This document shows, in pieces, positions 1 through 64,000 of a stretch of 64,000 nucleotides of DNA (its first letter is position 1; each line of letters opens with the position of its first letter). Source of the DNA: Streptomyces sp. BHT-5-2 (GTDB lineage Bacteria; Actinomycetota; Actinomycetes; Streptomycetales; Streptomycetaceae). Below the pieces are notes generated by a model. The model saw only the letters and a program-made list of their open reading frames with translations, did no database searches and was not told the origin of the DNA. A program made the position numbers and the translations under genes. The stretch is from assembly GCF_019774615.1 (NCBI RefSeq), contig NZ_CP081496.1:3534001-3598000 (forward strand). Direction: 5' to 3'.

Positions 1-3000
1 GTCTGCGGGGTCTGCGAGCAGCTGAACACCAGCCGCCCGAACCCGAAGTCGTCGGAGCGCAGCGCGGGATCCTGCATCCCGAGCCCACAGGTGAACACCA
101 CGGGATACATGCCGCGCACCGGATCCCCCGTCTCCTGCACCGCGTTGCGCTGCTGATCGATGGCGGTGACGGTGCGGTGGTCCCGCGCCGCGGCCAGTTG
201 CAGCTGGGCGCTCCGCCCGACGGGGACGAGGTCGCCGCCGTCGGCCACCTGCGCACCGACCAGCGTCAGCGAGGTGAAGTCGCCCACCACCGTGTCGATG
301 CCCGGCACGGTCAGGTCGCGGTCGAAGGTGGTGACGTTGACCGCGAACCGTTCCTGGCCACTGCACTCCGCGAGTTCGGCGGCGTACGCGGCGAAGATCA
401 GCGCGGCGGGCGTGAGACCCGCATCCGCCGCCGCGGCGCGGACCGCGTCCCACTCCCCGCGGTGCAGGCCGGTGCCCACCCGATCGAAGACGGGCCGTTC
501 GGTCAGCGCGACGATCTGCGCCGCGCTGACGAGCGCGGGCGCTTCGGGCACAGGGTTGGCGGCCCAGTACGCGGAGTCCCGCTCCGTCGGTGCCACGGTG
601 CTGCACAACCACGGGCGCTGGGAGACGTAGTCGGCGAAAGAGGCGCGCAGCGGGTCGAGTTCCGCCGCCGTGCCCCCGGCGTAGAGTGCGCCGATCTCCC
701 GCAGCACCCGCCACATCGAGGCACCGTCGAGCATCAGGTTGTCCATCCCGATCCCGATCCGGGTCCCGGGCGAACCCGGGCTGGCCGACCGACCGATGCG
801 CACCGTGAGCGGGCCACGCCGGACGGGGTCGGGGACCTCCGCGGCGGTGCTCTCCCGCGGATCGTCGGCGAATTCGACGGGCGGGTGCACCGGCCGGTCC
901 CCGACACGGCCGGTCATGACCCCGTCCTCATCAACGACCGTGGTGCGCAGGGCCGGATGCCGGAGCACCACGGCCTCGACGGCGGCGGTGAAGCGATCGG
1001 TGTCGAGCTCCGGCGCGTCGAACTCGAAGTAGCAGTGCGAGGCGACACCCCCGAGCAGCTGCTGCTCGCTGCGGCCGATCAGGTATGCCTGCTGCACCTT
1101 GGTCAGGGGGAAGGCAGTGGTGTCCGCGGCGGTTCGGGGGTCCGCGCCCGCGTCCGGGGAGGCCGCCGCGGACAGCGGAGCCGCAGGCTCGTCTTCGCGC
1201 GCCGACCGGGCGATGTGCCGCGCCAGTTCGCCGAGCACCGGGATGTTGAACAGGTCGGCAAGCCGAACGCCGGTGAAGCCATGGGTGTGCAGCTCGGCGA
1301 GAACCCGCGTGGCCGCGAGCGAGTCGCCGCCCAGCGCGAAGAAGTCGTCGTCCGCCCCGGCCGTGCGTGTAGCCTCCGGCAGACACCGCCGCCACAGGAC
1401 GGCAAGGAGCTCCTCGATGCCGGTGCGGGATGTTTCTTCCCGCTCCTTCTGTTGCTTCTGTGTGTTCTGTCGCTTCCGTTCCTTCCGGCGTGCCGGGATG
1501 TCCGATGGAGGCGGCAGCTGGAGCTCAGGCACCGGCGCGGCTGTGCGGGCGGGAGCGTCGGCGGCCATCTCATCCCCATCGCCACCCTCGTACCGCTCGT
1601 ACCGGGCATGTACGAGGGCGAGTTGCGGGGTAGGCGCGCAGACCGAGACGGGACGCCAGCCCCGTTCCGTCAGCCAGTTCCACCAGCTGGGCACCGGCCA
1701 CAGCGGCGTGGTCGCCGGGTCGGCGATGCGGGAGTCGAGCAGCGCGGTCACCAGGGAGGCCGGGGCGGGCTCGGTCACCTCGGCCAGCAGGAGCGCGGCC
1801 CCGGGCGCGACGGGCATGTCGGTGAGCATGGCGGCCAATCCGGTGTCCCGGTGCAGCGCGCCCAACGCAAGGACGACGTCCACCGGCATCTCCGGCAGCA
1901 CGGCGAGAGATTCCAGACCCCGCTCCTCGCCGAGATCGCGCAGCAGCGGAGAGCACTCGACCGGGACCCACTCGATGTCCGTCCCCGCCAAGTGCCCGGC
2001 GAGAACGCTGTGCAGCAGCCCGGTCCCGGCGCCGAGGTGGGCCACCCGCACTCTGCCGCCCACGGCCTCCGCCGCGCGACGCAGCTCGCCGCACACCTGC
2101 GTCAGCAGTCCGCCGGCCTCAAGAGAACGGGTCAACAGCGCCTCCGGCGCGAGTCGTTCGTGCTCCAACAGCCGCGTGACTCGCACCTCGCCGGTGAGGC
2201 AGTGCGCGAGGAACTCGGCGTCCGCGGCGTGCGGTTCGCCCGCCGCCTCCAGGTCGGCGAGTGCGGTGCGCCACCGGTCGAACACCGGCGCCAGCGCGGG
2301 CCTGACCTGCTGCGGGTCCACGCGCTGCACACAGCGGCGCAGTGTGGCCACCAGCTCGTCGCGGTCCGGCGCACACACCGCAGCGGACGGTGCCGCAGGG
2401 GCGGCGGCCGGTGCTCTCCCGCTGCTCCCCGTGAGGCGCCGGATCCGACCCACGAACCGGGAGAACGCCCGCTCCAGAAAGCCCGGTTCCAGGACGTCGT
2501 CCGGACAGTCCCAGCGCAGTTCGATCCCCTCGCCGCGCGGCACCACCTGGCAGTCGATCAGTACGCCGGGAGTCCTGGTGTGCGACCAGACCGCCTTGAC
2601 CTCGCCACAGAAAAGGCGCTGCGCCGACGACAGGCCGAGGGTGCTGGTAAAGACGACGGGGAAGGCCGCACGGCCTGCCCGGGCGACATCCCGCTCGCCG
2701 GGCGCGTACCCGGCAACGGCCCGACCCAGCGCATGGTGCACCTCCCGGGCGCCGATCTCCGGACCGCAGCGGCACAGCGCGAGTTCGGTGAAGTTGCCCA
2801 GCACCTCCGAGGAGACGTCCGTGGGCCGGCGGGACATCGGCACGCTGATGTCCACGGCGTCCACGCCGAGGGTCTCCGCGAGGGACTGCCCGAACTCGGC
2901 CAGCAGCAGCGATGACGTGGTGACCTGCTGCCCCCTGGCGACGCGGGTCAGTGCGCCGGTCTCATCGGGGTCAAGGTGCACCCCGCGCGAGCGGATGGCG

Positions 3001-6000
3001 GCCGACTCACCGGGAATCCGCCGTACCGGAAGCTCCGGCGGCCGCAGTACACCCGCCGCGTCATCGGGGGCATCGGCCCGGAAGCCTGCTCCCTCAGCCT
3101 CCTCGGCCTCCCCTGCCTCCCCTGCCTCCTCGGCTTCTTCGGCGGCGGTCCGTGCCGCGTACCGGCCGAACTCCGCCAGGGAAGGATCGATCGGCTCCGC
3201 CGACTCGGTCCCGCACGCCTCGGATATCAGCGTGTTGAGTACGCCCATGAGGCTCCGCGCATCGAGCCCGAGGTAATTGAGGCTGAGCCCGATCTCCCGT
3301 TCGTGGCCCCGTACCGCCACTGCGGTCAGCACGCCGGCAGACGGTTCGGTCTCGTCGTCCAGGCCGGCCAGGTAGGCGCGCAAGCGGTCCGCAGCCCGGG
3401 CAGGGTCGCCCGCGTCGAGCCAGGTGAGCGGAGGGAGTTCGGGGAGTTCGTGGGGCGGCAGTACGCGCTGTGCCGCGTCCCCGTGGCGTATGCACCGCAG
3501 TCCGTCGAGGCGGGCGCACACGACGTCGATCGCCTTCGACCACGCGTCGAAGTCGACCGGCCCGGCGGAGCTGATCACGACCGAGTACCGCGGTGCCGTA
3601 CGGACGACCCCGCGGATCCCGTCCGCGCCGAGCGCGTACGCACGCTGCAACGGGGTCAGCGGGAATGTCCGCGCGGCCTCCTCGGAGGCCGTGTCCCGGA
3701 GGGCCGGCGCGTCCTGCGGGACCTGTGCGTCCGACGCACCCTGCACCGACGGCGTCCGCACCGCGGTGCAGACCGCTGTGAACGCTCGCAGCGCCGGATT
3801 GGCGAACAGCTGGTCCACTCCGGCTTCGATGCCCCGCTCCCGCAGCCCCGCACAGACCCGGGTCGCGGCGAGGCTGTCCCCGCCGAGAACGAAGAAGTTG
3901 TCGTCGGGGGCGAGCTGCTCCACGCCGAGCACACGACGCCACTCCGCCGCGACCTCGCTGTCACGGTCCACGCCGCTGGGACTCGGGGACGCCTCAGACC
4001 CGTCCGACTCCAGCCGCGCGGCAGCCCACCTCCGGTCCACCTTGCCGTTCGCGGTGAAGCGCAGCTCCGCGGCCTCGGCGATCACCGTTGGCACCATGTA
4101 GTGCGGCAGGTCGCAAGCGAGCCGTTCACGGAGCACCCCGGCATCAAAGGGCGCCGGCGCGGATACGTCCGATGCAGCGGATACGTCCGATGCATCCGGG
4201 ACGACCAACGCACCCAGCGCCGTCCGGTTCCGGATCGGTGTCACCACGGCCGCCGAAACGCCCCCGACTCGCCGGATCGCGTGCTCGATCTCGCCGCATT
4301 CGACGCGATGGCCCCGGACCTTCACCTGCGTGTCCAGCCTGCCGAGGATGAACAGCAACGGCCCTTTCCGCCAGACCCCGAGGTCGCCCGTGCGGTACCA
4401 CCGCTCCCCCCGCCCGTCGGTGACGAACCGCTGGACGGTGAGCTCCGGCGCGCGGTGGTACCCGGTGGCCACCCCCGCGCCGCCGATCCACAGTTCACCG
4501 GCGACCCCGTTGGGACGGTCCCGTCCCTCGTCATCGACGACGCGGTACTTCTGTCCCGACAGCGGCACGCCATACGGAATCGACCGCCACTCCGGGTCGA
4601 TGTCGTCCTGCGAACGGATCACGTACGCGTTGGACCAGATGGACGCCTCGGTGGCGCCACCCATCGCCACCAGCACCGCCTTCGGCGCGGCCTCCCGCAG
4701 CCTGCGGAACAGCCCCGGGTCGATCCAGTCCCCGGAGCACATCACCGTGCGCAGCGAGTCCAGTTCGTCGTTGGCGGCGAGCAGCATCTCGACCAGGCCG
4801 GGAACGGTGTTCCACACCGTCACCCCGAAGCGGCGGACCAGCTCGCCCCATATGAAGGCGTCCCGCCGGGCGTCCTCGGGGATGGTGACGACCGCCCCGC
4901 CGCAGGACAGCGGACCGAGGATGTCGTACACGCTCAGATCGAAGTCCAGCGCGGACACCGCGAGCACCCGGTCGTGGCGGCCGACCGCGTTCCGGACGTT
5001 GACGTCGGCCACTGTGTTCAGCGCCGCGCTGTGGGCGATCGCCACCCCCTTGGGGGCCCCGGTCGAGCCGGACGTGTAGATGATGTACGCAAGCCCGTCG
5101 CCCGCTGCTGCCACCGGCTCGGGCAGCGGATCGTGACCGGCGGCACCGGCGGCGAGGTCGTCCGCGGTGAGCACCAGCCCGGCCCCGGCCGCCTCGGCGA
5201 TGGCCTGCGCACGCGCGTCCGGCACATCGACGCCGATCGGCAGATAGGTGCATCCCGCGTACAGCACCCCGAGCACCGCCACGACCTGTGACGGTCCCTT
5301 CGGCAGCCGGATCGCGACGACCGCGCCGGGGGCGACCCGCGCATGGACCGCGGCGGCCAGTCGCAGTGCCCTGTCGTCCAGTTCGGCATAGGTCAGCCGC
5401 CCGGACTCCCCGACACCGACGGGGTCACCGCTCTCGCGGTACTGCCGCGGATCCCAGAGCACCGCCTCGGCGTGCGGATGCTCGCCGACCCGCCGACGGA
5501 AGTCCTCGTAGAGCAGACCGGTTGTGCGGGCGGGCGCGGTCGAGTTGACCGCGAGCCGCTCATCGACCGTGCTACGGCACAACTCCAGTTGCGGAGCGCC
5601 GTGTTCGATGACCTCGCGGAGCGATTGCACGAACAGCTCGTAGATCTCACGCGCCATTCCGTCGGGCAGCACATCGCGGCGCACATCGAACGCGACCTCC
5701 ACACCCGCGCTCGTCAGCCGGAAGACCCGGCAGTCAATGATCACTTGTGGTGTCGTCGAAGAGAACTCGGGCTCACCGAGCGCCGCCACGGCATCGTCAC
5801 CGAAGATCGGCCGCTTCGCCGCGAACGTGAACACGTAGGGAGACAGGCCGGGATGCCCGCTTCCGGCCTTGAGCGCCTCGCGCAGCTCCGTCGTCGCCTC
5901 GACACCGCGCGAGATCCGGAACCTGAGCTCGTCACCGACCTCACGCACGGCCTCGGCGAATGTGTCCATGGCATCGGGACGCGCGCGGTGCGCGTAGGTG

Positions 6001-6908
6001 ACCGTACGGTCCACCACCTCGTCCTCGGTGCCGGTGGCGTCAACGCTGGTCACCGTCACCAGGAACTCAGCGCTCGAAGAGAACCGGCGCAGCGCCCGCT
6101 CGTACAGCGCGAGCACCAAGGCCGCCGTCGTGCAGCCCAGTTCCTGCGCCCGCCCCTCCAGCCGACTCCAGTCGGCGTTACCGAACCGGGTGGTCAGCCG
6201 CTCCACGAGCGGATGCGCAGCCAGGTCCGCCTCGGCTCCGCCAGCAGGCCCGTCGGGCGGTGCGGCCGCGGCGGTACACCGCGGCAGTTGAGGCGGCGCG
6301 AACAGTTCGACTGGCCGGGCGTCGACGACTTCCTGCGCCACCGCCGGCCGTGGCCGCCGGGCCCGGCGCAGGCGCACCCGTACGTCCCCCAACTCCCGGT
6401 ACTCCGGGAGGACGTCCCTACCCAACACCGCGGCCAGCTGCGAAGCCAGCACGCCGATCGCGGCGATGTCCGCGATCGCCAGGGAGATCGCCAGATGCAT
6501 CGTGGTCGTCCCGTCGGGCAGCTGGCTGACCTCCACCGCCCACGTCCGCCCCCCGACCAGATCCAGTGACTCCGTCAGCATCCGACGCCGCGTCACTGCC
6601 ACTGCCTGGGCCACGTCCCCGGGCTCCAGCCTCCTCAGATCGTGCCGGCGCAGCCGTGGCGGAACGACCTGCGCCTCCTCCAAGGTCTCCGCGTCGGCGA
6701 ACCGCAGCCGCAGAGACGGATTGGCTGTCAGAGCGACGACGGCATCACCGAGCCGCCCCACGTCGATGCTCCTGCCGCTGAACTCCAGGTACGCGACGCA
6801 GTCGAGGCCCCCCAGCGGCAGCCCTGGATCACGCCCGGCGAAATACGCGCTCTGCACCGCCGTCGCCGGCAGCTGCCCTCCACTGCTGTTACCGATCCGA
6901 CCTCTCAT
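1..6908 (-). CDS. Thiazoline-type nonribosomal peptide synthetase, 3' end beyond window
   Basis: The reading frame is open from the ATG at 6908 to base 3, giving 2302 residues with no stop. Domain order is: heterocyclization (Cy)-like 13-430, adenylation about 455-960, carrier (DNFFVLGGDSL, Ser1012), second Cy about 1080-1475 (NYLGLD, GNFTEL), an SAM-methyltransferase-like block about 1500-1755 (LGAGTGLL near 1625), second carrier (DDFFALGGDSL, Ser1863), and a third Cy from about 1932 with the canonical DNLMLD motif. The A-domain pocket (FDLSVYD, then N, M, S and I at the usual specificity positions) is closest to the cysteine code DLYNLSLI, so I infer cysteine. Only one A domain serves two carriers, as in yersiniabactin HMWP2-like proteins; the Cy-MT-T order recalls HMWP1. 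Cy1 has Ser in place of the first motif Asp. No good ribosome binding site precedes the ATG, so the message may be leaderless. The predicted product is a thiazoline/methylthiazoline metallophore. The release domain is not visible. Confidence 0.93.
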   Translation of the reverse strand, partial: MRGRIGNSSGGQLPATAVQSAYFAGRDPGLPLGGLDCVAYLEFSGRSIDVGRLGDAVVALTANPSLRLRFADAETLEEAQVVPPRLRRHDLRRLEPGDVAQAVAVTRRRMLTESLDLVGGRTWAVEVSQLPDGTTTMHLAISLAIADIAAIGVLASQLAAVLGRDVLPEYRELGDVRVRLRRARRPRPAVAQEVVDARPVELFAPPQLPRCTAAAAPPDGPAGGAEADLAAHPLVERLTTRFGNADWSRLEGRAQELGCTTAALVLALYERALRRFSSSAEFLVTVTSVDATGTEDEVVDRTVTYAHRARPDAMDTFAEAVREVGDELRFRISRGVEATTELREALKAGSGHPGLSPYVFTFAAKRPIFGDDAVAALGEPEFSSTTPQVIIDCRVFRLTSAGVEVAFDVRRDVLPDGMAREIYELFVQSLREVIEHGAPQLELCRSTVDERLAVNSTAPARTTGLLYEDFRRRVGEHPHAEAVLWDPRQYRESGDPVGVGESGRLTYAELDDRALRLAAAVHARVAPGAVVAIRLPKGPSQVVAVLGVLYAGCTYLPIGVDVPDARAQAIAEAAGAGLVLTADDLAAGAAGHDPLPEPVAAAGDGLAYIIYTSGSTGAPKGVAIAHSAALNTVADVNVRNAVGRHDRVLAVSALDFDLSVYDILGPLSCGGAVVTIPEDARRDAFIWGELVRRFGVTVWNTVPGLVEMLLAANDELDSLRTVMCSGDWIDPGLFRRLREAAPKAVLVAMGGATEASIWSNAYVIRSQDDIDPEWRSIPYGVPLSGQKYRVVDDEGRDRPNGVAGELWIGGAGVATGYHRAPELTVQRFVTDGRGERWYRTGDLGVWRKGPLLFILGRLDTQVKVRGHRVECGEIEHAIRRVGGVSAAVVTPIRNRTALGALVVPDASDVSAASDVSAPAPFDAGVLRERLACDLPHYMVPTVIAEAAELRFTANGKVDRRWAAARLESDGSEASPSPSGVDRDSEVAAEWRRVLGVEQLAPDDNFFVLGGDSLAATRVCAGLRERGIEAGVDQLFANPALRAFTAVCTAVRTPSVQGASDAQVPQDAPALRDTASEEAARTFPLTPLQRAYALGADGIRGVVRTAPRYSVVISSAGPVDFDAWSKAIDVVCARLDGLRCIRHGDAAQRVLPPHELPELPPLTWLDAGDPARAADRLRAYLAGLDDETEPSAGVLTAVAVRGHEREIGLSLNYLGLDARSLMGVLNTLISEACGTESAEPIDPSLAEFGRYAARTAAEEAEEAGEAGEAEEAEGAGFRADAPDDAAGVLRPPELPVRRIPGESAAIRSRGVHLDPDETGALTRVARGQQVTTSSLLLAEFGQSLAETLGVDAVDISVPMSRRPTDVSSEVLGNFTELALCRCGPEIGAREVHHALGRAVAGYAPGERDVARAGRAAFPVVFTSTLGLSSAQRLFCGEVKAVWSHTRTPGVLIDCQVVPRGEGIELRWDCPDDVLEPGFLERAFSRFVGRIRRLTGSSGRAPAAAPAAPSAAVCAPDRDELVATLRRCVQRVDPQQVRPALAPVFDRWRTALADLEAAGEPHAADAEFLAHCLTGEVRVTRLLEHERLAPEALLTRSLEAGGLLTQVCGELRRAAEAVGGRVRVAHLGAGTGLLHSVLAGHLAGTDIEWVPVECSPLLRDLGEERGLESLAVLPEMPVDVVLALGALHRDTGLAAMLTDMPVAPGAALLLAEVTEPAPASLVTALLDSRIADPATTPLWPVPSWWNWLTERGWRPVSVCAPTPQLALVHARYERYEGGDGDEMAADAPARTAAPVPELQLPPPSDIPARRKERKRQNTQKQQKEREETSRTGIEELLAVLWRRCLPEATRTAGADDDFFALGGDSLAATRVLAELHTHGFTGVRLADLFNIPVLGELARHIARSAREDEPAAPLSAAASPDAGADPRTAADTTAFPLTKVQQAYLIGRSEQQLLGGVASHCYFEFDAPELDTDRFTAAVEAVVLRHPALRTTVVDEDGVMTGRVGDRPVHPPVEFADDPRESTAAEVPDPVRRGPLTVRIGRSASPGSPGTRIGIGMDNLMLDGASMWRVLREIGALYAGGTAAELDPLRASFADYVSQRPWLCSTVAPTERDSAYWAANPVPEAPALVSAAQIVALTERPVFDRVGTGLHRGEWDAVRAAAADAGLTPAALIFAAYAAELAECSGQERFAVNVTTFDRDLTVPGIDTVVGDFTSLTLVGAQVADGGDLVPVGRSAQLQLAAARDHRTVTAIDQQRNAVQETGDPVRGMYPVVFTCGLGMQDPALRSDDFGFGRLVFSCSQTPQ

Positions 6909-6910
6909 GT

Positions 6911-6931
6911 TGAAAATGGTAATCATGCTCA
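6911..6931. promoter_or_regulatory. Zur-box-like palindrome at the NRPS start
   Basis: The 21-bp imperfect palindrome reads TGAAAATGG-TAA-TCATGCTCA. It resembles the actinobacterial Zur operator (TGAAAATGATnnTCATTTTCA type) and ends 2 bp upstream of the NRPS ATG on the minus strand. Zur control of the coelibactin NRPS cluster in S. coelicolor is established, so zinc-repressed expression of this NRPS is a sensible inference. The position would also let a bound repressor block a leaderless transcript. Confidence 0.65.
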
Positions 6932-7176
6932 TTCACGGCATGCAACTCGCCCCTTCCCCGCGTGGCACCTCACTCCGACCTCGGACGTTCCGAGCAACCG
7001 CTCGCCGCCAGGGGGCGGTCACGTCCACAAGCGGCCTCACCGTGGCGACGCGAACGGGGGCCGGTTCGCGAAGATCGACGACGGCTTGCCGCGGCCCCAC
7101 CCGCAGAACTCCCAGCTCGAGCGCCAACCGGGTCCGCAGCTCCGGGGACACTGGCTCAGGGCTGCATACTGGAGGA

Positions 7177-8064
7177 ATGGTCACAGACACCGTCTCCGTC
7201 GACCAGGAGATGGTGCGGATGACGCCCGGGCTTGGAGGCATGGTGGTCTCCGCCGTCGGCTACCGCATCGCCGGGGTGCGGACGGGACTGCACCGGGGGC
7301 TGCCGTCTCCGTACCTGACGCTGATCTTCTCCCTGGACGGACCCGTCACTGGCGGGCTGACGCCGGAGCAGGCGCGCGGCCCGGATGCCTTCCGCGCGGA
7401 CATCGTGGTGGGTGGGCTGCAGCAGGCTCCGGCGTACGTGGAGCAACCCGAGCGGGAGTCGGGAGTGCAACTGGCCGTACACCCGCTCGCTGCGCGGGCG
7501 CTGTTCGGGATGCCCGCGGCGGAGCTGACCGGGCACGCCGTCGCCGAGGGCACCGATGTGCTCGGCCGGGCCGGCGCCGAAGTGCACGAGCGACTGCGCG
7601 AGCAGGACCGGTGGGAGGAGCGCTTCGCCACGCTGACCGACTTCCTGCGCAGGCAGGTGGCCCGGGCCCCAGACACGCCGGGCGTGCGGGACGAGGTCGG
7701 CGAAGCCTGGGCCTGGCTCGCCCGGCACCACGGCGCGGGCACCCTCCAGGGTCTCGCCGCCCACGTCGCGCTCAGCGAACGGCGCCTGACCACGCTCTTT
7801 CGCGCGGAGACCGGACTTACCCCCAAGCAGGCCGCCCGGCTGATGCGCTTCGACAGAGCGAAGGCGCAGGTCGTAGCAGCAGTGTCCGCGCACGACCGGC
7901 CCGACCTGGCCGGGGTGGCCGCCGACTGCGGCTACTACGACCACTCCCACCTGGTGCGCGACTTCCGCCAGTACACCGGTGTGAACCCCACCGCCTGGCT
8001 TGCCGAGGAGTGCCGGAATATCCAAGCCGGCGGCCACCGCAACGGCCCAGAGTGGGATGCATGA
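7177..8064 (+). CDS. AraC-family transcriptional regulator
   Basis: This 295-residue protein has an N-terminal sensor-like region of about 170 residues and a C-terminal AraC helix-turn-helix pair. The first helix pair is near LQGLAAHVALSERRLTTLF; the second contains LAGVAADCGYYDHSHLVRDF followed by the family signature GVNPTAWL. GGAGGA sits almost directly against the ATG at 7177, so the in-frame ATG at 7210 is an alternative start. The stop overlaps the next gene's start (ATGA), so it is translationally coupled to the VOC protein. It diverges from the NRPS across a 268-bp gap. AraC regulators are common beside siderophore genes, but the tight pairing with a VOC gene suggests an independent detoxification or sensing module. 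Confidence 0.9.
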   Translation: MVTDTVSVDQEMVRMTPGLGGMVVSAVGYRIAGVRTGLHRGLPSPYLTLIFSLDGPVTGGLTPEQARGPDAFRADIVVGGLQQAPAYVEQPERESGVQLAVHPLAARALFGMPAAELTGHAVAEGTDVLGRAGAEVHERLREQDRWEERFATLTDFLRRQVARAPDTPGVRDEVGEAWAWLARHHGAGTLQGLAAHVALSERRLTTLFRAETGLTPKQAARLMRFDRAKAQVVAAVSAHDRPDLAGVAADCGYYDHSHLVRDFRQYTGVNPTAWLAEECRNIQAGGHRNGPEWDA

Positions 8065-8471
8065 ACGCAACCGAGAAGAAGATGCGCGAGCCCAGCGTCT
8101 GGCCCACCCTCCAGGCCCACGACGCCCCCGCACTGATCGATTTCCTGGTGGACACCGTGGGCTTCACGCGCACGGCCGTATACGAGGACGCCGGCGCTGT
8201 CGCGCACGCCCAGCTCGACTGGCCGGAAGGCGGCGGCATCATGCTCGGCTCGTACAAGCCGGACTCCGAGTGGTGCGTGCCGCCCGGTTCCTTCGGCGCG
8301 TACGTTGTCACCGACCAGGTCGACGAGCTCTACGAGCGGCTCGCCGCTGCCGGTGCGAAGGTGATCCGGCCGATCGAGGACCAGGCATACGGGAGCCGCG
8401 AGTTCGCGATCGAGGACCCGGAGGGCAACAAATGGTCCTTCGGCACCTACCGCGGCGAGCCGCGCCCGTAA
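8061..8471 (+). CDS. VOC-family (glyoxalase/bleomycin-resistance-like) protein
   Basis: This 136-residue protein is a single vicinal-oxygen-chelate domain. The beta-alpha-beta repeats include ALIDFLVDTVGFTRTAVYED near the start and the closing FAIEDPEGNKWSFGTY, the usual C-terminal VOC signature with its metal-ligand Glu/Asp region. Its start codon overlaps the stop of the AraC gene. Members of this group bind or modify small electrophiles or drugs; the substrate cannot be read from sequence. A strong hairpin follows 9 bp after the stop, so the two genes form a closed transcription unit. Confidence 0.9.
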   Translation: MNATEKKMREPSVWPTLQAHDAPALIDFLVDTVGFTRTAVYEDAGAVAHAQLDWPEGGGIMLGSYKPDSEWCVPPGSFGAYVVTDQVDELYERLAAAGAKVIRPIEDQAYGSREFAIEDPEGNKWSFGTYRGEPRP

Positions 8472-8479
8472 GAAGCCCA

Positions 8480-8523
8480 GCCTGTCCGCGCGTTCGACCT
8501 GCAGGTCGAACGCGCGGACAGGC
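8480..8523. terminator. Perfect 44-bp palindrome, terminator
   Basis: A 20-bp perfect stem with a TGCA loop lies just after the VOC stop codon. It has no T-tract, as is usual for Streptomyces terminators. It could work in both directions. Confidence 0.8.
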
Positions 8524-8615
8524 CGCAGGAGGCGATGGGCCGAAACCGGCAATGCCGTCCACGAGCTCATGGACGTCGCAGCCACGGCTGGGTGAGATAC
8601 CCGACCACGTCAGAC
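8524..8615. other. Short spacer without recognisable gene
   Basis: This is the sequence between the terminator and the ~320 bp repeat. I see no supported gene here; open frames are high-GC shadows. Confidence 0.4.
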
Positions 8616-8936
8616 CGACATGACCCCCACGCCACACGTAGACGACCGTGCAGGTCGCAGCCCCGACGCCACAAGGCCGCAAGCCCCGAACGCAGACAAT
8701 CTCCACATCAACCCGACACGAACCCCCGCCCCTGAGCTCGAGAGAAACCCCAGGCCACAGCGCACTGCTCCACCAAGAGCCCACGAACCCCTTTCGACCA
8801 CCCAACCATCCTCCTCACGCAAAGAGCCTGGCCAACGCAGCGACCAGGCTCTTTGTGCGTGTCCGAGGGGGGACTTGAACCATACGTACACGCCGGTGAT
8901 GCGGGGCGAATTGCGGTTGCCGTAGCCACCGATTCG
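8616..8936. repeat. Copy A of a diverged ~320-bp repeat (partner at 30110-30433)
   Basis: The sequence aligns along its whole length, with scattered substitutions, to 30110-30433 in the same orientation. Shared blocks include CCCCACGCCAC near the left end, AACCCGACACGAACCCCC, GAGAAACCCCAGG and GATGCGGGGCGAATTGCG at the right end. Inside it is a hairpin (8821-8854) followed by GTGTCCGAGGGGGGACTTGA, which on the minus strand reads like the T-loop and acceptor end of a tRNA. No complete tRNA can be folded here. It may be an attachment-site remnant or a decayed duplicated gene. Confidence 0.7.
8821..8854. terminator. Hairpin AAAGAGCCTGG / CCAGGCTCTTT
   Basis: An 11-bp perfect stem with a 12-nt loop. 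The matching hairpin in the other repeat copy (30316-30349) differs at two stem positions with compensating changes on the opposite arm. This supports a selected RNA structure, perhaps a terminator on the minus strand after the tRNA-like end. Confidence 0.55.
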
Positions 8937-8989
8937 AAGTCCGGGCAGACGCCACCGATCATGGCTGGTCGTTCGTATGGCGGTGAGCT

Positions 8990-9298
8990 GTTGACCGGCT
9001 GATCGCCTTCGCCGACAACACCTCCTTCGGCGATGTCGACCGCGCGGGGGCAACCGAGGCCCTGGCGAGGGTGGCGGGGTACCGGGACCGCACTGCCCAA
9101 CCTGTCAACCTCCTCGCCGATAACGTCTCCCTCCACGACTTCGCCCGCGCGCGAGCGCCCCAGGCCCTGTGGAGGGGAGCGGGGAACCGCGACCACGCTG
9201 CCCTGGGCTGGAGCGGGGCGGAGGCAAGAGCGCAGACATGGACAAGGGCAGGGTCGCAGGCGGCGGCCGAGAGCGAGCTGCCTTGAACCCGTAGAGAA
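8990..9298 (+). other. Degenerate stretch with a diverged ~90-bp tandem duplication
   Basis: Two neighbouring units (about 9005-9096 and 9111-9202) are similar at DNA level. Each contains a CTCGCCGA(C/T)AAC-like start and ends in CGGGGxACCGxGACC. In the plus frame the units read ...ADNTSFGDVDRA... and ...ADNVSLHDFARA...; in the minus frame both read VPRxPxQGLG followed by EGxVxGE. A GTG-started frame covers 9071-9286. I do not recognise the protein and treat it as a probable remnant. Confidence 0.35.
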
Positions 9299-9327
9299 AG
9301 TTGTCACTCTTCGGCTGGTCTGGTCAG

Positions 9328-9630
9328 TCATGCCGCGTGCTGCGGCTCACGCCCGGGCTCCAGGTCGGCCTCTCTTCCTGTGGTCCTGGCCTGGGCAGCA
9401 GCCTCGATTCGCCGCGCGAGTCGAGGAATCGTGAGGTTTGCCAGGGCGGCAGCAGCAGGCCCTTGTTCGTCTTTTTCTTTTGTAGCGGCTGCGGCGGCAC
9501 TCACTGCGGCTGAGCAGGATGTTGCGGGTACGACATGAATCCCCCCGATGCGCAAGTAGTTTATGTGGAAGCGCGGCAGAAGATCGCGGATTGCGTAACC
9601 AATCCGTTTGAACTGGACAAACAATGACAT
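9328..9630 (-). CDS. Hypothetical protein, 100 residues
   Basis: The ORF opens with MSLFVQFKRIGYAIRDLLPR, has an Ala-rich middle and ends in a charged tail. The N-terminal third has lower GC and less biased codons than its neighbours, so it may be foreign or decayed. There is no convincing ribosome binding site and I recognise no domain. It lies in an accessory stretch between the repeat copy and a frameshifted gene. Confidence 0.3.
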   Translation of the reverse strand: MSLFVQFKRIGYAIRDLLPRFHINYLRIGGIHVVPATSCSAAVSAAAAATKEKDEQGPAAAALANLTIPRLARRIEAAAQARTTGREADLEPGREPQHAA

Positions 9631-9873
9631 GCCGCAGTGGAGCGGGCACAAGTGGAAGATGAGCGTGGGTGAGTGGCGCCCTGTCAGTGGAAGCGCGCTT
9701 GTTCCTGGCGATCCCGGCCAGCACCGCCAGGACGACCACACACGAGGACTGCCTCGAGCGTGACACGGATGTGGGGTGGGGCTACTACGGCGGGAAGGTC
9801 CACCGCTACGTCGCGGGTGTCGGGTGCCCTGGACAGCTCGGAGTCCCTGAACTCATCGCGGGACGCGAGGATT
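9631..9873. other. No supported gene
   Basis: Short frames exist on both strands (for example a plus frame 9669-9905) but none carries a recognisable motif or a ribosome binding site. I see nothing convincing here. Confidence 0.3.
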
Positions 9874-10132
9874 TCAGGCGAACGGGTCGCCCGCCACCCC
9901 GCTGAGGCGGACCAGCCCGGGCCTGCCCTCGTCGATGACGCGCACGTACAGCGTGTAGGCCGAGCCCGTTTCCTCGGCCTTGGCGCGGTCCAGGCCAGGA
10001 CCTCCTCGGCGTCGGCGCCGGCCAGCTCGTACTCGTCCGACACCCTTGCCGACCTCTCCCAGATGTACGCCCGATAGTGGCGGCGTCCTGCTCCCAGATG
10101 GTGTCTTGCGGATCCACTTCTCGTACGTGCAA
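9874..10132 (-). pseudogene. Frameshifted small conserved protein
   Basis: Three consecutive pieces in different minus-strand frames join into one plausible protein. They are LHVREVDPQDTIWEQDAA (start near 10132), then HYRAYIWERSARVSDEYELA...EEVLAW, then AKAEETGSAYTLYVRV...GLVRLSGVAGDPFA ending at the stop at 9874. At least two indels, near 10085 and 9975, are needed to restore it. It resembles a short Streptomyces protein of unknown function. It is a decayed gene rather than an expressed one, barring sequencing error. Confidence 0.55.
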
Positions 10133-10173
10133 GGGGCGATCGTAGCGGCCCGGACCGCGGGCAGTCCGTTGAC

Positions 10174-10368
10174 GTGGGGCAGTGGCCTGGGAGCGCCCCC
10201 GCCGCTACCTCCCCGAAGGCAGCATGGACGAGCTCTGTACTCCTGGGACTGGCGCAGATGGCCCGCGGGTATCCGGAGGATATCGCTGCGGAGTGCCGGA
10301 TGACCGTGGATGAAGCGGCCAACTGGCGGGCGATCGTGCTGGTGCAGGCGGAGGCCGAAGCGGAGTGA
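10174..10368 (+). pseudogene. Small ORF, probable C-terminal fragment
   Basis: The 64-codon frame ends in a plausible helical segment (LLGLAQMARGYPEDIAAECRMTV, described in pieces at 10243-10310) followed by an Ala/Glu tail. The first 20 codons look like noncoding GC-rich sequence. It directly precedes the HNH gene, whose start lies 10 bp after its stop. I do not recognise a family. Confidence 0.3.
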
Positions 10369-10377
10369 TGCGCTGTC

Positions 10378-11565
10378 ATGCTGGGTGCTATGGAGTTCAC
10401 GTCCGACCACTGCGCCAACTGCGACGCGCCACTTCCTGACGACCTGTCGCACCGGCCCGTGCTCTTCTGCAGCACCGGTTGCGCCCAGCTTGCCGAGTCG
10501 ATCCGCTACCGGCGCAAGCTGCGGAACGAGGGTCGTGAGGACGATACCGAGGCCATGTATGGGTTCCGCATGAAGTTCCTTCAAGCTCTCGCGGGCGGCT
10601 ACCGGAATATACGGACCAGGCCGGAGGTTCGGCAGGCCGTGATCGAGCGGGCTGCAGGCTCGTGCGAGATGTGTGGAGCGCCTGGTGCGGAGGTCGACCA
10701 CATCGACGGTCCCTCACCGGAGCCGGAGAACCTCCAACTGCTGTGCCTGGACTGCCACCACGCCAAGACCGAGGCGCGGCTACGCCCCGCGTCCGCTGAG
10801 GAGCGCGCCCATATCGAGCATATTTTCGCCACCCGGGTCAGGCCGGCGGAACCGGCGCGGCTGTGTGACAGCTCGGAGTGGGTGGCGTCGTGGCGCGGAT
10901 TGCGACGAGAGCGGGCCGCCCGGCTGCGGGCACGCGGGATAGCGGGATCCCTCCGGACCGTGCAGAAGGGTGCGAAGCCTCATCAGCGCTCCACCCCCCT
11001 CACGCAGCCGGTCCCACCGCCCCCGAGAGGGCCGGAGTCGTCCCGGACGATGCGTCCGTTGGACTTCTACCCGGCTCGCAACGGCAAGGGAATGCTCCAT
11101 GCCACAGTGCGCGATGGGCGGGGTGCGTACCCGCACGAGAGGGCGACGGCCGGCGAAACCGCTTCTTGTCGGCGGACGCTGCTGCTGGATACCACGGCGG
11201 AAGCGGTGACCATCCCCGCAGGGACGCTCGTTCAGGACGCCGCCGGGATGCTCAAGGTCTGTCAGCGGTGTCTGGTGTCGGCCGAGCGGGAGCGCACGGA
11301 GTCGAGCATCGGCCGTGCGCGTCTTCACTTGGCCGTGGATATCGCCTGCCGCCCCCGGAAAGGCACGCTGCATATCGTCTACCAGGACGCTCCACAGAAG
11401 CGACGGCCGGAGGGGCGCAACCCCCTCCAACCGCTGTGCGGAGTCCCATTCCTCGTCGAAAATGGGCCGGTGACGACGTTTGCAGCGGGGACCACGATCG
11501 ATGTCCTCGACCGGCGCCGGGTATGTGGGAACTGCGTAGCCTCCGCTGGGGGCTGGCCAGGCTAA
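10378..11565 (+). CDS. HNH endonuclease domain protein
   Basis: This 395-residue protein has an N-terminal zinc-ribbon-like pair (CANC near residue 14, then CSTGC). The HNH core follows at about 93-140: SCEMCG, then VDHIDG, then NLQLLCLDCHHAKT. This is the usual Cys4-bound HNH arrangement with His as general base. Residues beyond about 200 are a Pro-rich linker and a C-terminal region with two further CxxC-type pairs (VCQRCL, VCGNC) that I do not recognise; it may be a second zinc module. HNH proteins of this kind occur in mobile elements, phage packaging and defence. Its position in a degenerate, repeat-flanked region fits a mobile origin. GGAG lies 12 nt upstream of the chosen ATG; the ATG at 10390 is an alternative. 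Confidence 0.8.
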   Translation: MLGAMEFTSDHCANCDAPLPDDLSHRPVLFCSTGCAQLAESIRYRRKLRNEGREDDTEAMYGFRMKFLQALAGGYRNIRTRPEVRQAVIERAAGSCEMCGAPGAEVDHIDGPSPEPENLQLLCLDCHHAKTEARLRPASAEERAHIEHIFATRVRPAEPARLCDSSEWVASWRGLRRERAARLRARGIAGSLRTVQKGAKPHQRSTPLTQPVPPPPRGPESSRTMRPLDFYPARNGKGMLHATVRDGRGAYPHERATAGETASCRRTLLLDTTAEAVTIPAGTLVQDAAGMLKVCQRCLVSAERERTESSIGRARLHLAVDIACRPRKGTLHIVYQDAPQKRRPEGRNPLQPLCGVPFLVENGPVTTFAAGTTIDVLDRRRVCGNCVASAGGWPG

Positions 11566-11952
11566 ACAGCATCGATACGACCGCTGGTGATGGGTGACGA
11601 CGGCCGGGCGGGGTTTCTCGCTCTCCGGACACACCATCAGCTTCCTGCGTATCTGCCGGTGGCCTCTTGTCGACGACGGCGATATTGGGTCTGACCGCGA
11701 TTCCGTCAGCGATCTTCGTGCTGCGGCAGACTGCCGACGAATTCGATCTCAACTCTCGACCGCACTGTCGAAGTCATGGCCGATCCGCCAGGGTCCAGGG
11801 GTTGGGTCGTGCACCGCGAGTTCCACGACGGTGGCGTCCGGCAGCTCTCGCTGTCGACATTCTTCACCGCGAGGGCATCGGTGTGCCGGAGGACGTAGTA
11901 AGGCCACACGTCATTCCCGGACCATCGGCTCGAGGGTTCCCCGTCACGGTGT
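11566..11952 (+). pseudogene. Remnant of a short hypothetical gene
   Basis: Two plus-strand frames carry protein-like segments that join only with a frameshift near 11835. They are STLDRTVEVMADPPGSRGWV (to about 11840) and LAVDILHREGIGVPEDVVRP (to the stop at 11954). A terminator follows at once. I do not recognise the family and regard it as a broken gene. Confidence 0.35.
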
Positions 11953-11985
11953 AGGGCCTGTCCGTTGGGACAAGTGACAGGCCCT
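11953..11985. terminator. Hairpin terminator
   Basis: The 10-bp perfect stem AGGGCCTGTC / GACAGGCCCT with a 13-nt loop lies between the remnant gene on the plus strand and the convergent hypothetical gene on the minus strand. Confidence 0.7.
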
Positions 11986-12006
11986 GCAGACACGCCGTGG
12001 TCGGAT

Positions 12007-12927
12007 TCAGGCACGTAGAGCGAGCGGCCGCCTCCTCAGACCGACTCGTCCCGCCCTCCGGATCGCCTCCTGCCAGACCGATGGCGCCGTCACCGTCGTC
12101 GCGACGTGACTCCCACCTCGGACGTGACGCTCGGACAGAACCGTCTGATCAACCGCCTCAGGCGGCCCGGCGTCCGCTGCCAGGCGGCGGGAGAGATAGT
12201 GACTCGTGTGGCCGGCCTCGAGGGCATCGCACAGGGCCGTGAAGTGCTCGGTGTCGGAGGGCATGCTCAGCTGCCGCAACAGGGCGAGGGCGGAGTGCGG
12301 TTCGAGGTCTCCGTAGAAATCGTGATAGCTGCCCAAGATGGCGCGGAATACCGCGGGCTGGAGCTCGGGGAACGTCGCCGCTGTCCGGTAGACCGGGTAC
12401 TTGACGGGCCAGGACACGGGGCCCGAGGCACACAGAACGCGCCGGGCACGGCGGAACAGGGGACCGCCGGCTATCCCGGCTGGCGCAGTTCCGTCCAGAA
12501 TCTCTGCCAGGTCGTGGCCCACCACCTCGGCGAAGGCTGCCTCGGCCGTGGCCGGGTCCTCGAACCAGTCGACCCAGAGAGAGTAGATCACCGCTTCGGG
12601 CTCATCAGGGGCTTCCAGCCGATGGCGGTATCCCGCCCAGAACGCCTCAGCTGGCAGCGGGTCCCGGTTGTCCTTCAGCGCAGCGCGGATCTCGCAAGTC
12701 ACCCAGTACTCACCGAGCAGATCCAGCAGACCGAAGGCGAGCCGCAACCGAGCAGCCGCGTCGCGGCCGCGTTCCTCCAGCGCCACGCTCGTCCACGTGT
12801 GCGCCACCTCGCTCGACGTCAGCGTCCCCGCGGGAACTCCGCCTTCGGCCCAGACACCGTCGCTGACTTGCCTGACCCCCTGCGCTTCCAGCCAGCGCCG
12901 CGCCTGCTCTATATCCCCGCAATTCAT
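12007..12927 (-). CDS. Hypothetical protein, 306 residues
   Basis: The frame has good coding character and opens with MNCGDIEQARRWLEAQGV. The longer frame upstream to 13086 looks noncoding, so the ATG at 12927 was chosen, although its ribosome binding site is weak. The protein is acidic, rich in Trp/Phe/Glu and probably all-helical (for example FAEVVGHDLAEILDG and ILGSYHDFYGDLEPHSALAL). No catalytic motif, signal peptide or membrane segment is visible. I do not recognise it. It is convergent with the 11.6-kb remnant and divergent from the GNAT gene at 13159. Confidence 0.65.
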   Translation of the reverse strand: MNCGDIEQARRWLEAQGVRQVSDGVWAEGGVPAGTLTSSEVAHTWTSVALEERGRDAAARLRLAFGLLDLLGEYWVTCEIRAALKDNRDPLPAEAFWAGYRHRLEAPDEPEAVIYSLWVDWFEDPATAEAAFAEVVGHDLAEILDGTAPAGIAGGPLFRRARRVLCASGPVSWPVKYPVYRTAATFPELQPAVFRAILGSYHDFYGDLEPHSALALLRQLSMPSDTEHFTALCDALEAGHTSHYLSRRLAADAGPPEAVDQTVLSERHVRGGSHVATTVTAPSVWQEAIRRAGRVGLRRRPLALRA

Positions 12928-13158
12928 CACAGAAGTGTAGGTCCCGCAGGCAGGAAACCTCGCGGTGCCGTCGGGCGCGGGGTCCCAGCACCGGCAGCCA
13001 GAGCACTGCTTCAGGATCCTGGATCCGCCAGTTGCCGGGCAGGGCCATGCGCCATCAGCGCTGCCGATGCTGAGCAGTTGCAGCAACGCGTAGGCGTGCC
13101 AGGCCTGTCCTGCTCATTTTCCGTTGCCTCGTGCGTCTGGTGATGCTGGAGTGAGCGG

Positions 13159-13935
13159 ATGGATCAGGACACAGTGCTGGCGGTCTTCGATCGCGAGATG
13201 CGGCAGGGCATCCGGGCCGATGAGCCAGGAGCCCGGGTAGAGCGGGTGGGCGGCGTCGTACGCCATGTCGGCGCAGACGCCGACGGCTGGAACGGAATCG
13301 TCTGGTCGGAGCTGGACGAAGCCACGGCGGACGCCGTGATCGCGGAACAGGTGGAGTACTTCACCTCGCTCGGGCGCGGGTTCGAGTGGAAGCTGTACGG
13401 GTACGACCGGCCGGCCGACCTGCCCGGACGGCTGCGGGCAGCGGGTTTCGTGCCCGAGCCCGAGGAGACGCTGATGGTCGCCTACATCAAAGACCTGCCC
13501 ACGAACGTCGAACTGCCCGAGGGCGTCCGCCTGCTCCCGGTGACCGATGCTGCCGAGGTCGAGCTCGCGGTGACCGCGCAGGAGCGGGCGTTCGGCGAAG
13601 CGCGGCCGTACCACCGGCAGCTGCTGCTCGGCCAGTTGGCCGCCGGCCTGCCTCCCGCGGTCGTCGCCATGGCCGGTGACGTGCCGGTGAGCGCCGCACG
13701 GATGGAGCTGCACCCGGGTACCTCCTTCGCGAGCCTGTGGGGCGGGGGCACAGTGCCGGAGTGGCGCGGCCGGGGCCTCTACCGGGCCCTGGTCGCCTTC
13801 CGCACCCGCATCGCCGCCGAACACGGTTACCGCTACCTCCAGGTCGACGCGTCCGACCAGAGCCGTCCGATCCTGCGGCGGCTCGGGTTCGTACCGCTGG
13901 CCACCACCACCCCGTACGTACACACGCTCGACTGA
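13159..13935 (+). CDS. GNAT-family N-acetyltransferase
   Basis: The protein has 258 residues. Its C-terminal half carries the GNAT acetyl-CoA site: the beta4 strand SFASLWGGGTVPEWRGRGLY contains the R/Q-x-x-G-x-G/A-type loop (WRGRGLYRAL), followed by YRYLQVDASDQSRPILRRLG, the usual motif B with a conserved Ser/Asn and the closing LGF. The N-terminal half is a second, degenerate GNAT-like lobe, as in tandem-GNAT proteins. Target unknown. TGGAGTGA upstream of the ATG is a good ribosome binding site. Confidence 0.88.
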   Translation: MDQDTVLAVFDREMRQGIRADEPGARVERVGGVVRHVGADADGWNGIVWSELDEATADAVIAEQVEYFTSLGRGFEWKLYGYDRPADLPGRLRAAGFVPEPEETLMVAYIKDLPTNVELPEGVRLLPVTDAAEVELAVTAQERAFGEARPYHRQLLLGQLAAGLPPAVVAMAGDVPVSAARMELHPGTSFASLWGGGTVPEWRGRGLYRALVAFRTRIAAEHGYRYLQVDASDQSRPILRRLGFVPLATTTPYVHTLD

Positions 13936-14181
13936 CCTCACGCGGAACTCGGCGCCGGCCGACGGGACGCACCGGCGGTTGGCGAGGGCGATAAGGCCGC
14001 CGATGGCCGCGAGGCGAATTGGCACCGCCGCGGAGGCGGTGGCGCTGAGAGTCCCCCAACCTTGCCCATGCCCTGCCCGGTGTGGACCTGACTGGGTCCG
14101 TCGGGCACGCCGTAACGCTTCGAGAGTCCGGGAGCAGCGCCGATTACCGATGAGGCCCTTGCCTTCGGCAGGATGGGCGCC
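13936..14181. other. Intergenic region between two GNAT genes
   Basis: No supported gene. A short inverted repeat (CCGCCGCGGAGGCGG type) occurs near 14020. It probably holds the promoter of the second acetyltransferase. Confidence 0.4.
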
Positions 14182-14715
14182 ATGACCGAGATCCACACCC
14201 CCCGTCTCCTGCTCCGTCGCTGGTGTGATGACGACCTCGCGCCAATGACCGAGATCAACGCCGACCCGCGGGTCATGCACTGGATCGACGACGGCTCGGT
14301 GCGCGACCCGGACCAGACGGCAGAGGACATCGAACGGTGGGAGGAGGAGTGGGACGAGGAGGGCTTCGGCCTCTTCGCCGTCGAGCTGCTGGCCTCAGGT
14401 GAACTGGCCGGCTTCACGGGTCTGTCCGTGCCCGAGTTCCTTCCGGAGGCGCTGCCCGCCGTGGCGATCAGCTGGCGGCTCGGCTCACAGTTCTGGGGCC
14501 AGGGATACGCATCCGAAGCAGCCCAAGCCACGCTGGAGTTCGCGCTCCAGGACCGTGGCCTCGATCGCGTCATCAGCATCAACCGGGTGGGCGACAACGC
14601 CTCCGAGAACGTCATCCGTAAGCTCGGCATGGGGCCGGAACGCGAGACGGCACACCCGGTGTACGACTTTCCGCTGCACGTTCACACCATCGATCTCACC
14701 GAGTTCCAGGCGTGA
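14182..14715 (+). CDS. RimJ/RimL-type GNAT acetyltransferase
   Basis: The 177-residue protein begins MTEIHTPRLLLRRWCDDDL, the classic RimJ/RimL opening. It has WRLGSQFWGQGYASEAAQA as the acetyl-CoA-binding motif and ends in VGDNASENVIRKLGMGPE. Members acetylate ribosomal-protein N-termini or small amines; the substrate is not predictable here. AGGATGG upstream supports the ATG at 14182; the ATG at 14173 is possible but its ribosome binding site would be too close. Confidence 0.9.
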   Translation: MTEIHTPRLLLRRWCDDDLAPMTEINADPRVMHWIDDGSVRDPDQTAEDIERWEEEWDEEGFGLFAVELLASGELAGFTGLSVPEFLPEALPAVAISWRLGSQFWGQGYASEAAQATLEFALQDRGLDRVISINRVGDNASENVIRKLGMGPERETAHPVYDFPLHVHTIDLTEFQA

Positions 14716-15437
14716 ACCAGCCGAGCCGCCGGATCAGCACGAGACAGCCGCCCGCCGTCCGTACGTCCCCAACCGCATTGACCGCCACCGCGTAGGCGAA
14801 AGAGGCTGCTTTCCCGCCGCGACCTGCACTTTCACGGAACTGCGGCCGCCACACGTGGCCATCGTTGCGACCCCAGGCTCTGGCCACCGCTGGCACCCGC
14901 AGTGAAAATCACGAGAGCTGGAAGCGTGGCGCGCGAACGGCGCAGGTGCTTCTTCCTTTTGTCGATCGAATTACGGAAGCGCTAGCGACACCCCCGTCAC
15001 ACACGGATCTCGCGCCGATCAGATATTGATTACGTGAGTCCCACCGGCATGTTTTATCGAAACGACGTGCGATAGACATTTGCCCTGTCGCGACATGTTA
15101 CCAAAGAGGGAAAAGGGAATAGGCTAATTCGCTTCGATGCCTTCCCGTTCGGCGTACATCACGGTACGATTCTCGTAACCCAGGGGTTTGCACAGGGACC
15201 TGCCTGAAGGGGTCCGTGGCCTCGTTCTACAGGTCGCTTGCGCGAGGCAAGAAATTCGGCAACGCCATTCCTCCATTTCCCCAGAAGACGCTCCTCCGTC
15301 CGCGTACCAGTAATTCTATTTTGAATCCCCGGAGGAGTGAAGTGCGTCTGTTCGACTTCGTGCGGCGCCATTCTTCTTGTTTTTGTGCGGGGTTACTACC
15401 GTCGATGCAGATCTATTTCTTCGTGAAAGGAGGAGGC
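14716..15437. other. Long intergenic/leader region, relatively AT-rich
   Basis: About 720 bp without a supported gene. The part from 14900 to 15200 has distinctly lower GC, including runs such as AGATATTGATTACGTG and ACCAAAGAGGGAAAAGGGAA, so it probably holds the promoter(s) of the secreted-protein gene. An open frame from 15216 is in phase with that gene, but the strong ribosome binding site lies much further downstream. Confidence 0.45.
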
Positions 15438-16061
15438 ATGTCAACTGAAAAGGGTACTCAGCGAAGCCTGGAGGATGACGTCGGGGAGGTCACGGACACG
15501 ACGCCGAAATGGCGCCGCCGTCTCATTCGTCTCGGTGTCTACGGACTGTTCGCGGCCCTGGCTGGAACCGCGGTGACGGCCATGGCCGCGCCCGTGGCGC
15601 CGCCGCGGGCGGGTGGTACCGCTGCCGGCGCCATCATCTGTGCGAACGGCTCAGGGGCCGTGACGAAAACCGACGACCCGGGTGAGCAGGGCGAACCGGT
15701 GAAGTACCAGGCAACGGGCTCGTGCGAGGTAACGGGCGCGGAGAACGGCACCGCCATCGGCAAGTCAATGTTTTCCATCGCGCGGAACAATTGCGCGAAC
15801 GCGTCGACGAACGTCACGGCAAGCGTCACGTGGCCCGACGGAACGAAGAGCTCCGGTGCGGGAACCGTGGTGTGGGTCGCCACCGCCGGCCAGGGAATCT
15901 CGGCCAGCATCGTCAGCGGCTCGATCACAAGCGGCGCCTTCACCGGCGCGCTGGTGAAGGGTGAGGGCACCGCGCCCGAGCAGGTTCGGCTCGACTGCAT
16001 TACAAGTGGGACCTTCGCCGGGGCCACCGGCTCCGGTAGCGGGGCGGTGAGCCCCACCTGA
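15438..16061 (+). CDS. Secreted or membrane-anchored hypothetical protein
   Basis: This 207-residue protein starts at the ATG behind an excellent AAAGGAGGAGG ribosome binding site. Residues 1-32 are charged and cytoplasmic (MSTEKGTQRSLEDDVGEV). A basic WRRRLIRLG is followed by a hydrophobic stretch (VYGLFAALAGTAVTAMAAPV), a signal peptide or anchor with an AMA-type cleavage site. The exported part is rich in Gly, Ser, Thr and Ala, contains three Cys, and looks like a beta-sandwich of repeated Thr/Ser/Gly strands (GSGAVT..., SGAFTGAL..., SGTFAGAT...). I do not recognise a family. It ends just before a terminator. Confidence 0.75.
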   Translation: MSTEKGTQRSLEDDVGEVTDTTPKWRRRLIRLGVYGLFAALAGTAVTAMAAPVAPPRAGGTAAGAIICANGSGAVTKTDDPGEQGEPVKYQATGSCEVTGAENGTAIGKSMFSIARNNCANASTNVTASVTWPDGTKSSGAGTVVWVATAGQGISASIVSGSITSGAFTGALVKGEGTAPEQVRLDCITSGTFAGATGSGSGAVSPT

Positions 16062-16076
16062 GGAGTTCAGCAGGCT

Positions 16077-16106
16077 TGCGCCGGGCACTACCACCTGCCC
16101 GGCGCA
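16077..16106. terminator. Hairpin terminator
   Basis: The 11-bp perfect stem TGCGCCGGGCA / TGCCCGGCGCA with an 8-nt loop lies 16 bp after the secreted-protein stop. Confidence 0.75.
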
Positions 16107-16561
16107 GGTTCCAGCAACGGGATCCCGGGATCCGCTGAGAACACCGGGACCCCTCCTGCGACCGAAGTCGGTACCTGACGGAGCCGACGCAGTGCGTCCC
16201 GCCCCGCAACGCCAGCGACTGTACGCCGACGGTGCGCGTGCGCCACCTGGGGCCGAGGTGCGAAGCCGACAGTGTGCTTGCACCGAACTCGCCCTCAGTA
16301 GCACACGTCGTGGCCTGTGTTCGAACGCCCTCACCCATGACAGACGGTGGAAATCATGGAGATCTTCGCGCCCGCAACCGTACCTTCAGAGCCGCGTGAG
16401 AATCCGGGCCGCAGCGCCGAGCCGTGCACACCAGGAGCCGGCCGGCTAGCTCGACCACCGAGCCCTTGGGGCCTCCACGATCCGATCCTGCGCGGGTTCT
16501 CCGCTTGCTGCCGCCGGCTCCTGATCGCGTTCGGGGACGGAAAAGCCATCGGGGAGGGCGC
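16107..16561. other. Intergenic region upstream of the MMPL gene
   Basis: About 450 bp. The open frame continuing into the MMPL gene from 16424 has no ribosome binding site and poor coding character. I see no separate gene; it presumably holds the MMPL promoter. Confidence 0.4.
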
Positions 16562-18700
16562 GTGTTCGTGACGCTCGGCCGTGCCGCCGCCCGCCGCAGA
16601 TGGGTCTTTCTCGTGGTGCCCCTGGTATTGGCCGCGTTGGCGGCGGCTGTGGCGTCAGACATCCACGAACGGCTCAGCTATGGGGGATTCATCGCGCGCG
16701 ACGCCGAGTCGAACCGGGCCGCCATGGCCATCCGCGACCGCATCGGGCGTGGTGGCGCGGACGTGATCGCCATCTACCGCAACGCCCACCACACGGTGGA
16801 AGAGCCGATGTTCCGCCGTGCGGTGGAACATTCGCTGGCCACTGCGCCGAAGGGAACCATCGTCTCGACAATGACGTATTGGTCGCGCGATCTGCCCCTG
16901 CTGGCATCGAAGGACCACCACGCGACGGCCGTCCTCATCATGCTCGCCGGGTCCGACGACACCAGCCGCACGGCCAGATACCACCAACTGCGCCCAGCGC
17001 TGCGGGCAGAGGGTTTCCGCATCCAGTACACCGGGCCGGTCGCGGTGGTCGACGGAGTCGCAGAGCGGGCCCTGACGGACCTGAACCGCGCCCGGCTCAT
17101 CGCGCTTCCCCTGGTGTTCGCCCTGCTCCTGTTGATCTTCCGAAGTCTGGTGGCGGCCCTGTTGCCGGTCGTCATCGGCGGGCTCAGCATCAGCATCACG
17201 CTGGGCGTTCTGGTGTTGCTCAACGACGTGGTGGAGATCTCGGCCATCACCCTGAGTCTGGTGACCGCGCTGGGACTGGCTCTCGGAGTGGACGCCGCCC
17301 TCTTCGTCGTCGGGCGGTTCCGCGAAGAGCTTGCCGGCCGTGCCGGCGTGCCGGACGCGGTGACGACCGCCTGCGCGACCGCCGGCCGCACGGTGTTTCT
17401 TTCCGGGGCCACCATGAGCGGAATCGCTCTGGGGTTCCTGCTCTTCCCCATCGGCATCCTGCGGTCGATCGGTGTCGCCGCTGCCATTGTCATCACCGTC
17501 AGCGCCACCCTCAGCGTCACCGCGCTGCCCGCCGCGCTGGCCCTCGTCGGTTCGCGCCTGACCACACGAAGGCTCCGCACGCCACGACGGAGGCGCGCGG
17601 ACCCGGCGGAGGGCCCCTGGGCCGGACTCGCCCGGGCGGTGATGGCTCGGCCAGGGCACTACACGATCGGCGTCCTCTTGACCCTGCTCGTCATGACGGC
17701 ACCCTTCGCACACATCACCCTCGGGTTCCCGGACCAGCGAACCCTGCCCGCCGACGCGCCGGCCCGCCTGGCTTCCGACGCCCTGCAACACGACTTCGCA
17801 CTCGGCGGACTCGACGCCGTGCAGGTGGTGGTTTCCGTTCCGCACCGGCTGGACACCCCCACCGGGCAGCGGACACTCAGGGCCTGGGGTGAGGAACTCA
17901 TCCGTCTTCCTGGCACCGGTGCCGGGCTCATCGCTGCGACGTCCCAACACAGCGCAGTGATCTACCTGACCCACGACAGCAGCGCCGAAGACCCGGTCAC
18001 CCGCACCTTGGTGCAGCGCATCCGCGCGCTGCACCCGCCGGACGGCGGGGAAGTGCTGGTGGGCGGGTTGTCGGCGATGGCCCAGGACACCCTCCAAATG
18101 CTGGGCCGCCGACTACCGTGGGTCCTGTTCTCCATCGCGGCGTTCACCTATGTGCTGCTGCTGACGGCGTTGCGGTCGGTGGTCCTGCCGGCCAAGGCAC
18201 TGCTCGTCAACGCGCTGTCCATCGGCGCCTCCTTCGGCGCACTCGTATGGATCTTCCAGGACGGGCACCTGACATGGCTGGTCGGCGCCGGCCGCACCGG
18301 CTACATCGACGTCACCCAACCTGTGACCATGCTGATCCTGCTGATCGGCCTCTCGACGGACTACGAGCTCCTTCTCCTGTCGCGCATCCGCGAGCAGTAC
18401 GACGCCACCGGAGACAACGCTGTTGCGGTCGCGACCGGGCTACAGCGGTCCGCGCCGATCATCACGGCGTCCGCGGCGGTGGTTCTGGTCGTCAGCGCGA
18501 TCTTCACCACCAATGGCGTGATCCTGGTCAAGGAGTTGTGCGTCGGCGTGTTCATCGCCGTAGCGGTGGACGCCGGCCTCGTCCGGGCGCTGCTCGTTCC
18601 GGCTGCCATGCGGATGCTGGGGCGAGCCAACTGGTGGCTACCTGGAACACGCAAAACTCGGCCTCAAGTGCCCGGAAATTCCGACGAGTTCACGCCCTGA
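16562..18700 (+). CDS. MMPL/RND-family lipid exporter
   Basis: The 712-residue protein follows a GGGGAGGG ribosome binding site and a GTG start. It is an MMPL protein in two homologous halves. Each half has one N-terminal membrane helix (LVVPLVLAALAAAV; IGVLLTLLVMTAPF), an extracytoplasmic domain and a five-helix bundle. The characteristic membrane motifs are present in both halves: ALGLALGVDAALFVVGRFRE and LLIGLSTDYELLLLSRIRE. Proton-coupled MMPL transporters export lipids and lipid-linked polyketides. It lies in the same direction just upstream of the lipid-synthase-like genes, so export of their product is the obvious inference. The pair is separated by about 590 bp, so they are probably not one operon. 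Confidence 0.9.
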   Translation: MFVTLGRAAARRRWVFLVVPLVLAALAAAVASDIHERLSYGGFIARDAESNRAAMAIRDRIGRGGADVIAIYRNAHHTVEEPMFRRAVEHSLATAPKGTIVSTMTYWSRDLPLLASKDHHATAVLIMLAGSDDTSRTARYHQLRPALRAEGFRIQYTGPVAVVDGVAERALTDLNRARLIALPLVFALLLLIFRSLVAALLPVVIGGLSISITLGVLVLLNDVVEISAITLSLVTALGLALGVDAALFVVGRFREELAGRAGVPDAVTTACATAGRTVFLSGATMSGIALGFLLFPIGILRSIGVAAAIVITVSATLSVTALPAALALVGSRLTTRRLRTPRRRRADPAEGPWAGLARAVMARPGHYTIGVLLTLLVMTAPFAHITLGFPDQRTLPADAPARLASDALQHDFALGGLDAVQVVVSVPHRLDTPTGQRTLRAWGEELIRLPGTGAGLIAATSQHSAVIYLTHDSSAEDPVTRTLVQRIRALHPPDGGEVLVGGLSAMAQDTLQMLGRRLPWVLFSIAAFTYVLLLTALRSVVLPAKALLVNALSIGASFGALVWIFQDGHLTWLVGAGRTGYIDVTQPVTMLILLIGLSTDYELLLLSRIREQYDATGDNAVAVATGLQRSAPIITASAAVVLVVSAIFTTNGVILVKELCVGVFIAVAVDAGLVRALLVPAAMRMLGRANWWLPGTRKTRPQVPGNSDEFTP

Positions 18701-19291
18701 GTACCGAAACACCAGTGCAGAAGCAGCCCCTGGACTCGGACACCCATCGGATCACGCCCAAGACCCAGGGACGGCGAAGAGCGCGGATGAGGAAGCAGCC
18801 CGGTTCGCACCCTGCCGGCTGGGGGCGCAGAACGCCTTCGTGCGGTTGGACGACGATGGCGGCCAAGAGGACACGCAGAACATCGAGCACGGAGCGATTT
18901 TCATGGGATAGTGCCTCGACTCAACTGCCTCGTAGGCCCATTTTCCTGATGCGGTTGATCCTGCCCTCTATCCCTCCGGGCCGAAGAGATCGCCTGGTGT
19001 ACGGCACCAATAGTCGGCGGCCTCCTTGGAATACGATGCACTCATCGAGCGGAATTCCGTAGCATATTTGAGCGGATCGCCGGTGGCAGCTGTACTGGAG
19101 AGACTCCCGGCCAGCTCCTCAGCGTGGATCGATACCCGACCCTCAAGTGAATATCCGTTACGGGCGATCTTGCTCGGCGCCTACCGGGGGAATCACAAAA
19201 GCGCTAGCCTCAAACGAGAAGCCTGATATTCCCGTTCCCGTCGAAACGGCAATGGGTGCTTGGCTGCCTCTTTCCGTTGGTCGCTGTCTGA
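18701..19291. other. Intergenic region before the lipid synthase
   Basis: A short plus frame ending in NAFVRLDDDGGQEDTQNIEH...GAIFMG at the TAG at 18909-18911 looks mildly protein-like but has no clear start. From 18912 to 19280 the sequence is lower in GC and noncoding, and probably contains the synthase promoter. Confidence 0.4.
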
Positions 19292-22200
19292 GTGGGGTGC
19301 CCATTGACACGGACCGATGCCGTCGACCGCCGCCTGGCCAACGATCCGATTGCGATCGTGGGCGTTGCCGGGATGTTCCCCAAAGCGCGGGACGTACAGG
19401 AGTTCTGGGACAACATTGTCGCGAGCCGGGACTGCTCCGAGGAGGTCCCTGAGGCGTGGTGGAGCACGGAAGACCACTACGACCCCGACCCCTTCGCCGA
19501 GGACCGGACCTACTGCCGCCGCGGGGCGTTCCTGGCTCCGGTGGTGTTCGATCCGCGGGAGTTCGGGATGCCGCCGAACAGCGTCGACTCCGTGGGCCTG
19601 GTGCAACTGCTGAGCCTGATGGTGGCCAAGGACGTGCTGGCCGATGCGGCCCGCGGACGTCGGGACTGGCTCGATCCTGAGCATGCCGGGGTGGTGCTCG
19701 GGGTATGTGGGACCAACTCCACCTTGATCCCACTCGCCTCCCGGCTGCTCGCTCCCGAGATGGTGCGGACGATGGTCGCCTTCGGGATCCCGGAGGAGCA
19801 GGCACGCCGGGTCATGCGCACGCGTCTGGCCGGCTTGCCGCCCTGGACCGAGGACTCCTTCCCCGGAGTCCTGGGAAACATCGTCTCCGGCCGGATCGCC
19901 AATCGGCTGAACCTGCGGGCCGCCAACCACACCGTGGACGCGGCCTGCGCCAGCTCGCTGGCCGCACTGCGCTCAGCCGTTGATGAACTCCTCTGTCGCC
20001 GCGCCGACTTGATGCTCACTGGAGGCTGCGATGCGGACAACTCCATCGTTCCCTATATGTGCTTCAGTAAGACGCCCGCGCTGTCACTGAGTGGACGGGT
20101 ACGGCCTTTCGACGCGGAGGCGGACGGCACACTAGTGGGCGAGGGTGTCGGGATGCTGGCGCTCAAGCGCCTGGACGACGCCGAGCGGGACGAGGACCGG
20201 GTCTACGCGGTGCTGCGGGGATTGGGCAGCTCCAGCGACGGGATGGCGCAGAGCATCTACGCGCCCTGCGGTGAGGGCCAGTTGGTCGCACTGCGACGGG
20301 CGTACGAGGACGCCGACTGTCCGCCGCGGTCAGTGGGGCTGATCGAGGCTCACGGGACCGGCACCCCGGCCGGCGACGGTGTGGAACTGAACGCGCTCAG
20401 CGAGCTGCTGGGCGCACCCGGTGAGCACCGCTTCGTCGCCGTGGGAAGCGTGAAGTCGCAGATCGGCCACACCAAGGCCGCGGCCGGGATCGCCGGGATG
20501 ATCAAGGCGGTGCTGGCCCTGCATCACAAGGTGCTGCCGCCCACCATCAATGTGGACACCCCCAGCCCGGCGGCCACCGGTGAGAACAGCCCGCTCTACC
20601 TCAACACCACCACCCGTCCGTGGGTGCGCGACGCCTCCCGGGAGGTGCGTCGGGCGGGCGTCTCCGCGTTCGGCTTCGGCGGGGTGAACTATCACGCCGT
20701 CCTGGAGGAGCATCGCGGTGGGGCGGGAGCGCCGGAGCACGCGCTGCACCGCACTCCGAGGGCCTGGCTGTGGCATGCCGCCGACCCGGACGAGCTGCGG
20801 AGGCGCCTGGAGCGGGAGGAAGCCCCGGACGACGGTCCGGTACCGGCCGGGCACGCCCGGGTCGGCTTCGTGGCCACCAGCACGGAACACCGCGACGCAC
20901 TGGTGGCCACGGCCATCCAGCAGCTTCGGGTGAGCTCCGACCATGACAGCTGGAGCCACACGCGGGGCATCCACTACCGCCGCCGTGCGCTGCCACCAGA
21001 GACGAAGGTCGGCGCACTCTTCACCGGTCAGGGCAGCCAGTACGTGGAGATGGGCCTGCATGCCGCGCTGGCCGTGCCCCCGGTGCGGGCGGCCTTCGAC
21101 ATCGCAAACGTGCTCTTCCCCTCCTCCGACAGTCTGGCCCGTGCGGTCTTCCCGCCGCCCGGCGACCCGGAGGGCCGGGCTTGCGAGGACCGGCTGCGGC
21201 GCACGGCCTACGCGCAGTCGGCGGTCGGTGCGCTGTCCATGGGCCAGTACCGCTACCTGCGGGAGCTGGGGTTCGTTCCGCACGGCCTGCTCGGCCACAG
21301 CTTCGGGGAACTGACCGCGCTGTGGGCGGCCGGCGTCTGGGACGACGAGACGTTCACGGCGCTGGCCCGCGCTCGCGGGCAGGCCATGACGCCCCCGCCG
21401 GGCCGAGAGGACGCCGTCGGCACCCTGGCAGCGGTGCGGGCACCGGAGCCGGAACTCCGGCAAGCGCTGTCCATGCACACCGAACTGACGGTGTGCAACC
21501 GCAACGCCCCGAACGAGCACGTGGTCGGCGGCCCGGCCCCCGCCGTGGAGCGGTTTGTGCGCGAATGCGTCACCCGGGGAGTCCCTGCGCAGCGGCTGCC
21601 GGTCGCCGCCGCGTTCCATACCTCCCATGTGCAGCACGCGGTCGAGGCGTTCGGCGCGGCCTGCGCCGCGACCGCGTTCGCGCCACCTGCCCTGCGGGTC
21701 TACGCCAACACGGCCGGGGCAGCCTACGGCCAGGACCCGGAGGCCAACCGCCGCACCCTCGTCGAGCAGCTGTGCCGGCCGGTGGACTTCGCCGCCCGCC
21801 TGGAGGAGATGTACGCGGACGGCATCCGGATCTTCGTGGAGTTCGGGCCCAGGCACACCCTGACCGGTCTCGTGGAGCGAACCCTGGGCGAACGCGGTGT
21901 GACGGCGATCTCCTGTGACATCGGCGGCGCCGCCGACAGCTGTGCGGCCTTGAAGCAGGCCGCCGTCCGACTTTCCGTCCTGGGGCTGCCGCTGAGCGGT
22001 ATCGACCGCTACGACGTCCCGCCGCGGGCCGAGCGCCCCACCCCTTCCAAAGTCGCCCGCACTCTGGAGGGCCCGCTCTTCGCCACCGTGTCCCGCCGCC
22101 CCGCCTACGAGAGGCTGCTTGCCGAGGAAGGCTCTCGAAGCGCGGTTGAGCTGCGCCGTGCCCTGTCACCGGAACCGGAGTCCCCGGCACCCGCTGTCGC

Positions 22201-25200
22201 CGCGGACCCGGCCGCGCGGGAGTGGCAACCCGACCCCCTCTCCCGCGCCGCCGCCGAGCATCTGGCCGCGCACACCCGCTACCTGGACGGTCAGCTGCAC
22301 ACGGCGGAGCAGCTGACCCGCCTGCTGAGCCGGAGCGCCGCGGACGGACCGATGGACGCGTCACTGGCCGCCGCGGTCAGGGCCGTCACCGAGCACAGCC
22401 TGGCGTTGGGGAACGCGCACACCAGGGCCGGGGAGGTCGTCGCCAGCCTGCTGCAGCTGCCCGCCGTCGGCCCCGCGTCCCTGCCGGGCACGTACCCGCA
22501 CGGCGACGCACGACCGGAGCTGCCGGGTCCCCTGACGGCGGACGACGCCAGTCCCTCGCCGGCCGCCCCGCCAGCCGGTGAACCGCCTGCCGATGTGGGC
22601 GATTCGCAGGGCTCGGACAAGTCGGCGCTGGCGCAGCTGTGGGCTGTGGAAAGGGGCGACGCCGAAGACGAACGGCTTCCGATGGACATCGACGGCCTCG
22701 ATCCGGAGGAGTTGGAACGGGTCTTTCGCGAAATCGTGGCTGAGAAGACGGGCTACGACATCGACATGATCGAGCCCGATATGGACATCCAGTTGGACTT
22801 GGGAATCGACTCACTGAAACAGGTGGAGATCGGCGCGGAGATGTGGCGCCGCTACCCGGTGATCAGCCGGACCGAGTTGTACCAGTTCAGCGAAGCCAGA
22901 ACAGTGCGTGAGCTGACCGAGAAGCTGCACGAGGTCCTCGCCAGCTCCCGACCCCAGCTGCTGTTGTCCTTCGGCGACGGCGAACTGGGCCGGGCCTTCG
23001 TCGCGTTGCGCGAGTTGCCCGAGCCGGATGTTTGTCCGCACGCCTATCCGGACCAGCCGCACGCGCTGCTGCTGGACGACGGAGGTGACCTGTCCGCCAC
23101 GCTCGACGCGGCTCTGAGCTCCCGCGGTTGGCGGACCAGCCGCCTGCGCGTCCCCTGCGCCGTCCCCGCCACGGCCGAGGAGCAGACCCGTACCTGGGGG
23201 CTGGGGGACTGGGAGGAGGCCACGCTCTCCGGTGGACTTGCCGAGGTCTTGGCCGATGCTCCCCGTCTCGATCTGTGTGTCCTCCCGATCAGTCCTTCCG
23301 CTGCCTTGCCTGCCGCCCAGGTGGTCGAACAGCTCCGGCACGCCGTGCTGGTGGCCAAGCTCGTCTGTCCCGCCCTGCGGGCGGCGGCTGCGGGCGGAAG
23401 GCGGGCCGGGCTGGTGACGGTTACGCAGCTCGACGGGGCCCTTGGCTACGCCGGGACCGGCGGCGCCCCGGCCCTGGCCCTGGCCTCGGGCCTGAGCGGA
23501 TTGGCCAAGACGGTCGCCTTGGAAGAAACGAGCCTGTTCTGCCGTGCGTTGGACTTCATGCCCGGGCTGCTCGCTCAGCACGTCGGCGATGCCTTCATCG
23601 CGGAGATCACCGACCTCGCCACCGACCTGCGCGAGGTCGCCCGGGACGGAACGGCCCGCCGCACACCGTTCCTGTCCGACACACCGTTCCCACCCGAGTA
23701 CCTTCGCCCGTCGTTGCCCTCGCCGCGGGAGGCGGAGCCCGCCGCTGCACGGGAAGCCGGTCCGACGACGGCACTGACCGGAGAGGATCTGCTGCTGGTC
23801 ACCGGAGGGGCCTCCGGGATCACCTCCTGGTGCGTGGCCGCACTGGCCCGTGAGCACCGGTGCGGCTACCTCCTCCTTGGCCGTACCCCACTGACCGAGG
23901 AACCGGAGTGGGCGGCCGGAGCGGACAGCGCCGAGGATCTGCGTGCTGCCCTGGATACCAGGGCGCGCGAGGCGGGCGAGGATCCCGGCGATCCCGCAAT
24001 CCACACACGGCTCGACGAGCATGCCGAGCAGCTGCTGTACCAGCGGCGGATCCGCACCGCGCTCGACGAGCTGCGCGCGCAGGGCGTCGAAGCCGAGTAC
24101 GTCGCCGCAGACGTACTCGATGCCCAGGCGCTGGCACAGGCCCTCGCCCCGTACGCACCGCGTGTCACCGGAGTCATCCATGGTGCGGGCGTTCTGGGCG
24201 ACAAGCCGCTGGCGGAGATGACCGCGGAGTCCCTCACACCGGTGGTGGACACAAAGCTCCGTGGAATCCACCACGTGCTCGACGCGCTGCACATCGACCG
24301 CCTTCGGCACCTGGTTCTCTTCTCCTCGGTATCCGGCCTCTGGGGCAATCTGCGCCAGGCCGACTACGCCCTTGCCAGCGAGGCGTTGACCCGCTTCGGC
24401 TGCGCCTTCCAGACCGCCCACCCCCGGTGCCGGGTCGTGTCGTTCGTCTGGGGCCCGTGGACCGGTGGCATGGCGGCCCCGATGCAGCGGCTCTTCAAGG
24501 AAGCAGGAGTGCCGGTGCTGACCCGGGAAGCCGGGTGCGCCTACTTCCTGGCACGGATGAGCGGCCGGGACCGCGACGCTGCCGGGGTCACCGTCGCAGG
24601 TCCGCTCGGGCCGCTGTACCGCCGGGTGGATCGGCTGCCCTCCGCGGGCCTCACCGCCTACCGAGTGCTGACCGGCCTCGGCCAGGAGCCGGTCCTGCGC
24701 GACCACCGCATCGGCCAGGTGCCGGTACTCCCCATGACGGCCGCCGCGGGCTGGGCCCTGCACATGGTCGAACGCGCACACGGCGGCAGTCAACCGGTGG
24801 TCGAGTTCCGCGACTTCCGAATCGCCCGAGGGATCTTCTTCCCCGAAGGACACCCGGAGCGGTACCGCATCCACCTGGTACCGGATCCGGAAGCGGGCCC
24901 GGACACCGTACGCGCGACCGTCCACGATGCCACCACCGCGGACGAACAGCTGCACTACGCGGGTGTCTTCCGACGGGCGGAGCGGCCACCGGAAGCGCCG
25001 CGCGAGCAGCTGCCGCGTTACGAGATCACCGAGGGACTGCACCCCGGTTACGACGACGGCAGGCTCTTCCACGGCCCGACTCTGGCCGGTCTGCGCAACG
25101 GTCGTGTGGACGAGTCCGACCGGCTGATCGTGACCGCCCGGATGCCCGACCCGCCGCTCGGCAAGGGAGCGTTCGGGGGCCGTCTCTACAGTCCGGCCTT

Positions 25201-25528
25201 GGCCGACCTGCTGCTCCAGGCCGCGCTGCTGGACCTGCTACGGCAAGGCGGCGACGGCCTCCTCCCGCTGCCGGTCAGCGTCGAACGGGTGGAACTGTTC
25301 TCCCCCTTGCCCGACGACGAGCCCTTCGTGATCATCTCCGCTGTCGACTCCGGGGACAACCCGCTCTTCGCCACAGGCACGCTGACCGCCTGCACGCCCG
25401 ACGGACGGATCCACCAGCGCTGGAGCGGGGTGCGCGCCCTGTGGATCGAACCGGAAACCGCCGTTCGCGGCACCACCGCCCGAGCCGGCTCCCCCATCTA
25501 CAGCCAAGTACTGCCCGGGACGTCATGA
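19292..25528 (+). CDS. PfaA/HglE-like iterative synthase KS-AT-ACP-KR-DH
   Basis: This 2078-residue protein has five domains. The KS (about 15-475) has Cys219 in DAACASS, His354 in EAHGTGT and His393 in GHTKAAAG. The AT (about 570-885) has GQGSQYVEMG and Ser670 in GHSFGEL. A single ACP (about 1130-1215) has Ser1174 in DLGIDSLKQVEI. The KR (about 1490-1720) has TGGASGIT and SSVSGLWGNLRQADYALASE. The C-terminal PS-type dehydratase has His1805 in DHRIGQVPVLP. The order matches PfaA of polyunsaturated fatty acid synthases and HglE-type enzymes, but PfaA normally has four or more tandem ACPs. Start is uncertain: GTG at 19292 or TTG at 19304. The stop overlaps the next start (ATGA). It should extend an acyl chain by repeated malonyl condensation, ketoreduction and dehydration. 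Confidence 0.93.
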   Translation: MGCPLTRTDAVDRRLANDPIAIVGVAGMFPKARDVQEFWDNIVASRDCSEEVPEAWWSTEDHYDPDPFAEDRTYCRRGAFLAPVVFDPREFGMPPNSVDSVGLVQLLSLMVAKDVLADAARGRRDWLDPEHAGVVLGVCGTNSTLIPLASRLLAPEMVRTMVAFGIPEEQARRVMRTRLAGLPPWTEDSFPGVLGNIVSGRIANRLNLRAANHTVDAACASSLAALRSAVDELLCRRADLMLTGGCDADNSIVPYMCFSKTPALSLSGRVRPFDAEADGTLVGEGVGMLALKRLDDAERDEDRVYAVLRGLGSSSDGMAQSIYAPCGEGQLVALRRAYEDADCPPRSVGLIEAHGTGTPAGDGVELNALSELLGAPGEHRFVAVGSVKSQIGHTKAAAGIAGMIKAVLALHHKVLPPTINVDTPSPAATGENSPLYLNTTTRPWVRDASREVRRAGVSAFGFGGVNYHAVLEEHRGGAGAPEHALHRTPRAWLWHAADPDELRRRLEREEAPDDGPVPAGHARVGFVATSTEHRDALVATAIQQLRVSSDHDSWSHTRGIHYRRRALPPETKVGALFTGQGSQYVEMGLHAALAVPPVRAAFDIANVLFPSSDSLARAVFPPPGDPEGRACEDRLRRTAYAQSAVGALSMGQYRYLRELGFVPHGLLGHSFGELTALWAAGVWDDETFTALARARGQAMTPPPGREDAVGTLAAVRAPEPELRQALSMHTELTVCNRNAPNEHVVGGPAPAVERFVRECVTRGVPAQRLPVAAAFHTSHVQHAVEAFGAACAATAFAPPALRVYANTAGAAYGQDPEANRRTLVEQLCRPVDFAARLEEMYADGIRIFVEFGPRHTLTGLVERTLGERGVTAISCDIGGAADSCAALKQAAVRLSVLGLPLSGIDRYDVPPRAERPTPSKVARTLEGPLFATVSRRPAYERLLAEEGSRSAVELRRALSPEPESPAPAVAADPAAREWQPDPLSRAAAEHLAAHTRYLDGQLHTAEQLTRLLSRSAADGPMDASLAAAVRAVTEHSLALGNAHTRAGEVVASLLQLPAVGPASLPGTYPHGDARPELPGPLTADDASPSPAAPPAGEPPADVGDSQGSDKSALAQLWAVERGDAEDERLPMDIDGLDPEELERVFREIVAEKTGYDIDMIEPDMDIQLDLGIDSLKQVEIGAEMWRRYPVISRTELYQFSEARTVRELTEKLHEVLASSRPQLLLSFGDGELGRAFVALRELPEPDVCPHAYPDQPHALLLDDGGDLSATLDAALSSRGWRTSRLRVPCAVPATAEEQTRTWGLGDWEEATLSGGLAEVLADAPRLDLCVLPISPSAALPAAQVVEQLRHAVLVAKLVCPALRAAAAGGRRAGLVTVTQLDGALGYAGTGGAPALALASGLSGLAKTVALEETSLFCRALDFMPGLLAQHVGDAFIAEITDLATDLREVARDGTARRTPFLSDTPFPPEYLRPSLPSPREAEPAAAREAGPTTALTGEDLLLVTGGASGITSWCVAALAREHRCGYLLLGRTPLTEEPEWAAGADSAEDLRAALDTRAREAGEDPGDPAIHTRLDEHAEQLLYQRRIRTALDELRAQGVEAEYVAADVLDAQALAQALAPYAPRVTGVIHGAGVLGDKPLAEMTAESLTPVVDTKLRGIHHVLDALHIDRLRHLVLFSSVSGLWGNLRQADYALASEALTRFGCAFQTAHPRCRVVSFVWGPWTGGMAAPMQRLFKEAGVPVLTREAGCAYFLARMSGRDRDAAGVTVAGPLGPLYRRVDRLPSAGLTAYRVLTGLGQEPVLRDHRIGQVPVLPMTAAAGWALHMVERAHGGSQPVVEFRDFRIARGIFFPEGHPERYRIHLVPDPEAGPDTVRATVHDATTADEQLHYAGVFRRAERPPEAPREQLPRYEITEGLHPGYDDGRLFHGPTLAGLRNGRVDESDRLIVTARMPDPPLGKGAFGGRLYSPALADLLLQAALLDLLRQGGDGLLPLPVSVERVELFSPLPDDEPFVIISAVDSGDNPLFATGTLTACTPDGRIHQRWSGVRALWIEPETAVRGTTARAGSPIYSQVLPGTS

Positions 25529-27846
25529 TGGAAGAACTCACCTTCGAGGGAGTCCCCCTCGGCGAACTCACAGCCCCGCCCGGCTCCCCGCCGGCTCAGC
25601 AGTCGACCAGGCCGCCGGCAGCGCGGCCCGGCAGCAGGCCCATCACCGTCCCTCCCGCGGCGCCGGCCGCGACGATGGCCGAGCAGCTCCAGCGGGCCCA
25701 CGCCGCCGTACTCGACACCCATCGGGCCATCAGTGCCTGGCAGCTCGCCCGCACGGCCATGCTCACCGGCACCGCGGAGGTCCTCCGGACAGACGGCCCG
25801 TACCCCACCGGCGACGGCCCAGCGCCGCTCCCCCGCCACGAGATCTACGACGGCACGGCAGCGGTCCTCGAGACGGCGGCCAACGCGCTCCCGGGCGACG
25901 GCACCGGCGCGATCGACCTGACCTGGCGCAACACCGTGCCGGATGCGCCCACGGCACTGGACGCCCACCCCGCCACCGGCTCCGGCGGACCGCCCCTGCC
26001 GTCACAGTGGTACGTCCGTGACGGGGACCGGGTCATCGCCGTTGTCGCCAGGCATCCGCAGGCCCCACCGTGGCCACGACGGCCAGTCCCCCGCTACCCG
26101 CGCGATCCGCGCCCCCTGGCCCGTACCTCGGTGGAACGGCTCTCCGCCGCCGAGCTGGACGCCTTGGCCGCGGGCGAGTTCGCCACGGTCTTCGGCGCCG
26201 CGTTCGACCAGCGCGGCCTGTCGGCCGAGGCCCTCCCCGCACCCTGGCCGGCCCGGCTGCTGGCCGAGGTCACGGCCATCGAGCCCCGCGGCGGCGTGTA
26301 CGCACAGGGCTTCTTGCGGGCCACCGCGCACCTGACCGCGGACGAGCACACCGCCACCTGGCCGCGGCTCATCGTGACGGCGAGCGAACTCCTGCGGGTC
26401 TATGCCTTCCACCGCGGGTTCCACCTGTGCCTCCCCGGTGCCAAGACCACCCCCCTGACCGACCGTCCCGCCCTGGTCGAGCTGTTTGACACCCCCGCGC
26501 CACAACAGGCCGAACTCCGCCTGGAGATGGAGGTGACCGAACTCGGCATGGTCCCACGGCCGTACCTGATCGGCGACTGCCGCATCACCGGGGGCGGGCA
26601 GCTGGTCGCCCACCTGCGTGACCTGGGCATCACGCTCCGGGAGAGGCCGGGAGCCGATCTGGCCTTCGGCTTGGAGCGGGAGGGCTGCCGCAGAAGCGCG
26701 GCCGGGCAGTGGGCGGTGTGCAGCGAACTGGTGCCGGCCGTCGCCGCCGAGGGAAACTACAGAGCCCATACGCTCCACGACGTCCGCGACCTCCACGGCA
26801 CGGCGCAGGTCCGCCCGCGGCTGCCCCGCGGCGACATGCTCATGCTGGACCGCTGCCGCCAAGCGGAGATTGGCGCCTGGCGCGAGTACCGGCCCGGCAG
26901 CTGGCTGGCCAGCGAACACGACGTACCGGAGGATCCATGGTATGTCCGTGAGAGCGGCGGCGCCCTGCCGCAGTTGGCGCTCATGGAGATCGCGCTACAG
27001 CCCCCAGGCATCTTCAGTGGGCTTCTCGGCGTCCTGGGAGAGTACCCCGACCAGGACCTGACCTGCCGCAACCTCGACGGCACCGCTCGGCTGCTGCGCG
27101 AGGTCGATCCGCGCGGCGCGACCGTCGAGCAGCAAACCACCCTCACCTCGCACACCCCCCTCCCCGGCGGCCTTATGCACCGCTACAACTTCTCACTGGG
27201 CACCGGCGGCAAGCCCTTCTACACTGGCGAGACCGTGCACGGGTACTTCACCCCTGAGCTGCTGGCACAGCAGCAGGGCCTGGACGGCGGTCGCCGTGTC
27301 CCGCCCTGGCTGGACCGCTGCCCGCCACCCCCGGCGCAGGTGCGCCACCTGGATCTGCGCGAGGACACCCGGCTGGGCCACGGGCGGATGGCGCTCTTGG
27401 AGGACACCGTCCTGGTTCCCGACGGGGGCGTGTACGGCGCCGGCTATCTGCTGTGCACCAAACCGGTGCGCCCCGACGACTGGTACTTCGAACAGCACTT
27501 CTTCCAGGACCCGGTGATGCCGGGCTCGGCCGGGGTACAGATGCTCTACCAGGCCGCGCACGCCTACGCGCTGCACACCGGTCTGGTGGATCACCTCCTG
27601 CCGCACCCGCACTTCGCCATCGCGGTCGGCGAGGAGGTGCGGTGGACCTACCGCGGACAGATCCTCCGCGAGCACCGACAAGTCCGCGGCGAAGTGCACA
27701 TCCGCGAGGTGCACCACGACGGCCGAGCCGTCCGGATCCTGGCCGACGGCAGCGTCTGGCGCGACGATCTGCGCATCTACCAAGTGGACAACATCGCCGT
27801 ACAGGTCACATCCGCCCGGCGGAACGACAGGGGGGAAGCGGGATGA
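25525..27846 (+). CDS. PfaC-like multi-hotdog dehydratase/isomerase
   Basis: The 773-residue protein contains hotdog-fold dehydratase units only. A first unit lies at about 200-430 (FATVFGAAFDQRGL, then LLAEVTAIEPRGG), a second at about 430-600 (DVPEDPWYVRES, then LALMEIALQP as in PfaC), and a third FabA-like unit at about 620-770 (FEQHFFQDPVMPGSAG, His658). The helical stretch at about 55-85 (EQLQRAHAAVLDTHRAISAW) matches the linker that precedes the DH pair in PfaC. The KS and chain-length-factor domains that PfaC carries are absent. It overlaps both neighbours by 4 bp, so it is strongly coupled. Function: dehydration and probably cis/trans isomerisation of the growing acyl chain. Confidence 0.88.
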   Translation: MMEELTFEGVPLGELTAPPGSPPAQQSTRPPAARPGSRPITVPPAAPAATMAEQLQRAHAAVLDTHRAISAWQLARTAMLTGTAEVLRTDGPYPTGDGPAPLPRHEIYDGTAAVLETAANALPGDGTGAIDLTWRNTVPDAPTALDAHPATGSGGPPLPSQWYVRDGDRVIAVVARHPQAPPWPRRPVPRYPRDPRPLARTSVERLSAAELDALAAGEFATVFGAAFDQRGLSAEALPAPWPARLLAEVTAIEPRGGVYAQGFLRATAHLTADEHTATWPRLIVTASELLRVYAFHRGFHLCLPGAKTTPLTDRPALVELFDTPAPQQAELRLEMEVTELGMVPRPYLIGDCRITGGGQLVAHLRDLGITLRERPGADLAFGLEREGCRRSAAGQWAVCSELVPAVAAEGNYRAHTLHDVRDLHGTAQVRPRLPRGDMLMLDRCRQAEIGAWREYRPGSWLASEHDVPEDPWYVRESGGALPQLALMEIALQPPGIFSGLLGVLGEYPDQDLTCRNLDGTARLLREVDPRGATVEQQTTLTSHTPLPGGLMHRYNFSLGTGGKPFYTGETVHGYFTPELLAQQQGLDGGRRVPPWLDRCPPPPAQVRHLDLREDTRLGHGRMALLEDTVLVPDGGVYGAGYLLCTKPVRPDDWYFEQHFFQDPVMPGSAGVQMLYQAAHAYALHTGLVDHLLPHPHFAIAVGEEVRWTYRGQILREHRQVRGEVHIREVHHDGRAVRILADGSVWRDDLRIYQVDNIAVQVTSARRNDRGEAG

Positions 27847-29516
27847 CGACCGTCAGCCACGACCCCGAGGGGTTGTACGAGGTGCTCGCGGCACTCGACC
27901 GCCCCTGCTACATCGTCAGCAGCGAGGGCCGGCCAGGCGCCACCCACCATCCCCCCGCACCCGGCTCCGGTACCACCCTGCTCGCCGCCGTGGGCCCACT
28001 GGCCCCTCAGCGGCTCGGCTCCGCGGACTTCCGGCGCCACCACGGCCTCCGCTACGCCTACATGGCGGGCGCGATGGCCGGCGGCATCGCCTCCGTGGAG
28101 CTGGTCACCGCACTGGCCCGCGCCGGACACCTGGCCTCGTTCGGCTCCGCGGGACTGCCCGAAGACCGGATCGACCAAGCCCTCGGCCGCCTGACGGCAG
28201 AACTCGCCGCCACAGAGACGCCCTTCGCCTGCAACCTCATCCACAACCCCCTCGCGCGCGCGATGGAGAAAGCCTGCGTGGACGCCTGCCTGCGCCACGG
28301 GGTGCACTGCCTGGAAGCATCCGCTTTCGTCCAACTCACCCCGGACCTGGTGCGCTACCGGGTGGCCGGACTACGCCGCGACCCCGCCACCGGGGTCCGG
28401 TCCGAGCACCGGCTGATCGCCAAGGTCTCCCACCCGCACACCGCCGAACTGTTCCTCCGCCCAGCCCCCCACGAGATCGTCGCCGATCTCAAGGCCCGCG
28501 GACTGGTCCCCGCCGAACAGGCCGAACTCGCCCGCACCGTCCCCATGGCCGACGACATCACAGCCGAGGCGGACTCCGGCGGACACACCGACCGCCGCCC
28601 GCTGGCCATCCTGCTGCCCGCCCTCATCCGCCTGCGCGACCTGATCGCCCGTGAACACCCCCACCCGCACGGTACCCCGGTACGCATCGGCGCCGCCGGC
28701 GGCATCGGCACCCCGCACGCCATGGCGGCCGCCTTCGCTCTGGGCGCGGACTACGTCGTCACCGGTTCGGTCAACCAGGCCACCACCGAGGCAGGCACCT
28801 CGCCCGGCGTGAAACGCCTTCTCGCCCAGGCCGGCCTGGCAGACTGCACCATGGCCCCGGCGGCCGACATGTTCGAGCAGGGCGTACAAGTACAGGTCCT
28901 GGCCCGCGGAACGCTCTTCCCCGGCAACGCGGCCCGGCTCTACCGCCTGTACCGAGAGCACACCAGCCTGGACGACCTCCCGGCCGACGAGTGCCGTCTG
29001 CTCCAAGAGCGCATCCTGCGCCGCCCGTTGGAGCAGGTCGTGGACGAGTGCACCGCCTACCTGAAGGCCCATCAACCCGACCAGCTCCCGCGCGCCGAGC
29101 GGGACCCGAAGTACCGTATGGCCCTGGTCTTCCGCTGGTACCTGGCGATGGCCTCACGCTGGGCCACCTCCGGACAGACCGAGCGCTCCGGCGACTGGCA
29201 GGTCTGGTGCGGTCCGGCAATGGGCGCGTTCAACGCATGGACCGCCGGCAGCGCGCTGGCCGCCCCGGAACAACGCCACGCCGCCACCATCGCCGAACAC
29301 CTCCTGCGCGGCGCCGCCTTCCACAGCCGGGTCAGCCAGCTGCGCCTGTCCGGTGTACGCCTCCCGGCCTCCTGCGCCGAATACCGTCTGCCGTCGCCTT
29401 CCCCGCGGACCCCAGCGTCCGCGGGGAAGGTGGCCGCCCGCGCCACACGTCACCTGAGCCCATCCCCCTCATCCCGACTGCCCTCTGATCGGCTCCGACG
29501 GAAGCCCAGGTCTTGA
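27843..29516 (+). CDS. pfaD: PfaD-type FMN enoyl reductase
   Basis: The 557-residue protein shows the PfaD family signatures throughout: MAGAMAGGIASVELV (about 78-92), the FMN/phosphate loop GAAGGIGTPHAMAAAFALGA, TGSVNQATTEAGTSPGVKR, CTMAPAADMFEQGVQVQVL, RGTLFPGNAARLYRLYR, and the terminal FRWYLAMASRWA...DWQVWCGPAMGAFNAW. It is a TIM-barrel, FMN-dependent trans-acting enoyl reductase that completes the PUFA-like set. The usual family end is around CAEYRLP; the last ~35 residues are a Pro/Ser/Arg-rich tail encoded across a perfect terminator-like hairpin (29397-29430). That suggests the ancestral stop was lost or moved. Confidence 0.93.
   Translation: MTTVSHDPEGLYEVLAALDRPCYIVSSEGRPGATHHPPAPGSGTTLLAAVGPLAPQRLGSADFRRHHGLRYAYMAGAMAGGIASVELVTALARAGHLASFGSAGLPEDRIDQALGRLTAELAATETPFACNLIHNPLARAMEKACVDACLRHGVHCLEASAFVQLTPDLVRYRVAGLRRDPATGVRSEHRLIAKVSHPHTAELFLRPAPHEIVADLKARGLVPAEQAELARTVPMADDITAEADSGGHTDRRPLAILLPALIRLRDLIAREHPHPHGTPVRIGAAGGIGTPHAMAAAFALGADYVVTGSVNQATTEAGTSPGVKRLLAQAGLADCTMAPAADMFEQGVQVQVLARGTLFPGNAARLYRLYREHTSLDDLPADECRLLQERILRRPLEQVVDECTAYLKAHQPDQLPRAERDPKYRMALVFRWYLAMASRWATSGQTERSGDWQVWCGPAMGAFNAWTAGSALAAPEQRHAATIAEHLLRGAAFHSRVSQLRLSGVRLPASCAEYRLPSPSPRTPASAGKVAARATRHLSPSPSSRLPSDRLRRKPRS
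29397..29430. terminator. Terminator-like hairpin inside the end of pfaD
   Basis: A 14-bp perfect stem (CCTTCCCCGCGGAC / GTCCGCGGGGAAGG) with a 6-nt loop lies about 86 bp before the annotated stop codon. Transcripts ending here would lack a stop codon. Confidence 0.6.
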
Positions 29517-29554
29517 AGACGTCACGGCCGGGACCCGAATTCACCAGCGGCATC

Positions 29555-29598
29555 ACCGATAGCTGGGCCGCGCCTTCGGGCTATGCCCTGCTATCGGT
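29555..29598. terminator. Possible second hairpin after pfaD
   Basis: The 9-bp stem ACCGATAGC / GCTATCGGT has a 26-nt internal region, 39 bp after the pfaD stop. It could be a terminator or an operator-like palindrome. Confidence 0.4.
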
Positions 29599-29664
29599 AA
29601 TGCTCACCGGTCAGCTCCGGGCCGTAGGCCGTCTCGTCGAGTGCCGGATGACGCAGCCCCTGCA

Positions 29665-29850
29665 CTACGGGCCGGTCGGCGCCCGGCGTTCCAGGCCAGC
29701 GTTGGCGACAGCGATGCCGGGGGTGTTGCCCGGCTCAATCTGCAACACCACCCGCTCCAACTCCAGGGCCTGATCGACGTAGAGGGTCATCAGCTGCACC
29801 GCGCACAGGGCCAGATGTCGCCCCGGTAGGCGGCACCCACGGCATGGCCC
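29665..29850 (-). pseudogene. C-terminal remnant of a GNAT acetyltransferase
   Basis: On the minus strand GRHLALCAVQLMTLYVDQAL is followed by ELERVVLQIEPGNTPGIAVA, ending at the TAG at 29665. This matches the acetyl-CoA loop, alpha3 and beta5 (Glu-Pro-x-Asn) region of RimJ/RimL-type acetyltransferases. No N-terminal half is present. It is a gene fragment with no visible start. Confidence 0.6.
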
Positions 29851-30109
29851 ATGTCGCGTCGGACAGATCCAAAGCTCAGCGTCCGACCACTGATGAAGGC
29901 TGTGAGCCTAGTGAGGGCCGATCGAGCTCGGCAGCTGCCGGCCCATGTGGCGGGCCGCGCTGTGCCTTCCGTTTCGTTGCGTCGCATCCTGCCTTGGAGC
30001 TTGAACCCCTGACGCGGTACCGCTCAATCCGCAGGCATCTCCATGACGGAGTCCGTGCGCGGTACCAACCACACCCGGTAGGAGGAGGTGGATCCGAGTC
30101 GTATCCCCC
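29851..30109. other. No supported gene
   Basis: Only short, motif-less frames are seen between the GNAT remnant and repeat copy B. Confidence 0.35.
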
Positions 30110-30433
30110 AGCCGATGTGAACCCCCACGCCACGTGCAGACGACGGAGCGGTCACAGCCCTGAGACCACGAGGCCACAAGCCCCGAACACACACGATCTC
30201 CACATGAACCCGACACGAACCCCCACACCCGAGCTCGGGAGAAACCCCAGGTCAGCGCACTGCCCCACCAAAAGCCCGCGCACCCATTTCGACGGCCCAT
30301 CTGGCCTCCACGCACAAAATGCCTGGTCAGCGCGCCGACCAGGCATTTTGCGTGCGTGTCCGAGGGCCGAGTTGAACCTTACGCACATGCCGATGATGCG
30401 GGGCGAATTGCGATTGCCATAGCCGCCGGTTTG
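30110..30433. repeat. Copy B of the diverged ~320-bp repeat
   Basis: Same orientation and extent as copy A (8616-8936). It contains the covarying hairpin and the motif GTGTCCGAGGGCCGAGTTGA, in which the tRNA-like T-arm/acceptor part has decayed further. On the minus strand both copies also share the peptide-like frame GYGNRNSPRI. Together the copies bracket 21.5 kb including the lipid-synthase system. Confidence 0.7.
30316..30349. terminator. Hairpin AAAATGCCTGGTC / GACCAGGCATTTT
   Basis: A 13-bp perfect stem with an 8-nt loop; counterpart of 8821-8854 with two compensated base-pair changes. Confidence 0.55.
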
Positions 30434-30850
30434 AGTCCTCAGCAGGAGTCGCAAGTGACGGCGGGTTGTGAACATGCGCCCGTGCCCGGCACAGGCCCGT
30501 TGATTGTCACGGGCCGACGCAGCCCGGAGGTCGCCATTCTGGCGGCATGGTCCTGGTCGCGCGACCAGCCGAACCGTCCTGCCCCCGTTACCGCCGGCTT
30601 CATCGGCACTGCCGAGTCCATCGCCAAGGTGGGCACCCGCCGAGGGGGCGACGGCGCCGGGATAGCAGGTGAGATCCTGCGTTGCCTCCCGGAGGACTAC
30701 CAGCTGGCGGCCCGGTATGCCTTCCACTTCTCGAACGTCGCGGTGGACACCCCCGCTGGCCAGCCGTACGCGCGACCAGCGAGCCACCATTGCCGGCCCG
30801 CGAGGGCGCCCTGCGGCACATAGCGAGCGCCGCACCCGGGGACTGTACGG
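30434..30850 (+). other. Unassigned stretch with a weak plus-strand frame
   Basis: An open plus frame up to 30823 includes the plausible segment GEILRCLPEDYQLAARYAFH but no start or ribosome binding site. The minus frame across it looks like a shadow. It may be a decayed gene. Confidence 0.25.
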
Positions 30851-30880
30851 CCTGCCCGCCCCGGCTGAGGGGCGGGCAGG
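30851..30880. terminator. Strong hairpin terminator
   Basis: The 12-bp perfect stem CCTGCCCGCCCC / GGGGCGGGCAGG with a 6-nt loop lies about 115 bp beyond the stop of the last gene of the minus-strand operon and probably ends it. Confidence 0.7.
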
Positions 30881-30994
30881 TGTCGAAGACGAGCACCCAG
30901 ACCCTCAGGTGGTCGCAGTGCGACACCGCAGATCCGGGCACGACTGATTACCCCGTGTACGGGCGATTACCCGTGACTTCCGTGCTGCGGCAGG

Positions 30995-31440
30995 TCAGTA
31001 GTAGTGGCGCATGATCTCGGTGGTCCAGGTGGGCTGGGTGACGGTTTCCTGGGGGCCGAACTCGGTCATGTAGGGCTTGATGTCGAGGACGGGGGTGCCG
31101 TCGATGGCGTCCAGGCCCTGGACGTGGAGGTCGAGTCCGTCGACGTCGAGCAGGCGGCAGCGGGAGACGCCGAGGCGGTTGGGGCGGTTCTTGCCGCGCT
31201 GGGCGAAGATGCCGGCCAGGGGCCAGTCGGTGTTGCCGCGCGGGTGACGGGCGCCGGTCTCGATCCGGTCCACGGGGACGCGGTGGAAGTGGTAGACGAC
31301 CTCCAGGTGGGAGAAGGCGTCCAGGCCCGCCACCGCGTCGGGACCGAACCGGTCGGCATCCAGACGGATGACGGCCCGCTCCGTACCCCAGTCGTCGTCC
31401 CGGACGTCACGCCGCCCACCGACCACCCGACCCACCGGAC
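30995..31440 (-). repeat. Inverted repeat, left arm (partner 43132-43577)
   Basis: About 445 bp of TrmO coding sequence, near-identical to 43132-43577 in the opposite orientation. I see only a few mismatches, most of them in the first 60 bp. Similarity ends at the stop codon, with unrelated flanks. Confidence 0.9.
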
Positions 31441-31477
31441 GACACACCACCTCGGCAGGAGTGTTATTCTCGGGCAT
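30995..31477 (-). CDS. TrmO/TsaA-domain methyltransferase-like protein, copy 1
   Basis: The 160-residue protein is a single TrmO-fold (TsaA) domain: LDAFSHLEVVYHFHRV, NRPNRLGVSRCRLLDVDGL and GTPVLDIKPY are the family's SAM-binding and core motifs. TrmO itself N-methylates threonylcarbamoyladenosine in tRNA. A pathway role is inferred here because three copies occur in one biosynthetic cluster. The last ~148 codons are almost identical in DNA to the 3' part of the fusion gene at 42741-43577. It is the last gene of the minus operon, 71 bp after the ATP-grasp stop. Confidence 0.9.
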   Translation of the reverse strand: MPENNTPAEVVCRPVGRVVGGRRDVRDDDWGTERAVIRLDADRFGPDAVAGLDAFSHLEVVYHFHRVPVDRIETGARHPRGNTDWPLAGIFAQRGKNRPNRLGVSRCRLLDVDGLDLHVQGLDAIDGTPVLDIKPYMTEFGPQETVTQPTWTTEIMRHYY

Positions 31478-31548
31478 TTCTCGAACCTTTCGCCAAAGCA
31501 GGGGAAATTCAAAGGAGTTGGCTCACCGTACCGATCAGCCAGGACGCG

Positions 31549-32817
31549 TCAGCGCTCGGGCCTGTGTGCGTGCCAGAAGCGGTCAAGTCGCTCCTGCAGT
31601 TGCCCCAGCAGCATCCCCAACTCGGCGTGATCGGCAGCGGATCCGTAGATCACGCCGATCGCGCCGGTCGTGCCCCGTCGCCAGTCGGTGTGCCAGGTGC
31701 CGGGCGGGGAGACGTCGACAAGGTCGATTCCGGGGAGCTCCGCAAGTCCTTCGAGGAACGATGGTGGCCCCGGCTTGAGCGGACCTCCGGGAGGGACCAG
31801 CCAATACTGGAAGACCACCGGGTCCGCGCGGCGCGGTGCAGGCTGCGGAGCGGTGACAGGCATCCCGAGCGCCAGCCGCAGGGCCGCCGCCACCATGTCG
31901 TACCCCGTGTGGCGCTGCACGATCTCGGCGACGTAGCCGCCCAGTCGCCCGTTGACCTCGATGATCTTGGGCCCGTCGGCGGTGAGCTTGACCTCGGTGT
32001 GGGTCGCACCGTGCCGGACGCCCAGGGCACGGATCGCCGCTTGCTCCAGCCGTATGACGTCCGCCGCGAGAGCGGGCGCGACGGGAGCAGGCAGGACGTG
32101 CCCGGTCTCCCGGAACGGTGGGACCAGCGGCGGCTTTCCGGTGACTGCCACGGTCCGCGGTTCGCCGTCGACGACCAGCGACTCCACGGAGACGTAGTCG
32201 CCCCGGCCCGGCCCCGTCTGCTTGGGATCCCCACGCAGGAACTCTTCGAGGACGAAGTCCCGGTGAGCTTCCCCGGCGAACTCCGCCAGCCGGGAGCGGC
32301 ATTCGTCAACCGAGGCGACCAGGCAGGTGTCCACGCTTCCGGCGCCCTGCCGTGGCTTGAGCACCGCGGGCGTCCCCACCAGGGCAAGCGCGGAGGCGGC
32401 TTCGTCCGGGTGCCGGACCAGGGCGCACCCTGTGCCCTGGACACCGCTCTCCAAAAGGATCTGCCGCTGCCGGTACTTGTCGGTCAGGACGGCCGCGGTC
32501 TCGCGGGAGTGGAAGCGCAGCCCGCAGCGCGCAGCCACCGCCGCGGTCAGCCGCAGCCGGTGCTCGCTGAAGGTGACGACGCCCGCGGGATCCAGGCCTT
32601 CGGCGAGTCGGCACACCTCCGGTTCGCTGAGGTTCGTGATGTCTGCCACTTCGGCGTGCCCCGCGACCTGCCGTAACTCGTCTGCCAGAGACGGATGTTC
32701 CGACTCGCACAGGAAGACTACCCGGCACAGTCCCCGCGCCGCGGACAGGATGCGCAGGGGGCCGGCGGATCCCTGGTCGTGGACGACCAGGAGAGTGGGG
32801 AGAGCGGGGTGGGCCAT
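31549..32817 (-). CDS. ATP-grasp carboxylate-amine ligase
   Basis: The 422-residue protein has the ATP-grasp layout: an N-terminal Rossmann-like domain (LLVVHDQGSAGPLRIL), the ATP-binding lysine in VGTPAVLKPRQGAGS (about 150-165), the hinge DFVLEEFLRGD, and the metal-binding THTEVKLTADGPKIIEVNGR with its Glu/Asn pair. The C-terminal ~100 residues are typical of L-amino-acid-ligase and dapdiamide-synthetase-type members. It probably forms an amide bond using ATP, perhaps joining the carrier-derived amino acid to a partner. GGAGG precedes the ATG by 8 nt. It sits 12 bp downstream of the methyltransferase gene. Confidence 0.9.
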   Translation of the reverse strand: MAHPALPTLLVVHDQGSAGPLRILSAARGLCRVVFLCESEHPSLADELRQVAGHAEVADITNLSEPEVCRLAEGLDPAGVVTFSEHRLRLTAAVAARCGLRFHSRETAAVLTDKYRQRQILLESGVQGTGCALVRHPDEAASALALVGTPAVLKPRQGAGSVDTCLVASVDECRSRLAEFAGEAHRDFVLEEFLRGDPKQTGPGRGDYVSVESLVVDGEPRTVAVTGKPPLVPPFRETGHVLPAPVAPALAADVIRLEQAAIRALGVRHGATHTEVKLTADGPKIIEVNGRLGGYVAEIVQRHTGYDMVAAALRLALGMPVTAPQPAPRRADPVVFQYWLVPPGGPLKPGPPSFLEGLAELPGIDLVDVSPPGTWHTDWRRGTTGAIGVIYGSAADHAELGMLLGQLQERLDRFWHAHRPER

Positions 32818-32829
32818 GGAGTGCCTCCG

Positions 32830-33582
32830 TCAGGCGCGGCGGGCGGTGAGGTTCAGTCGTACGTAGTCGACCACCGGCTGGGGCAGGCGGGCGGCGACCG
32901 CGTGGACGAACTCCTCGTGGTCGGACGCGGGGAGCCGGTCAAGGTGGGAGCCGAGGACCACGGTGGCCAGGTAGCTCCACAACTGCTCGCCGGGCTCCAG
33001 CCGGGCCGGGTCGGGCAGCAGGGTGACCTCAATGTGGGTGAACCCGGCGTTCCGCAGCCGCTCGGTGGTCTCCTCGACGCCGGCGAAGTACCAGACCTTC
33101 TCCTTGTCGTCGGTCTTCCTACCGAGCACCTCCTCCACTGCCGCGTTGATCCGCGCGACATTGCCCTGGCCGCCGCACTCGGCGACGAACCGGCCGCCCG
33201 GGCGCAGGTGCTGTGCGAGATTCGTGAAGAGCGCGGCGTGATCGGTGATCCAGTGGAAGGTGGCCACGCTGGTGATCGCGTCGACCTGGCTGGAGATCGG
33301 CAGCGGCTTGGTGAGGTCGGCATGGACGACCTCGACCCGGTCGAGCCGGTCGGCCAACTTCGTGCGGAGCTGGTCGAGCATCCGGCTGGAGCCGTCGACC
33401 CCGATCACCTGGCCGTCCGGCACCAGGTCGAGCAGCGCGGCCGTGTCGCGCCCCGTGCCGCAGCCGGCGTCCAGAACGGTCTCATCGCCCTTCAGTTCCA
33501 GCCGGCCGAGCGTGCGCTTGCCCCACTGCTGGTGCGGCAGGGGAAGCGAGTCGTACGTCTTGGCGTCCCATTCACGGGGCAC
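32830..33582 (-). CDS. Class I SAM-dependent methyltransferase (Tam-like)
   Basis: The 250-residue protein opens like trans-aconitate methyltransferase relatives (REWDAKTYDSLPLPHQQWG). It has motif I VLDAGCGTGRDTAALL, motif II QVIGVDGSSRMLDQL, a post-II acidic VVHADLTKPLP and LRPGGRFVAECGG. Such enzymes methylate carboxylates or heteroatoms of small acids. GTG start with GAAGGAG upstream. Only 4 bp separate it from the preceding OsmC-like stop, so it belongs to the operon. Confidence 0.92.
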   Translation of the reverse strand: MPREWDAKTYDSLPLPHQQWGKRTLGRLELKGDETVLDAGCGTGRDTAALLDLVPDGQVIGVDGSSRMLDQLRTKLADRLDRVEVVHADLTKPLPISSQVDAITSVATFHWITDHAALFTNLAQHLRPGGRFVAECGGQGNVARINAAVEEVLGRKTDDKEKVWYFAGVEETTERLRNAGFTHIEVTLLPDPARLEPGEQLWSYLATVVLGSHLDRLPASDHEEFVHAVAARLPQPVVDYVRLNLTARRA

Positions 33583-33586
33583 GGTG

Positions 33587-34642
33587 CTACTCCTTCGTGT
33601 CGTTCGCGGCGATCGTGCGGTCGTTCTCGGTGTGCTGTGCGGGGGCCGGCGTGCCGTTCAGGACCAGCCGGACCTCGATCGGGTGAGCGTCCCTGACCAG
33701 TCGCAGGGCGGGGCCCCCGGCGAGCCAGCGGCGCATGTTCCGGACCGCCGTGTTGCCGTCCGCGGTGGGGTCGGCGGGCAGCAGTTGGACCAGGATGTTG
33801 CGCAGTCCGGCAGGGGCGATCTGAGTGGAGTACGGTCCGCGCAGGTCGATGCGGCCGGAGGCGTGGGCGGAGACGGGTGGCTTGTCCGGGGCGGCGGTGG
33901 CCCTGGCCGGATCGGCGAATCCCAGGGCCTCCGCCGCGAGTGCGGCCAGGAAGTACTCCTGGGCGCTGGGCGCGAGATCGGCACCGAATAGCTGCTTGGG
34001 CTGATCGGACTCCGCATGCACGCCGTCGACCTCGGCGAGCACATGAGTGCCCACCTCCCACATCACCCGGGCCGCACGCCGCCGCTCCGGCACGAATGGC
34101 TCCGTGCCCGGCAGGACGGGCCGGCTGGTCAGATGCACGTCTTGGGCGGTCTGCACCACGGCCTTGATGTCGTTGGGCTCCTCAAGGGTGCGGTGGGCGC
34201 TGCCCCGCTCGCGGGCCGCCGCGAGCGCCCGCCGGGCCTGCTCGACCGGGACGTTACCCCCAAGACGTATCTCGTAGGCAAGCCTGGCCGCATCCCCGTC
34301 CCGCGCGAACTCGACGCACGGCAGCACCTCCAGCAGCGCCGGACTGCAACCCTGTTCGGTCAGCTCGGTGACGACGCTGTCCGCCACGGACGCGCCCAGC
34401 GCCACCAACAGCGAGCCGACCGGGTCGAGGCAGTCGTCCGCACCTGATCCGCACCGCTGGTCGATGCCGAAGGTTCGGGCCACCCGGGTAGAGCCGAGCC
34501 GCATCGGCTCGGTCCGCACCCTGCAGCGGTCGGCGACCGCGGTATGTGCTGCCACGCCCAGGCTCAGCTGCGCCTCCCACGAGTCCTCCCGGATCTGCTC
34601 GGCCAGGGCCTGCCTGGCGCGCAGATCGACGCCGTTCAGCAT
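33587..34642 (-). CDS. Tandem OsmC-like protein lacking catalytic cysteines
   Basis: The 351-residue protein has two OsmC/Ohr-like halves. Half 1 (about 15-165) shows CLDPVGSLLVALGASVADSV and ERGSAHRTL; half 2 (about 195-330) shows APSAQEYFLAALAAEALGF. In peroxidase members the helix after the NPxExLLAAL motif carries a Cys, and a second Cys occurs in a RCPVHRTL-type motif. Here these positions read Ala/Ser and Gly-Ser, and half 2 has no Cys in that helix. Thiol-peroxidase activity is therefore unlikely, and a ligand-binding or structural role is inferred. GGAGGAG precedes the ATG. Its start overlaps the upstream PLP-fold gene's stop (ATGCTGA). Confidence 0.75.
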   Translation of the reverse strand: MLNGVDLRARQALAEQIREDSWEAQLSLGVAAHTAVADRCRVRTEPMRLGSTRVARTFGIDQRCGSGADDCLDPVGSLLVALGASVADSVVTELTEQGCSPALLEVLPCVEFARDGDAARLAYEIRLGGNVPVEQARRALAAARERGSAHRTLEEPNDIKAVVQTAQDVHLTSRPVLPGTEPFVPERRRAARVMWEVGTHVLAEVDGVHAESDQPKQLFGADLAPSAQEYFLAALAAEALGFADPARATAAPDKPPVSAHASGRIDLRGPYSTQIAPAGLRNILVQLLPADPTADGNTAVRNMRRWLAGGPALRLVRDAHPIEVRLVLNGTPAPAQHTENDRTIAANDTKE

Positions 34643-35703
34643 CGCTCTCCTCCGTTGCTCTGCTTCAGGGCTGTGTTCTGTTCGAGGGCCGTGTCCAGGG
34701 CCCGCCGAACCCTGCGGGCCAGCGCGTCGCCGTCCTCGACGCCCACTGACAGGCGCACCAGCTGACGTGAGACGCCCGCCTCCCGGCGCACCCGCTCGCT
34801 CAAGTGGGCGTGGGTGGTGCGAGCCGGGAGCTGTGCCGATGTGCTGAGCGGTGTGCCGTCGCCGCGGCAGGCATCCAGCACCCCGGACAGGTCCCTGACC
34901 TCCGGTACGACCTCGAAGGACAGCAGTCCGCCAAAGCCCTGGTGGGTCTCCAGGGCCCAGGGCGCCTCGTCGTACGACGGCCGGTGCACTGCTCGTACTG
35001 CGGGGTGCCCGCGCAGCGCCTCGGCGACCCGCTCGGCGCCCGCTCGCTGGGCGGACAGGCGCAGCTGCAGGGTGGACAGGGAACGTTCCAGCAGGTGCGC
35101 CGCCCAGCCGTCCACCTCGCCGCCGAGGCGCGCGCACTGCTCGGCGATCCGCGGCAGGTGCCGGTCCAGGCCGGTGACCAGGGCGGCGTCGACGTCTCCC
35201 CAGGCGTCCAGGTAGGGGGCCGTGTCCTCGATGACGACCACGGCGCCGGTCTCCAGCGGCCGCAGCTCGGCCGGCGACAGCGCGGTGTTGTCCACGGCCA
35301 GCAGCAGGTCGTTCATCTGCGCGTGGATAGCGATCTCGTTGACCGGGCACAGCCTCATCAGCGGGTCACTGAGGGACTGGGTGTACACGACCTGCGTCGA
35401 GGGCTGCACGGCGGCCGCGACCGAGTCCACGTCGGTGCAGTCGACGAACGTCACCGATCGCCCGAGGCCGGTGAGTTCCTGGTGCAGCATGCCGCGCAGC
35501 GGGTCGCAGGTCTGGTCGGAGGCGACGATGTGGCCGCCCGGGTTGGTCAACGCGAGCAGCGTGCCCATGGTGGCGGCCACGACGCCGGGGACGATCAGTG
35601 CCGAGTCGGCGCCGTGCAGGGCGGCGAAGGCGCTCTTGACCCGGCGGGCCGAGCCGTGGGCCGGGGCGGTGGGCGTCGTCATTGTCGTCTGCTGCACGGT
35701 CAC
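34636..35703 (-). CDS. Cys/Met-metabolism PLP-fold protein without the Schiff-base lysine
   Basis: About 355 residues (GTG at 35703; ATG at 35682 also possible). The fold matches the cystathionine gamma-synthase family: ADSALIVPGVVAATMGTLLA resembles the PLP-phosphate-site region, DLLLAVDNTALSPAELRPLE matches the conserved Asp-Asn-Thr strand, and the C-terminal substrate domain has GFGGLLSFEV and QLVRLSVGVEDGDAL. In active enzymes DNT...P is followed by a HSATKYLGGH-type motif whose Lys binds PLP. Here that stretch reads IEDTAPYLDAWGD, with no Lys. It is either a pseudoenzyme or uses a different chemistry. It is coupled on both sides: its GTGA overlaps the radical SAM stop and its stop overlaps the OsmC-like start. 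Confidence 0.8.
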   Translation of the reverse strand: MTVQQTTMTTPTAPAHGSARRVKSAFAALHGADSALIVPGVVAATMGTLLALTNPGGHIVASDQTCDPLRGMLHQELTGLGRSVTFVDCTDVDSVAAAVQPSTQVVYTQSLSDPLMRLCPVNEIAIHAQMNDLLLAVDNTALSPAELRPLETGAVVVIEDTAPYLDAWGDVDAALVTGLDRHLPRIAEQCARLGGEVDGWAAHLLERSLSTLQLRLSAQRAGAERVAEALRGHPAVRAVHRPSYDEAPWALETHQGFGGLLSFEVVPEVRDLSGVLDACRGDGTPLSTSAQLPARTTHAHLSERVRREAGVSRQLVRLSVGVEDGDALARRVRRALDTALEQNTALKQSNGGERC

Positions 35704-37172
35704 CGCCGGCACACGGGCGCGTCGGACAGGCCGATGCGCTGGTGGAAGTAGTGGAAGATGATCTCCTCGTGCAGCGCCTCGCCGTCCAGGGTCGGCTTCA
35801 GCGCGGCACCGTCTGCGACCTCCTCGACCAGCCCGCGCTCCAGCAACTCCGCGAACGCCGAGGCGAACGGCTCCATTTCGAGCAGATCTGCGCCGAACCG
35901 TTCCCGGTAGCGGTCGAGGACGATCGGCTGGTTGGCCTTGAAGTTGAAGCCGAGCGCGGTGCCGATGGCCTTGTGGCCGGACAGACGCCGGCCGAAGCTC
36001 AGCGGCAGGCCCTCGTTGTTCTGCATGAACGACACGTACTTGCTGATGTCGGTGATGTTGTGCGTCTGGAGGAACTCCTCCTGGTCGCCGGTGAGCCAGC
36101 CGTAGGCCCCGGGGCCGTACGCAATCATGGTGTTGTAGTGCTCCCACTTGTTCTTCGACGTCTGCGGGATGTTGCCGCCCTCGTAGGTGCCCGGTCGGCT
36201 CCACCAGCCGCAGGGGCTGGGGTAGTAGCCCTGCTCAAGCAGGACCTCGACGGCCTCCTGACGCATCGCGTACGTCGATTCCAGGTCAGGGAAGCGGCCC
36301 TCGCGGATGAGGCGTTCGCGCACTGTGGGGTTGTTCCACACCGCCCGGTTACCGATGCCCATCTCCTCCCGGTCTGCGTTGCGCAGCCGGTAGATGGTGA
36401 TGGTCGGGACGCCGAGGCCGGTGAGGATCTCCATGTCGTGGCGTACCGACTCCGGGGTCTGGTAGGGCAGGCCGAACATCATGTCGACGTTGAAAGGACA
36501 GCCGGTCGCGAGCAGGTTCTCGACGGCCTCGATCGACTGTGCCGCGGAGTGGCGGCGCTTGGTGAAGTCGTTCACCTCGTCCTGCAGGGACTGCACACCG
36601 AGACTGAACCGGTTGAAGCCCAGCTCCCGGGCCGTTTCGAGGTGGTGGCGCTGGAAGTTCTCCGGGTTGCCCTCGATGTTGAACTCGATGCCGTCCGCCA
36701 GGTCGTAGTTCTCACGGGCGTGCTTGACCAATGGCTTGATGAAGTCGGGGTTGTTGAGCAGCAGCGCCGCCGTGCCGCCGCCGATGTAGAAGGACTCGAT
36801 GCGGGCGTGCGGTATCCAGTCGTAGCGGTCCAGGTAGCGGCGGGACTCCTCGATGAGGAGATCGGACCACAGGCGCAGCGCCCCGTCCTCCTTGCCCCGC
36901 GGCACCAGTCTCTTGACGTAGTTGCAGAAGTGGCAGATGTAGTTGCACAGCGGGAGGTGGAAGTACAGGTGCGCAGGGTGGCCGGCACCCGGAAACGTGC
37001 CGTATTCCGCCGCGAGTTCGTCGCCGCTGAGCCGGTCGCCTTCGTTCGAGGTGACGTTGATGTTGTACTCGTCGCGGGGGATCTGCAGCTGCGGGTTGCG
37101 GTCGAGGAGGCGGCCGAGGTTGAGTTCGAGATCGACCGTGGTGCCACCGCGGTTGGTGGTGAGGACGGACAA
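35700..37172 (-). CDS. HemN/HemW-like radical SAM enzyme
   Basis: The 490-residue protein starts at TTG 37172 behind AAGGAG. The [4Fe-4S] motif CNYICHFC gives Cys76, Cys80 and Cys83 (CxxxCxxC) after LYFHLPL, followed by FYIGGGTAALL (SAM-binding GGE-like strand) and EFNIEGNPENFQ...GFNRFSLGVQSLQDEV, all HemN hallmarks. The C-terminal region (LGFNFKANQPIVLDRYRERF) resembles the HemN C-terminal domain. In secondary metabolism this group (class C radical SAM) methylates or cyclopropanates unactivated carbons with two SAM molecules. Chemistry on a carrier-bound aliphatic amino acid would suit this cluster, but that is inference. It follows the TrmO-like gene by about 138 bp. Confidence 0.92.
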   Translation of the reverse strand: MSVLTTNRGGTTVDLELNLGRLLDRNPQLQIPRDEYNINVTSNEGDRLSGDELAAEYGTFPGAGHPAHLYFHLPLCNYICHFCNYVKRLVPRGKEDGALRLWSDLLIEESRRYLDRYDWIPHARIESFYIGGGTAALLLNNPDFIKPLVKHARENYDLADGIEFNIEGNPENFQRHHLETARELGFNRFSLGVQSLQDEVNDFTKRRHSAAQSIEAVENLLATGCPFNVDMMFGLPYQTPESVRHDMEILTGLGVPTITIYRLRNADREEMGIGNRAVWNNPTVRERLIREGRFPDLESTYAMRQEAVEVLLEQGYYPSPCGWWSRPGTYEGGNIPQTSKNKWEHYNTMIAYGPGAYGWLTGDQEEFLQTHNITDISKYVSFMQNNEGLPLSFGRRLSGHKAIGTALGFNFKANQPIVLDRYRERFGADLLEMEPFASAFAELLERGLVEEVADGAALKPTLDGEALHEEIIFHYFHQRIGLSDAPVCRR

Positions 37173-37310
37173 GGTGGTCTCCTTGGCTGTGAAGGGAGCC
37201 TCGGTCGGCTTGTGGCCGGATCCGTGGCGGAGAAGAGAGACGCCGGGACGACAAGTGTCGACAAGTGCCGGAAGCAAGGCGTCGAGCGCGACGTGCCGCG
37301 CGGGGCGCCG

Positions 37311-37811
37311 TCAGGTGTCGTAGTAGGCGGACATCGCCGTGTGAAGCCAGGCCGGTTCGCGTACCGTGGCCGGATCCGGCTGGAAGAGCCGCTGGTACGG
37401 CTTGACGTCGAGCACCGGCGTGCCGTCCAGCGCGTCCAGGGCCCGTACGTGCAGTGTGAGGCCGTCGACGCGGACCAGTTCGCAGCGTGACACGCCGAGC
37501 CGGTTGGGGCGTTCCCTGAGCCGCTGGGCGAGGATGCCGAGGCGGGGCAGGTCCGTACGGCCCCTGGGGTGGCAGGCGCCGGTGACGGCCGCTGACTCGG
37601 GTACGAGATGGAAGTGGAAGACGACTTCGAGGTGGGAGAACTGCTCCAGACCGATCACGGCCTCGGGGCGCAGGCGCGCGGGGTCGAGCTCGATGAGCGA
37701 GGTGACCCCGCCCCAGCCGTCGTACTCGGGCACGCTGCGGGAGGAGCGGACGACGCCGATGGGGTCCAGGCTGCAGGAAGGTGACGCTTCGTCGGGTATC
37801 GGCAGCGGCAT
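37311..37811 (-). CDS. TrmO/TsaA-domain protein, copy 2 (divergent)
   Basis: The 166-residue protein starts at the ATG with AAAGGAA upstream; an in-frame GTG at 37841 is less likely. It has the same motifs as copies 1 and 3 (GLEQFSHLEVVFHFHLV, RERPNRLGVSRCELVRVDGL, GTPVLDVKPY) but is clearly diverged at protein and DNA level. It was therefore not homogenised with the other two. It lies between the PCP-TE gene and the radical SAM gene. Probable SAM-dependent enzyme; substrate unknown. Confidence 0.88.
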   Translation of the reverse strand: MPLPIPDEASPSCSLDPIGVVRSSRSVPEYDGWGGVTSLIELDPARLRPEAVIGLEQFSHLEVVFHFHLVPESAAVTGACHPRGRTDLPRLGILAQRLRERPNRLGVSRCELVRVDGLTLHVRALDALDGTPVLDVKPYQRLFQPDPATVREPAWLHTAMSAYYDT

Positions 37812-37837
37812 GGGCGTTCCTTTCCGTACGGCGGCGG

Positions 37838-38962
37838 TCACGAGGGCAGCGCAGCCACGGACGCCAGGTCGAGCTGCTCGCGCAGGCGGCGGCCCAGGAC
37901 CTCGACCTGGCCAGGCTCGACCATCGTGAAGTGGTCGCCTGGGACATCGCAGACCACGGCGCGGGCCGCGACCTCGCTCCAGCCCAGGTCGTCGGGGAGG
38001 GTGCAGTCCTCCATGGAGCGGTCGGTGACGCGGAAGACGGTGACCGTGCCGTCGTACGGCCTGATCCGGTAGGCCGCCAGGGCGTCCAGGTTGAACTGGT
38101 ACATGTCGATCATGCGGCGCAGGCGGTCGGCGTCGAAATCGGCGGGCATGGTGCCCGCGGCGACGGCTCGCTCCACCAGAACCTTCGCCCTGGTGTCCCG
38201 GGTCAGACCGCGCAGCCAGTCGATATCCAGGTTCAGCTTGAGCCCGCGCCAGAGCAGCGCGCGCAGGGCGAAATCCGGGTCGCCGCTGGGCTCGACGGTG
38301 ATGCGGGTGTCCAGCAGGCCGACGAGTCCGACGCGCTCGCCGCGTTCCGTCAGTCGGCGGGCGGTCTCATAGGCGAGCAGTCCGCCCATGGAGTAGCCGA
38401 TCAGGTTCCACTCGGCACCCTCCGGGTGGACGGTGCGCAGTTGTTCGATGAAGCACTCGGAGATGTCCTCCAGCGAGGACAGGGGCTCCTCGCCCGGCAG
38501 TAAGCCGACCGACTGGACCGCCCAGAACGGCTGGTCGACTCCCATCGCGCGGGCGATGGGTGGGTAGAGCAGCACGGTTCCGGACACCGGCGGCAGGGCG
38601 TAGACGGGGCTGCCGCCGGAGCCCTGCTGGATGCGGACCAGCTGGCCCTGCCGGTCGGCCGTGCCGCGGCGGACGATCTCGGCCAGCTCGGCGACGGTGG
38701 CCGCGGAGAGCAGGTCGGCGGCGGTGAGGTCGATCTGGAAGAGCCTGCGCACCTCCACAGTGAGCTTGATGGCGAGCAGCGAGTGGCCGCCGAGCGAGAA
38801 GAAGTCGTCGTGTATACCGACGTCGTCGCGGCGGAGCAACCGGCGCCAGACGTCGCAGAGTTGGAGTTCCACACCGTCACGGCCAGTGCCCGAGGGCGGC
38901 ACGGTGGTGGATTCCGTGGCGGATACTGCGGTGGATTTCGCGGTGGTGTGCGGGTGAGTCAT
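37838..38962 (-). CDS. Carrier-thioesterase didomain (PCP-TE)
   Basis: This 374-residue protein has a peptidyl carrier domain (about 30-100; DDFFSLGGHSLLAIKL, Ser61 for the phosphopantetheine arm) and a type I thioesterase (about 115-370; GYSMGGLLAYE with Ser191, late GDHFTMVEP with the catalytic His). There is no condensation or adenylation domain. The stand-alone A domain encoded divergently at 41178 is the obvious loading partner. It provides the covalent tether for the tailoring enzymes of the operon and then releases the product by hydrolysis or cyclisation. Confidence 0.93.
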   Translation of the reverse strand: MTHPHTTAKSTAVSATESTTVPPSGTGRDGVELQLCDVWRRLLRRDDVGIHDDFFSLGGHSLLAIKLTVEVRRLFQIDLTAADLLSAATVAELAEIVRRGTADRQGQLVRIQQGSGGSPVYALPPVSGTVLLYPPIARAMGVDQPFWAVQSVGLLPGEEPLSSLEDISECFIEQLRTVHPEGAEWNLIGYSMGGLLAYETARRLTERGERVGLVGLLDTRITVEPSGDPDFALRALLWRGLKLNLDIDWLRGLTRDTRAKVLVERAVAAGTMPADFDADRLRRMIDMYQFNLDALAAYRIRPYDGTVTVFRVTDRSMEDCTLPDDLGWSEVAARAVVCDVPGDHFTMVEPGQVEVLGRRLREQLDLASVAALPS

Positions 38963-39007
38963 CGTCTCTCTCGTCTGATGTGTCGTGGCGGATGTACGGA
39001 CTGCCGA

Positions 39008-40246
39008 TTAGGCGACGGTGGCCGGCGCAGGGGTGGCCGTGTCCGCGCCGGTCCGGCGGGCCTGGGCCCAGCGCACCGCCGGCGCCATGGACAGCCCGCC
39101 GACCAGGAACACCACGCCGAGCAGCAGCCATCCGGGCCTACCCCAGTCGATGAGGAGCAGGGTCAGCGCGACCGGGCCGAACATCTGGACGGCCCCGATC
39201 CCGGTGTTGAACAGGCCCTGGTACTGGCCCTGTTTGTCCGCGGGCGCGAGTTCGTAGCCGATCACCCAGGAACCGGCCGACTGCACAATTTCGCCGTACA
39301 CATGCAGCGCCGCCGCCACCAGCAGCACCACCGTCGCCATCACAGGACCGCGGCCGGCCGACAGCGCGAAGGCCGTGCAGCAGCCGAGCAGGACGACTCC
39401 CGCCAGCCGGAAGGCCCGGACGGCCGAGCGCAGTTCGCCGATCCTCTTCGTGACGGGAACCTGCAGGGCGACCACGGCGAGAGTGTTGAGCAGGAGCAGT
39501 ACGGCGGTGAGCGCGTGCGGTGCGTCGGTGTGCAGCGCGATCCACAGCGGAAGGATCACCTCAAGGATCGGGATGTGCAGCAGCATCAGCATGTTGATCA
39601 CGGCCAGCAGCGCGTACGGGGTGTCCCGCAGTACCGCGAACCGCGGCTCGCCCGGGCGGCGCTCCGTCGAGGGCGGTACGGCAGGCAGCCGCAGGAACAA
39701 CAGACCGCAGCCGATGAAGCTCAACGCGTTGAGGGCGAAGGTGAGCCGGTAGGCCGTCTCGGTATCCCACAGCAGAGCCAGACCGCCCAGCCCGGCTCCC
39801 GCCGAGACGCCGGCATTCGTGACGACGCGGATCTTGGCACGGACACGCACCAGGTTCTCGGCGTTCAGGACCGCCGGGATCAGAGCCTGCCGGGCGGCGT
39901 GTGCGCCGCGTTCGAAGAGCGCGTACAGGAACGCGATCACGACGAACAAGGCATACGAGTCGGTCGCCAGGTAGGCGGCGGTGGCAACGCCGGCCAGGGC
40001 GAGGAGCGCCGCCGCGGTGCCGCGGGGGCCCCTGCGGTCGGCGAGATGTCCGAATGGAACACCGGCGAACAGCCCCGCGATGCCGGCGATGCTGAGTCCG
40101 AGGCCGAGCTCGGACGGGGAGAAGCCGACGATCCGGGTGAAGTAGAGGGCGGAGCAGGTCAGGAAGGCGCCGTTGCCGAGGGAATTGACGAGATTTCCCA
40201 GAACGAGGGTGCGGGCCGGCCCTTCCTCGATGAAGCGGATTTTCAT
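39008..40246 (-). CDS. Major facilitator superfamily exporter
   Basis: The 412-residue, 12-helix MFS protein has the motif-A-type loop FGHLADRRGPRGTAAALLAL between helices 2 and 3, a large central loop after helix 6 (LPAVPPSTERRPGEP) and a second half with VTKRIGELRSAVRAF at the equivalent position. The start codon overlaps the hydrolase stop (ATGA). It probably exports the cluster's product and gives self-protection. Confidence 0.93.
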   Translation of the reverse strand: MKIRFIEEGPARTLVLGNLVNSLGNGAFLTCSALYFTRIVGFSPSELGLGLSIAGIAGLFAGVPFGHLADRRGPRGTAAALLALAGVATAAYLATDSYALFVVIAFLYALFERGAHAARQALIPAVLNAENLVRVRAKIRVVTNAGVSAGAGLGGLALLWDTETAYRLTFALNALSFIGCGLLFLRLPAVPPSTERRPGEPRFAVLRDTPYALLAVINMLMLLHIPILEVILPLWIALHTDAPHALTAVLLLLNTLAVVALQVPVTKRIGELRSAVRAFRLAGVVLLGCCTAFALSAGRGPVMATVVLLVAAALHVYGEIVQSAGSWVIGYELAPADKQGQYQGLFNTGIGAVQMFGPVALTLLLIDWGRPGWLLLGVVFLVGGLSMAPAVRWAQARRTGADTATPAPATVA

Positions 40247-40992
40247 GCGGCGTTTTCCTTCTCATCGGTTCCGGCGAATCGACCCCGATAGAAGTCGCGC
40301 ATCGCGGAGGCGAGCTGGTCCGTATTGCGGTAGCAGTCGGCATGGGATCCCTGGATGGTTTCCACCGCGAGGGCCCTGCCGCCCCGATCGGAGAGACGTT
40401 CGCGTTCGTCAGCCAGGATGTTGTGGCTGTCCGCGGCGGCCAACAGCAGTACGGGGATGCCCAGCCGCTCCAGCAGATCCGGGAGATGCCCGAAGTCGTA
40501 GGTCCAGCGCAGCAGGCTGCCCTCGGCCCACTCGTCTGCCACGTGCAGGGCGGGGTGGGCGTCGAAGGACTGGTCGATCAGCACGAGACTGCGCACCTTG
40601 GCCGCACCCCAGGTGACCGCAGAGATGGCCGCCACAAGTCCTCCGTAGGAGTAGCCGACCAGGTGCAGGTCGTCCGGGAGGGCGTCGGCGAAGCGGTGGA
40701 GGTCGGCGGAGAAGTCCAGCACCGAGTAGCCCCATGCCGGCCGGTGGCTGTCGCCGTGGGCGCGCAGGGAGGGGTAGACGGCCACCGAACCGCTCGGGCA
40801 CAGGGCGTCGCCGAGCGGTCGCAGCTGTCCTTTGTCGCCACCGAAACCATGGATCAGGAGCATGCTTCCCGGGGCGGAGCCATCCGTCCGCCGACCGGGT
40901 ACGGCGTCGTAGTCCAGCAGCTCGACACCGCTGCCGCCTCCCGCCAGCATCGGCTCGGGAAGGTTGTGCCCTTCCTTTTTGCCAGTCGTCAT
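40243..40992 (-). CDS. Alpha/beta hydrolase
   Basis: The 249-residue protein starts at the ATG with a G-rich ribosome binding site (AAGGGGG). It has the oxyanion-hole HGFGG (about 48-52), the nucleophile elbow GYSYGG (Ser115), a late acid in LLLAAADSHN and GSHADCYR with the catalytic His. It may act as an editing or type II thioesterase, an esterase or a product-modifying hydrolase. First gene of the minus operon, 185 bp from the divergent A-domain gene. Confidence 0.9.
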   Translation of the reverse strand: MTTGKKEGHNLPEPMLAGGGSGVELLDYDAVPGRRTDGSAPGSMLLIHGFGGDKGQLRPLGDALCPSGSVAVYPSLRAHGDSHRPAWGYSVLDFSADLHRFADALPDDLHLVGYSYGGLVAAISAVTWGAAKVRSLVLIDQSFDAHPALHVADEWAEGSLLRWTYDFGHLPDLLERLGIPVLLLAAADSHNILADERERLSDRGGRALAVETIQGSHADCYRNTDQLASAMRDFYRGRFAGTDEKENAA

Positions 40993-41177
40993 CGAAATCA
41001 ACCCCCTTGAGAAAAGACCGAGGTTGGCGGCAGCCTCGGGCCCAGCCAGATTCCATTCCACCGGCACGGAAAGTCAATGCCGGTCCGCGTCCCCGAAAGT
41101 GGGTACGTGACACCACAAGTGAACGGGACGGAATATCTGCGAAGGGATTCTGAAAGACCGATCTGGAGGGCTGTTCC
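40993..41177. promoter_or_regulatory. Divergent promoter region of the 31-43.6 kb cluster
   Basis: These 185 bp separate the first minus-operon gene from the plus-strand A-domain gene, so both halves of the cluster must start here or nearby. The sequence between 41060 and 41150 is lower in GC than its surroundings. I could not identify a reliable SARP-type direct repeat by eye. Confidence 0.6.
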
Positions 41178-42677
41178 ATGGGGTTCGGACTCATCCACCA
41201 GGCCGTCGCGCACCAGGCCCGGATGACACCGGGCGCCCTCGCGGTGGTCGACGGCGATATACGGCTCGACTACGCGACCCTCGACACCGCGGCCGACGCC
41301 TGGGCGACCGCCCTGCTGGCCTCCGGTGCTGGCCCAGGCACGCTGATCCCGGTCCTGTTGCCCCGCTCTGCCCGTCTCTACGTCGCCCTCCTCGCAATCC
41401 TCAAGTGCGGTGCTGGCTATGCCGCGTTGGACCCGAGGTGGCCGCGGGAGCGGACTGACGGCGTGCTGGCACAGCTGGGTGCTCCCGTGCTGGTGGCCGA
41501 CGCAGAAGAGTTGCCGGAGCATTGGACGGTTTGGAGGCCGCCGGCCGACCTTTCGGCCCGGACCTGCAAGGGCGACTCCCAGGCGTACGTCGGCCCCGCG
41601 GACGTGCCCGCCTCGGTCTTCTTCACCTCAGGAACCAGCGGTACGCCGAAGGGCGTCGTCTCCCCGCACTTCGCCACCACGCGGTTGTTCATGGCGGACG
41701 GCCCGCTGGATTTCGGGCCGAGCACCGTCATGCTGCAGGCGGCGCCGGCGGCCTGGGACGCGTTCTCGCTTGAGCTGTGGGGGCCGCTCACGACCGGCGG
41801 TAGCTGCGTGACCGCGGCCGAGGACTACCTGCTGCCGGACACTCTGCGGCGGTTGATCGACGCCCACGCAGTCGATACCGCCTGGCTGACGGCATCCCTC
41901 TTCAACCTCTTCACCGAGATAGACGCGGACTGCTTCCGTGGCCTGCGACGCCTGTACATCGGCGGTGAGCGGCTGTCGACGTCCCATGTCGGCCGGTTCC
42001 TCGGCCTGCACCCCGGTATCCGGCTGTTCAACGGATACGGTCCGGTGGAGAGCTGCGTGTTCGCCACCGTGCATCCCATCGCCGGGCCGGACTGCGAGGC
42101 GAAGTACGGCGTTCCGATCGGCCGTCCCGTGCCCGGCACCGGCGTCCACATCCTGGACGAGGAAGGCCATGAGTGCCCGCCCGACACTGTCGGCGAACTG
42201 TGCATCAGCGGTGCCGGACTGGCACAGGGCTACCTGGGCGATCCGGCCCTGACGGCCACGCGCTTCCAGGAGCGCCTGGCCGATGCCACCCGCCTCTACC
42301 GCACCGGCGACCACGGATTCCGGGACGCCGACGGCGTCTTCCACTTCACCGGTCGCGCCGACCGTCAGGTCAAGGTCCGCGGCTACCGCATCGAACCGGA
42401 GGAAATCGAAGCCCACGCGGGCCGACTGCCCGGCGTCTCGCACTGCGTCGCCATACCCGTACCCGGCGAACTGGGCAACTACGACCGACTCGCGCTGTTC
42501 TACACGACCTCCGGCGAGGACCGCAGCCCCACCGACCCCGCCCTGTTGCGCCGTTCACTGGGGCTGAGGCTTCCCCCGCACTCCGTCCCAGACGTCGTAT
42601 GCCGTGTGGACCACCTACCGGTAACGGCGAACGGAAAGATTGACCGCTTGGGACTTCTGGCCACACTCGCCCCCTGA
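41178..42677 (+). CDS. Stand-alone NRPS adenylation domain, valine-like pocket
   Basis: This 499-residue, complete A domain contains FFTSGTSGTPKGVV (A3), WDAFSLELWG (A4), NGYGPVESCVFAT (A5), RLYRTGDHGFRDADG (A7), GRADRQVKVRGYRIEPEEIE (A8) and LPVTANGKIDR with the A10 Lys. Reading the pocket by alignment gives about D-A-L-W-Y-G-G-V-F-K. This is close to published Val-type codes (DAxWxGGTFK), so valine or a related aliphatic amino acid is inferred. It has no carrier of its own and should load the PCP-TE protein in trans. The next gene follows after about 60 bp. Confidence 0.93.
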   Translation: MGFGLIHQAVAHQARMTPGALAVVDGDIRLDYATLDTAADAWATALLASGAGPGTLIPVLLPRSARLYVALLAILKCGAGYAALDPRWPRERTDGVLAQLGAPVLVADAEELPEHWTVWRPPADLSARTCKGDSQAYVGPADVPASVFFTSGTSGTPKGVVSPHFATTRLFMADGPLDFGPSTVMLQAAPAAWDAFSLELWGPLTTGGSCVTAAEDYLLPDTLRRLIDAHAVDTAWLTASLFNLFTEIDADCFRGLRRLYIGGERLSTSHVGRFLGLHPGIRLFNGYGPVESCVFATVHPIAGPDCEAKYGVPIGRPVPGTGVHILDEEGHECPPDTVGELCISGAGLAQGYLGDPALTATRFQERLADATRLYRTGDHGFRDADGVFHFTGRADRQVKVRGYRIEPEEIEAHAGRLPGVSHCVAIPVPGELGNYDRLALFYTTSGEDRSPTDPALLRRSLGLRLPPHSVPDVVCRVDHLPVTANGKIDRLGLLATLAP

Positions 42678-42740
42678 GCGCGGCACGCCATAGGCAATCT
42701 CCGCCCCGTCAAGACCAACCCTCAGAGAGGCACCGCTCTC

Positions 42741-43577
42741 ATGCCTGTGATCACCTTTCTCTCCCCCGCCCCGAGCCCCGGCCGACCCGCTCTCGCTCAG
42801 CTCGCCAAGGCGGTCACCACACTGCTGCGGATCCCGGCGGAGCACTGCTGGGTGACCTGGCAGCGGCTCGACGCCGACGCGGCACACCGCCCGGACTGGG
42901 AGCGTGCCGCCGGTGGCGCGTGTGCCCCCATCGGCTTTATCACGTGCAAGACGACCTATCCGCGCGAGACCGTGGAGCGGCTGCTGGCGCTGCTGCGCGA
43001 CGAGTTGGGGACGTTGTTGGGTGTGTCGCGCGAGGAGATCTATCTGACCGTACGCCGGGCTGTGCCGGGTGAGTTGCTGGTCCGTGGTGGCATGTGGAGC
43101 GGTGACAGCGCCCCTGCCGAGGTGGTGTGTCATCCGGTGGGTCGGGTGGTCGGTGGGCGGGGCGAGGTCCGGGACGACGACTGGGGTGGGGAACGGGCCG
43201 TCATCCGTCTGGATGCCGACCGGTTCGGTCCCGACGCGGTGGCGGGCCTGGACGCCTTCTCCCACCTGGAGGTCGTCTACCACTTCCACCGCGTCCCCGT
43301 GGACCGGATCGAGACCGGGGCCCGTCACCCGCGCGGCAACACCGACTGGCCCCTGGCCGGCATCTTCGCCCAGCGCGGCAAGAACCGCCCCAACCGCCTC
43401 GGCGTCTCCCGCTGCCGCCTGCTCGACGTCGACGGACTCGACCTCCACGTCCAGGGCCTGGACGCCATCGACGGCACCCCCGTCCTCGACATCAAGCCCT
43501 ACATGACCGAGTTCGGCCCCCGGGAAACCGTCACCCAGCCCACCTGGACCACCGAGATCATGCGCCACTACTACTGA
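42741..43577 (+). CDS. Tautomerase-like / TrmO fusion protein, copy 3
   Basis: The 278-residue protein has two parts. Residues 1-120 (MPVITFLSPAP...EIYLTVRRAVPGEL) look like a 4-oxalocrotonate tautomerase/MIF-type unit that keeps the N-terminal proline after Met removal. Residues about 125-278 are a TrmO (TsaA) domain nearly identical to copy 1 at both protein and DNA level. GAGAGGCAC upstream gives a usable ribosome binding site. The fusion is unusual and may mean that the two activities act on the same substrate. Its 3' half forms one arm of the inverted repeat bracketing the cluster. Confidence 0.88.
   Translation: MPVITFLSPAPSPGRPALAQLAKAVTTLLRIPAEHCWVTWQRLDADAAHRPDWERAAGGACAPIGFITCKTTYPRETVERLLALLRDELGTLLGVSREEIYLTVRRAVPGELLVRGGMWSGDSAPAEVVCHPVGRVVGGRGEVRDDDWGGERAVIRLDADRFGPDAVAGLDAFSHLEVVYHFHRVPVDRIETGARHPRGNTDWPLAGIFAQRGKNRPNRLGVSRCRLLDVDGLDLHVQGLDAIDGTPVLDIKPYMTEFGPRETVTQPTWTTEIMRHYY
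43132..43577 (+). repeat. Inverted repeat, right arm (partner 30995-31440)
   Basis: The TrmO-coding part of the fusion gene matches the left arm almost base for base, including synonymous positions. This indicates a recent duplication or gene conversion. Confidence 0.9.
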
Positions 43578-44312
43578 TCCAACTGACTGCCACTGACCAA
43601 CATCGCTTGTCTGCACACCGGAAGGCCACGCCAGGGGCGTTGTGGTCGGCAGCCGGGGGCGCTACGTGGCGTCCAGTCACCGCGCTGTGCACGCGAATCA
43701 CCGGCGGCTGGTGAGGCCGCTGGGACGCCGTCGTGCCGCGGTCCTTGCTTGGGGAGGCGGAAACCTTGCCGACCTCGTGACACAGCTGAGGTAGGCGCTT
43801 CTTATCGGGCTCCACCATCAGGAGCTCCCGCTGACGGAGGTCGTCAAGCTGATCGAGCTGGGCGACGGCGACTCCCTGCTCCCCGCACCTGTTCGTCCGT
43901 ACGACCACAGAGATATGGGGAGGACGTTCGACGAGCTCCTCGACGCCGTCATGCAGTTCTCGTGACATCCTCTGGAACTCGCAAGGTGGCGGTAGAGATG
44001 CTGTCAGTCTTTTCAGCCCGTGGCTCGCAGCCTGTTCGAGCTGTCTGTTCACGTGAATCGTGGTCGCCGAAGAATACCGGCCGCATGCCTTCAACTCATA
44101 AGGCATGTATCAGAGAACCGAGTTTCCTCCGCTACGGAAAGGCGTGCTCTGTTCCAGAACTGTTGCAGCAACTCTTCCGAATGGGAGGAACTCACGCTAC
44201 CTGAAACATCTCTCCAGGAACGGCGTCCGCGACAGCACGCAATCCCACTCCCCTCTGGGCCTAGGCTGTACGGCCAACAGTAGACATCCCGCCGCCGTCG
44301 ATAGTCAAGCGG
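43578..44312. other. Intergenic stretch with a possible gene remnant
   Basis: A plus-strand segment from about 43797 to the TGA at 43963-43965 reads LLIGLHHQELPLTEVVKLIE and further, protein-like, without a start or ribosome binding site; it may be the end of a lost gene. From 44000 to 44310 the sequence is lower in GC and noncoding, and likely carries the LuxR-gene promoter. Confidence 0.4.
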
Positions 44313-44894
44313 ATGCGCAAGTATCGCCGGGGTGTTGCCGAGCGGGAACCGGGACTGCACCGGTATCGGATCGGGAAGGTCCGAGCAGACGCTGCCCGTA
44401 TGCGAGCTGCCATCTGTGATAGCCGGCCGTGGGTTCTCATGGGCCTCACGCACCTGCTGACCACGCGATCCTCCGCCGAGATCGTGTTCGTGTCGGCCTC
44501 CGCTCTCCCTGAACCGGGAGAGGAGGTCGATGTGCTGTTCGTCGAAGACGGGCCGATGGTCCCTGCAGTGGAAGAGTGGTCACAAGCCGACGGGCGAGAC
44601 GCGAGCACCGTCGTCGTGAGTGCCGAGGTGACGCCCGATGAAGTGCTGCGGCGGGTATCCGAACTGCACGCCGTCCACCCGTCGCAGGCTGACCGCTCGG
44701 TGGATGCACTGTCTCCGCGCGAACAAGAGGTGCTGCGCTTCATTGCTGCCGGAATGACCCACGGCCAGGTCTCACGACGCATCGGGATCAGCCAGCACAC
44801 CGTCGACACATATGTCAAGAGGGTGCGCTCGAAGCTCAGCGTCGGAAACAAGGCCGAACTCACCCGCATTGCCCTCAGTCTCAGTCCCTCATGA
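44313..44894 (+). CDS. LuxR-type regulator with atypical receiver
   Basis: The 193-residue protein ends in a clear LuxR helix-turn-helix (about 130-190): LSPREQEVLRFIAAGMTHGQ, then ISQHTVDTYVKRVRSKLSV. Residues 30-110 have a receiver-like pattern (AAICDSRPWVLMGLTHLL), but the acidic pocket is reduced to one Asp and the phospho-acceptor position reads VLFVED with Glu. It therefore probably does not respond to phosphorylation. No kinase gene is nearby. The start is uncertain: ATG 44313 or ATG 44400. Together with the SARP it is the likely regulator of the adjacent cluster. Confidence 0.85.
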   Translation: MRKYRRGVAEREPGLHRYRIGKVRADAARMRAAICDSRPWVLMGLTHLLTTRSSAEIVFVSASALPEPGEEVDVLFVEDGPMVPAVEEWSQADGRDASTVVVSAEVTPDEVLRRVSELHAVHPSQADRSVDALSPREQEVLRFIAAGMTHGQVSRRIGISQHTVDTYVKRVRSKLSVGNKAELTRIALSLSPS

Positions 44895-45145
44895 GGGGAG
44901 GCCGTAGAAGCGCCCTTGGGGGAAATGGTTCCCATTGCAGGGCCTTTACGGAGAGTGAAGCCGAATCGTTCCGGAACTGCACACTGGAGGAGCCTCGGGA
45001 GAATGTCAACTAGGCCATAAACCATCGGAACCAAGGGCTCCGAATTCGCCTCTGTATTATCTGTGTTGTCACGAGGCCAACCTCTTATGATCGGGTGACA
45101 AGGCCCAGATCAGAGTCTGGTGACCAACAGGGGGGGCAGGTATCC
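44895..45145. promoter_or_regulatory. Intergenic region upstream of the SARP gene
   Basis: About 250 bp, lower in GC from 45020 on (CTGTATTATCTGTGTTGTC), consistent with a promoter. No gene is seen. Confidence 0.4.
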
Positions 45146-48100
45146 GTGTCCGGGAAGAACGGAGCCCTACGGTTCAACATCCTCGGAGCGCTGGAGGGCT
45201 GGCATGGAAGCACCCGGCTACGTCTGGGGGGAGTGATCCAGGAACGCATACTCACGACTCTGCTGCTCGAACCGGGCAGGACAGTGCCCGTATCCAGGTT
45301 GGTGCAGGCCGCATGGGACGAGGATCCACCCGCGACCGCCACGCACCAGACCCGCAAGGCCGTCGCCGACCTGCGTCGACGCATCCCGGACGGCAGTCGC
45401 CTCATCGTCACCGACGGCCCCGGCTACCGGGCGATGCCGGGCGACCATGAACTGGACCTGATCGAGTTCGGAACCCACCTGACGGAGGCCGGCGGAGCAA
45501 CCGCTGCGAACAACCCCGCGCACGCGGCCGAGGAACTGCGCCGGGCACTTCGGCTGTGGCGCGGCCCGGTTCTGGAAGGCAGGGGAACTGCGCTGATCGA
45601 GGCCGCCTCTACCATGCTCGACGAGCGCCGACTGGCAGCGGCCGAGCGCTTCTTCGACATCCGCCTCGGCCTCGGTGATTCGGCCCAGTTGGTGGTCAAC
45701 CTGCGCGACCTCGTCACACGCCACCCCACGCGCGAGACCCTCCGCGGACAGCTGATGCTCGCGCTATACCGTACCGGGCGCCAGGCCGAGGCCCTCGAAG
45801 AGTTCCACAGGGTCCGGAAACTCCTACAGGAGGAACTCGGAATCGACCCCGGACCGCAGCTGAGCGGACTGTACGAGGCGATCTTGCGGGAAGCCCCGGA
45901 GCTGGCGCCTGCGGAACCACTGCCCCCGGCTCACCCGACGCAGGCTCAAGAGCCACCCGAAGAGCCCCCCGCGCCCCAGGCGGACAAAGCAGTGGTCCCG
46001 TGCACTCTTCCATCCGACCTTGTTGATTTCACCGGCCGCCGGAAGGAACTCGACGCACTTCTCGCCCGCATCACCGCCGGCAAGGAGCGCGGCGAGCGGA
46101 CCAGCCGGATCGTGGCCATCGACGGAATGGGAGGCAGCGGAAAGACTTCCCTCGCCGTACGGGCGGCCTACCAAGTGGCGGGCGAATTCCCCGACGGCCA
46201 GCTCCACCTTGACCTGCGCGGCTTCACGCCCGACGAGTCACCGGTGCCCCCCATGACCGCCCTCGGCGTGCTGCTCAGAGCAGTCGGTACCCCCGGGGAC
46301 CGCATACCCGACGACATTGAGGGCCGCACCGCACTGTGGCGCTTCAGCCTGGCCGGCCGCCGGTTGCTGCTTCTGCTCGACAACGCCAGGGACATCGGCC
46401 AAGTCCTGCCCCTGCTGCCCGCCTCGCCGGGGTGCCTGGTCCTCGTCACGAGCCGAGCGAGGCTGGTCGACCTCGACGGAGCCGATTGGCTCTCAATCGG
46501 CCCGATGTCCCGTGAAGACAGCCTGTTGCTGATCAAGGAAGTACTCGGTGCGGCGTGCGTGGCCGCTGAGCCAGAGGCAACCGCAGAACTGGTCCAGTTG
46601 TGCGGCCGCCTGCCCCTCGCATTGCGCATCGTGACTGCCAGGCTGCGCAACCGCCCACGATGGACAGTGGAATACCTGGTGGACCGGTTGCGAGACGAGA
46701 CCCAGCGGCTGGAAGAGCTGAGTGCCGGTGAACGCAGCGTCGCGGCTACCCTGCACCTCTCGTGCCAGGCCATGGACGAGGAACACCGCACCGCCTTCCG
46801 TGTGCTGGGCCTGCACCCGGGCCCTGACATGGACATGTACACGGCGGCCGCCGTGCTCGGCTCGGATGTACGGGACGCCGAGGACGTACTGGAGCGGCTG
46901 CTGGACGTACATCTTCTCCAGCAGCCCGCCATCGGTTTGTACAGGCTCCACGACCTAGTGCGCACTTTCGCCCAGAGCCGTCGCCACCCCGCCACCGAGC
47001 AAGAGGACACCGCAGCCGTCCGCCGTCTTCTGGACTACTACGTGACCGCTACAGAGACGGCGTGCGCCATGCTCTTCGCCGGCCGCGAAAACCGCGCCAC
47101 CGGCATACCCGACTACCTCGGTGAACTACCGCCCCTCACCGATACGGCAGCCTGCACCCGCTGGTTCGACCGCGAACACGACAGCTTGACCGCTGCCGTC
47201 TCGCTCGCCCACCGCAGCGGTCTCGACCGTCACACGGCATGTCTCACACGCAACGTCGTCTTCTGGCTCAACGCCCGCGGGCAGTTCAAGGAGTTCAGGG
47301 ACCTCGGGCAGATCGCAGTCGATGCCGCACGCCGGGCTGGGGATCTGGCGCTGCTCGGCATAAGCCTGTCCAACCTTGGCGTGGCGTGCTGGAAACTGGG
47401 CCTTCTCGACGAGGGGCTCGCGGTGGCCACCGAAGGGCGTGACATCGCGGTGGGTTTCCGTGATCGGCACACCGAGGCGCACAGTGAGTCCACGATCGGG
47501 CTCTTGCTGACCGTGCTCGGACGCCATGCCGAAGCTCTGCCGCATCTGGAGCACGCGATCGCACTGGAGCGGGAGTTGAGGGTGCCGAGGGCTGAGGCTC
47601 AGACCCTCACCAACCTCAGCACGCTGTATGCGCAGTGGGGCAGGTACGAGGAGGCAGCCGATGCAGCACGTCAGGCCCTGGAGCTCCACCAGACCTTCGA
47701 CGACCGCAACAACCGTGTGATGGCGCTGACCGACCTGGCTTTCGCTCACGTTGGCCTTGGAGCATATGAGAAGGCCGACGCCTGTCTCGCCCAGGCCCGT
47801 GGGCTGTGCGAAGCGTCGAGTGCCCCGGGGGACGTTGCTCTGGCCCTGGCACTCTCCGCCGACGTGGCCGAATACCTGGGCCGGCGGTCGGAGGCGTCCT
47901 GCTTCGCCGACCAAGCGCTCGAACTCGCGAAGGCGAGTGGCAGTCCGACGCGGCAGGCGAAGGTCGAGAACCTCGTCGGTGGACTGTGCCGGTGCAGGAA
48001 CGAGCACGACAGGGCCCTCTCCCTGCACACCCATGCCCATGAACTCGCCGCCGCGATCCAGTACCGTGCGGAAGAGGCGAGGGCCCTGAGCGGAATGGCC

Positions 48101-48184
48101 GACGCGGCGAAGGCACTCGGTGACTCCGCCTCGTCGGCCGAATATCGTGCGGCGGCGACTGTGCTGCTCGACTCCTTGGGCTGA
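45146..48184 (+). CDS. SARP-family regulator with NB-ARC and TPR regions (AfsR-like)
   Basis: About 1012 residues from the GTG at 45146, which follows a G-rich ribosome binding site; the GTG at 45095 would add 17 residues. Domains: winged-helix OmpR-like DNA-binding domain (LRFNILGALEGW to about 95), bacterial transcriptional activation domain (to about 255; ELGIDPGPQLSGLYEAIL), then an NB-ARC ATPase with P-loop DGMGGSGKTSLAV, Walker B LLLLLDNARDI and LPLALRIVTARLR, then TPR repeats up to the C-terminus (LSNLGVACWKLGLLDEGLA, LTNLSTLYAQWGRYEEAA and more). Such proteins activate secondary-metabolite operons by binding direct repeats overlapping the -35 region. The most likely targets are the 31-43.6 kb cluster and itself. 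Confidence 0.92.
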   Translation: MSGKNGALRFNILGALEGWHGSTRLRLGGVIQERILTTLLLEPGRTVPVSRLVQAAWDEDPPATATHQTRKAVADLRRRIPDGSRLIVTDGPGYRAMPGDHELDLIEFGTHLTEAGGATAANNPAHAAEELRRALRLWRGPVLEGRGTALIEAASTMLDERRLAAAERFFDIRLGLGDSAQLVVNLRDLVTRHPTRETLRGQLMLALYRTGRQAEALEEFHRVRKLLQEELGIDPGPQLSGLYEAILREAPELAPAEPLPPAHPTQAQEPPEEPPAPQADKAVVPCTLPSDLVDFTGRRKELDALLARITAGKERGERTSRIVAIDGMGGSGKTSLAVRAAYQVAGEFPDGQLHLDLRGFTPDESPVPPMTALGVLLRAVGTPGDRIPDDIEGRTALWRFSLAGRRLLLLLDNARDIGQVLPLLPASPGCLVLVTSRARLVDLDGADWLSIGPMSREDSLLLIKEVLGAACVAAEPEATAELVQLCGRLPLALRIVTARLRNRPRWTVEYLVDRLRDETQRLEELSAGERSVAATLHLSCQAMDEEHRTAFRVLGLHPGPDMDMYTAAAVLGSDVRDAEDVLERLLDVHLLQQPAIGLYRLHDLVRTFAQSRRHPATEQEDTAAVRRLLDYYVTATETACAMLFAGRENRATGIPDYLGELPPLTDTAACTRWFDREHDSLTAAVSLAHRSGLDRHTACLTRNVVFWLNARGQFKEFRDLGQIAVDAARRAGDLALLGISLSNLGVACWKLGLLDEGLAVATEGRDIAVGFRDRHTEAHSESTIGLLLTVLGRHAEALPHLEHAIALERELRVPRAEAQTLTNLSTLYAQWGRYEEAADAARQALELHQTFDDRNNRVMALTDLAFAHVGLGAYEKADACLAQARGLCEASSAPGDVALALALSADVAEYLGRRSEASCFADQALELAKASGSPTRQAKVENLVGGLCRCRNEHDRALSLHTHAHELAAAIQYRAEEARALSGMADAAKALGDSASSAEYRAAATVLLDSLG

Positions 48185-48209
48185 CCCTCACTCCTTCTCG
48201 GTGACCGTT

Positions 48210-48362
48210 TCACGGTGTGGCCCACCCCGGTTGCTGGTCGTCAGCGACGATACGATGAGTGCGCTGTGCGCCATCCGCCAACGGCCCGGCCATCGCGTCG
48301 AGGCCGAGAACCAAGACCGCCGCCGAGAAGATGCCGATGAGCCCGGCCAGCTTCCTACGCAT
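48210..48362 (-). CDS. 50-residue hydrophobic, secretion-signal-like peptide
   Basis: A very strong AAGGAGG lies 6 nt before the ATG. The peptide begins MRRKLAGLIGIFSAAVLVLG, a signal-peptide-like or membrane segment with a basic N-terminus. It is followed by LDAMAGPLADGAQRTHRIVA and a polar tail ending GWATP. It lies 80 bp downstream of a gene for an ATP-grasp ligase and in the same direction, so it could be a modified peptide precursor or simply a small exported protein. No family recognised. It ends 25 bp from the convergent SARP stop. Confidence 0.65.
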   Translation of the reverse strand: MRRKLAGLIGIFSAAVLVLGLDAMAGPLADGAQRTHRIVADDQQPGWATP

Positions 48363-48442
48363 GTTTCCTCCTTGGTGACTGGGGCTGCCGCTGGGTCGTC
48401 ACCCATGCTCGTCGCGGCCCTTCCCGTCCCGGTCCCGTCTCG

Positions 48443-49603
48443 TTACCACCTCCCGCCGACCGCGTTCCCGCTCACGTGTGGATTCGTCGCCCACCTGCGC
48501 CGCACGTCGGTAAGCCGCTCTTGGGCCGCCCGCGGCGAACCGCCTCGGACAATGACCTCGACATGCTCGGAAGTGCCGTCACTGGCTGCTGCGACGCGAG
48601 CGTCATGGACGTGGCTCAAGCCGCAGATGTCGTCCAAGGCCGCCGCCAGATGCGGGCCGGTGCAGGGGACCGACAGGCGGGTGAGGGCAGCGAAGGAGGC
48701 CGGAGCCGGGCACCGTGGCGATGAGCCGGTCAGTGCGGACAGAACGTCCTCCTCCGGAGGCCATCCGGTGGCCGCGTGCATCAGGCGCCGGATCGCGCTC
48801 GGCGCCGGCCGCGCCGCCGATGCAGCGATCCGAGGACCGCGCTCGGTGACGACCACCTCCGTGTGAGCAGGCCCGTACTGCAGGCCTGCCAAGTCCAGGA
48901 GGGCTCGTACGGCCGTCCGGATCGCCGTTCTGTCCGCCTCGGACAGCGGCGCCGGATACAGCAGACCGGCGCCCGAGTCCGCCCTGACGGTCATGCCGGT
49001 CACCTGATGCATGCCCTCCCGCGTAAGCGTGTCCACGCTGATCCGTGGCCCGGTCAGGAATTCCTCGACGACATACGGCCCGGCAGGAGCATCGGCCGCC
49101 CAGGCGTCGAGGTCATCCCCATCGCGCAGGACGGTGGTTCGCGGTTCGATCCCGGCCTTGACGACCACGGGCGCAGTGAACTCCTCGGCCAAGGTACGGA
49201 CGGCCGCCACGTTCGGGACCGACTTGGCCCTCACGACGGACACTCCGGCCTGATTGAGGATGCGCCGCATGAACTCAGGACCACGGAGCCTGCGCAGCGG
49301 CTCCGCACGCGTCGGCGACAGTTCCAGGAGGGCGCGCTCGACGGCAAGGCGGATCGCCTCTTCATCGCCGAAGTACAGGATATGGGGGATCTCATGGGTG
49401 ACGGCAGTCTTCACCAGTTTGGTGAACAGCCTGTCCGCATCCTGGAAGTCGGCGCGCACCCGTCGTCGGTAAAGCTGTTCCTCGTCCAGCCGGCCGTCCG
49501 CGAGACCGGTGACCGACCACGTGTCCAACCCGGCCGCCGTTGCTATCGCGAGAACGTGGGCCTCCGGCTCCACCAGGAGGAGCCTCTTCTCTTCCTTGCT
49601 CAC
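48443..49603 (-). CDS. Second ATP-grasp ligase
   Basis: The 386-residue protein starts at the GTG behind AAAGGGAAG; the long upstream extension to 49810 lacks coding character. It has an N-terminal nucleotide-fold domain (RLLLVEPEAHVLAIATAAGL), the ATP-grasp core (FTAPVVVKAGIEPRTTVL with its Lys, PYVVEEFLTGPRISVDTLTR) and the acidic GPAHTEVVVTERGPRIAASA region. In that last region the usual Glu-x-Asn pair of the metal site reads IAASA, so one ligand set is altered and activity should be tested. It may form an operon with the small peptide gene downstream. Confidence 0.82.
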   Translation of the reverse strand: MSKEEKRLLLVEPEAHVLAIATAAGLDTWSVTGLADGRLDEEQLYRRRVRADFQDADRLFTKLVKTAVTHEIPHILYFGDEEAIRLAVERALLELSPTRAEPLRRLRGPEFMRRILNQAGVSVVRAKSVPNVAAVRTLAEEFTAPVVVKAGIEPRTTVLRDGDDLDAWAADAPAGPYVVEEFLTGPRISVDTLTREGMHQVTGMTVRADSGAGLLYPAPLSEADRTAIRTAVRALLDLAGLQYGPAHTEVVVTERGPRIAASAARPAPSAIRRLMHAATGWPPEEDVLSALTGSSPRCPAPASFAALTRLSVPCTGPHLAAALDDICGLSHVHDARVAAASDGTSEHVEVIVRGGSPRAAQERLTDVRRRWATNPHVSGNAVGGRW

Positions 49604-49686
49604 TACTTCCCTTTCCGCCGGCGTTTCTCGGCGTCGTCCGCTACCGGGTGAAGAATTGGTGCCGGTTCCTCGGGGAAGCCGAGGAA

Positions 49687-50125
49687 TCATCCGGGCGGGA
49701 AGAGCTGCGACAGGAACCGTGAGTCCTCGAACGGGATGACCGAGAGGCCAAGAAAGACAAGAACCATCCTCGCCCACGGCACCGTGGCCACCGGATTGCG
49801 GAACTGGCAACGCAGCAGTGCCGATGGGAAGGACAGGGTGTCCAAGAAGACGTGGACCACCAGTACGAGCACCACGGTGCGGGCAGCCACGAGCTCGGGA
49901 TTTCGCGCTGCAGCACCGATGAACGGCACGACGCTTGCGGGTGAGGTAATGCTGGCAGAGGTGGCTGAACGTACCCCGAGCAACCCTTCGAATCGGACAC
50001 GTCCAGAAGCGCCATCACAGCTAAGCGTTCCGCTCGCGCCAGGGGCACATCGTCTCCCGGGAGCTTGATCCGGTCGTTGGGCTCGTCGAGGTCCCGCATC
50101 AGGAGCCTCTGCCGTTGCCATCGGT
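49687..50125 (-). pseudogene. Frameshifted hypothetical membrane protein
   Basis: The N-terminal part MRDLDEPNDRIKLPGDDVPL and ERLAVMALLDVSDSKG lies in one frame. The C-terminal part (LLGVRSATSASITSPASVVP, TVVLVLVVHVFLDTLSFPSA, MVLVFLGLSVIPFEDSRFLS) lies in the next frame, ending at the stop at 49687. A single indel near 49980 would join them into a ~145-residue protein with two hydrophobic segments. Family not recognised. Confidence 0.5.
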
Positions 50126-50145
50126 GAGCTTCCCCTCGCGGTGCC

Positions 50146-50478
50146 ATGGATTCTCATGCGGGAGAAGGCCGTACGCACGTCGCAGGATTCAGTGACACCG
50201 GTTCAGGGGACAAGGGGTCACAACCGACGGAGGGGCCGTGCCCACTGCGATTCAGCCGGCGGAACGCCGCAACTGTGCTGCTACTCGCGCGGCAACGCGG
50301 TTGTCCGGTGGAGGAGGCTGTCCAGGCTGCTCGCGCCCATGTCCACGATCGCGCCTGGCAGTTCCTGGAACGTAAAGCGGATCTGATCCGCCGTCTGCAG
50401 AAAGTTGGTATCGACGATGAACGGGCCGCTGCCGCGCCGCAGTGGGCGCTCGACGTTGAACTGTTGGTCAGCGGATAG
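50146..50478 (+). CDS. Small hypothetical protein, possibly partial
   Basis: The 110-codon frame's second half is convincingly protein-like (NAATVLLLARQRGCPVEEAV, RAWQFLERKADLIRRLQKVG) and probably helical. The first ~40 codons look random and no good ribosome binding site is seen, so the true gene may be truncated at its 5' end. It diverges from the frameshifted membrane gene. Confidence 0.35.
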   Translation: MDSHAGEGRTHVAGFSDTGSGDKGSQPTEGPCPLRFSRRNAATVLLLARQRGCPVEEAVQAARAHVHDRAWQFLERKADLIRRLQKVGIDDERAAAAPQWALDVELLVSG

Positions 50479-50835
50479 CTCACCTATCAGCAGAACAGCA
50501 GGAGGCGGCAGGAAGCCTGAGGGCTCATCCCAGCATGGTCCGCAGCCATGGCGAACTCCCTTGCGTTGGCGTGGATCTGGGGTGTCGTACTGCCACCGGG
50601 TCATCCAGGCAGGTGCTATGAAAGGGCGTGGATGACCGGCTGCCGTCGGACCCAAGCGGTGACAGCTACCGCGGGTGGCGTGCCACCCGCTCCTGCAGCC
50701 GATCCGCGCGAATGGCTGAACAACGCCGGTCACGATCAGGTGCCCCTGGCCGAGATGCGCCGCCTTCACTATCAGTGGGTGCGGCTGTGCAGGCCCCGTG
50801 CGGCGAGGTAGAGAGGACAAGGTGCGAGGCAGCAC
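50479..50835. other. No clear gene
   Basis: A plus frame (50548-50811) ends in PREWLNNAGHDQVPLAEMRR but lacks a ribosome binding site and recognisable motifs. It is possibly the tail of a lost gene. Confidence 0.3.
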
Positions 50836-51486
50836 GTGGGGACCCTTGCGGAACTCCTCGGTGCCGCCTGCGCGGATGGGCGTGCCATTCCTGCGTTCAA
50901 CGTCGTTGACGACGTCACGATGTGGGCCCTCCTGCTGGCAGCGGAGCGCACCAGCTCGATGGTGATCGTGCAGATGTCTGTGCGTACGGCCGCGTTCTCG
51001 GGCCCCGCCTATATGGCCAGCCGGTTTCGCCGGCTCAGGGAGGCTACCGGTACCGAGGCGGCCCTCCATCTCGACCACTGTCCGGTGCCCCGCCTCACCC
51101 AGCAGCGCGCCATCGTGCTGGAGGCCCTCATGGCGGTGGAGGGCTTCGTCGGCGCCCAGGCCCTGCACAACCGGCTGACCGGCGACGGAACGCCGGTCGG
51201 CCTGTCCACGGTCTACCGCACCCTGACCGCCTTCGCCGAAGCCGGCCGCGCCGACATCGTCCGCGACAGCAACGGCGAACGCCTCTTCCGCTACCGCCCC
51301 GGCCCCGACCACCGCCACTACCTGATCTGCACCGCATGCGGCCTCAGCCGGCCGGTCGACTCGGAGCCCGTCGAGACCTGGGCCGAGAAGATCGCCCGCA
51401 CCTCCGGCTTCGCGAACGTCCGGCACACCGTCGAACTCGCCGGCCTCTGCCCGGACTGCAATCAGGAGCAGGCGCGCGGGCGATGA
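50836..51486 (+). CDS. In-frame chimera: class II aldolase N-terminus fused to a Fur-family regulator
   Basis: The 216-residue protein has two unrelated parts. Residues 2-88 match the start of class II fructose-bisphosphate/tagatose aldolases (LAELLGAACADGRAIPAFNV, SMVIVQMSVRTAAFSG, TEAALHLDHCPVP with the His-Leu-Asp-His strand) and stop abruptly. From residue 89 (LTQQRAIVLEALMAVEGF) it is a full-length Fur-family protein: winged helix with VGLSTVYRTLTAFAEAG, DHRHYLICTACG and LCPDC forming the structural zinc site, and the regulatory His/Glu residues. The aldolase barrel cannot function. The Fur part looks intact and could still bind DNA as a Zur/Fur-like metalloregulator. GTG start with weak GAGG upstream. 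Confidence 0.8.
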   Translation: MGTLAELLGAACADGRAIPAFNVVDDVTMWALLLAAERTSSMVIVQMSVRTAAFSGPAYMASRFRRLREATGTEAALHLDHCPVPRLTQQRAIVLEALMAVEGFVGAQALHNRLTGDGTPVGLSTVYRTLTAFAEAGRADIVRDSNGERLFRYRPGPDHRHYLICTACGLSRPVDSEPVETWAEKIARTSGFANVRHTVELAGLCPDCNQEQARGR

Positions 51487-51539
51487 CGACGCGGGCACGG
51501 GCGGTCGGAGCGGACCATATGAGGTGGACCAGCGTGGCC

Positions 51540-51800
51540 ATAAGGGGTGAGGTTGTCGTCAGCGACGACGTCGGAGATGCCGATGCGGCCGCCGGGGACG
51601 AAGGCGCGGCAGACTTCGGCGAAGACCGCGGACTCATCGGTGGACAGGTTGATCACGCAGTTGGAGATGACGACGTCAATCGTTTTCGCGGGCAGGGGGA
51701 TGGCTTCGATGGTGGAGGACGTCGATGCCGCCGCCGGAGCCGAGGCCGAGGACGCGATCGCCGTTGTGAAGGTCGGTGACGGCGGTGGGGTTGCCGCAAG
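51540..51800 (-). pseudogene. Remnant of an arsenite methyltransferase (ArsM-like)
   Basis: On the minus strand, CGNPTAVTDL...VLGLGSGGGIDVL (SAM-binding motif I) is followed after a frameshift and a missing internal segment by IEAIPLPAKTIDVVISNCVI, then INLSTDESAVFAEVCRAFVP and GGRIGISDVVADD. These are hallmark ArsM blocks, but roughly 50 residues between motif I and the CVINL block, and the C-terminus, are missing. The gene is nonfunctional. Confidence 0.75.
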
Positions 51801-52040
51801 CCGAGGGAGGCGGGGAAGGAGACCCTCGTGTCCGGCTCAGCGGTGTCCCAGCACGCTTGTGCGGCGGGTCAGGACGGCCTCACGTATCGCCCGGAACGAT
51901 CCCGCGGAATCGCAGGGTCTACGAGTTGCCGTACCACGTCGCCACACACGCCCCAACAGGTCCGAAAGATAGGCTTTCACCCCTTCGGTGGTGGAACTAG
52001 GCTGCTCCGCCACTGGCCGCAACGCTATGGAGGAAATTTC
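51801..52040. other. Intergenic region before the beta-trefoil gene
   Basis: No gene is supported. A good GGAGG lies at its right edge and serves the next gene. Confidence 0.4.
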
Positions 52041-52627
52041 GTGACGAAGGTGACTGAAGGTACGTACCTCCTCAAGAACGAGGCGAGTGGCCTGTACCTG
52101 GGCGTGCGCAACGGCGACGACGGCTCGGCAGTCGAACTACAGGAGCCGGCGGCAGCGCACTGGCAACGAGAGCGGCAGCTCTGGACCGTCAGGGGCGGGG
52201 CAACGGAAAGTTCCACCCGGACCGGTGGCGGAGTGCCGATTCCCTGTACGAAGATGTGCGCACCTGTTCACTGAGGAACGTCTACAGCGGCCGATACCTC
52301 CGCGTCCCGGGCGACAATGCCGGGGCTTCGGTGGAGCAGTGGAGCCCGAGCCCCAACAATGCTCTTTCCTCCTTCGACGAGAAAGCGACCTGGATGGTGG
52401 AGGAGCCGCCGACGAAGTATTGGGACCTGAAGGGCCTGCTGCTGGGCAACATGGGACAGTGCTACTACAGCTACGTGCCGGACGACCGGAAGGACGCCGG
52501 GGCCCCCGTGTCGACTGACACGAAGTCCTTTGCCCTCAACAGCGGGAGCTGGCTCTTCGAACCAGAATCCGCCACGGGGCGCCCGGAGCAGGGCGGCGAG
52601 CAGATCGGCAATCGCATGGATGCCTAG
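52041..52627 (+). pseudogene. Frameshifted beta-trefoil (ricin-type lectin-like) protein
   Basis: A strong ribosome binding site (GGAGGAAA) precedes a GTG. Frame 1 gives VTKVTEGTYLLKNEASGLYL, SAVELQEP and RQLWTVRG. After a single-base slip in the G-run near 52192-52201 the next frame continues GNGKFHPDRW, RTCSLRNVYSGRYLRVPGDN and ATWMVEE, ending at the TAG at 52625-52627. Repeated YL...N...GLYLGV / V...SGRYLRV units with closing W are typical of beta-trefoil lectin folds. Without the slip it would be ~195 residues. It is either a recent pseudogene or a sequencing error. Confidence 0.6.
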
Positions 52628-52692
52628 CACGGGACGTAAAGGGCACGTTCCGCCGCGAGCTGCTGACGGGCAACAGGGCGACGGCCCCTCTC

Positions 52693-53415
52693 ATGGCGGA
52701 CCTCTTCGACCTCACCGTGCGCTTCTACGTGGACCGAGGTGGCCACAACAAAGCGGAGGCCACCTTCCTCCGGCGTGGCTCCGGTGCCAAGCCGCGCACC
52801 AGCGTCACCGACTACACACTCCATCTGACCGGTGTGCCCAAGGCCGTGGAATTCAACGCGCAGGGAATGGAAGGCAGCATCATCGGAGACCGGTCCGGCG
52901 GCGACCCGACCACCTACACGTCGCTCAAGGAGTGGATCGCCGACCAGCGCAGTGGTGTGTCGTTCAGCGGCTGGTTCGGTTTCCGCCTGTCGGCGCTGGG
53001 CTGCGTGGAGGGCACCAACAAGCCGCTGCGGCTGGTCGATGCACAGCAGCAGACGGTCGGTAGGGCCACAGCAGCGCCGTACACCGTCGAGGAAACGTCG
53101 GCGTTCCACTTGAGACAGGTTTCCGTACGTACTGCCCAGCAAGGCCAGCAGTCGGTACTCCGTCCGGCCGCGGAGCCAGGACAAGCCGTGGTCGAAGTCG
53201 CTGTGTACCGTGGTCACTTCGGCGTCCGGCCAGCGCTGCTTGATACGGCGGGCGGCCTCCCGCAACGGCTGGGCGCACACGTCGACGCCGGTGTATGCCG
53301 TGAGTCGTTGTTCGTGCGCCAGGCCTCCAGCAGCAGTGTGGCTTTGCGTGCGTTCCCCGCCCCCAGGTCCACGAGCTCGGTGGACCCGGCGTGGCGGATG
53401 ATCTCCTGCCCGTAG
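52693..53415 (+). CDS. Hypothetical protein with truncated original 3' end
   Basis: The first ~125 codons (MADLFDLTVRFYVDRGGHNK, TDYTLHLTGVPKAVEFNAQG, SFSGWFGFRLSALGC) have good coding character and beta-rich composition, perhaps related to the upstream trefoil protein. Beyond about 53075 the frame is only the antisense of the EgtD-like remnant on the other strand, so the natural C-terminus has been lost at a rearrangement junction. No family recognised. Confidence 0.45.
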   Translation: MADLFDLTVRFYVDRGGHNKAEATFLRRGSGAKPRTSVTDYTLHLTGVPKAVEFNAQGMEGSIIGDRSGGDPTTYTSLKEWIADQRSGVSFSGWFGFRLSALGCVEGTNKPLRLVDAQQQTVGRATAAPYTVEETSAFHLRQVSVRTAQQGQQSVLRPAAEPGQAVVEVAVYRGHFGVRPALLDTAGGLPQRLGAHVDAGVCRESLFVRQASSSSVALRAFPAPRSTSSVDPAWRMISCP

Positions 53416-53600
53416 CGGTGGAACAGTGCCGTTTCCGCCTCCGGGAGGTAGTACTCGGGTAGGCGCATGATCTCTTCGAAGAGCCGGGACCCGGCCTCGT
53501 CGTACCCAAAGCGCGTCGGGAGGGTCCTGGGGTGCGCCATCAGGCCGCTTCGCAATTCCTGCGCGGCACTGTCCGCAACGCCGGCGAGGCTGACCTCCCG
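53075..53600 (-). pseudogene. EgtD-like (Methyltransf_33) methyltransferase remnant
   Basis: The minus strand encodes the opening of a histidine N-alpha-methyltransferase-like protein: RSGLMAHPRTLPTRFGYDEA, GSRLFEEIMRLPEYYLPEAE, ELVDLGAGNARKATLLLEA. After a one-base slip near 53318 it continues in another frame as AHEQRLTAYTGVDVC and VTTVHSDFDHGLSWL...LALLGSTYGNLS. It ends at about 53075 where the sequence becomes unrelated, so the C-terminal third is gone. The 5' side is joined in frame to a transposase fragment. Confidence 0.75.
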
Positions 53601-53800
53601 CACCCACCGGGTCACGGTGGTGCGGTGCACCCCGTTCCCGCCGGCCAGGTCGCCGGGCCGCTGGTCACAGCGCAGCACGGCCAGCACGATGCCGGCGATC
53701 TTCCCGGCGGGCAGGGCCCGCCACCTGGAGCCGATCTTCTTCAGGTGGCCGCGTATCAGGTCGGCGAGATAGTTCAGGGTTGCACTCGACAGCGGCAGGC
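53601..53800 (-). mobile_element. N-terminal fragment of a DDE transposase
   Basis: LSSATLNYLADLIRGHLKKI, GSRWRALPAGKIAGIVLAVL and THR-like TTVTRWVREV form the helix-turn-helix N-terminus common in actinobacterial IS5-type transposases. The DDE catalytic part is absent; the frame passes directly into the EgtD-like remnant. It is an IS scar. I could not find terminal inverted repeats. Confidence 0.65.
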
Positions 53801-53917
53801 GGCGGTGTAGACAAGACCGTCGGTGCCCTTGGCGTGAGGGTTGTTTTTCTTCACCTAAACTCAACTGCCGCCGAGGACCCTACAGTTACGCCATCGCGGC
53901 GCATCCCGCCAACTCGG

Positions 53918-54390
53918 CTACGGGCGTGCGGTGAACTTCCCGTCAGGGCGTTTGTGCAGCCAGCCGCGGTCCGCGAGCTTGACCAGCTTCGCCCGCAGTG
54001 GCTCCAGCTTCCCGCGCACCTCCACCTCCAGACCCAGCTCCTCACCCACTGCCCTCACCTGCACCGGGCCTGCGGCGGCTCGCACGATCGACAGGATCCG
54101 GCGGTAGTCACTGGGCAGCGCGGTCTCGTCCGGGCTCTCGCTGCGGTGCGGGATCAGCAGCACCGCACGCCCCGCTACCCGCGCCTTCACCGGAACGTGC
54201 GCTACGGCGGCTTCCGCCTGGGCCAGATCCTGCTCAGCCGGCCGCTGCAGGACCCGCTCGGCGGTCACCAGCTCCTCCCGCTCCGCCTGGACCTCCTGAA
54301 GCTGCTTACCCAACTCTTCGGCGAGGGTGTCCAGCTCGCTCCGGCGAGCCGTGATCCGCTCGAGCTCCGACTCCCAGCGCCCTCCCCGCG
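53918..54390 (-). CDS. Coiled-coil / winged-helix-like hypothetical protein, start unresolved
   Basis: About 155 residues. An N-terminal coiled coil (WESELERITARRSELDTLAE, then ELGKQLQEVQAEREELVTAE) is followed by a C-terminal helical domain (DYRRILSIVRAAAGPVQVRA, KLVKLADRGWLHKRPDGKFT) that looks like a winged helix. Such proteins are often found beside insertion sequences in Streptomyces. No start codon is placed well: the frame upstream to 54577 looks noncoding, so the 5' end is probably damaged or frameshifted near 54390. Confidence 0.5.
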
Positions 54391-54583
54391 ACCTGACGGC
54401 GCATCCGCACCGCGACGGATCGTAGGCGGACCCCCACGGCAGGCGCAGCGAAACCCGAGAACCCCCGCCAGCCGCCCAGCCAGATGATCCCCACCGTGGA
54501 CACCAGCCGCCGACCAGCGCGAGCACGTTGAAACCCCCGCACACCAGACCCGTGACCTGCAACTTCACGATGCACACCGCTCA
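54391..54583. other. Region between divergent genes
   Basis: It probably contains the lost 5' end of the coiled-coil gene and the promoter of the universal stress protein gene. No further gene is seen. Confidence 0.3.
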
Positions 54584-55537
54584 GTGGAAGTTCGCCGGTC
54601 GATCGTGGTCGGCGTGGATCCGGATCCTTCCCAGCAAACGGCTCTGGCCTGGGCAGCGGACCAGGCGGCCCGACGCCGGATGCCACTGTGCCTGGTCCAC
54701 GCCGAGGGCGTACCCACCGGCGGCTACCGGAAGACGGCGGTACGGCCGTCATGGGAGGAGTGGAACCAGTCCCTGCACCAAGCCGGCGAGCACGTGCTCC
54801 AAGGCGCGGTGGCGTTCGTGGAGGACCGGCAACCACAGGTGCGGCTCTCGGCTCTACTGGCCGAGGGCAGGCCGGCGTGGGTCCTGCGGGAACAAGCCCG
54901 CGAAGCCGCCGAGGTGGTACTGGGTTCCCGTCACCTGGGCCGGGTGAAGGAAGTCTTCAGCCCGTCCTCCGTCGCACTGCCTGTGATGGCGCACGCCCCG
55001 TGCCCGGTCGTCGTGGTACCCGAACCGGAACACGTCACCCAGGAACGGCCGTATGTCGTCGTCGGGGTCGACGGCAGCGCGCACTCGGCGGCCGCCGTCG
55101 ACGTCGCCTTCCAGCAGGCCGCACTGCACGGCGCCCGGTTGCGCGCCCTTTACGTGCGAAGACCGGAGCGGTTCCGTGACCGGGATGAGCAGGCCGCCGA
55201 AGGCGCATGCCGCATCCTCCTGTCCGAGACCGTGGCCGGGCGTACCGCGACCTACCCCGAGGTGGAACTGCACCACGAGGTCATCCTCGGTCACCCGGTG
55301 GAAGAGCTCGCCAAGGCGGCAGCCCACGCCATGTGCCTGGTGGTGGGAACCCGCGGGCACGGCGGCTTCACCGGCATGCTGCTCGGCTCAGTCAGCCAGG
55401 GAGTGCCCCGTCATCGCCGTACCGCAACCCCGCAAAGACGGCACCTGATACCGGACAATCGCTCAGCGCCGAATTGTGGGTGGGTTCATCCTGGTCGGAG
55501 ATTCGAGTCCCTGGCGGGATCCACTAGACATGGCTGA
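54584..55537 (+). CDS. Tandem universal stress protein with damaged C-terminus
   Basis: Two UspA domains. Domain 1 has SIVVGVDPDPSQQTALAWA and VLGSRHLGRV...SPSSVALPVM; domain 2 has YVVVGVDGSAHSAAAVDVAF and VVGTRGHGGFTGMLLGSVSQ, the ATP-binding G-2x-G-9x-G(S/T) motif. After SVSQG the expected LxHxxCPVIAVP end is interrupted: a short deletion near 55400 shifts the frame, and CPVIAVPQPRKDGT appears in the next frame ending at 55448. The translated ORF instead runs on to 55537 with an unrelated tail. ATP-binding stress protein, possibly still functional. Confidence 0.75.
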   Translation: MEVRRSIVVGVDPDPSQQTALAWAADQAARRRMPLCLVHAEGVPTGGYRKTAVRPSWEEWNQSLHQAGEHVLQGAVAFVEDRQPQVRLSALLAEGRPAWVLREQAREAAEVVLGSRHLGRVKEVFSPSSVALPVMAHAPCPVVVVPEPEHVTQERPYVVVGVDGSAHSAAAVDVAFQQAALHGARLRALYVRRPERFRDRDEQAAEGACRILLSETVAGRTATYPEVELHHEVILGHPVEELAKAAAHAMCLVVGTRGHGGFTGMLLGSVSQGVPRHRRTATPQRRHLIPDNRSAPNCGWVHPGRRFESLAGSTRHG

Positions 55538-55804
55538 TCGTGTCCACGGCGCTGATCTGCGCATTTGCGCCACCGTGGCGCTTGAGGGGCGGGCGCGGCT
55601 GGTGCCGCGTCCGCCGGGGACGGTCACGACGGCTGCCGAGCACCGCGAGCCTGGCTATGGAAAGGCAACCGCTCTGCACGAGCGCCGAGAGCGGGTTTCC
55701 TGACCCGGCGTGGCCAGGGACGGGAACTCCACAGGGGTGCGCTCCGACTACTGGAGCAGGTGGCGGAGGTTCGTCCGCCGCCGAGTAGATCTTGGAGGGT
55801 TTTG
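55538..55804. other. Intergenic region upstream of the importer operon
   Basis: No gene is supported. It presumably contains the metal- or product-responsive promoter of the following operon; I could not recognise an iron, zinc or copper box. Confidence 0.4.
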
Positions 55805-56890
55805 ATGCGTTCTCGTGTGTGGGGCGGTACGGCGGCCGTCGTACTCGGCGGGCTGCTGGCGGCAGGTTGCGGGAGTGGAGTGAAGGACGGGTCGGACGGG
55901 GGCGGCGGGAAGGCCGGGCAGGCCGCCTCTGGTGACTACCCGGTGTCCGTCACCGACTGCACGGGGGCCAAGACCACCTTCCCCGAGGCTCCGAAGAAGA
56001 TCGTCACCAGCAACGCCTCCAGCCTGGAGCTGCTGCTCCGTCTCGGGGCCGGCGACAAGGTGATCGGCACCGGTTTCCCGCCGGGCAAGGGGGCGTTGCC
56101 CGGCGCGCTGGACGCGCAGGCGCAGAAGGTCGACGTGCTCGGCAAGGGCGTGATCCCGAAGGAGAAGCTCCTCGGCTCCGGTGCCGACCTGTACATCGAC
56201 ACGTTCGCGGCCATGGGCGGGATGGGTGGAGGGGGGATGGGCGATGTGCCGACCGAGGAGGAATTCAAGGCCGCCGGGATCAAGCACATCTACCTGAAGT
56301 CCACCGCCTGCGCGGCGCAGCGCAAGAGTCCGGTGACGGACCTGTCGGCGGTCGAGGCGGACATCACCTCGCTCGGCGCGGTCACCGGCACGAGTGCCAG
56401 GGCGAAGGAACTCGTCGCGGGGATGAAGGCGAAGGTGGACGCTGTGCAGAAGGCGGTCGGCGGTACGCCGCAGGGCAGGCGGCCGACGTACTTCTTCTTC
56501 GACTACGAGGCCGGTACCAAGCAGCCGACCGTCATCTGCAACCGTCAGGTCGCCAACGCGGTGATCGCCCTGGCTGGAGCCCGCAACGCCTTCGCCGACT
56601 GCGACGGCGACCGCAAGCAGGTCGGTTGGGAGGACGTGATCGCCAAGAACCCCGACTGGATCCAGCTCGGGGTGCGCAACCGGGGCAGCGAGGCGGCGAA
56701 CGAGAAGGCGTTCGACGAGGCGCAGCAGTGGCTGGAGACCAATCCGGCGACCAAGGGCCTGAAGGCGGTCAAGGAGGGCCGTTTCCTGCGCATCGGCTCC
56801 GAGCAGACCACCATCGCCGGTGTCGAGAATGCCGACACGGTCGCGGCGATCGCCAAGACCCTCTACCCGGGCAAGGTCGGCCAGTCGTGA
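55805..56890 (+). CDS. Substrate-binding lipoprotein of a FecB/BtuF-type ABC importer
   Basis: This 361-residue protein has a lipoprotein signal peptide with lipobox LLAAGC (Cys22) and a helical-backbone binding-protein fold (class III): TTFPEAPKKIVTSNASSLEL, LRLGAGDKVIGTGFPP, SGADLYIDTFAA, then VIAKNPDWIQLGV. A Gly/Met-rich loop, MGGMGGGGMGD (about 138-148), sits where these proteins contact ligand. This is unusual and might bind a soft metal such as Cu(I) or a metallophore. TTGGAGGG precedes the ATG. It is coupled to the permease (GTGA overlap). Confidence 0.92.
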   Translation: MRSRVWGGTAAVVLGGLLAAGCGSGVKDGSDGGGGKAGQAASGDYPVSVTDCTGAKTTFPEAPKKIVTSNASSLELLLRLGAGDKVIGTGFPPGKGALPGALDAQAQKVDVLGKGVIPKEKLLGSGADLYIDTFAAMGGMGGGGMGDVPTEEEFKAAGIKHIYLKSTACAAQRKSPVTDLSAVEADITSLGAVTGTSARAKELVAGMKAKVDAVQKAVGGTPQGRRPTYFFFDYEAGTKQPTVICNRQVANAVIALAGARNAFADCDGDRKQVGWEDVIAKNPDWIQLGVRNRGSEAANEKAFDEAQQWLETNPATKGLKAVKEGRFLRIGSEQTTIAGVENADTVAAIAKTLYPGKVGQS

Positions 56891-57980
56891 TCTCGACGCT
56901 CTTCGCGTCACGCCGCAAGGCCACGGGCGCGGGCCGGGACGACGGGAGCCGGGGCGCGCGCAGTCTGCCCGCCGGACCGCTGGCGCTGGCTCTCGGCGTG
57001 GCGCTGCTTGTCGCGTTGACGGCCGCGGTGGCCTGGGGTTCGACGTCCATCCCGCCCGGCGAGGTGTGGAGCGTGGTGGGGCGGCGGCTGGCCGGTGAGG
57101 GCCCGCGGCCGGGTACGGACGATCTGATCGTGTGGCAGCTGCGGGTTCCGCGGGCGTTGCTGGCCGCGCTCGTGGGTGCCGGGCTCGGTGTCGTCGGTAC
57201 GGCGGTGCAGGCGTTGGTGCGCAACCCGCTGGCCGACCCGTACATGCTGGGCATCTGCAACGGTGCGTCGCTCGGTGCGGTCGCCGCCATCGTCCTCGGT
57301 CTCGGCGCGGGCGGGGTGCTGGGCCTGGGGCTGTCCGGCGCGGCCTTCGCCGGCGCGCTGGCCACATTCGCCCTGGTGTGGGTCATCGCCCGGCGGGGCG
57401 GGGGTTTCGCGCCGCTGCGGCTGGTGCTGGCCGGGGTGGCGATCGGCCAGTTCCTGTCGGGCTTCACCAGCTATCTGGTGTTGCAGGCCGGGGACGAGCA
57501 GCAGACGCGCAGTGTGCTGTTCTGGCTCATGGGCAGTCTGAGTGGCGCCAGTTGGCCGCTGTTGGCGGTACCCGCGGTGGTGGTTCCGGCGGGCCTGCTG
57601 TGGCTTCAGGCACGCGCCCGGGCGCTGAACGCCCTGCTGATGGGCGACGAGACGGCGGCCGGGCTCGGCGTCAATGTCACCCGGCTGCGCCGGGAGCTGT
57701 TCGCGGTGACCAGTGTGGTGACCGGCGTCCTGGTGGCGGTGTCCGGTGCGATCGCCTTCGTCGGTCTGATGGTGCCGCATGCCTGCCGCCTGGTCGTGGG
57801 CGGCGACCACCGCCGTCTGCTGCCGCTGTCGGCGCTGTTCGGTGCGCTGCTCCTGGTGGTGGTCGACATCGTCTGCCGTACGGCGATGGACGCACAGGAG
57901 TTGCCGGTCGGCGTGGTCACCTCGCTCATTGGTGCTCCGGCCCTGTTGTATCTGCTGGACCGGCGTCTGTGGAGCGGCAG

Positions 57981-57984
<4 letters not shown>
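56887..57984 (+). CDS. FecCD-family ABC permease
   Basis: The 365-residue, about 10-helix BtuC/FecCD permease has the conserved RVPRALLAALVGAGLGVVGT, ALVRNPLADPYMLGICNGAS, LMGSLSGASW and IAFVGLMVPHACRLVVGGDH, the last containing the EAA-like coupling region that contacts the ATPase. The GTG start overlaps the lipoprotein stop and its own stop overlaps the TTG of the ATPase gene. Confidence 0.95.
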
Positions 57985-58808
<824 letters not shown>

Positions 58809-58826
58809 GCACCGGTGGATGAACGT

Positions 58827-58861
58827 GGCCGGGCAGGACGGCGCTCGCGTCCTGCCCGGCC
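58827..58861. terminator. Bidirectional hairpin terminator
   Basis: A 14-bp perfect stem (GGCCGGGCAGGACG / CGTCCTGCCCGGCC) with a 7-nt loop lies between the convergent importer operon and the metallochaperone gene. Confidence 0.85.
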
Positions 58862-58876
58862 TGCGGTTCCGGTTGA

Positions 58877-59092
58877 TCAGGCGGCGAGCGGGGCGGCAAC
58901 GCGGTAGCCGGCCTCGACGATGGCCGTGCGCAGCCGCTCGTCATCGAGGTCCGTGCCGCGCACCGTGACGGTCTTCGCGGCGAGGTCCACCTCGACCTCG
59001 CGCACGCCCGGCACCTCGGAGACCTCTTCCGCTACGCTCGCCGCGCAGTGCTCACAGGTCATACCGGTGACGTGGTACTGCTTCTGGTCCAT
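58877..59092 (-). CDS. Heavy-metal-associated (CopZ-like) chaperone
   Basis: The 71-residue single HMA domain has the metal site GMTCEHC (CxxC), the VPGVREVEVDLAAKTVTVRG strand pair and IVEAGYRV at the end. This is a complete CopZ/Atx1-type Cu(I) chaperone. ATG with AGGAG upstream on the minus strand. There is no CopA ATPase in the window. Its proximity to an importer whose binding protein has a Met-rich loop hints at a copper link. Confidence 0.93.
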   Translation of the reverse strand: MDQKQYHVTGMTCEHCAASVAEEVSEVPGVREVEVDLAAKTVTVRGTDLDDERLRTAIVEAGYRVAAPLAA

Positions 59093-59411
59093 GGGAGAAC
59101 TCCTGGGTGTCCTGCGAGGCTTCCGGTTGCATACCGATCCGCGGGTGCGGACGGTCAGGGCGAGACCGCCCTCACCTCAGGAGTCGGCCGGTTGGAGCAT
59201 GGAGTTCCGCGGATCGGTGGGGTGTGTTGCGCCGTTCCGCTAGCCGACCCTGACGCCACTACCGGAATCCGACCCGCCGTGCTGGTCAGCCCAGATAACC
59301 AGCCTGCCGGTCACTTTTTTGACGGAGTCGGGAACTCGCCTTCGATTCCTCACGACTCCTCAGGCGGGACTGCTGTCGGGCAGTCCGCTCTGGACGATGA
59401 GGGGTGGAAGG
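59093..59411. other. Divergent intergenic region
   Basis: It holds promoters for the HMA gene (minus) and the MFS-AsnB-P450 genes (plus). No gene is seen. The segment ACCAGCCTGCCGGTCACTTTTTTGACG near 59300 (described by position) contains a T-run of unclear role. Confidence 0.45.
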
Positions 59412-60824
59412 GTGACACACCACGGTCCCGGTACGGAACCGCCCGGTCGCATACCTGCCGGCGAGGACCGCTGGGCGCTGGTCGCCGTGTCGGGCGTGCT
59501 GGCGTTCGTGGCGATGCTCGACATGAACATCGTCAACGTGGCCCTGGCGGACATCGCCGACGGTCTGCACGTGTCCACCGCGACCGCCCAGTGGGCGGTG
59601 CTGGGATACCAACTGCCCGTCGTGGCCCTGCTGTTGCCGGTCGGTCGGTGGCTCGACGGGGTGGGGCTGCGCCCCGCCGTGCTGACCGCGACCTGTGGAT
59701 TCGGCCTGTGCAGCGCCCTGGCCGCCGCCGCGCCCTGGGCGGCCTGGCTGATCGTCGCCCGCCTGGCGCAGGGGGCGTTCGCGGCGGTGCTGTTCGTGTT
59801 GATGCCGGTCCTTGCGGTCCGTTCCGTACGTCCGGAGAAGCGTGGGCGGGCGATGAGTGTGCCCGCCACCCTGGGCCCGCTGGGTGCGGTGGCGGGACCG
59901 GCCGTGGGCGGGCTGCTGTTGGACCACTTCGGCTGGTATGCGGTCTTCCTGGTGAAGATCCCGTTCTGTGTGCTCGCCCTGGTCGTGGCCTGGAGGGTCA
60001 TGCCGCGGGACGGCGGGCTGCGCCGGCCCGATCGGCGGTCGGTGGCGGACGCGTTGCTGGTGGGCTCGGGTGTGGCGGTCCTGCTGCTGGCGTTGACCCT
60101 GGCGTCGGACCGGCTGGTGTGGCTGGTGCTCGCGCTGGCGGCGGTCCCGACGCTGTGGTGGTGGCTGCGCGGTCCGGGCGGCCGGCCGGTGATCGGTGTG
60201 CTGCGGGCCACGGGTCTGTTCCGGGCCCACGGCGCGGTGCTGTCTCTCGCGGCCGGTTTCGCCGCCATGCACTACGTTGTCGCTCTGCACTTGCAGCGCG
60301 ACAACGGTGTCAGTGCCACCACGACCGGGCTGACCGTCCTCGCCTTCCCGCTCGGGATGGGACTGGCCGGGCAGGTCGGCGGGCGCCTCGCCGACAGGTA
60401 CGGTCCCCGGCCGGTCGCGGTCACCGGTGCCGCCGTCACTGCCACCGGTCTGCTTCTGCTGGTCCCGCTGGGCGACGGCTGGTCACCGCTGGAGGTGGCC
60501 TGGCGGCTGGCGTTGGCCGGCGTCGGCATGGGCCTGAACGGGGGCCCCACCCAGGCACTGGTCATGGGCGCCGCACCACGGGACCGGACCGCGACCGTCG
60601 GGTCCACGATGCAGCTCGCCCGCACCCTCGGCTTCACCCTGGGCCCGGCCCTGGCCACCGCCGCCTGGGGGCTGATCGGACCCGGTCAGGGCGTACGGGC
60701 GGGGCTCGCGCTGGCCGCCACCGCCGCCTGCTTCGCCGTGCCCCTGCTCGCCCTGCCCGGCAGAAGAAGGACCGCGCCCGTACCCGAGCACACGACCGGC
60801 GCGGCACCCGCCGCCCACAACTGA
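59412..60824 (+). CDS. MFS drug/metabolite exporter (14-helix DHA2 type)
   Basis: The protein has about 470 residues from the GTG behind GGGGTGGAAGG; an ATG at 59397 is possible. Family motifs: DMNIVNVALADIADGLHVS in helix 1 (motif D1), the LPVGRWLDGVGLRPAVL loop (motif A), LGPLGAVAGPAVGGLLLDHF (motif C) and RLADRYGPRPVAVTG in the second half. It is followed at 17 bp by the asparagine-synthase-like gene, so it probably exports the product of that pathway. Confidence 0.92.
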   Translation: MTHHGPGTEPPGRIPAGEDRWALVAVSGVLAFVAMLDMNIVNVALADIADGLHVSTATAQWAVLGYQLPVVALLLPVGRWLDGVGLRPAVLTATCGFGLCSALAAAAPWAAWLIVARLAQGAFAAVLFVLMPVLAVRSVRPEKRGRAMSVPATLGPLGAVAGPAVGGLLLDHFGWYAVFLVKIPFCVLALVVAWRVMPRDGGLRRPDRRSVADALLVGSGVAVLLLALTLASDRLVWLVLALAAVPTLWWWLRGPGGRPVIGVLRATGLFRAHGAVLSLAAGFAAMHYVVALHLQRDNGVSATTTGLTVLAFPLGMGLAGQVGGRLADRYGPRPVAVTGAAVTATGLLLLVPLGDGWSPLEVAWRLALAGVGMGLNGGPTQALVMGAAPRDRTATVGSTMQLARTLGFTLGPALATAAWGLIGPGQGVRAGLALAATAACFAVPLLALPGRRRTAPVPEHTTGAAPAAHN

Positions 60825-60841
60825 CCCAGGGAGTGCCGCGT

Positions 60842-62668
60842 ATGTGCGGAATCACCGGCTGGGCGTCCTTTCACAGCGACGCCCGCACCCAGGCCCCGGT
60901 CATCGAGGCCATGACCGCCACCCTGACCCCGCGCGGCCCGGACGCGGGCGGTGTCTGGCTCGGCGAGCGCGCCGCGATCGGCCACCGCCGCCTGGCCGTC
61001 ATCGACCTGGCCGGCGGCGTACAGCCGATGACCGACCGGGTCGACCGGCCGAACCTCGTCCTCAGCTACAGCGGCGAGGTCTACAACCACCACGCGCTGC
61101 GGACCGAACTCCGCGGGCGGGGCCACCACTTCCGCACCCGCAGCGACACCGAAGTGGTACTGCGCGCCTACGCCGAGTGGGGCGACGGGCTGGTCGAGCA
61201 CCTGGAGGGCATGTTCGCCTTCGCCGTCTGGGACGAGCGTGCGCAGCGGCTGCTGCTGGTACGCGACCGCCTCGGCGTCAAGCCGCTGTTCTGGGCCGCC
61301 GTCGACGGCGGCCTGGCCTTCGCCTCCGAGCCCAAGGCCCTGTTCGCCCACCCGGAGATCCGGCCCCGGGTGGACGCCGACGGGCTGCGGGAGGCGTACA
61401 GCCTGCTCTTCAACACCGGGCCCACGGTGTGGTCGGGCGTGCGGGAGGTCGAGCCCGGCGGCCTGCTCGTCCTGGACCGGGACGGCATCCGCGAGCGCCG
61501 CTACTGGCGGCTGGAGGCCGACGTCCACCACGACGACCGGGACGCGGCCGTCGAGCGGACCCGTGCGCTGGTCGGCTCGGCCGCCCGCAGCCAGCTGGAG
61601 GCCGACGTCCCGGTGTGCAGCCTGCTGTCCGGCGGCATCGACTCCACTGTCCTGACCGCGCTGCTCGCCGACGAACTCCGGCTGCGCGAAGGCCCGGGCG
61701 CCCGCATCCGCTCCTACGCCGTCGACTACAGCGACCAGATCGAACGGTTCACCGGCGACGTGCTGCGCACCGGCCACGACACCCCGTACGCCACCGAAGC
61801 CGGCGCCTTCGTCGGCACCGACCACAGCACGGTCGTCCTCGACCCGAACGCCCTGCTCGACCCCGAGCACCGCAAGGCGGTCGTCGTGGCGAGGGACTCG
61901 CCGATCGGCGTCGGCGACATGGACACCTCGCTGTACCTGCTGTTCGGCGAGATCCGCAAGCACTCCACCGTGGCCCTGTCCGGTGAGGCGGCGGACGAGG
62001 TCTTCGGTGGCTACCCCTGGTTCCACAGTCCGAAAGCGCTGGCTGCGGACACCTTCCCGTGGCTGCTCGTCACCGGTGACGACGCCGCGATGCCGCTGAA
62101 CCCGGAACTCGACCTGCACATCGCGGAGTTCCGTGCGGATACGTATCGCAGCGCGCTGGCCGCCGTACCGCATCGGGACGGCGAATCGCTCGTCGAGCAC
62201 CGGCAGCGCGAGCTGCAGCACCTGTCCCTGACCCGCTGGCTGCGCCAACTCCTGCACCGCAAGGACCGGTTGAGCATGGCCCAGGGCCTGGAGGTCCGCG
62301 TCCCCTACTGCGACCACCGTCTCGTCGAGTACGCCTTCGCCACGCCCTGGGCGCACAAGAGCTTCGACGGCCGGGAGAAGAGCCTGCTGCGCGCCGCCGG
62401 CGCCGGGCTCGCGCCCGATTCCGTGCTGCACCGGCCCAAGAACCACTACCCGACCACCCACCACCCCGACTACAACCGCGGTCTCCAGGACCTCGCCCGC
62501 GATGCCCTGTCCAGCGAGCAGGTCCGTGCCCTGGCCGACGAGTCCCGGCTCAAGCCCGCTCTCGACATCCCGCCCGACCTGCTGGTGTGGGGCCACCGCC
62601 TCCGCCTCGAACGCGTCGTCGACCTGGCCCTGTGGCTGGACCACTACCGGCCCGAACTCGCCCTCTGA
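60842..62668 (+). CDS. Asparagine synthase (glutamine-hydrolysing)-like amidotransferase
   Basis: The 608-residue protein has the N-terminal Ntn glutaminase domain starting MCGITGW with nucleophile Cys2, RRLAVIDLAGGVQPM, SYSGEVYNH (Glu where Asn synthetase usually has Asn-Gly-Glu) and RSDTEVVLRAY. The C-terminal synthetase domain has the PPi loop SLLSGGIDSTVLTALL, ALSGEAADEVFGGY and LEVRVPYCDHRLVEYAF. It is full length, so ATP-dependent amidation is expected, either of Asp or of a pathway carboxylate as in several antibiotic clusters. The P450 gene begins 12 bp after it. Confidence 0.93.
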   Translation: MCGITGWASFHSDARTQAPVIEAMTATLTPRGPDAGGVWLGERAAIGHRRLAVIDLAGGVQPMTDRVDRPNLVLSYSGEVYNHHALRTELRGRGHHFRTRSDTEVVLRAYAEWGDGLVEHLEGMFAFAVWDERAQRLLLVRDRLGVKPLFWAAVDGGLAFASEPKALFAHPEIRPRVDADGLREAYSLLFNTGPTVWSGVREVEPGGLLVLDRDGIRERRYWRLEADVHHDDRDAAVERTRALVGSAARSQLEADVPVCSLLSGGIDSTVLTALLADELRLREGPGARIRSYAVDYSDQIERFTGDVLRTGHDTPYATEAGAFVGTDHSTVVLDPNALLDPEHRKAVVVARDSPIGVGDMDTSLYLLFGEIRKHSTVALSGEAADEVFGGYPWFHSPKALAADTFPWLLVTGDDAAMPLNPELDLHIAEFRADTYRSALAAVPHRDGESLVEHRQRELQHLSLTRWLRQLLHRKDRLSMAQGLEVRVPYCDHRLVEYAFATPWAHKSFDGREKSLLRAAGAGLAPDSVLHRPKNHYPTTHHPDYNRGLQDLARDALSSEQVRALADESRLKPALDIPPDLLVWGHRLRLERVVDLALWLDHYRPELAL

Positions 62669-62679
62669 GGAGCCCCCGT

Positions 62680-63957
62680 ATGACCATCCAAGAGCCACCC
62701 CTGCAGGCCGTGGAGCCCAAGCACCGGTCCGAGCCGCTGCCCGATCCGGTCCCTCTGACGGGCTGTCCCTACAAGAGCAACCCCTACCCCCTCTACGAGC
62801 GGATGCGCGAGGCCGGACCCGTCCACCGCGTGCTCTTCCCCAGTGGCGTACACGCCTGGCTCGTCACCGGCTACGACGCCGCCTACGCCGCCCTGAACGA
62901 CGACCGCCTGGGCAAGAACCACGACCGCGGAAACGACCGCTGGCGCGCCCGCGCCTCGATCATGCCCGAACCCCAGCACTCCCAGCTCCAGGCCCACCTC
63001 CTCCACCAGGACCCGCCCGAGCACACCCGCATGCGGCGCTTCGTCACCGACGCCTTCATCCCCCGCCGCGTCGAGAGTCTGCGCCCCCGCTTCCAGGAGC
63101 TGGCCGACGCCCTCATCGACGCACTCCCCGAAACCGGCCCCGCCGACCTCGTCGCCGGCTTCGCCGCCCACTTCCCCTTCCAGGTCCTCGCCGAGGTCAT
63201 CGGCCTCCCGCAGCATCTGGCCGCCCGTTTCGACCGCGACTGGGGCAAGGTCGTCCAGCCCGTCGGCCCCACCGATCCCGGTCGGCCGCTGTACGAGGCC
63301 CGACTGCACGGCCTGCAGAGCTACATAGCCCAGGTCGTCGTCCACAAGCGCGAACACTGGGACGATGACCTCCTCAGCCGCCTCGTCGTGGCCCGCGACC
63401 GCCGCGAACTGTCCCAGGAAGAGCTGGACTCCATGATCTTCCAGCTCCTCGTCGCCGGCCAGGAACCGGTCACCAACCAGATCACCACCGCACTGATCGC
63501 CCTCTTCCGCCACCCCGACCAGCTCGCCCGCCTGCGCGACGAACCCGGCCTGCTGCCCCGCGCCGTCGAGGAACTCCTCCGCTACGACAGCGCCTTCGAG
63601 CTGACCACCTGGCGCTTCCTCGACCAGGACGACGACCTGTACGGCACCGAAGTCCCGGCCGGCGACTCCGTGATCGTCTCCCTGTGCGCCGCCAACCGCG
63701 ACCCGTGCCGCTTCCCCGACCCCGACACCCTCGACCTCGACCGCACCCCCAACCCCCACCTCGCCTTCGGTCACGGCATCCACTTCTGTCCCGGCGCCGC
63801 CCTCGCCCGCGCCGAACTCCAGATCGCCCTGGGCGCCCTGCTCACCCGGCTGCCCGGCCTCCACCTCGCCATCAAGGACGAGGACATCGAGTGGATCCCG
63901 GCCGTCCTCGGCCGTGGCACCAACCACCTGCCCGTCGGCTACGACCGACGCCGCTGA
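62680..63957 (+). CDS. Cytochrome P450
   Basis: The 425-residue class I bacterial P450 (CYP105/107-like layout) has HQDPPEHTRMRRFVTDAF (helix C, with heme-propionate His/Arg), the I-helix LLVAGQEPVTNQI, K-helix ExxR in AVEELLRYDS, and heme-binding FGHGIHFCPGAALARAE with Cys370. The oxygen-activating I-helix reads AGQEPVT rather than the common AGxET, which can mean altered oxygen chemistry. GAGGAG precedes the ATG. Last gene in the window; the locus probably continues to the right. Confidence 0.94.
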   Translation: MTIQEPPLQAVEPKHRSEPLPDPVPLTGCPYKSNPYPLYERMREAGPVHRVLFPSGVHAWLVTGYDAAYAALNDDRLGKNHDRGNDRWRARASIMPEPQHSQLQAHLLHQDPPEHTRMRRFVTDAFIPRRVESLRPRFQELADALIDALPETGPADLVAGFAAHFPFQVLAEVIGLPQHLAARFDRDWGKVVQPVGPTDPGRPLYEARLHGLQSYIAQVVVHKREHWDDDLLSRLVVARDRRELSQEELDSMIFQLLVAGQEPVTNQITTALIALFRHPDQLARLRDEPGLLPRAVEELLRYDSAFELTTWRFLDQDDDLYGTEVPAGDSVIVSLCAANRDPCRFPDPDTLDLDRTPNPHLAFGHGIHFCPGAALARAELQIALGALLTRLPGLHLAIKDEDIEWIPAVLGRGTNHLPVGYDRRR

Positions 63958-64000
63958 GACACCTCTGACACGCCTGTGACGCCGGCTTCCGGCTGACCGG
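63958..64000. other. Sequence to the right window edge
   Basis: A short region after the P450 stop; a GCCGG-TTCC-GGC hairpin-like element at 63980-63995 may be part of a terminator cut by the window edge. Confidence 0.3.

Follow-up and report, generated by a model that had tools for sequence, protein, structure and literature searches.

We describe an uncharacterised cluster of twelve genes in Streptomyces sp. BHT-5-2 which may direct the synthesis of a small exported metabolite, most probably a dipeptide, that contains a single valine-like residue handled on a carrier protein, a reading which we hold with belief and doubt in about equal measure. Judged from its sequence and conservation, the cluster is a member of a real, recurring family and more than a chance assembly, because nine more Streptomyces loci, of which L013 is truncated at the end of its contig, maintain its gene order, and because dN/dS, taken for eleven of the genes against two relatives, lies between 0.125 and 0.55, always below 1.

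Gene content and recurrence of the cluster

The cluster occupies positions 30995-43577 of the window, by which we mean the whole stretch of 64,000 nucleotides that was analysed. An earlier note on this DNA had placed twelve genes here in two divergent units, and we found all twelve frames open at or near the limits listed below, together with two regulators lying beyond the cluster:

40992 down to 30995, minus strand: the minus unit
30995..31477, minus: TrmO1, a small protein of the TrmO fold (beta-barrel, SAM-binding) that lacks the C-terminal tRNA domain (PF01980, 90.8 bits)
31549..32817, minus: ATP-grasp ligase, nearest solved relative BacD, the alanine-anticapsin ligase (PF13535, 38.5 bits)
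32830..33582, minus: class I SAM methyltransferase (PF13649, 77.3 bits)
33587..34642, minus: tandem OsmC-like pseudoenzyme, by predicted model (OsmC 21.7 bits, below the cut-off of 27.5)
34636..35703, minus: Cys/Met-metabolism PLP-fold pseudoenzyme (PF01053, 178.3 bits)
35700..37172, minus: HemN/HutW/NocN-like radical SAM enzyme, motif CNYICHFC, probable TTG start with AAGGAG upstream
37311..37841, minus: TrmO2, a second TrmO-fold subtype, in all 12 cluster loci
37838..38962, minus: PCP-TE didomain, PCP motif GGHSL (PF00550, 56.4 bits), TE motif GYSMG (PF00975, 84.0 bits)
39008..40246, minus: MFS exporter (PF07690, 110 bits)
40243..40992, minus: alpha/beta hydrolase, motif GYSYG (PF00561, 48.6 bits)
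41178 to 43577, plus strand: the plus unit
41178..42677, plus: stand-alone adenylation (A) domain, valine-like code DALWYGGVFK (TIGR01733, 337 bits, above cut-off)
42741..43577, plus: fusion of a tautomerase-like domain (about residues 1-125) with a TrmO domain (TrmO3)
44313..44894, plus: LuxR-family regulator (PF00196, 57.7 bits)
45095..48184, plus: SARP-type regulator with BTAD, NB-ARC and TPR parts (PF03704, 140.5 bits)

The gene content is as it had been described from the letters alone, with an A domain, a PCP-TE, a HemN-like radical SAM enzyme, a methyltransferase, TrmO-fold proteins, an ATP-grasp enzyme and two pseudoenzymes. Matches above the Pfam cut-offs were obtained for TrmO_N (three copies), ATP-grasp, class I methyltransferase, Cys/Met PLP enzyme, Radical_SAM, PCP and thioesterase, MFS, alpha/beta hydrolase and AMP-binding, and the OsmC match fell below its cut-off. 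With the starts chosen in our analysis, few-base overlaps join OsmC to PLP, PLP to radical SAM, TrmO2 to PCP-TE and MFS to hydrolase, which suggests that these minus-unit genes are co-transcribed. A scan of positions 40800-41300 for promoters and terminators found none.

The twelve loci compared here are the window, the nine Streptomyces loci and two in which the set is present in a varied form, one in Streptacidiphilus jiangxiensis (L017) and one in Actinoplanes flavus. The earlier note had named a lack of co-conservation as evidence that would count against a cluster; the neighbourhood search showed the set kept across the loci. A class-wide search of 394 genomes at E 1e-70 matched the window alone. 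A homologue of the LuxR-family regulator (about 60%) adjoins the cluster in five relatives (L012-L015 and L075) and a close homologue of the SARP-type regulator (72%) does so in two (L012 and L076). The family is one of soil bacteria and occurs in named strains, for example S. griseofuscus DSM 40191 and S. murinus NRRL B-2286. The combination of genes had been put forward as one with no described pathway, and no match was found among the entries listed from the literature searched, which consisted mostly of titles and the openings of abstracts and had most subscription papers outside its scope; nor did that literature yield a paper joining TrmO with both a nonribosomal peptide and a biosynthetic gene cluster.

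The radical SAM enzyme and the TrmO-fold proteins

The radical SAM enzyme has the lowest dN/dS of the eleven genes tested (0.125), and in 12/12 cluster loci its gene adjoins TrmO2 and lies close to the PCP-TE. It has two strong solved matches, HemN (1olt, E 1.5e-18) and NocN (9p2u, E 9.6e-16). The residues which bind SAM-I and SAM-II in NocN are given in the accessible part of its description as Tyr34, Cys40/44/47, Tyr96, Arg153, Arg171, Asp196, Ser225 and Arg230, and the corresponding positions here, counted by eye from the structure-match and seven-sequence alignments, are Y70, C76/80/83, Y129, R188, R206, D230, T259 and R264. The CX3CX2C motif is present as CNYICHFC at residue 76, its three Cys being invariant in all seven aligned sequences, the window's included, and so are the SAM-I and SAM-II positions with the Tyr that stacks on SAM-II, Ser225 being replaced by Thr. 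At the level of residues, the proposed class C-type assignment is supported by this retention of the motif and of both sets of SAM-binding positions described for NocN. What would such an enzyme act on? Class C radical SAM methylases are described, in the text open to us, as acting on sp2 carbons, which counts against a valine substrate, because saturated valine offers none; no desaturase was seen among the twelve genes. The AlphaFold2 model built from these seven sequences had a mean pLDDT of 56.5, too poor for use in the fold search.

The methyltransferase is 69-88% identical across the other cluster loci. Its best solved match is 3ccf (E 6.3e-20), deposited as a cyclopropane-fatty-acyl-phospholipid synthase, and the BioC and Tam models of NCBIfam match it far below their cut-offs. 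In two genomes the radical SAM enzyme and the tautomerase-TrmO protein are found again in a cluster of another kind, next to a SPASM radical SAM enzyme and a short precursor peptide with a conserved ...TVIEVE[IV] end. A search of 392 genomes for more such loci matched two, both of them already found. The methyltransferase of this RiPP-type cluster shares only about 30% identity across some 96 residues, which weakens the case for a fixed pairing of radical SAM enzyme and methyltransferase. The RiPP-type relative would offer the radical SAM chemistry on a peptide substrate, where analysis is simpler.

The description of three TrmO proteins is not supported for the cluster family, in which two are conserved. 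The third TrmO_N copy of the window is a TrmO domain that forms part of the tautomerase-like fusion and as a near-copy of TrmO1 (98.1% DNA identity over 465 bp); at this gene, seven of the twelve loci match the tautomerase-like part alone. The TrmO3 query matched 154 of 392 same-genus genomes at E 1e-15, among the matches listed mostly through its TrmO part, and a TrmO1-type gene was present in 16 of 18 fetched neighbourhoods, with unrelated neighbours in those read. TrmO1 was rejected as a cluster-specific marker, since TrmO1-type genes occur outside the cluster in many Streptomyces. TrmO1 plus the tautomerase-like domain was likewise rejected as an essential core, because the Actinoplanes locus (21 kb) gave no match to the tautomerase part at E 0.05 and no second TrmO.

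The SAM ligands of E. coli TrmO are given, in the accessible part of the source, as Gln25, Arg92, Asp125 and Lys136, and the enzyme needs the DPRxxY motif of its C-terminal domain. Three of the four ligands appear to be retained: the Arg, Asp and Lys are invariant in 11/11 aligned rows, and the Gln25 position appears to hold Trp, as judged by eye with the E. coli sequence outside the alignment. The DPRxxY tRNA domain is absent, the TrmO-fold proteins ending 18-25 residues past the TrmO_N match. The two scanned against the equivalog model TIGR00104 (cut-off 93.25) missed it, with 82.7 for TrmO1 and 80.3 for TrmO3. In the tautomerase-like domain the N-terminal MP is invariant in 11/11. PF14552 is matched by 5/11 of these domains, at best with E 0.0015, the window's copy having no match; a profile search of the PDB gave ten matches, all of them tautomerases at E 0.043-0.24, and a single-sequence search gave 16 chance-level matches (a helicase at E 0.5, tautomerases at E 1.8-2.4). 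The tautomerase assignment is, on these comparisons, a weak one.

Predicted amino acid activation and ligation, and the two pseudoenzymes

The A-domain codes were read at nine loci (L075-L077 left out; L013 without the last position) at the specificity positions. All nine read DALW[Y/F/V/L]GGVFK, the window included, a valine-like code in line with the valine-like A domain proposed earlier. DALWIGGTFK is among the commonest codes of the Leu/Ile/Val group in the accessible text of PMC12283262, and DALWMGGT and DALWIGGT are printed for valine in that of PMC4219678; the codes of the cluster form a single conserved family that departs from DALWIGGTFK at two positions and differs from the printed valine codes.

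An ATP-grasp ligase had been predicted, and the protein found is remotely related to BacD. Its five best solved matches are amino-acid ligases and its match to BacD itself (3wnz, E 1.3e-19) is remote and partial in length. It falls below the equivalog cut-offs for L-amino acid ligases (67.1 against 850 for the BacD model, with DdaF also far below) and its best NCBIfam match is PRK02186 (123.6 against a cut-off of 625), so by sequence it is a remote relative of BacD and not a BacD. At this end of the cluster, Streptacidiphilus L017 has a PCP-C (HHIAFDG) and an A domain with the code DFWNIGMVHK, which is treated under Thr/Dhb-activating domains in the accessible part of PMC12283262. No ATP-grasp match was present in L017, which ends at a contig edge beyond which such a gene could lie. 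The PCP-C and threonine-coded A domain in place of the ATP-grasp gene point to a dipeptide, perhaps with Thr-Val* as one option. The Streptomyces ATP-grasp enzyme may use an amino acid other than threonine, a doubt that arises because its match to BacD is remote.

The two apparent pseudoenzymes of the earlier note were upheld by their residues. The Schiff-base Lys of the PLP-fold protein is gone in 12/12 cluster copies (Pro in 10, Leu in 2), and the catalytic Cys of the first OsmC half is lost in 11/12 (Ser 9, Gly 1, Asp 1, Cys 1), the window's copy having Ser. The OsmC-like model (pLDDT 71.5) has an OsmC-like protein as its best fold match (E 2e-4), all others being above 0.001. Paired PLP/OsmC genes in three other loci keep the Lys (3/3) and the Cys (3/3). 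Descent of the two proteins from such a pair is suggested by gene adjacency and by BLAST scores, a mixture of blastp and tblastn, of 174-202 bits to the paired enzymes, compared with about 59-109 bits for three generic enzymes encoded in the same genome. A tree of the PLP-fold proteins (16 rows, one own-genome outgroup row, long branches) was not used for ancestry. Both genes have open frames and stay adjacent in the Streptomyces, Streptacidiphilus and Actinoplanes loci, and their dN/dS against two relatives is 0.28-0.38 (PLP-fold) and 0.29-0.33 (OsmC-like).

Proposed pathway, alternatives and related systems

From these observations we infer the following route. The stand-alone A domain would charge the PCP of the PCP-TE with valine or a closely related aliphatic amino acid, and the class C-type radical SAM enzyme would use two SAMs for a carbon-centred change on the tethered residue, most likely the attachment of a one-carbon unit that comes from SAM. 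The methyltransferase, the TrmO-fold SAM-binding proteins or both might complete the resulting adduct or redirect it, and the tautomerase-like domain might shift a double bond. The PLP-fold and OsmC-fold proteins, their ancestral reactions lost, would probably serve jointly as a scaffold or adaptor, without catalytic activity, for the substrate on the PCP. The TE would release the altered residue, to which the ATP-grasp ligase would then join a second amino acid, perhaps threonine; in Streptacidiphilus this step would apparently fall to the PCP-C and the A(Thr) domain. The MFS protein would export the product, and the hydrolase might edit or mature it. Within this route we entertain, tentatively and as rather unlikely when its three parts are taken jointly, that the TrmO-fold (class VIII) proteins partner the class C radical SAM enzyme by resolving or diverting its SAM-substrate adduct on tethered valine, much as C10Q does in CC-1065, that the same radical SAM and tautomerase-TrmO pair works both on a PCP and on a ribosomal peptide, and that the PLP/OsmC enzyme pair has jointly turned into a non-catalytic substrate scaffold. 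If the proposed route is right, radical chemistry on a carrier protein would yield a new amino acid derived from valine, by a pathway that is compact and open to genetic work, the TrmO fold would gain a role outside tRNA, and there would be a clean case of two neighbouring enzymes which jointly lost their catalytic residues yet stay under selection.

Could the product instead be just one modified amino acid, or a derivative that is not a peptide, with the ATP-grasp enzyme attaching a non-amino acid or acting as a late amide ligase? The remote, partial-length match to BacD, the scores far below the BacD and DdaF cut-offs and PRK02186 as the best model would all suit such a product, which we nevertheless consider unlikely, since Streptacidiphilus carries the peptide-bond-forming PCP-C and Thr-coded A domain at the same cluster end. 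It is quite unlikely, in our judgement, that the TrmO-fold proteins are self-protection factors modifying tRNA, for example tRNA-Thr, against a metabolite that is an amino-acid antimetabolite. The genome's only three TrmO_N matches are all inside the cluster, the target of E. coli TrmO in the accessible account is t6A of tRNA-Thr and the product may contain threonine, and other Streptomyces carry TrmO1-type genes away from this cluster as well; however, the proteins lack the C-terminal DPRxxY domain, the two scanned are below the TIGR00104 cut-off, and by eye the ligand Gln25 appears replaced.

The loss of catalytic residues in the PLP-fold and OsmC-fold proteins would also be expected of functionless, decaying remnants, but their dN/dS, open frames and adjacency across three genera make this very unlikely. 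Least probable of all is that the radical SAM enzyme is a heme-handling HutW/HemW-type enzyme in an unrelated neighbourhood. HutW is indeed its best NCBIfam match (135.5 bits against a cut-off of 400), followed by HemW (112.2 against 205.4), and the HemN model scores 91.3 against 324.95. Every cut-off is thus missed by a wide margin, the gene stays next to TrmO2 and near the PCP-TE in all twelve loci, and it stands beside a SPASM radical SAM enzyme and precursor peptide in two other genomes; on the missed cut-offs and this genomic setting we rejected a heme or tetrapyrrole role.

The proposed carrier-bound valine route resembles several known systems in part. In pathways of the bacilysin type an unusual amino acid is ligated to a plain one and the product is then exported. 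The cluster would share with them an ATP-grasp ligation of this kind and export, but here the unusual residue would apparently be made on a PCP from valine by a radical SAM enzyme, and the relation to BacD is remote. With NosN and NocN (nosiheptide, nocathiacin) it shares a strong solved match, NocN, and the residues kept for both SAMs; those enzymes are described in the accessible text as acting on the indolic acid side ring of a thiopeptide, whereas none of the twelve genes here was recognised as a thiopeptide gene. In CC-1065 biosynthesis, as far as the available text describes it, C10P makes a SAM-substrate adduct which C10Q resolves, and there too a HemN-like radical SAM enzyme and a class I methyltransferase are cluster neighbours. 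The likeness to C10P is drawn from gene setting, and the CC-1065 precursor has an sp2 carbon whereas the substrate here is apparently a carrier-bound aliphatic amino acid; the TrmO-fold proteins and PLP/OsmC pseudoenzymes are a further difference. E. coli TrmO (YaeB) is matched in family (TrmO_N) and apparently in three of four SAM ligands, but the window's proteins differ in the missing DPRxxY domain, the scores below the equivalog cut-off and the biosynthetic-cluster setting. Lastly, the radical SAM enzyme TvgB of the tvg RiPP is described in the accessible text as converting valine in a TVGG-repeat peptide to cyclopropylglycine. Compared by description, the ...TVIEVE[IV] end of the RiPP-type relative can be set beside these valine-containing repeats, but the SPASM enzyme lies in that relative and not in the window.

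A conserved cluster family and its surroundings

The twelve genes form a real, conserved cluster family. They are arranged as follows, together with the neighbouring genes considered here:

30995-43577, twelve genes in two divergent units
minus strand, in order outward from the gap between the units: alpha/beta hydrolase, MFS, PCP-TE, TrmO2, HemN-like radical SAM enzyme (rSAM), PLP-fold, OsmC-fold, methyltransferase, ATP-grasp, TrmO1
plus strand: A domain, then tautomerase-TrmO3
44313-48184, LuxR gene and SARP-type gene, after the cluster
16424-29516, PUFA-synthase-like PKS region, including an MMPL transporter
19292-25528, KS-AT-ACP-KR-DH protein of the PKS region
27453-29516, PfaD-like protein of the PKS region

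Using the rSAM as a query against genome contigs we found ten loci, eight of which carry the carrier-type cluster: six from Streptomyces (L011-L016), one from Streptacidiphilus jiangxiensis (L017) and one from Actinoplanes flavus (L018). With three extra Streptomyces copies (L075-L077) and the window there are twelve cluster loci, and this neighbourhood comparison, a kind of check suggested in the earlier note, bears out the co-conservation of the gene set. A contig edge falls inside the A domain of L013, and in the Actinoplanes locus the A domain stands at the opposite end, downstream of ATP-grasp. The frequency of the family is low: the rSAM was matched at E 1e-40 or better in 10 of 392 same-genus genomes (7 of them, including that of the window, at 90% identity or more), in 2 of 199 genomes of the "relatives" sample and, at E 1e-70, in 1 of 394 class-wide genomes, these samples overlapping one another. 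Every gene of the twelve but the tautomerase-TrmO fusion was compared with its counterparts in L012 and L014, and all eleven gave dN/dS below 1; the rSAM was lowest (0.125) and TrmO1 highest (0.36-0.55). The component parts are of known kinds. In the literature searched, which mostly excludes subscription journals, we found no described pathway that matches the gene set and no description of the gene combination, the dead enzyme pair or the TrmO partners.

In L012-L015 and L075 a homologue of the LuxR gene (about 60%) adjoins the cluster, as does one of the SARP gene (72%) in L012 and L076, mostly at the cluster's other end; both genes therefore probably belong to the cluster. The PKS region lies just upstream as a separate unit, and since its PfaD-like protein had no match in the relatives' cluster loci, it seems unrelated. 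Elsewhere in the window, a partial NRPS (A, PCP and C domains) occupies 1-6932 on the minus strand and runs off the left end, and an asparagine-synthase-like amidotransferase ORF spans 59048-62668; its matched domains begin at about residue 631, so that the true start is probably internal. The genome holding the window is 9.1 Mb in size.

The radical SAM enzyme and the amino acids of the product

The rSAM has two strong matches among solved structures, HemN (1olt, E 1.5e-18) and NocN (9p2u, E 9.6e-16). The NocN residues which bind SAM-I and SAM-II, as given in PMC12871812, were counted onto the NocN-rSAM alignment and map to Y70, C76/80/83, Y129, R188, R206, D230, T259 and R264. All are invariant in the seven aligned rSAMs (that of the window plus six relatives at 58% identity or more), which suggests that the two-SAM architecture is kept and agrees with the initial assignment of the enzyme as class C-type. 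Class C methylases are described as acting on sp2 carbons (PMC12871812). Saturated valine has none to offer, and it is here that the model, in which the rSAM is predicted to act on valine, is at its weakest.

Read at positions which we take to be those of the GrsA scheme, the A domain of the window has the specificity code DALWYGGVFK; the nine cluster loci that were read, this one among them, all share the pattern DALW[Y/F/V/L]GGVFK. Of the published codes, DALWIGGTFK is among the commonest of the Leu/Ile/Val group according to PMC12283262, and DALWMGGT and DALWIGGT appear as valine codes in PMC4219678. The code fits the valine-like character first ascribed to this domain. It is conserved and yet identical to none of the printed codes compared, so a close valine analogue is a possible substrate.

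The product is proposed to be a dipeptide built around the valine-like residue, and the Streptacidiphilus locus provides the best evidence for a product of two amino acids, on the basis of one genome. The ATP-grasp protein of the cluster is a remote relative of BacD. L017 gave no ATP-grasp match at E 0.05, its contig stopping at the cluster's far side; at the same cluster end it encodes a PCP-condensation protein, whose HHIAFDG motif is intact, and another A domain, whose code DFWNIGMVHK is placed by PMC12283262 under Thr/Dhb-activating domains. If the PCP-C protein works with PCP-TE, Thr would come first and the Val-derived residue second. One peptide-bond-forming system has apparently been swapped for another between L017 and Streptomyces, and we infer that the Streptomyces ATP-grasp ligase may also use Thr.

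Paired PLP-fold and OsmC-fold proteins

The suggestion that the cluster encodes two pseudoenzymes holds across nearly all of the family at the level of catalytic residues. The Schiff-base Lys of the PLP-fold protein is replaced in all twelve cluster copies (Pro in 10, Leu in 2), and the first-half Cys of the OsmC-fold protein is lost in 11 of 12, L016 having retained it. An OsmC profile search of 199 genomes returned two cluster copies and three weaker hits (86, 60 and 44 bits). The OsmC gene of each of these hits lies immediately downstream of a Cys/Met PLP gene, overlapping it in two cases and separated from it by 43 bases in the third, and these paired copies keep both the Lys (3/3) and the Cys (3/3):

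Cys/Met PLP and tandem OsmC-like pairs with catalytic residues kept, same-genus genomes
L082, 7600-10141
L083, 7595-9906
L084, 9622-12008

As judged by eye, two of these loci have NRPS genes and an N-hydroxylase-like flavoprotein nearby and the third an aminotransferase-like synthase and a P450. The PLP-fold protein of the window scores 174-202 bits to the paired enzymes versus 59-109 bits to the generic enzymes encoded in the window's genome, and dN/dS against L012 and L014 is 0.28-0.38 for the PLP-fold and 0.29-0.33 for the OsmC-fold gene. From the closer match and the lost residues, it appears that an enzyme pair has been disarmed here in both partners and kept under purifying selection. 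The two RiPP-type relatives of the cluster, L019 and L020, gave no OsmC match, and their single PLP match, in L019, was weak and partial (E 0.006), which fits a role of the pair linked to the carrier protein. Perhaps the two proteins serve as a scaffold.

TrmO-fold proteins and the RiPP-type relatives

According to PMC4132733, E. coli TrmO binds SAM through Gln25, Arg92, Asp125 and Lys136 and needs residues in a DPRxxY motif at its C-terminal end. Of the four ligands, Arg, Asp and Lys are invariant in all 11 aligned TrmO-fold proteins, and the Gln position holds an apparent Trp (judged by eye). In contrast to E. coli TrmO, the cluster proteins lack the C-terminal DPRxxY domain, and TrmO1 and TrmO3, the two scanned with NCBIfam, score below the TrmO equivalog cut-off. 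Together these features point to SAM-binding proteins of the TrmO fold rather than to TrmO itself. The three TrmO_N matches in the window's genome are all the cluster's own copies, as had been counted, but this number does not extend to the family: at the third gene, 7 of the 12 loci (L012, L014, L015, L016, L075, L076 and L077) match the tautomerase-like part alone. The fusion is present in the window and L017; the L011 match reaches the contig edge, the position falls outside the sequence of L013, and the tautomerase-like part has no match in the Actinoplanes locus. The tautomerase identity of the fused domain is tentative. Over 465 bp, TrmO1 is 98.1% identical in DNA sequence to the TrmO part of the third gene, the result of a recent copy or conversion. 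TrmO1-type genes also occur outside the cluster, in varied neighbourhoods of many Streptomyces (L057-L072), at 73-82% identity to TrmO1 among the matches listed.

Two further loci, L019 of S. albiflavescens and L020 of strain AC512_CC834, have an rSAM 58-59% identical to that of the cluster. It lies together with a SPASM-domain rSAM (the domain called by Pfam in L019 only), a short peptide, and genes for a hydrolase, methyltransferase, MFS protein and tautomerase-TrmO fusion. The peptide is 52-56 aa long and ends in ...TNITE[A/P]TVIEVE[I/V]; that of S. albiflavescens has 52 aa and closes with TVIEVEI. It belongs to a RiPP-like precursor family, MPEEK...TVIEVE[IV], encoded between the SPASM and HemN-like rSAM genes:

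Precursor peptide loci
L019, 9658-9816
L020, 9560-9730
L074, from 3056

Besides those of L019 and L020, a copy of the peptide is found in genome G392, in which the SPASM match contains one TAG. Two RiPP-type proteins match the window closely, the rSAM (59%) and the tautomerase-TrmO (60%). Identity is 34% for the MFS protein and 30% for part of the methyltransferase, and the hydrolase match is insignificant. As these two are common to both types, the same chemistry may serve a ribosomal peptide there and a carrier-bound residue here. A strict pairing of the two is disfavoured, because fusions occur in at least genomes G462 and G237 (among the matches listed; both outside the rSAM matches of the 392 genomes), whose fetched neighbourhoods gave no HemN-like rSAM match, and because the Actinoplanes locus has the rSAM without the tautomerase part. 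In G237 (L056), relatives of the hydrolase, methyltransferase, tautomerase-TrmO and MFS genes of the RiPP-type locus are present and neither the SPASM nor the HemN-like rSAM is matched at E 1e-3; the locus looks like a natural deletion.
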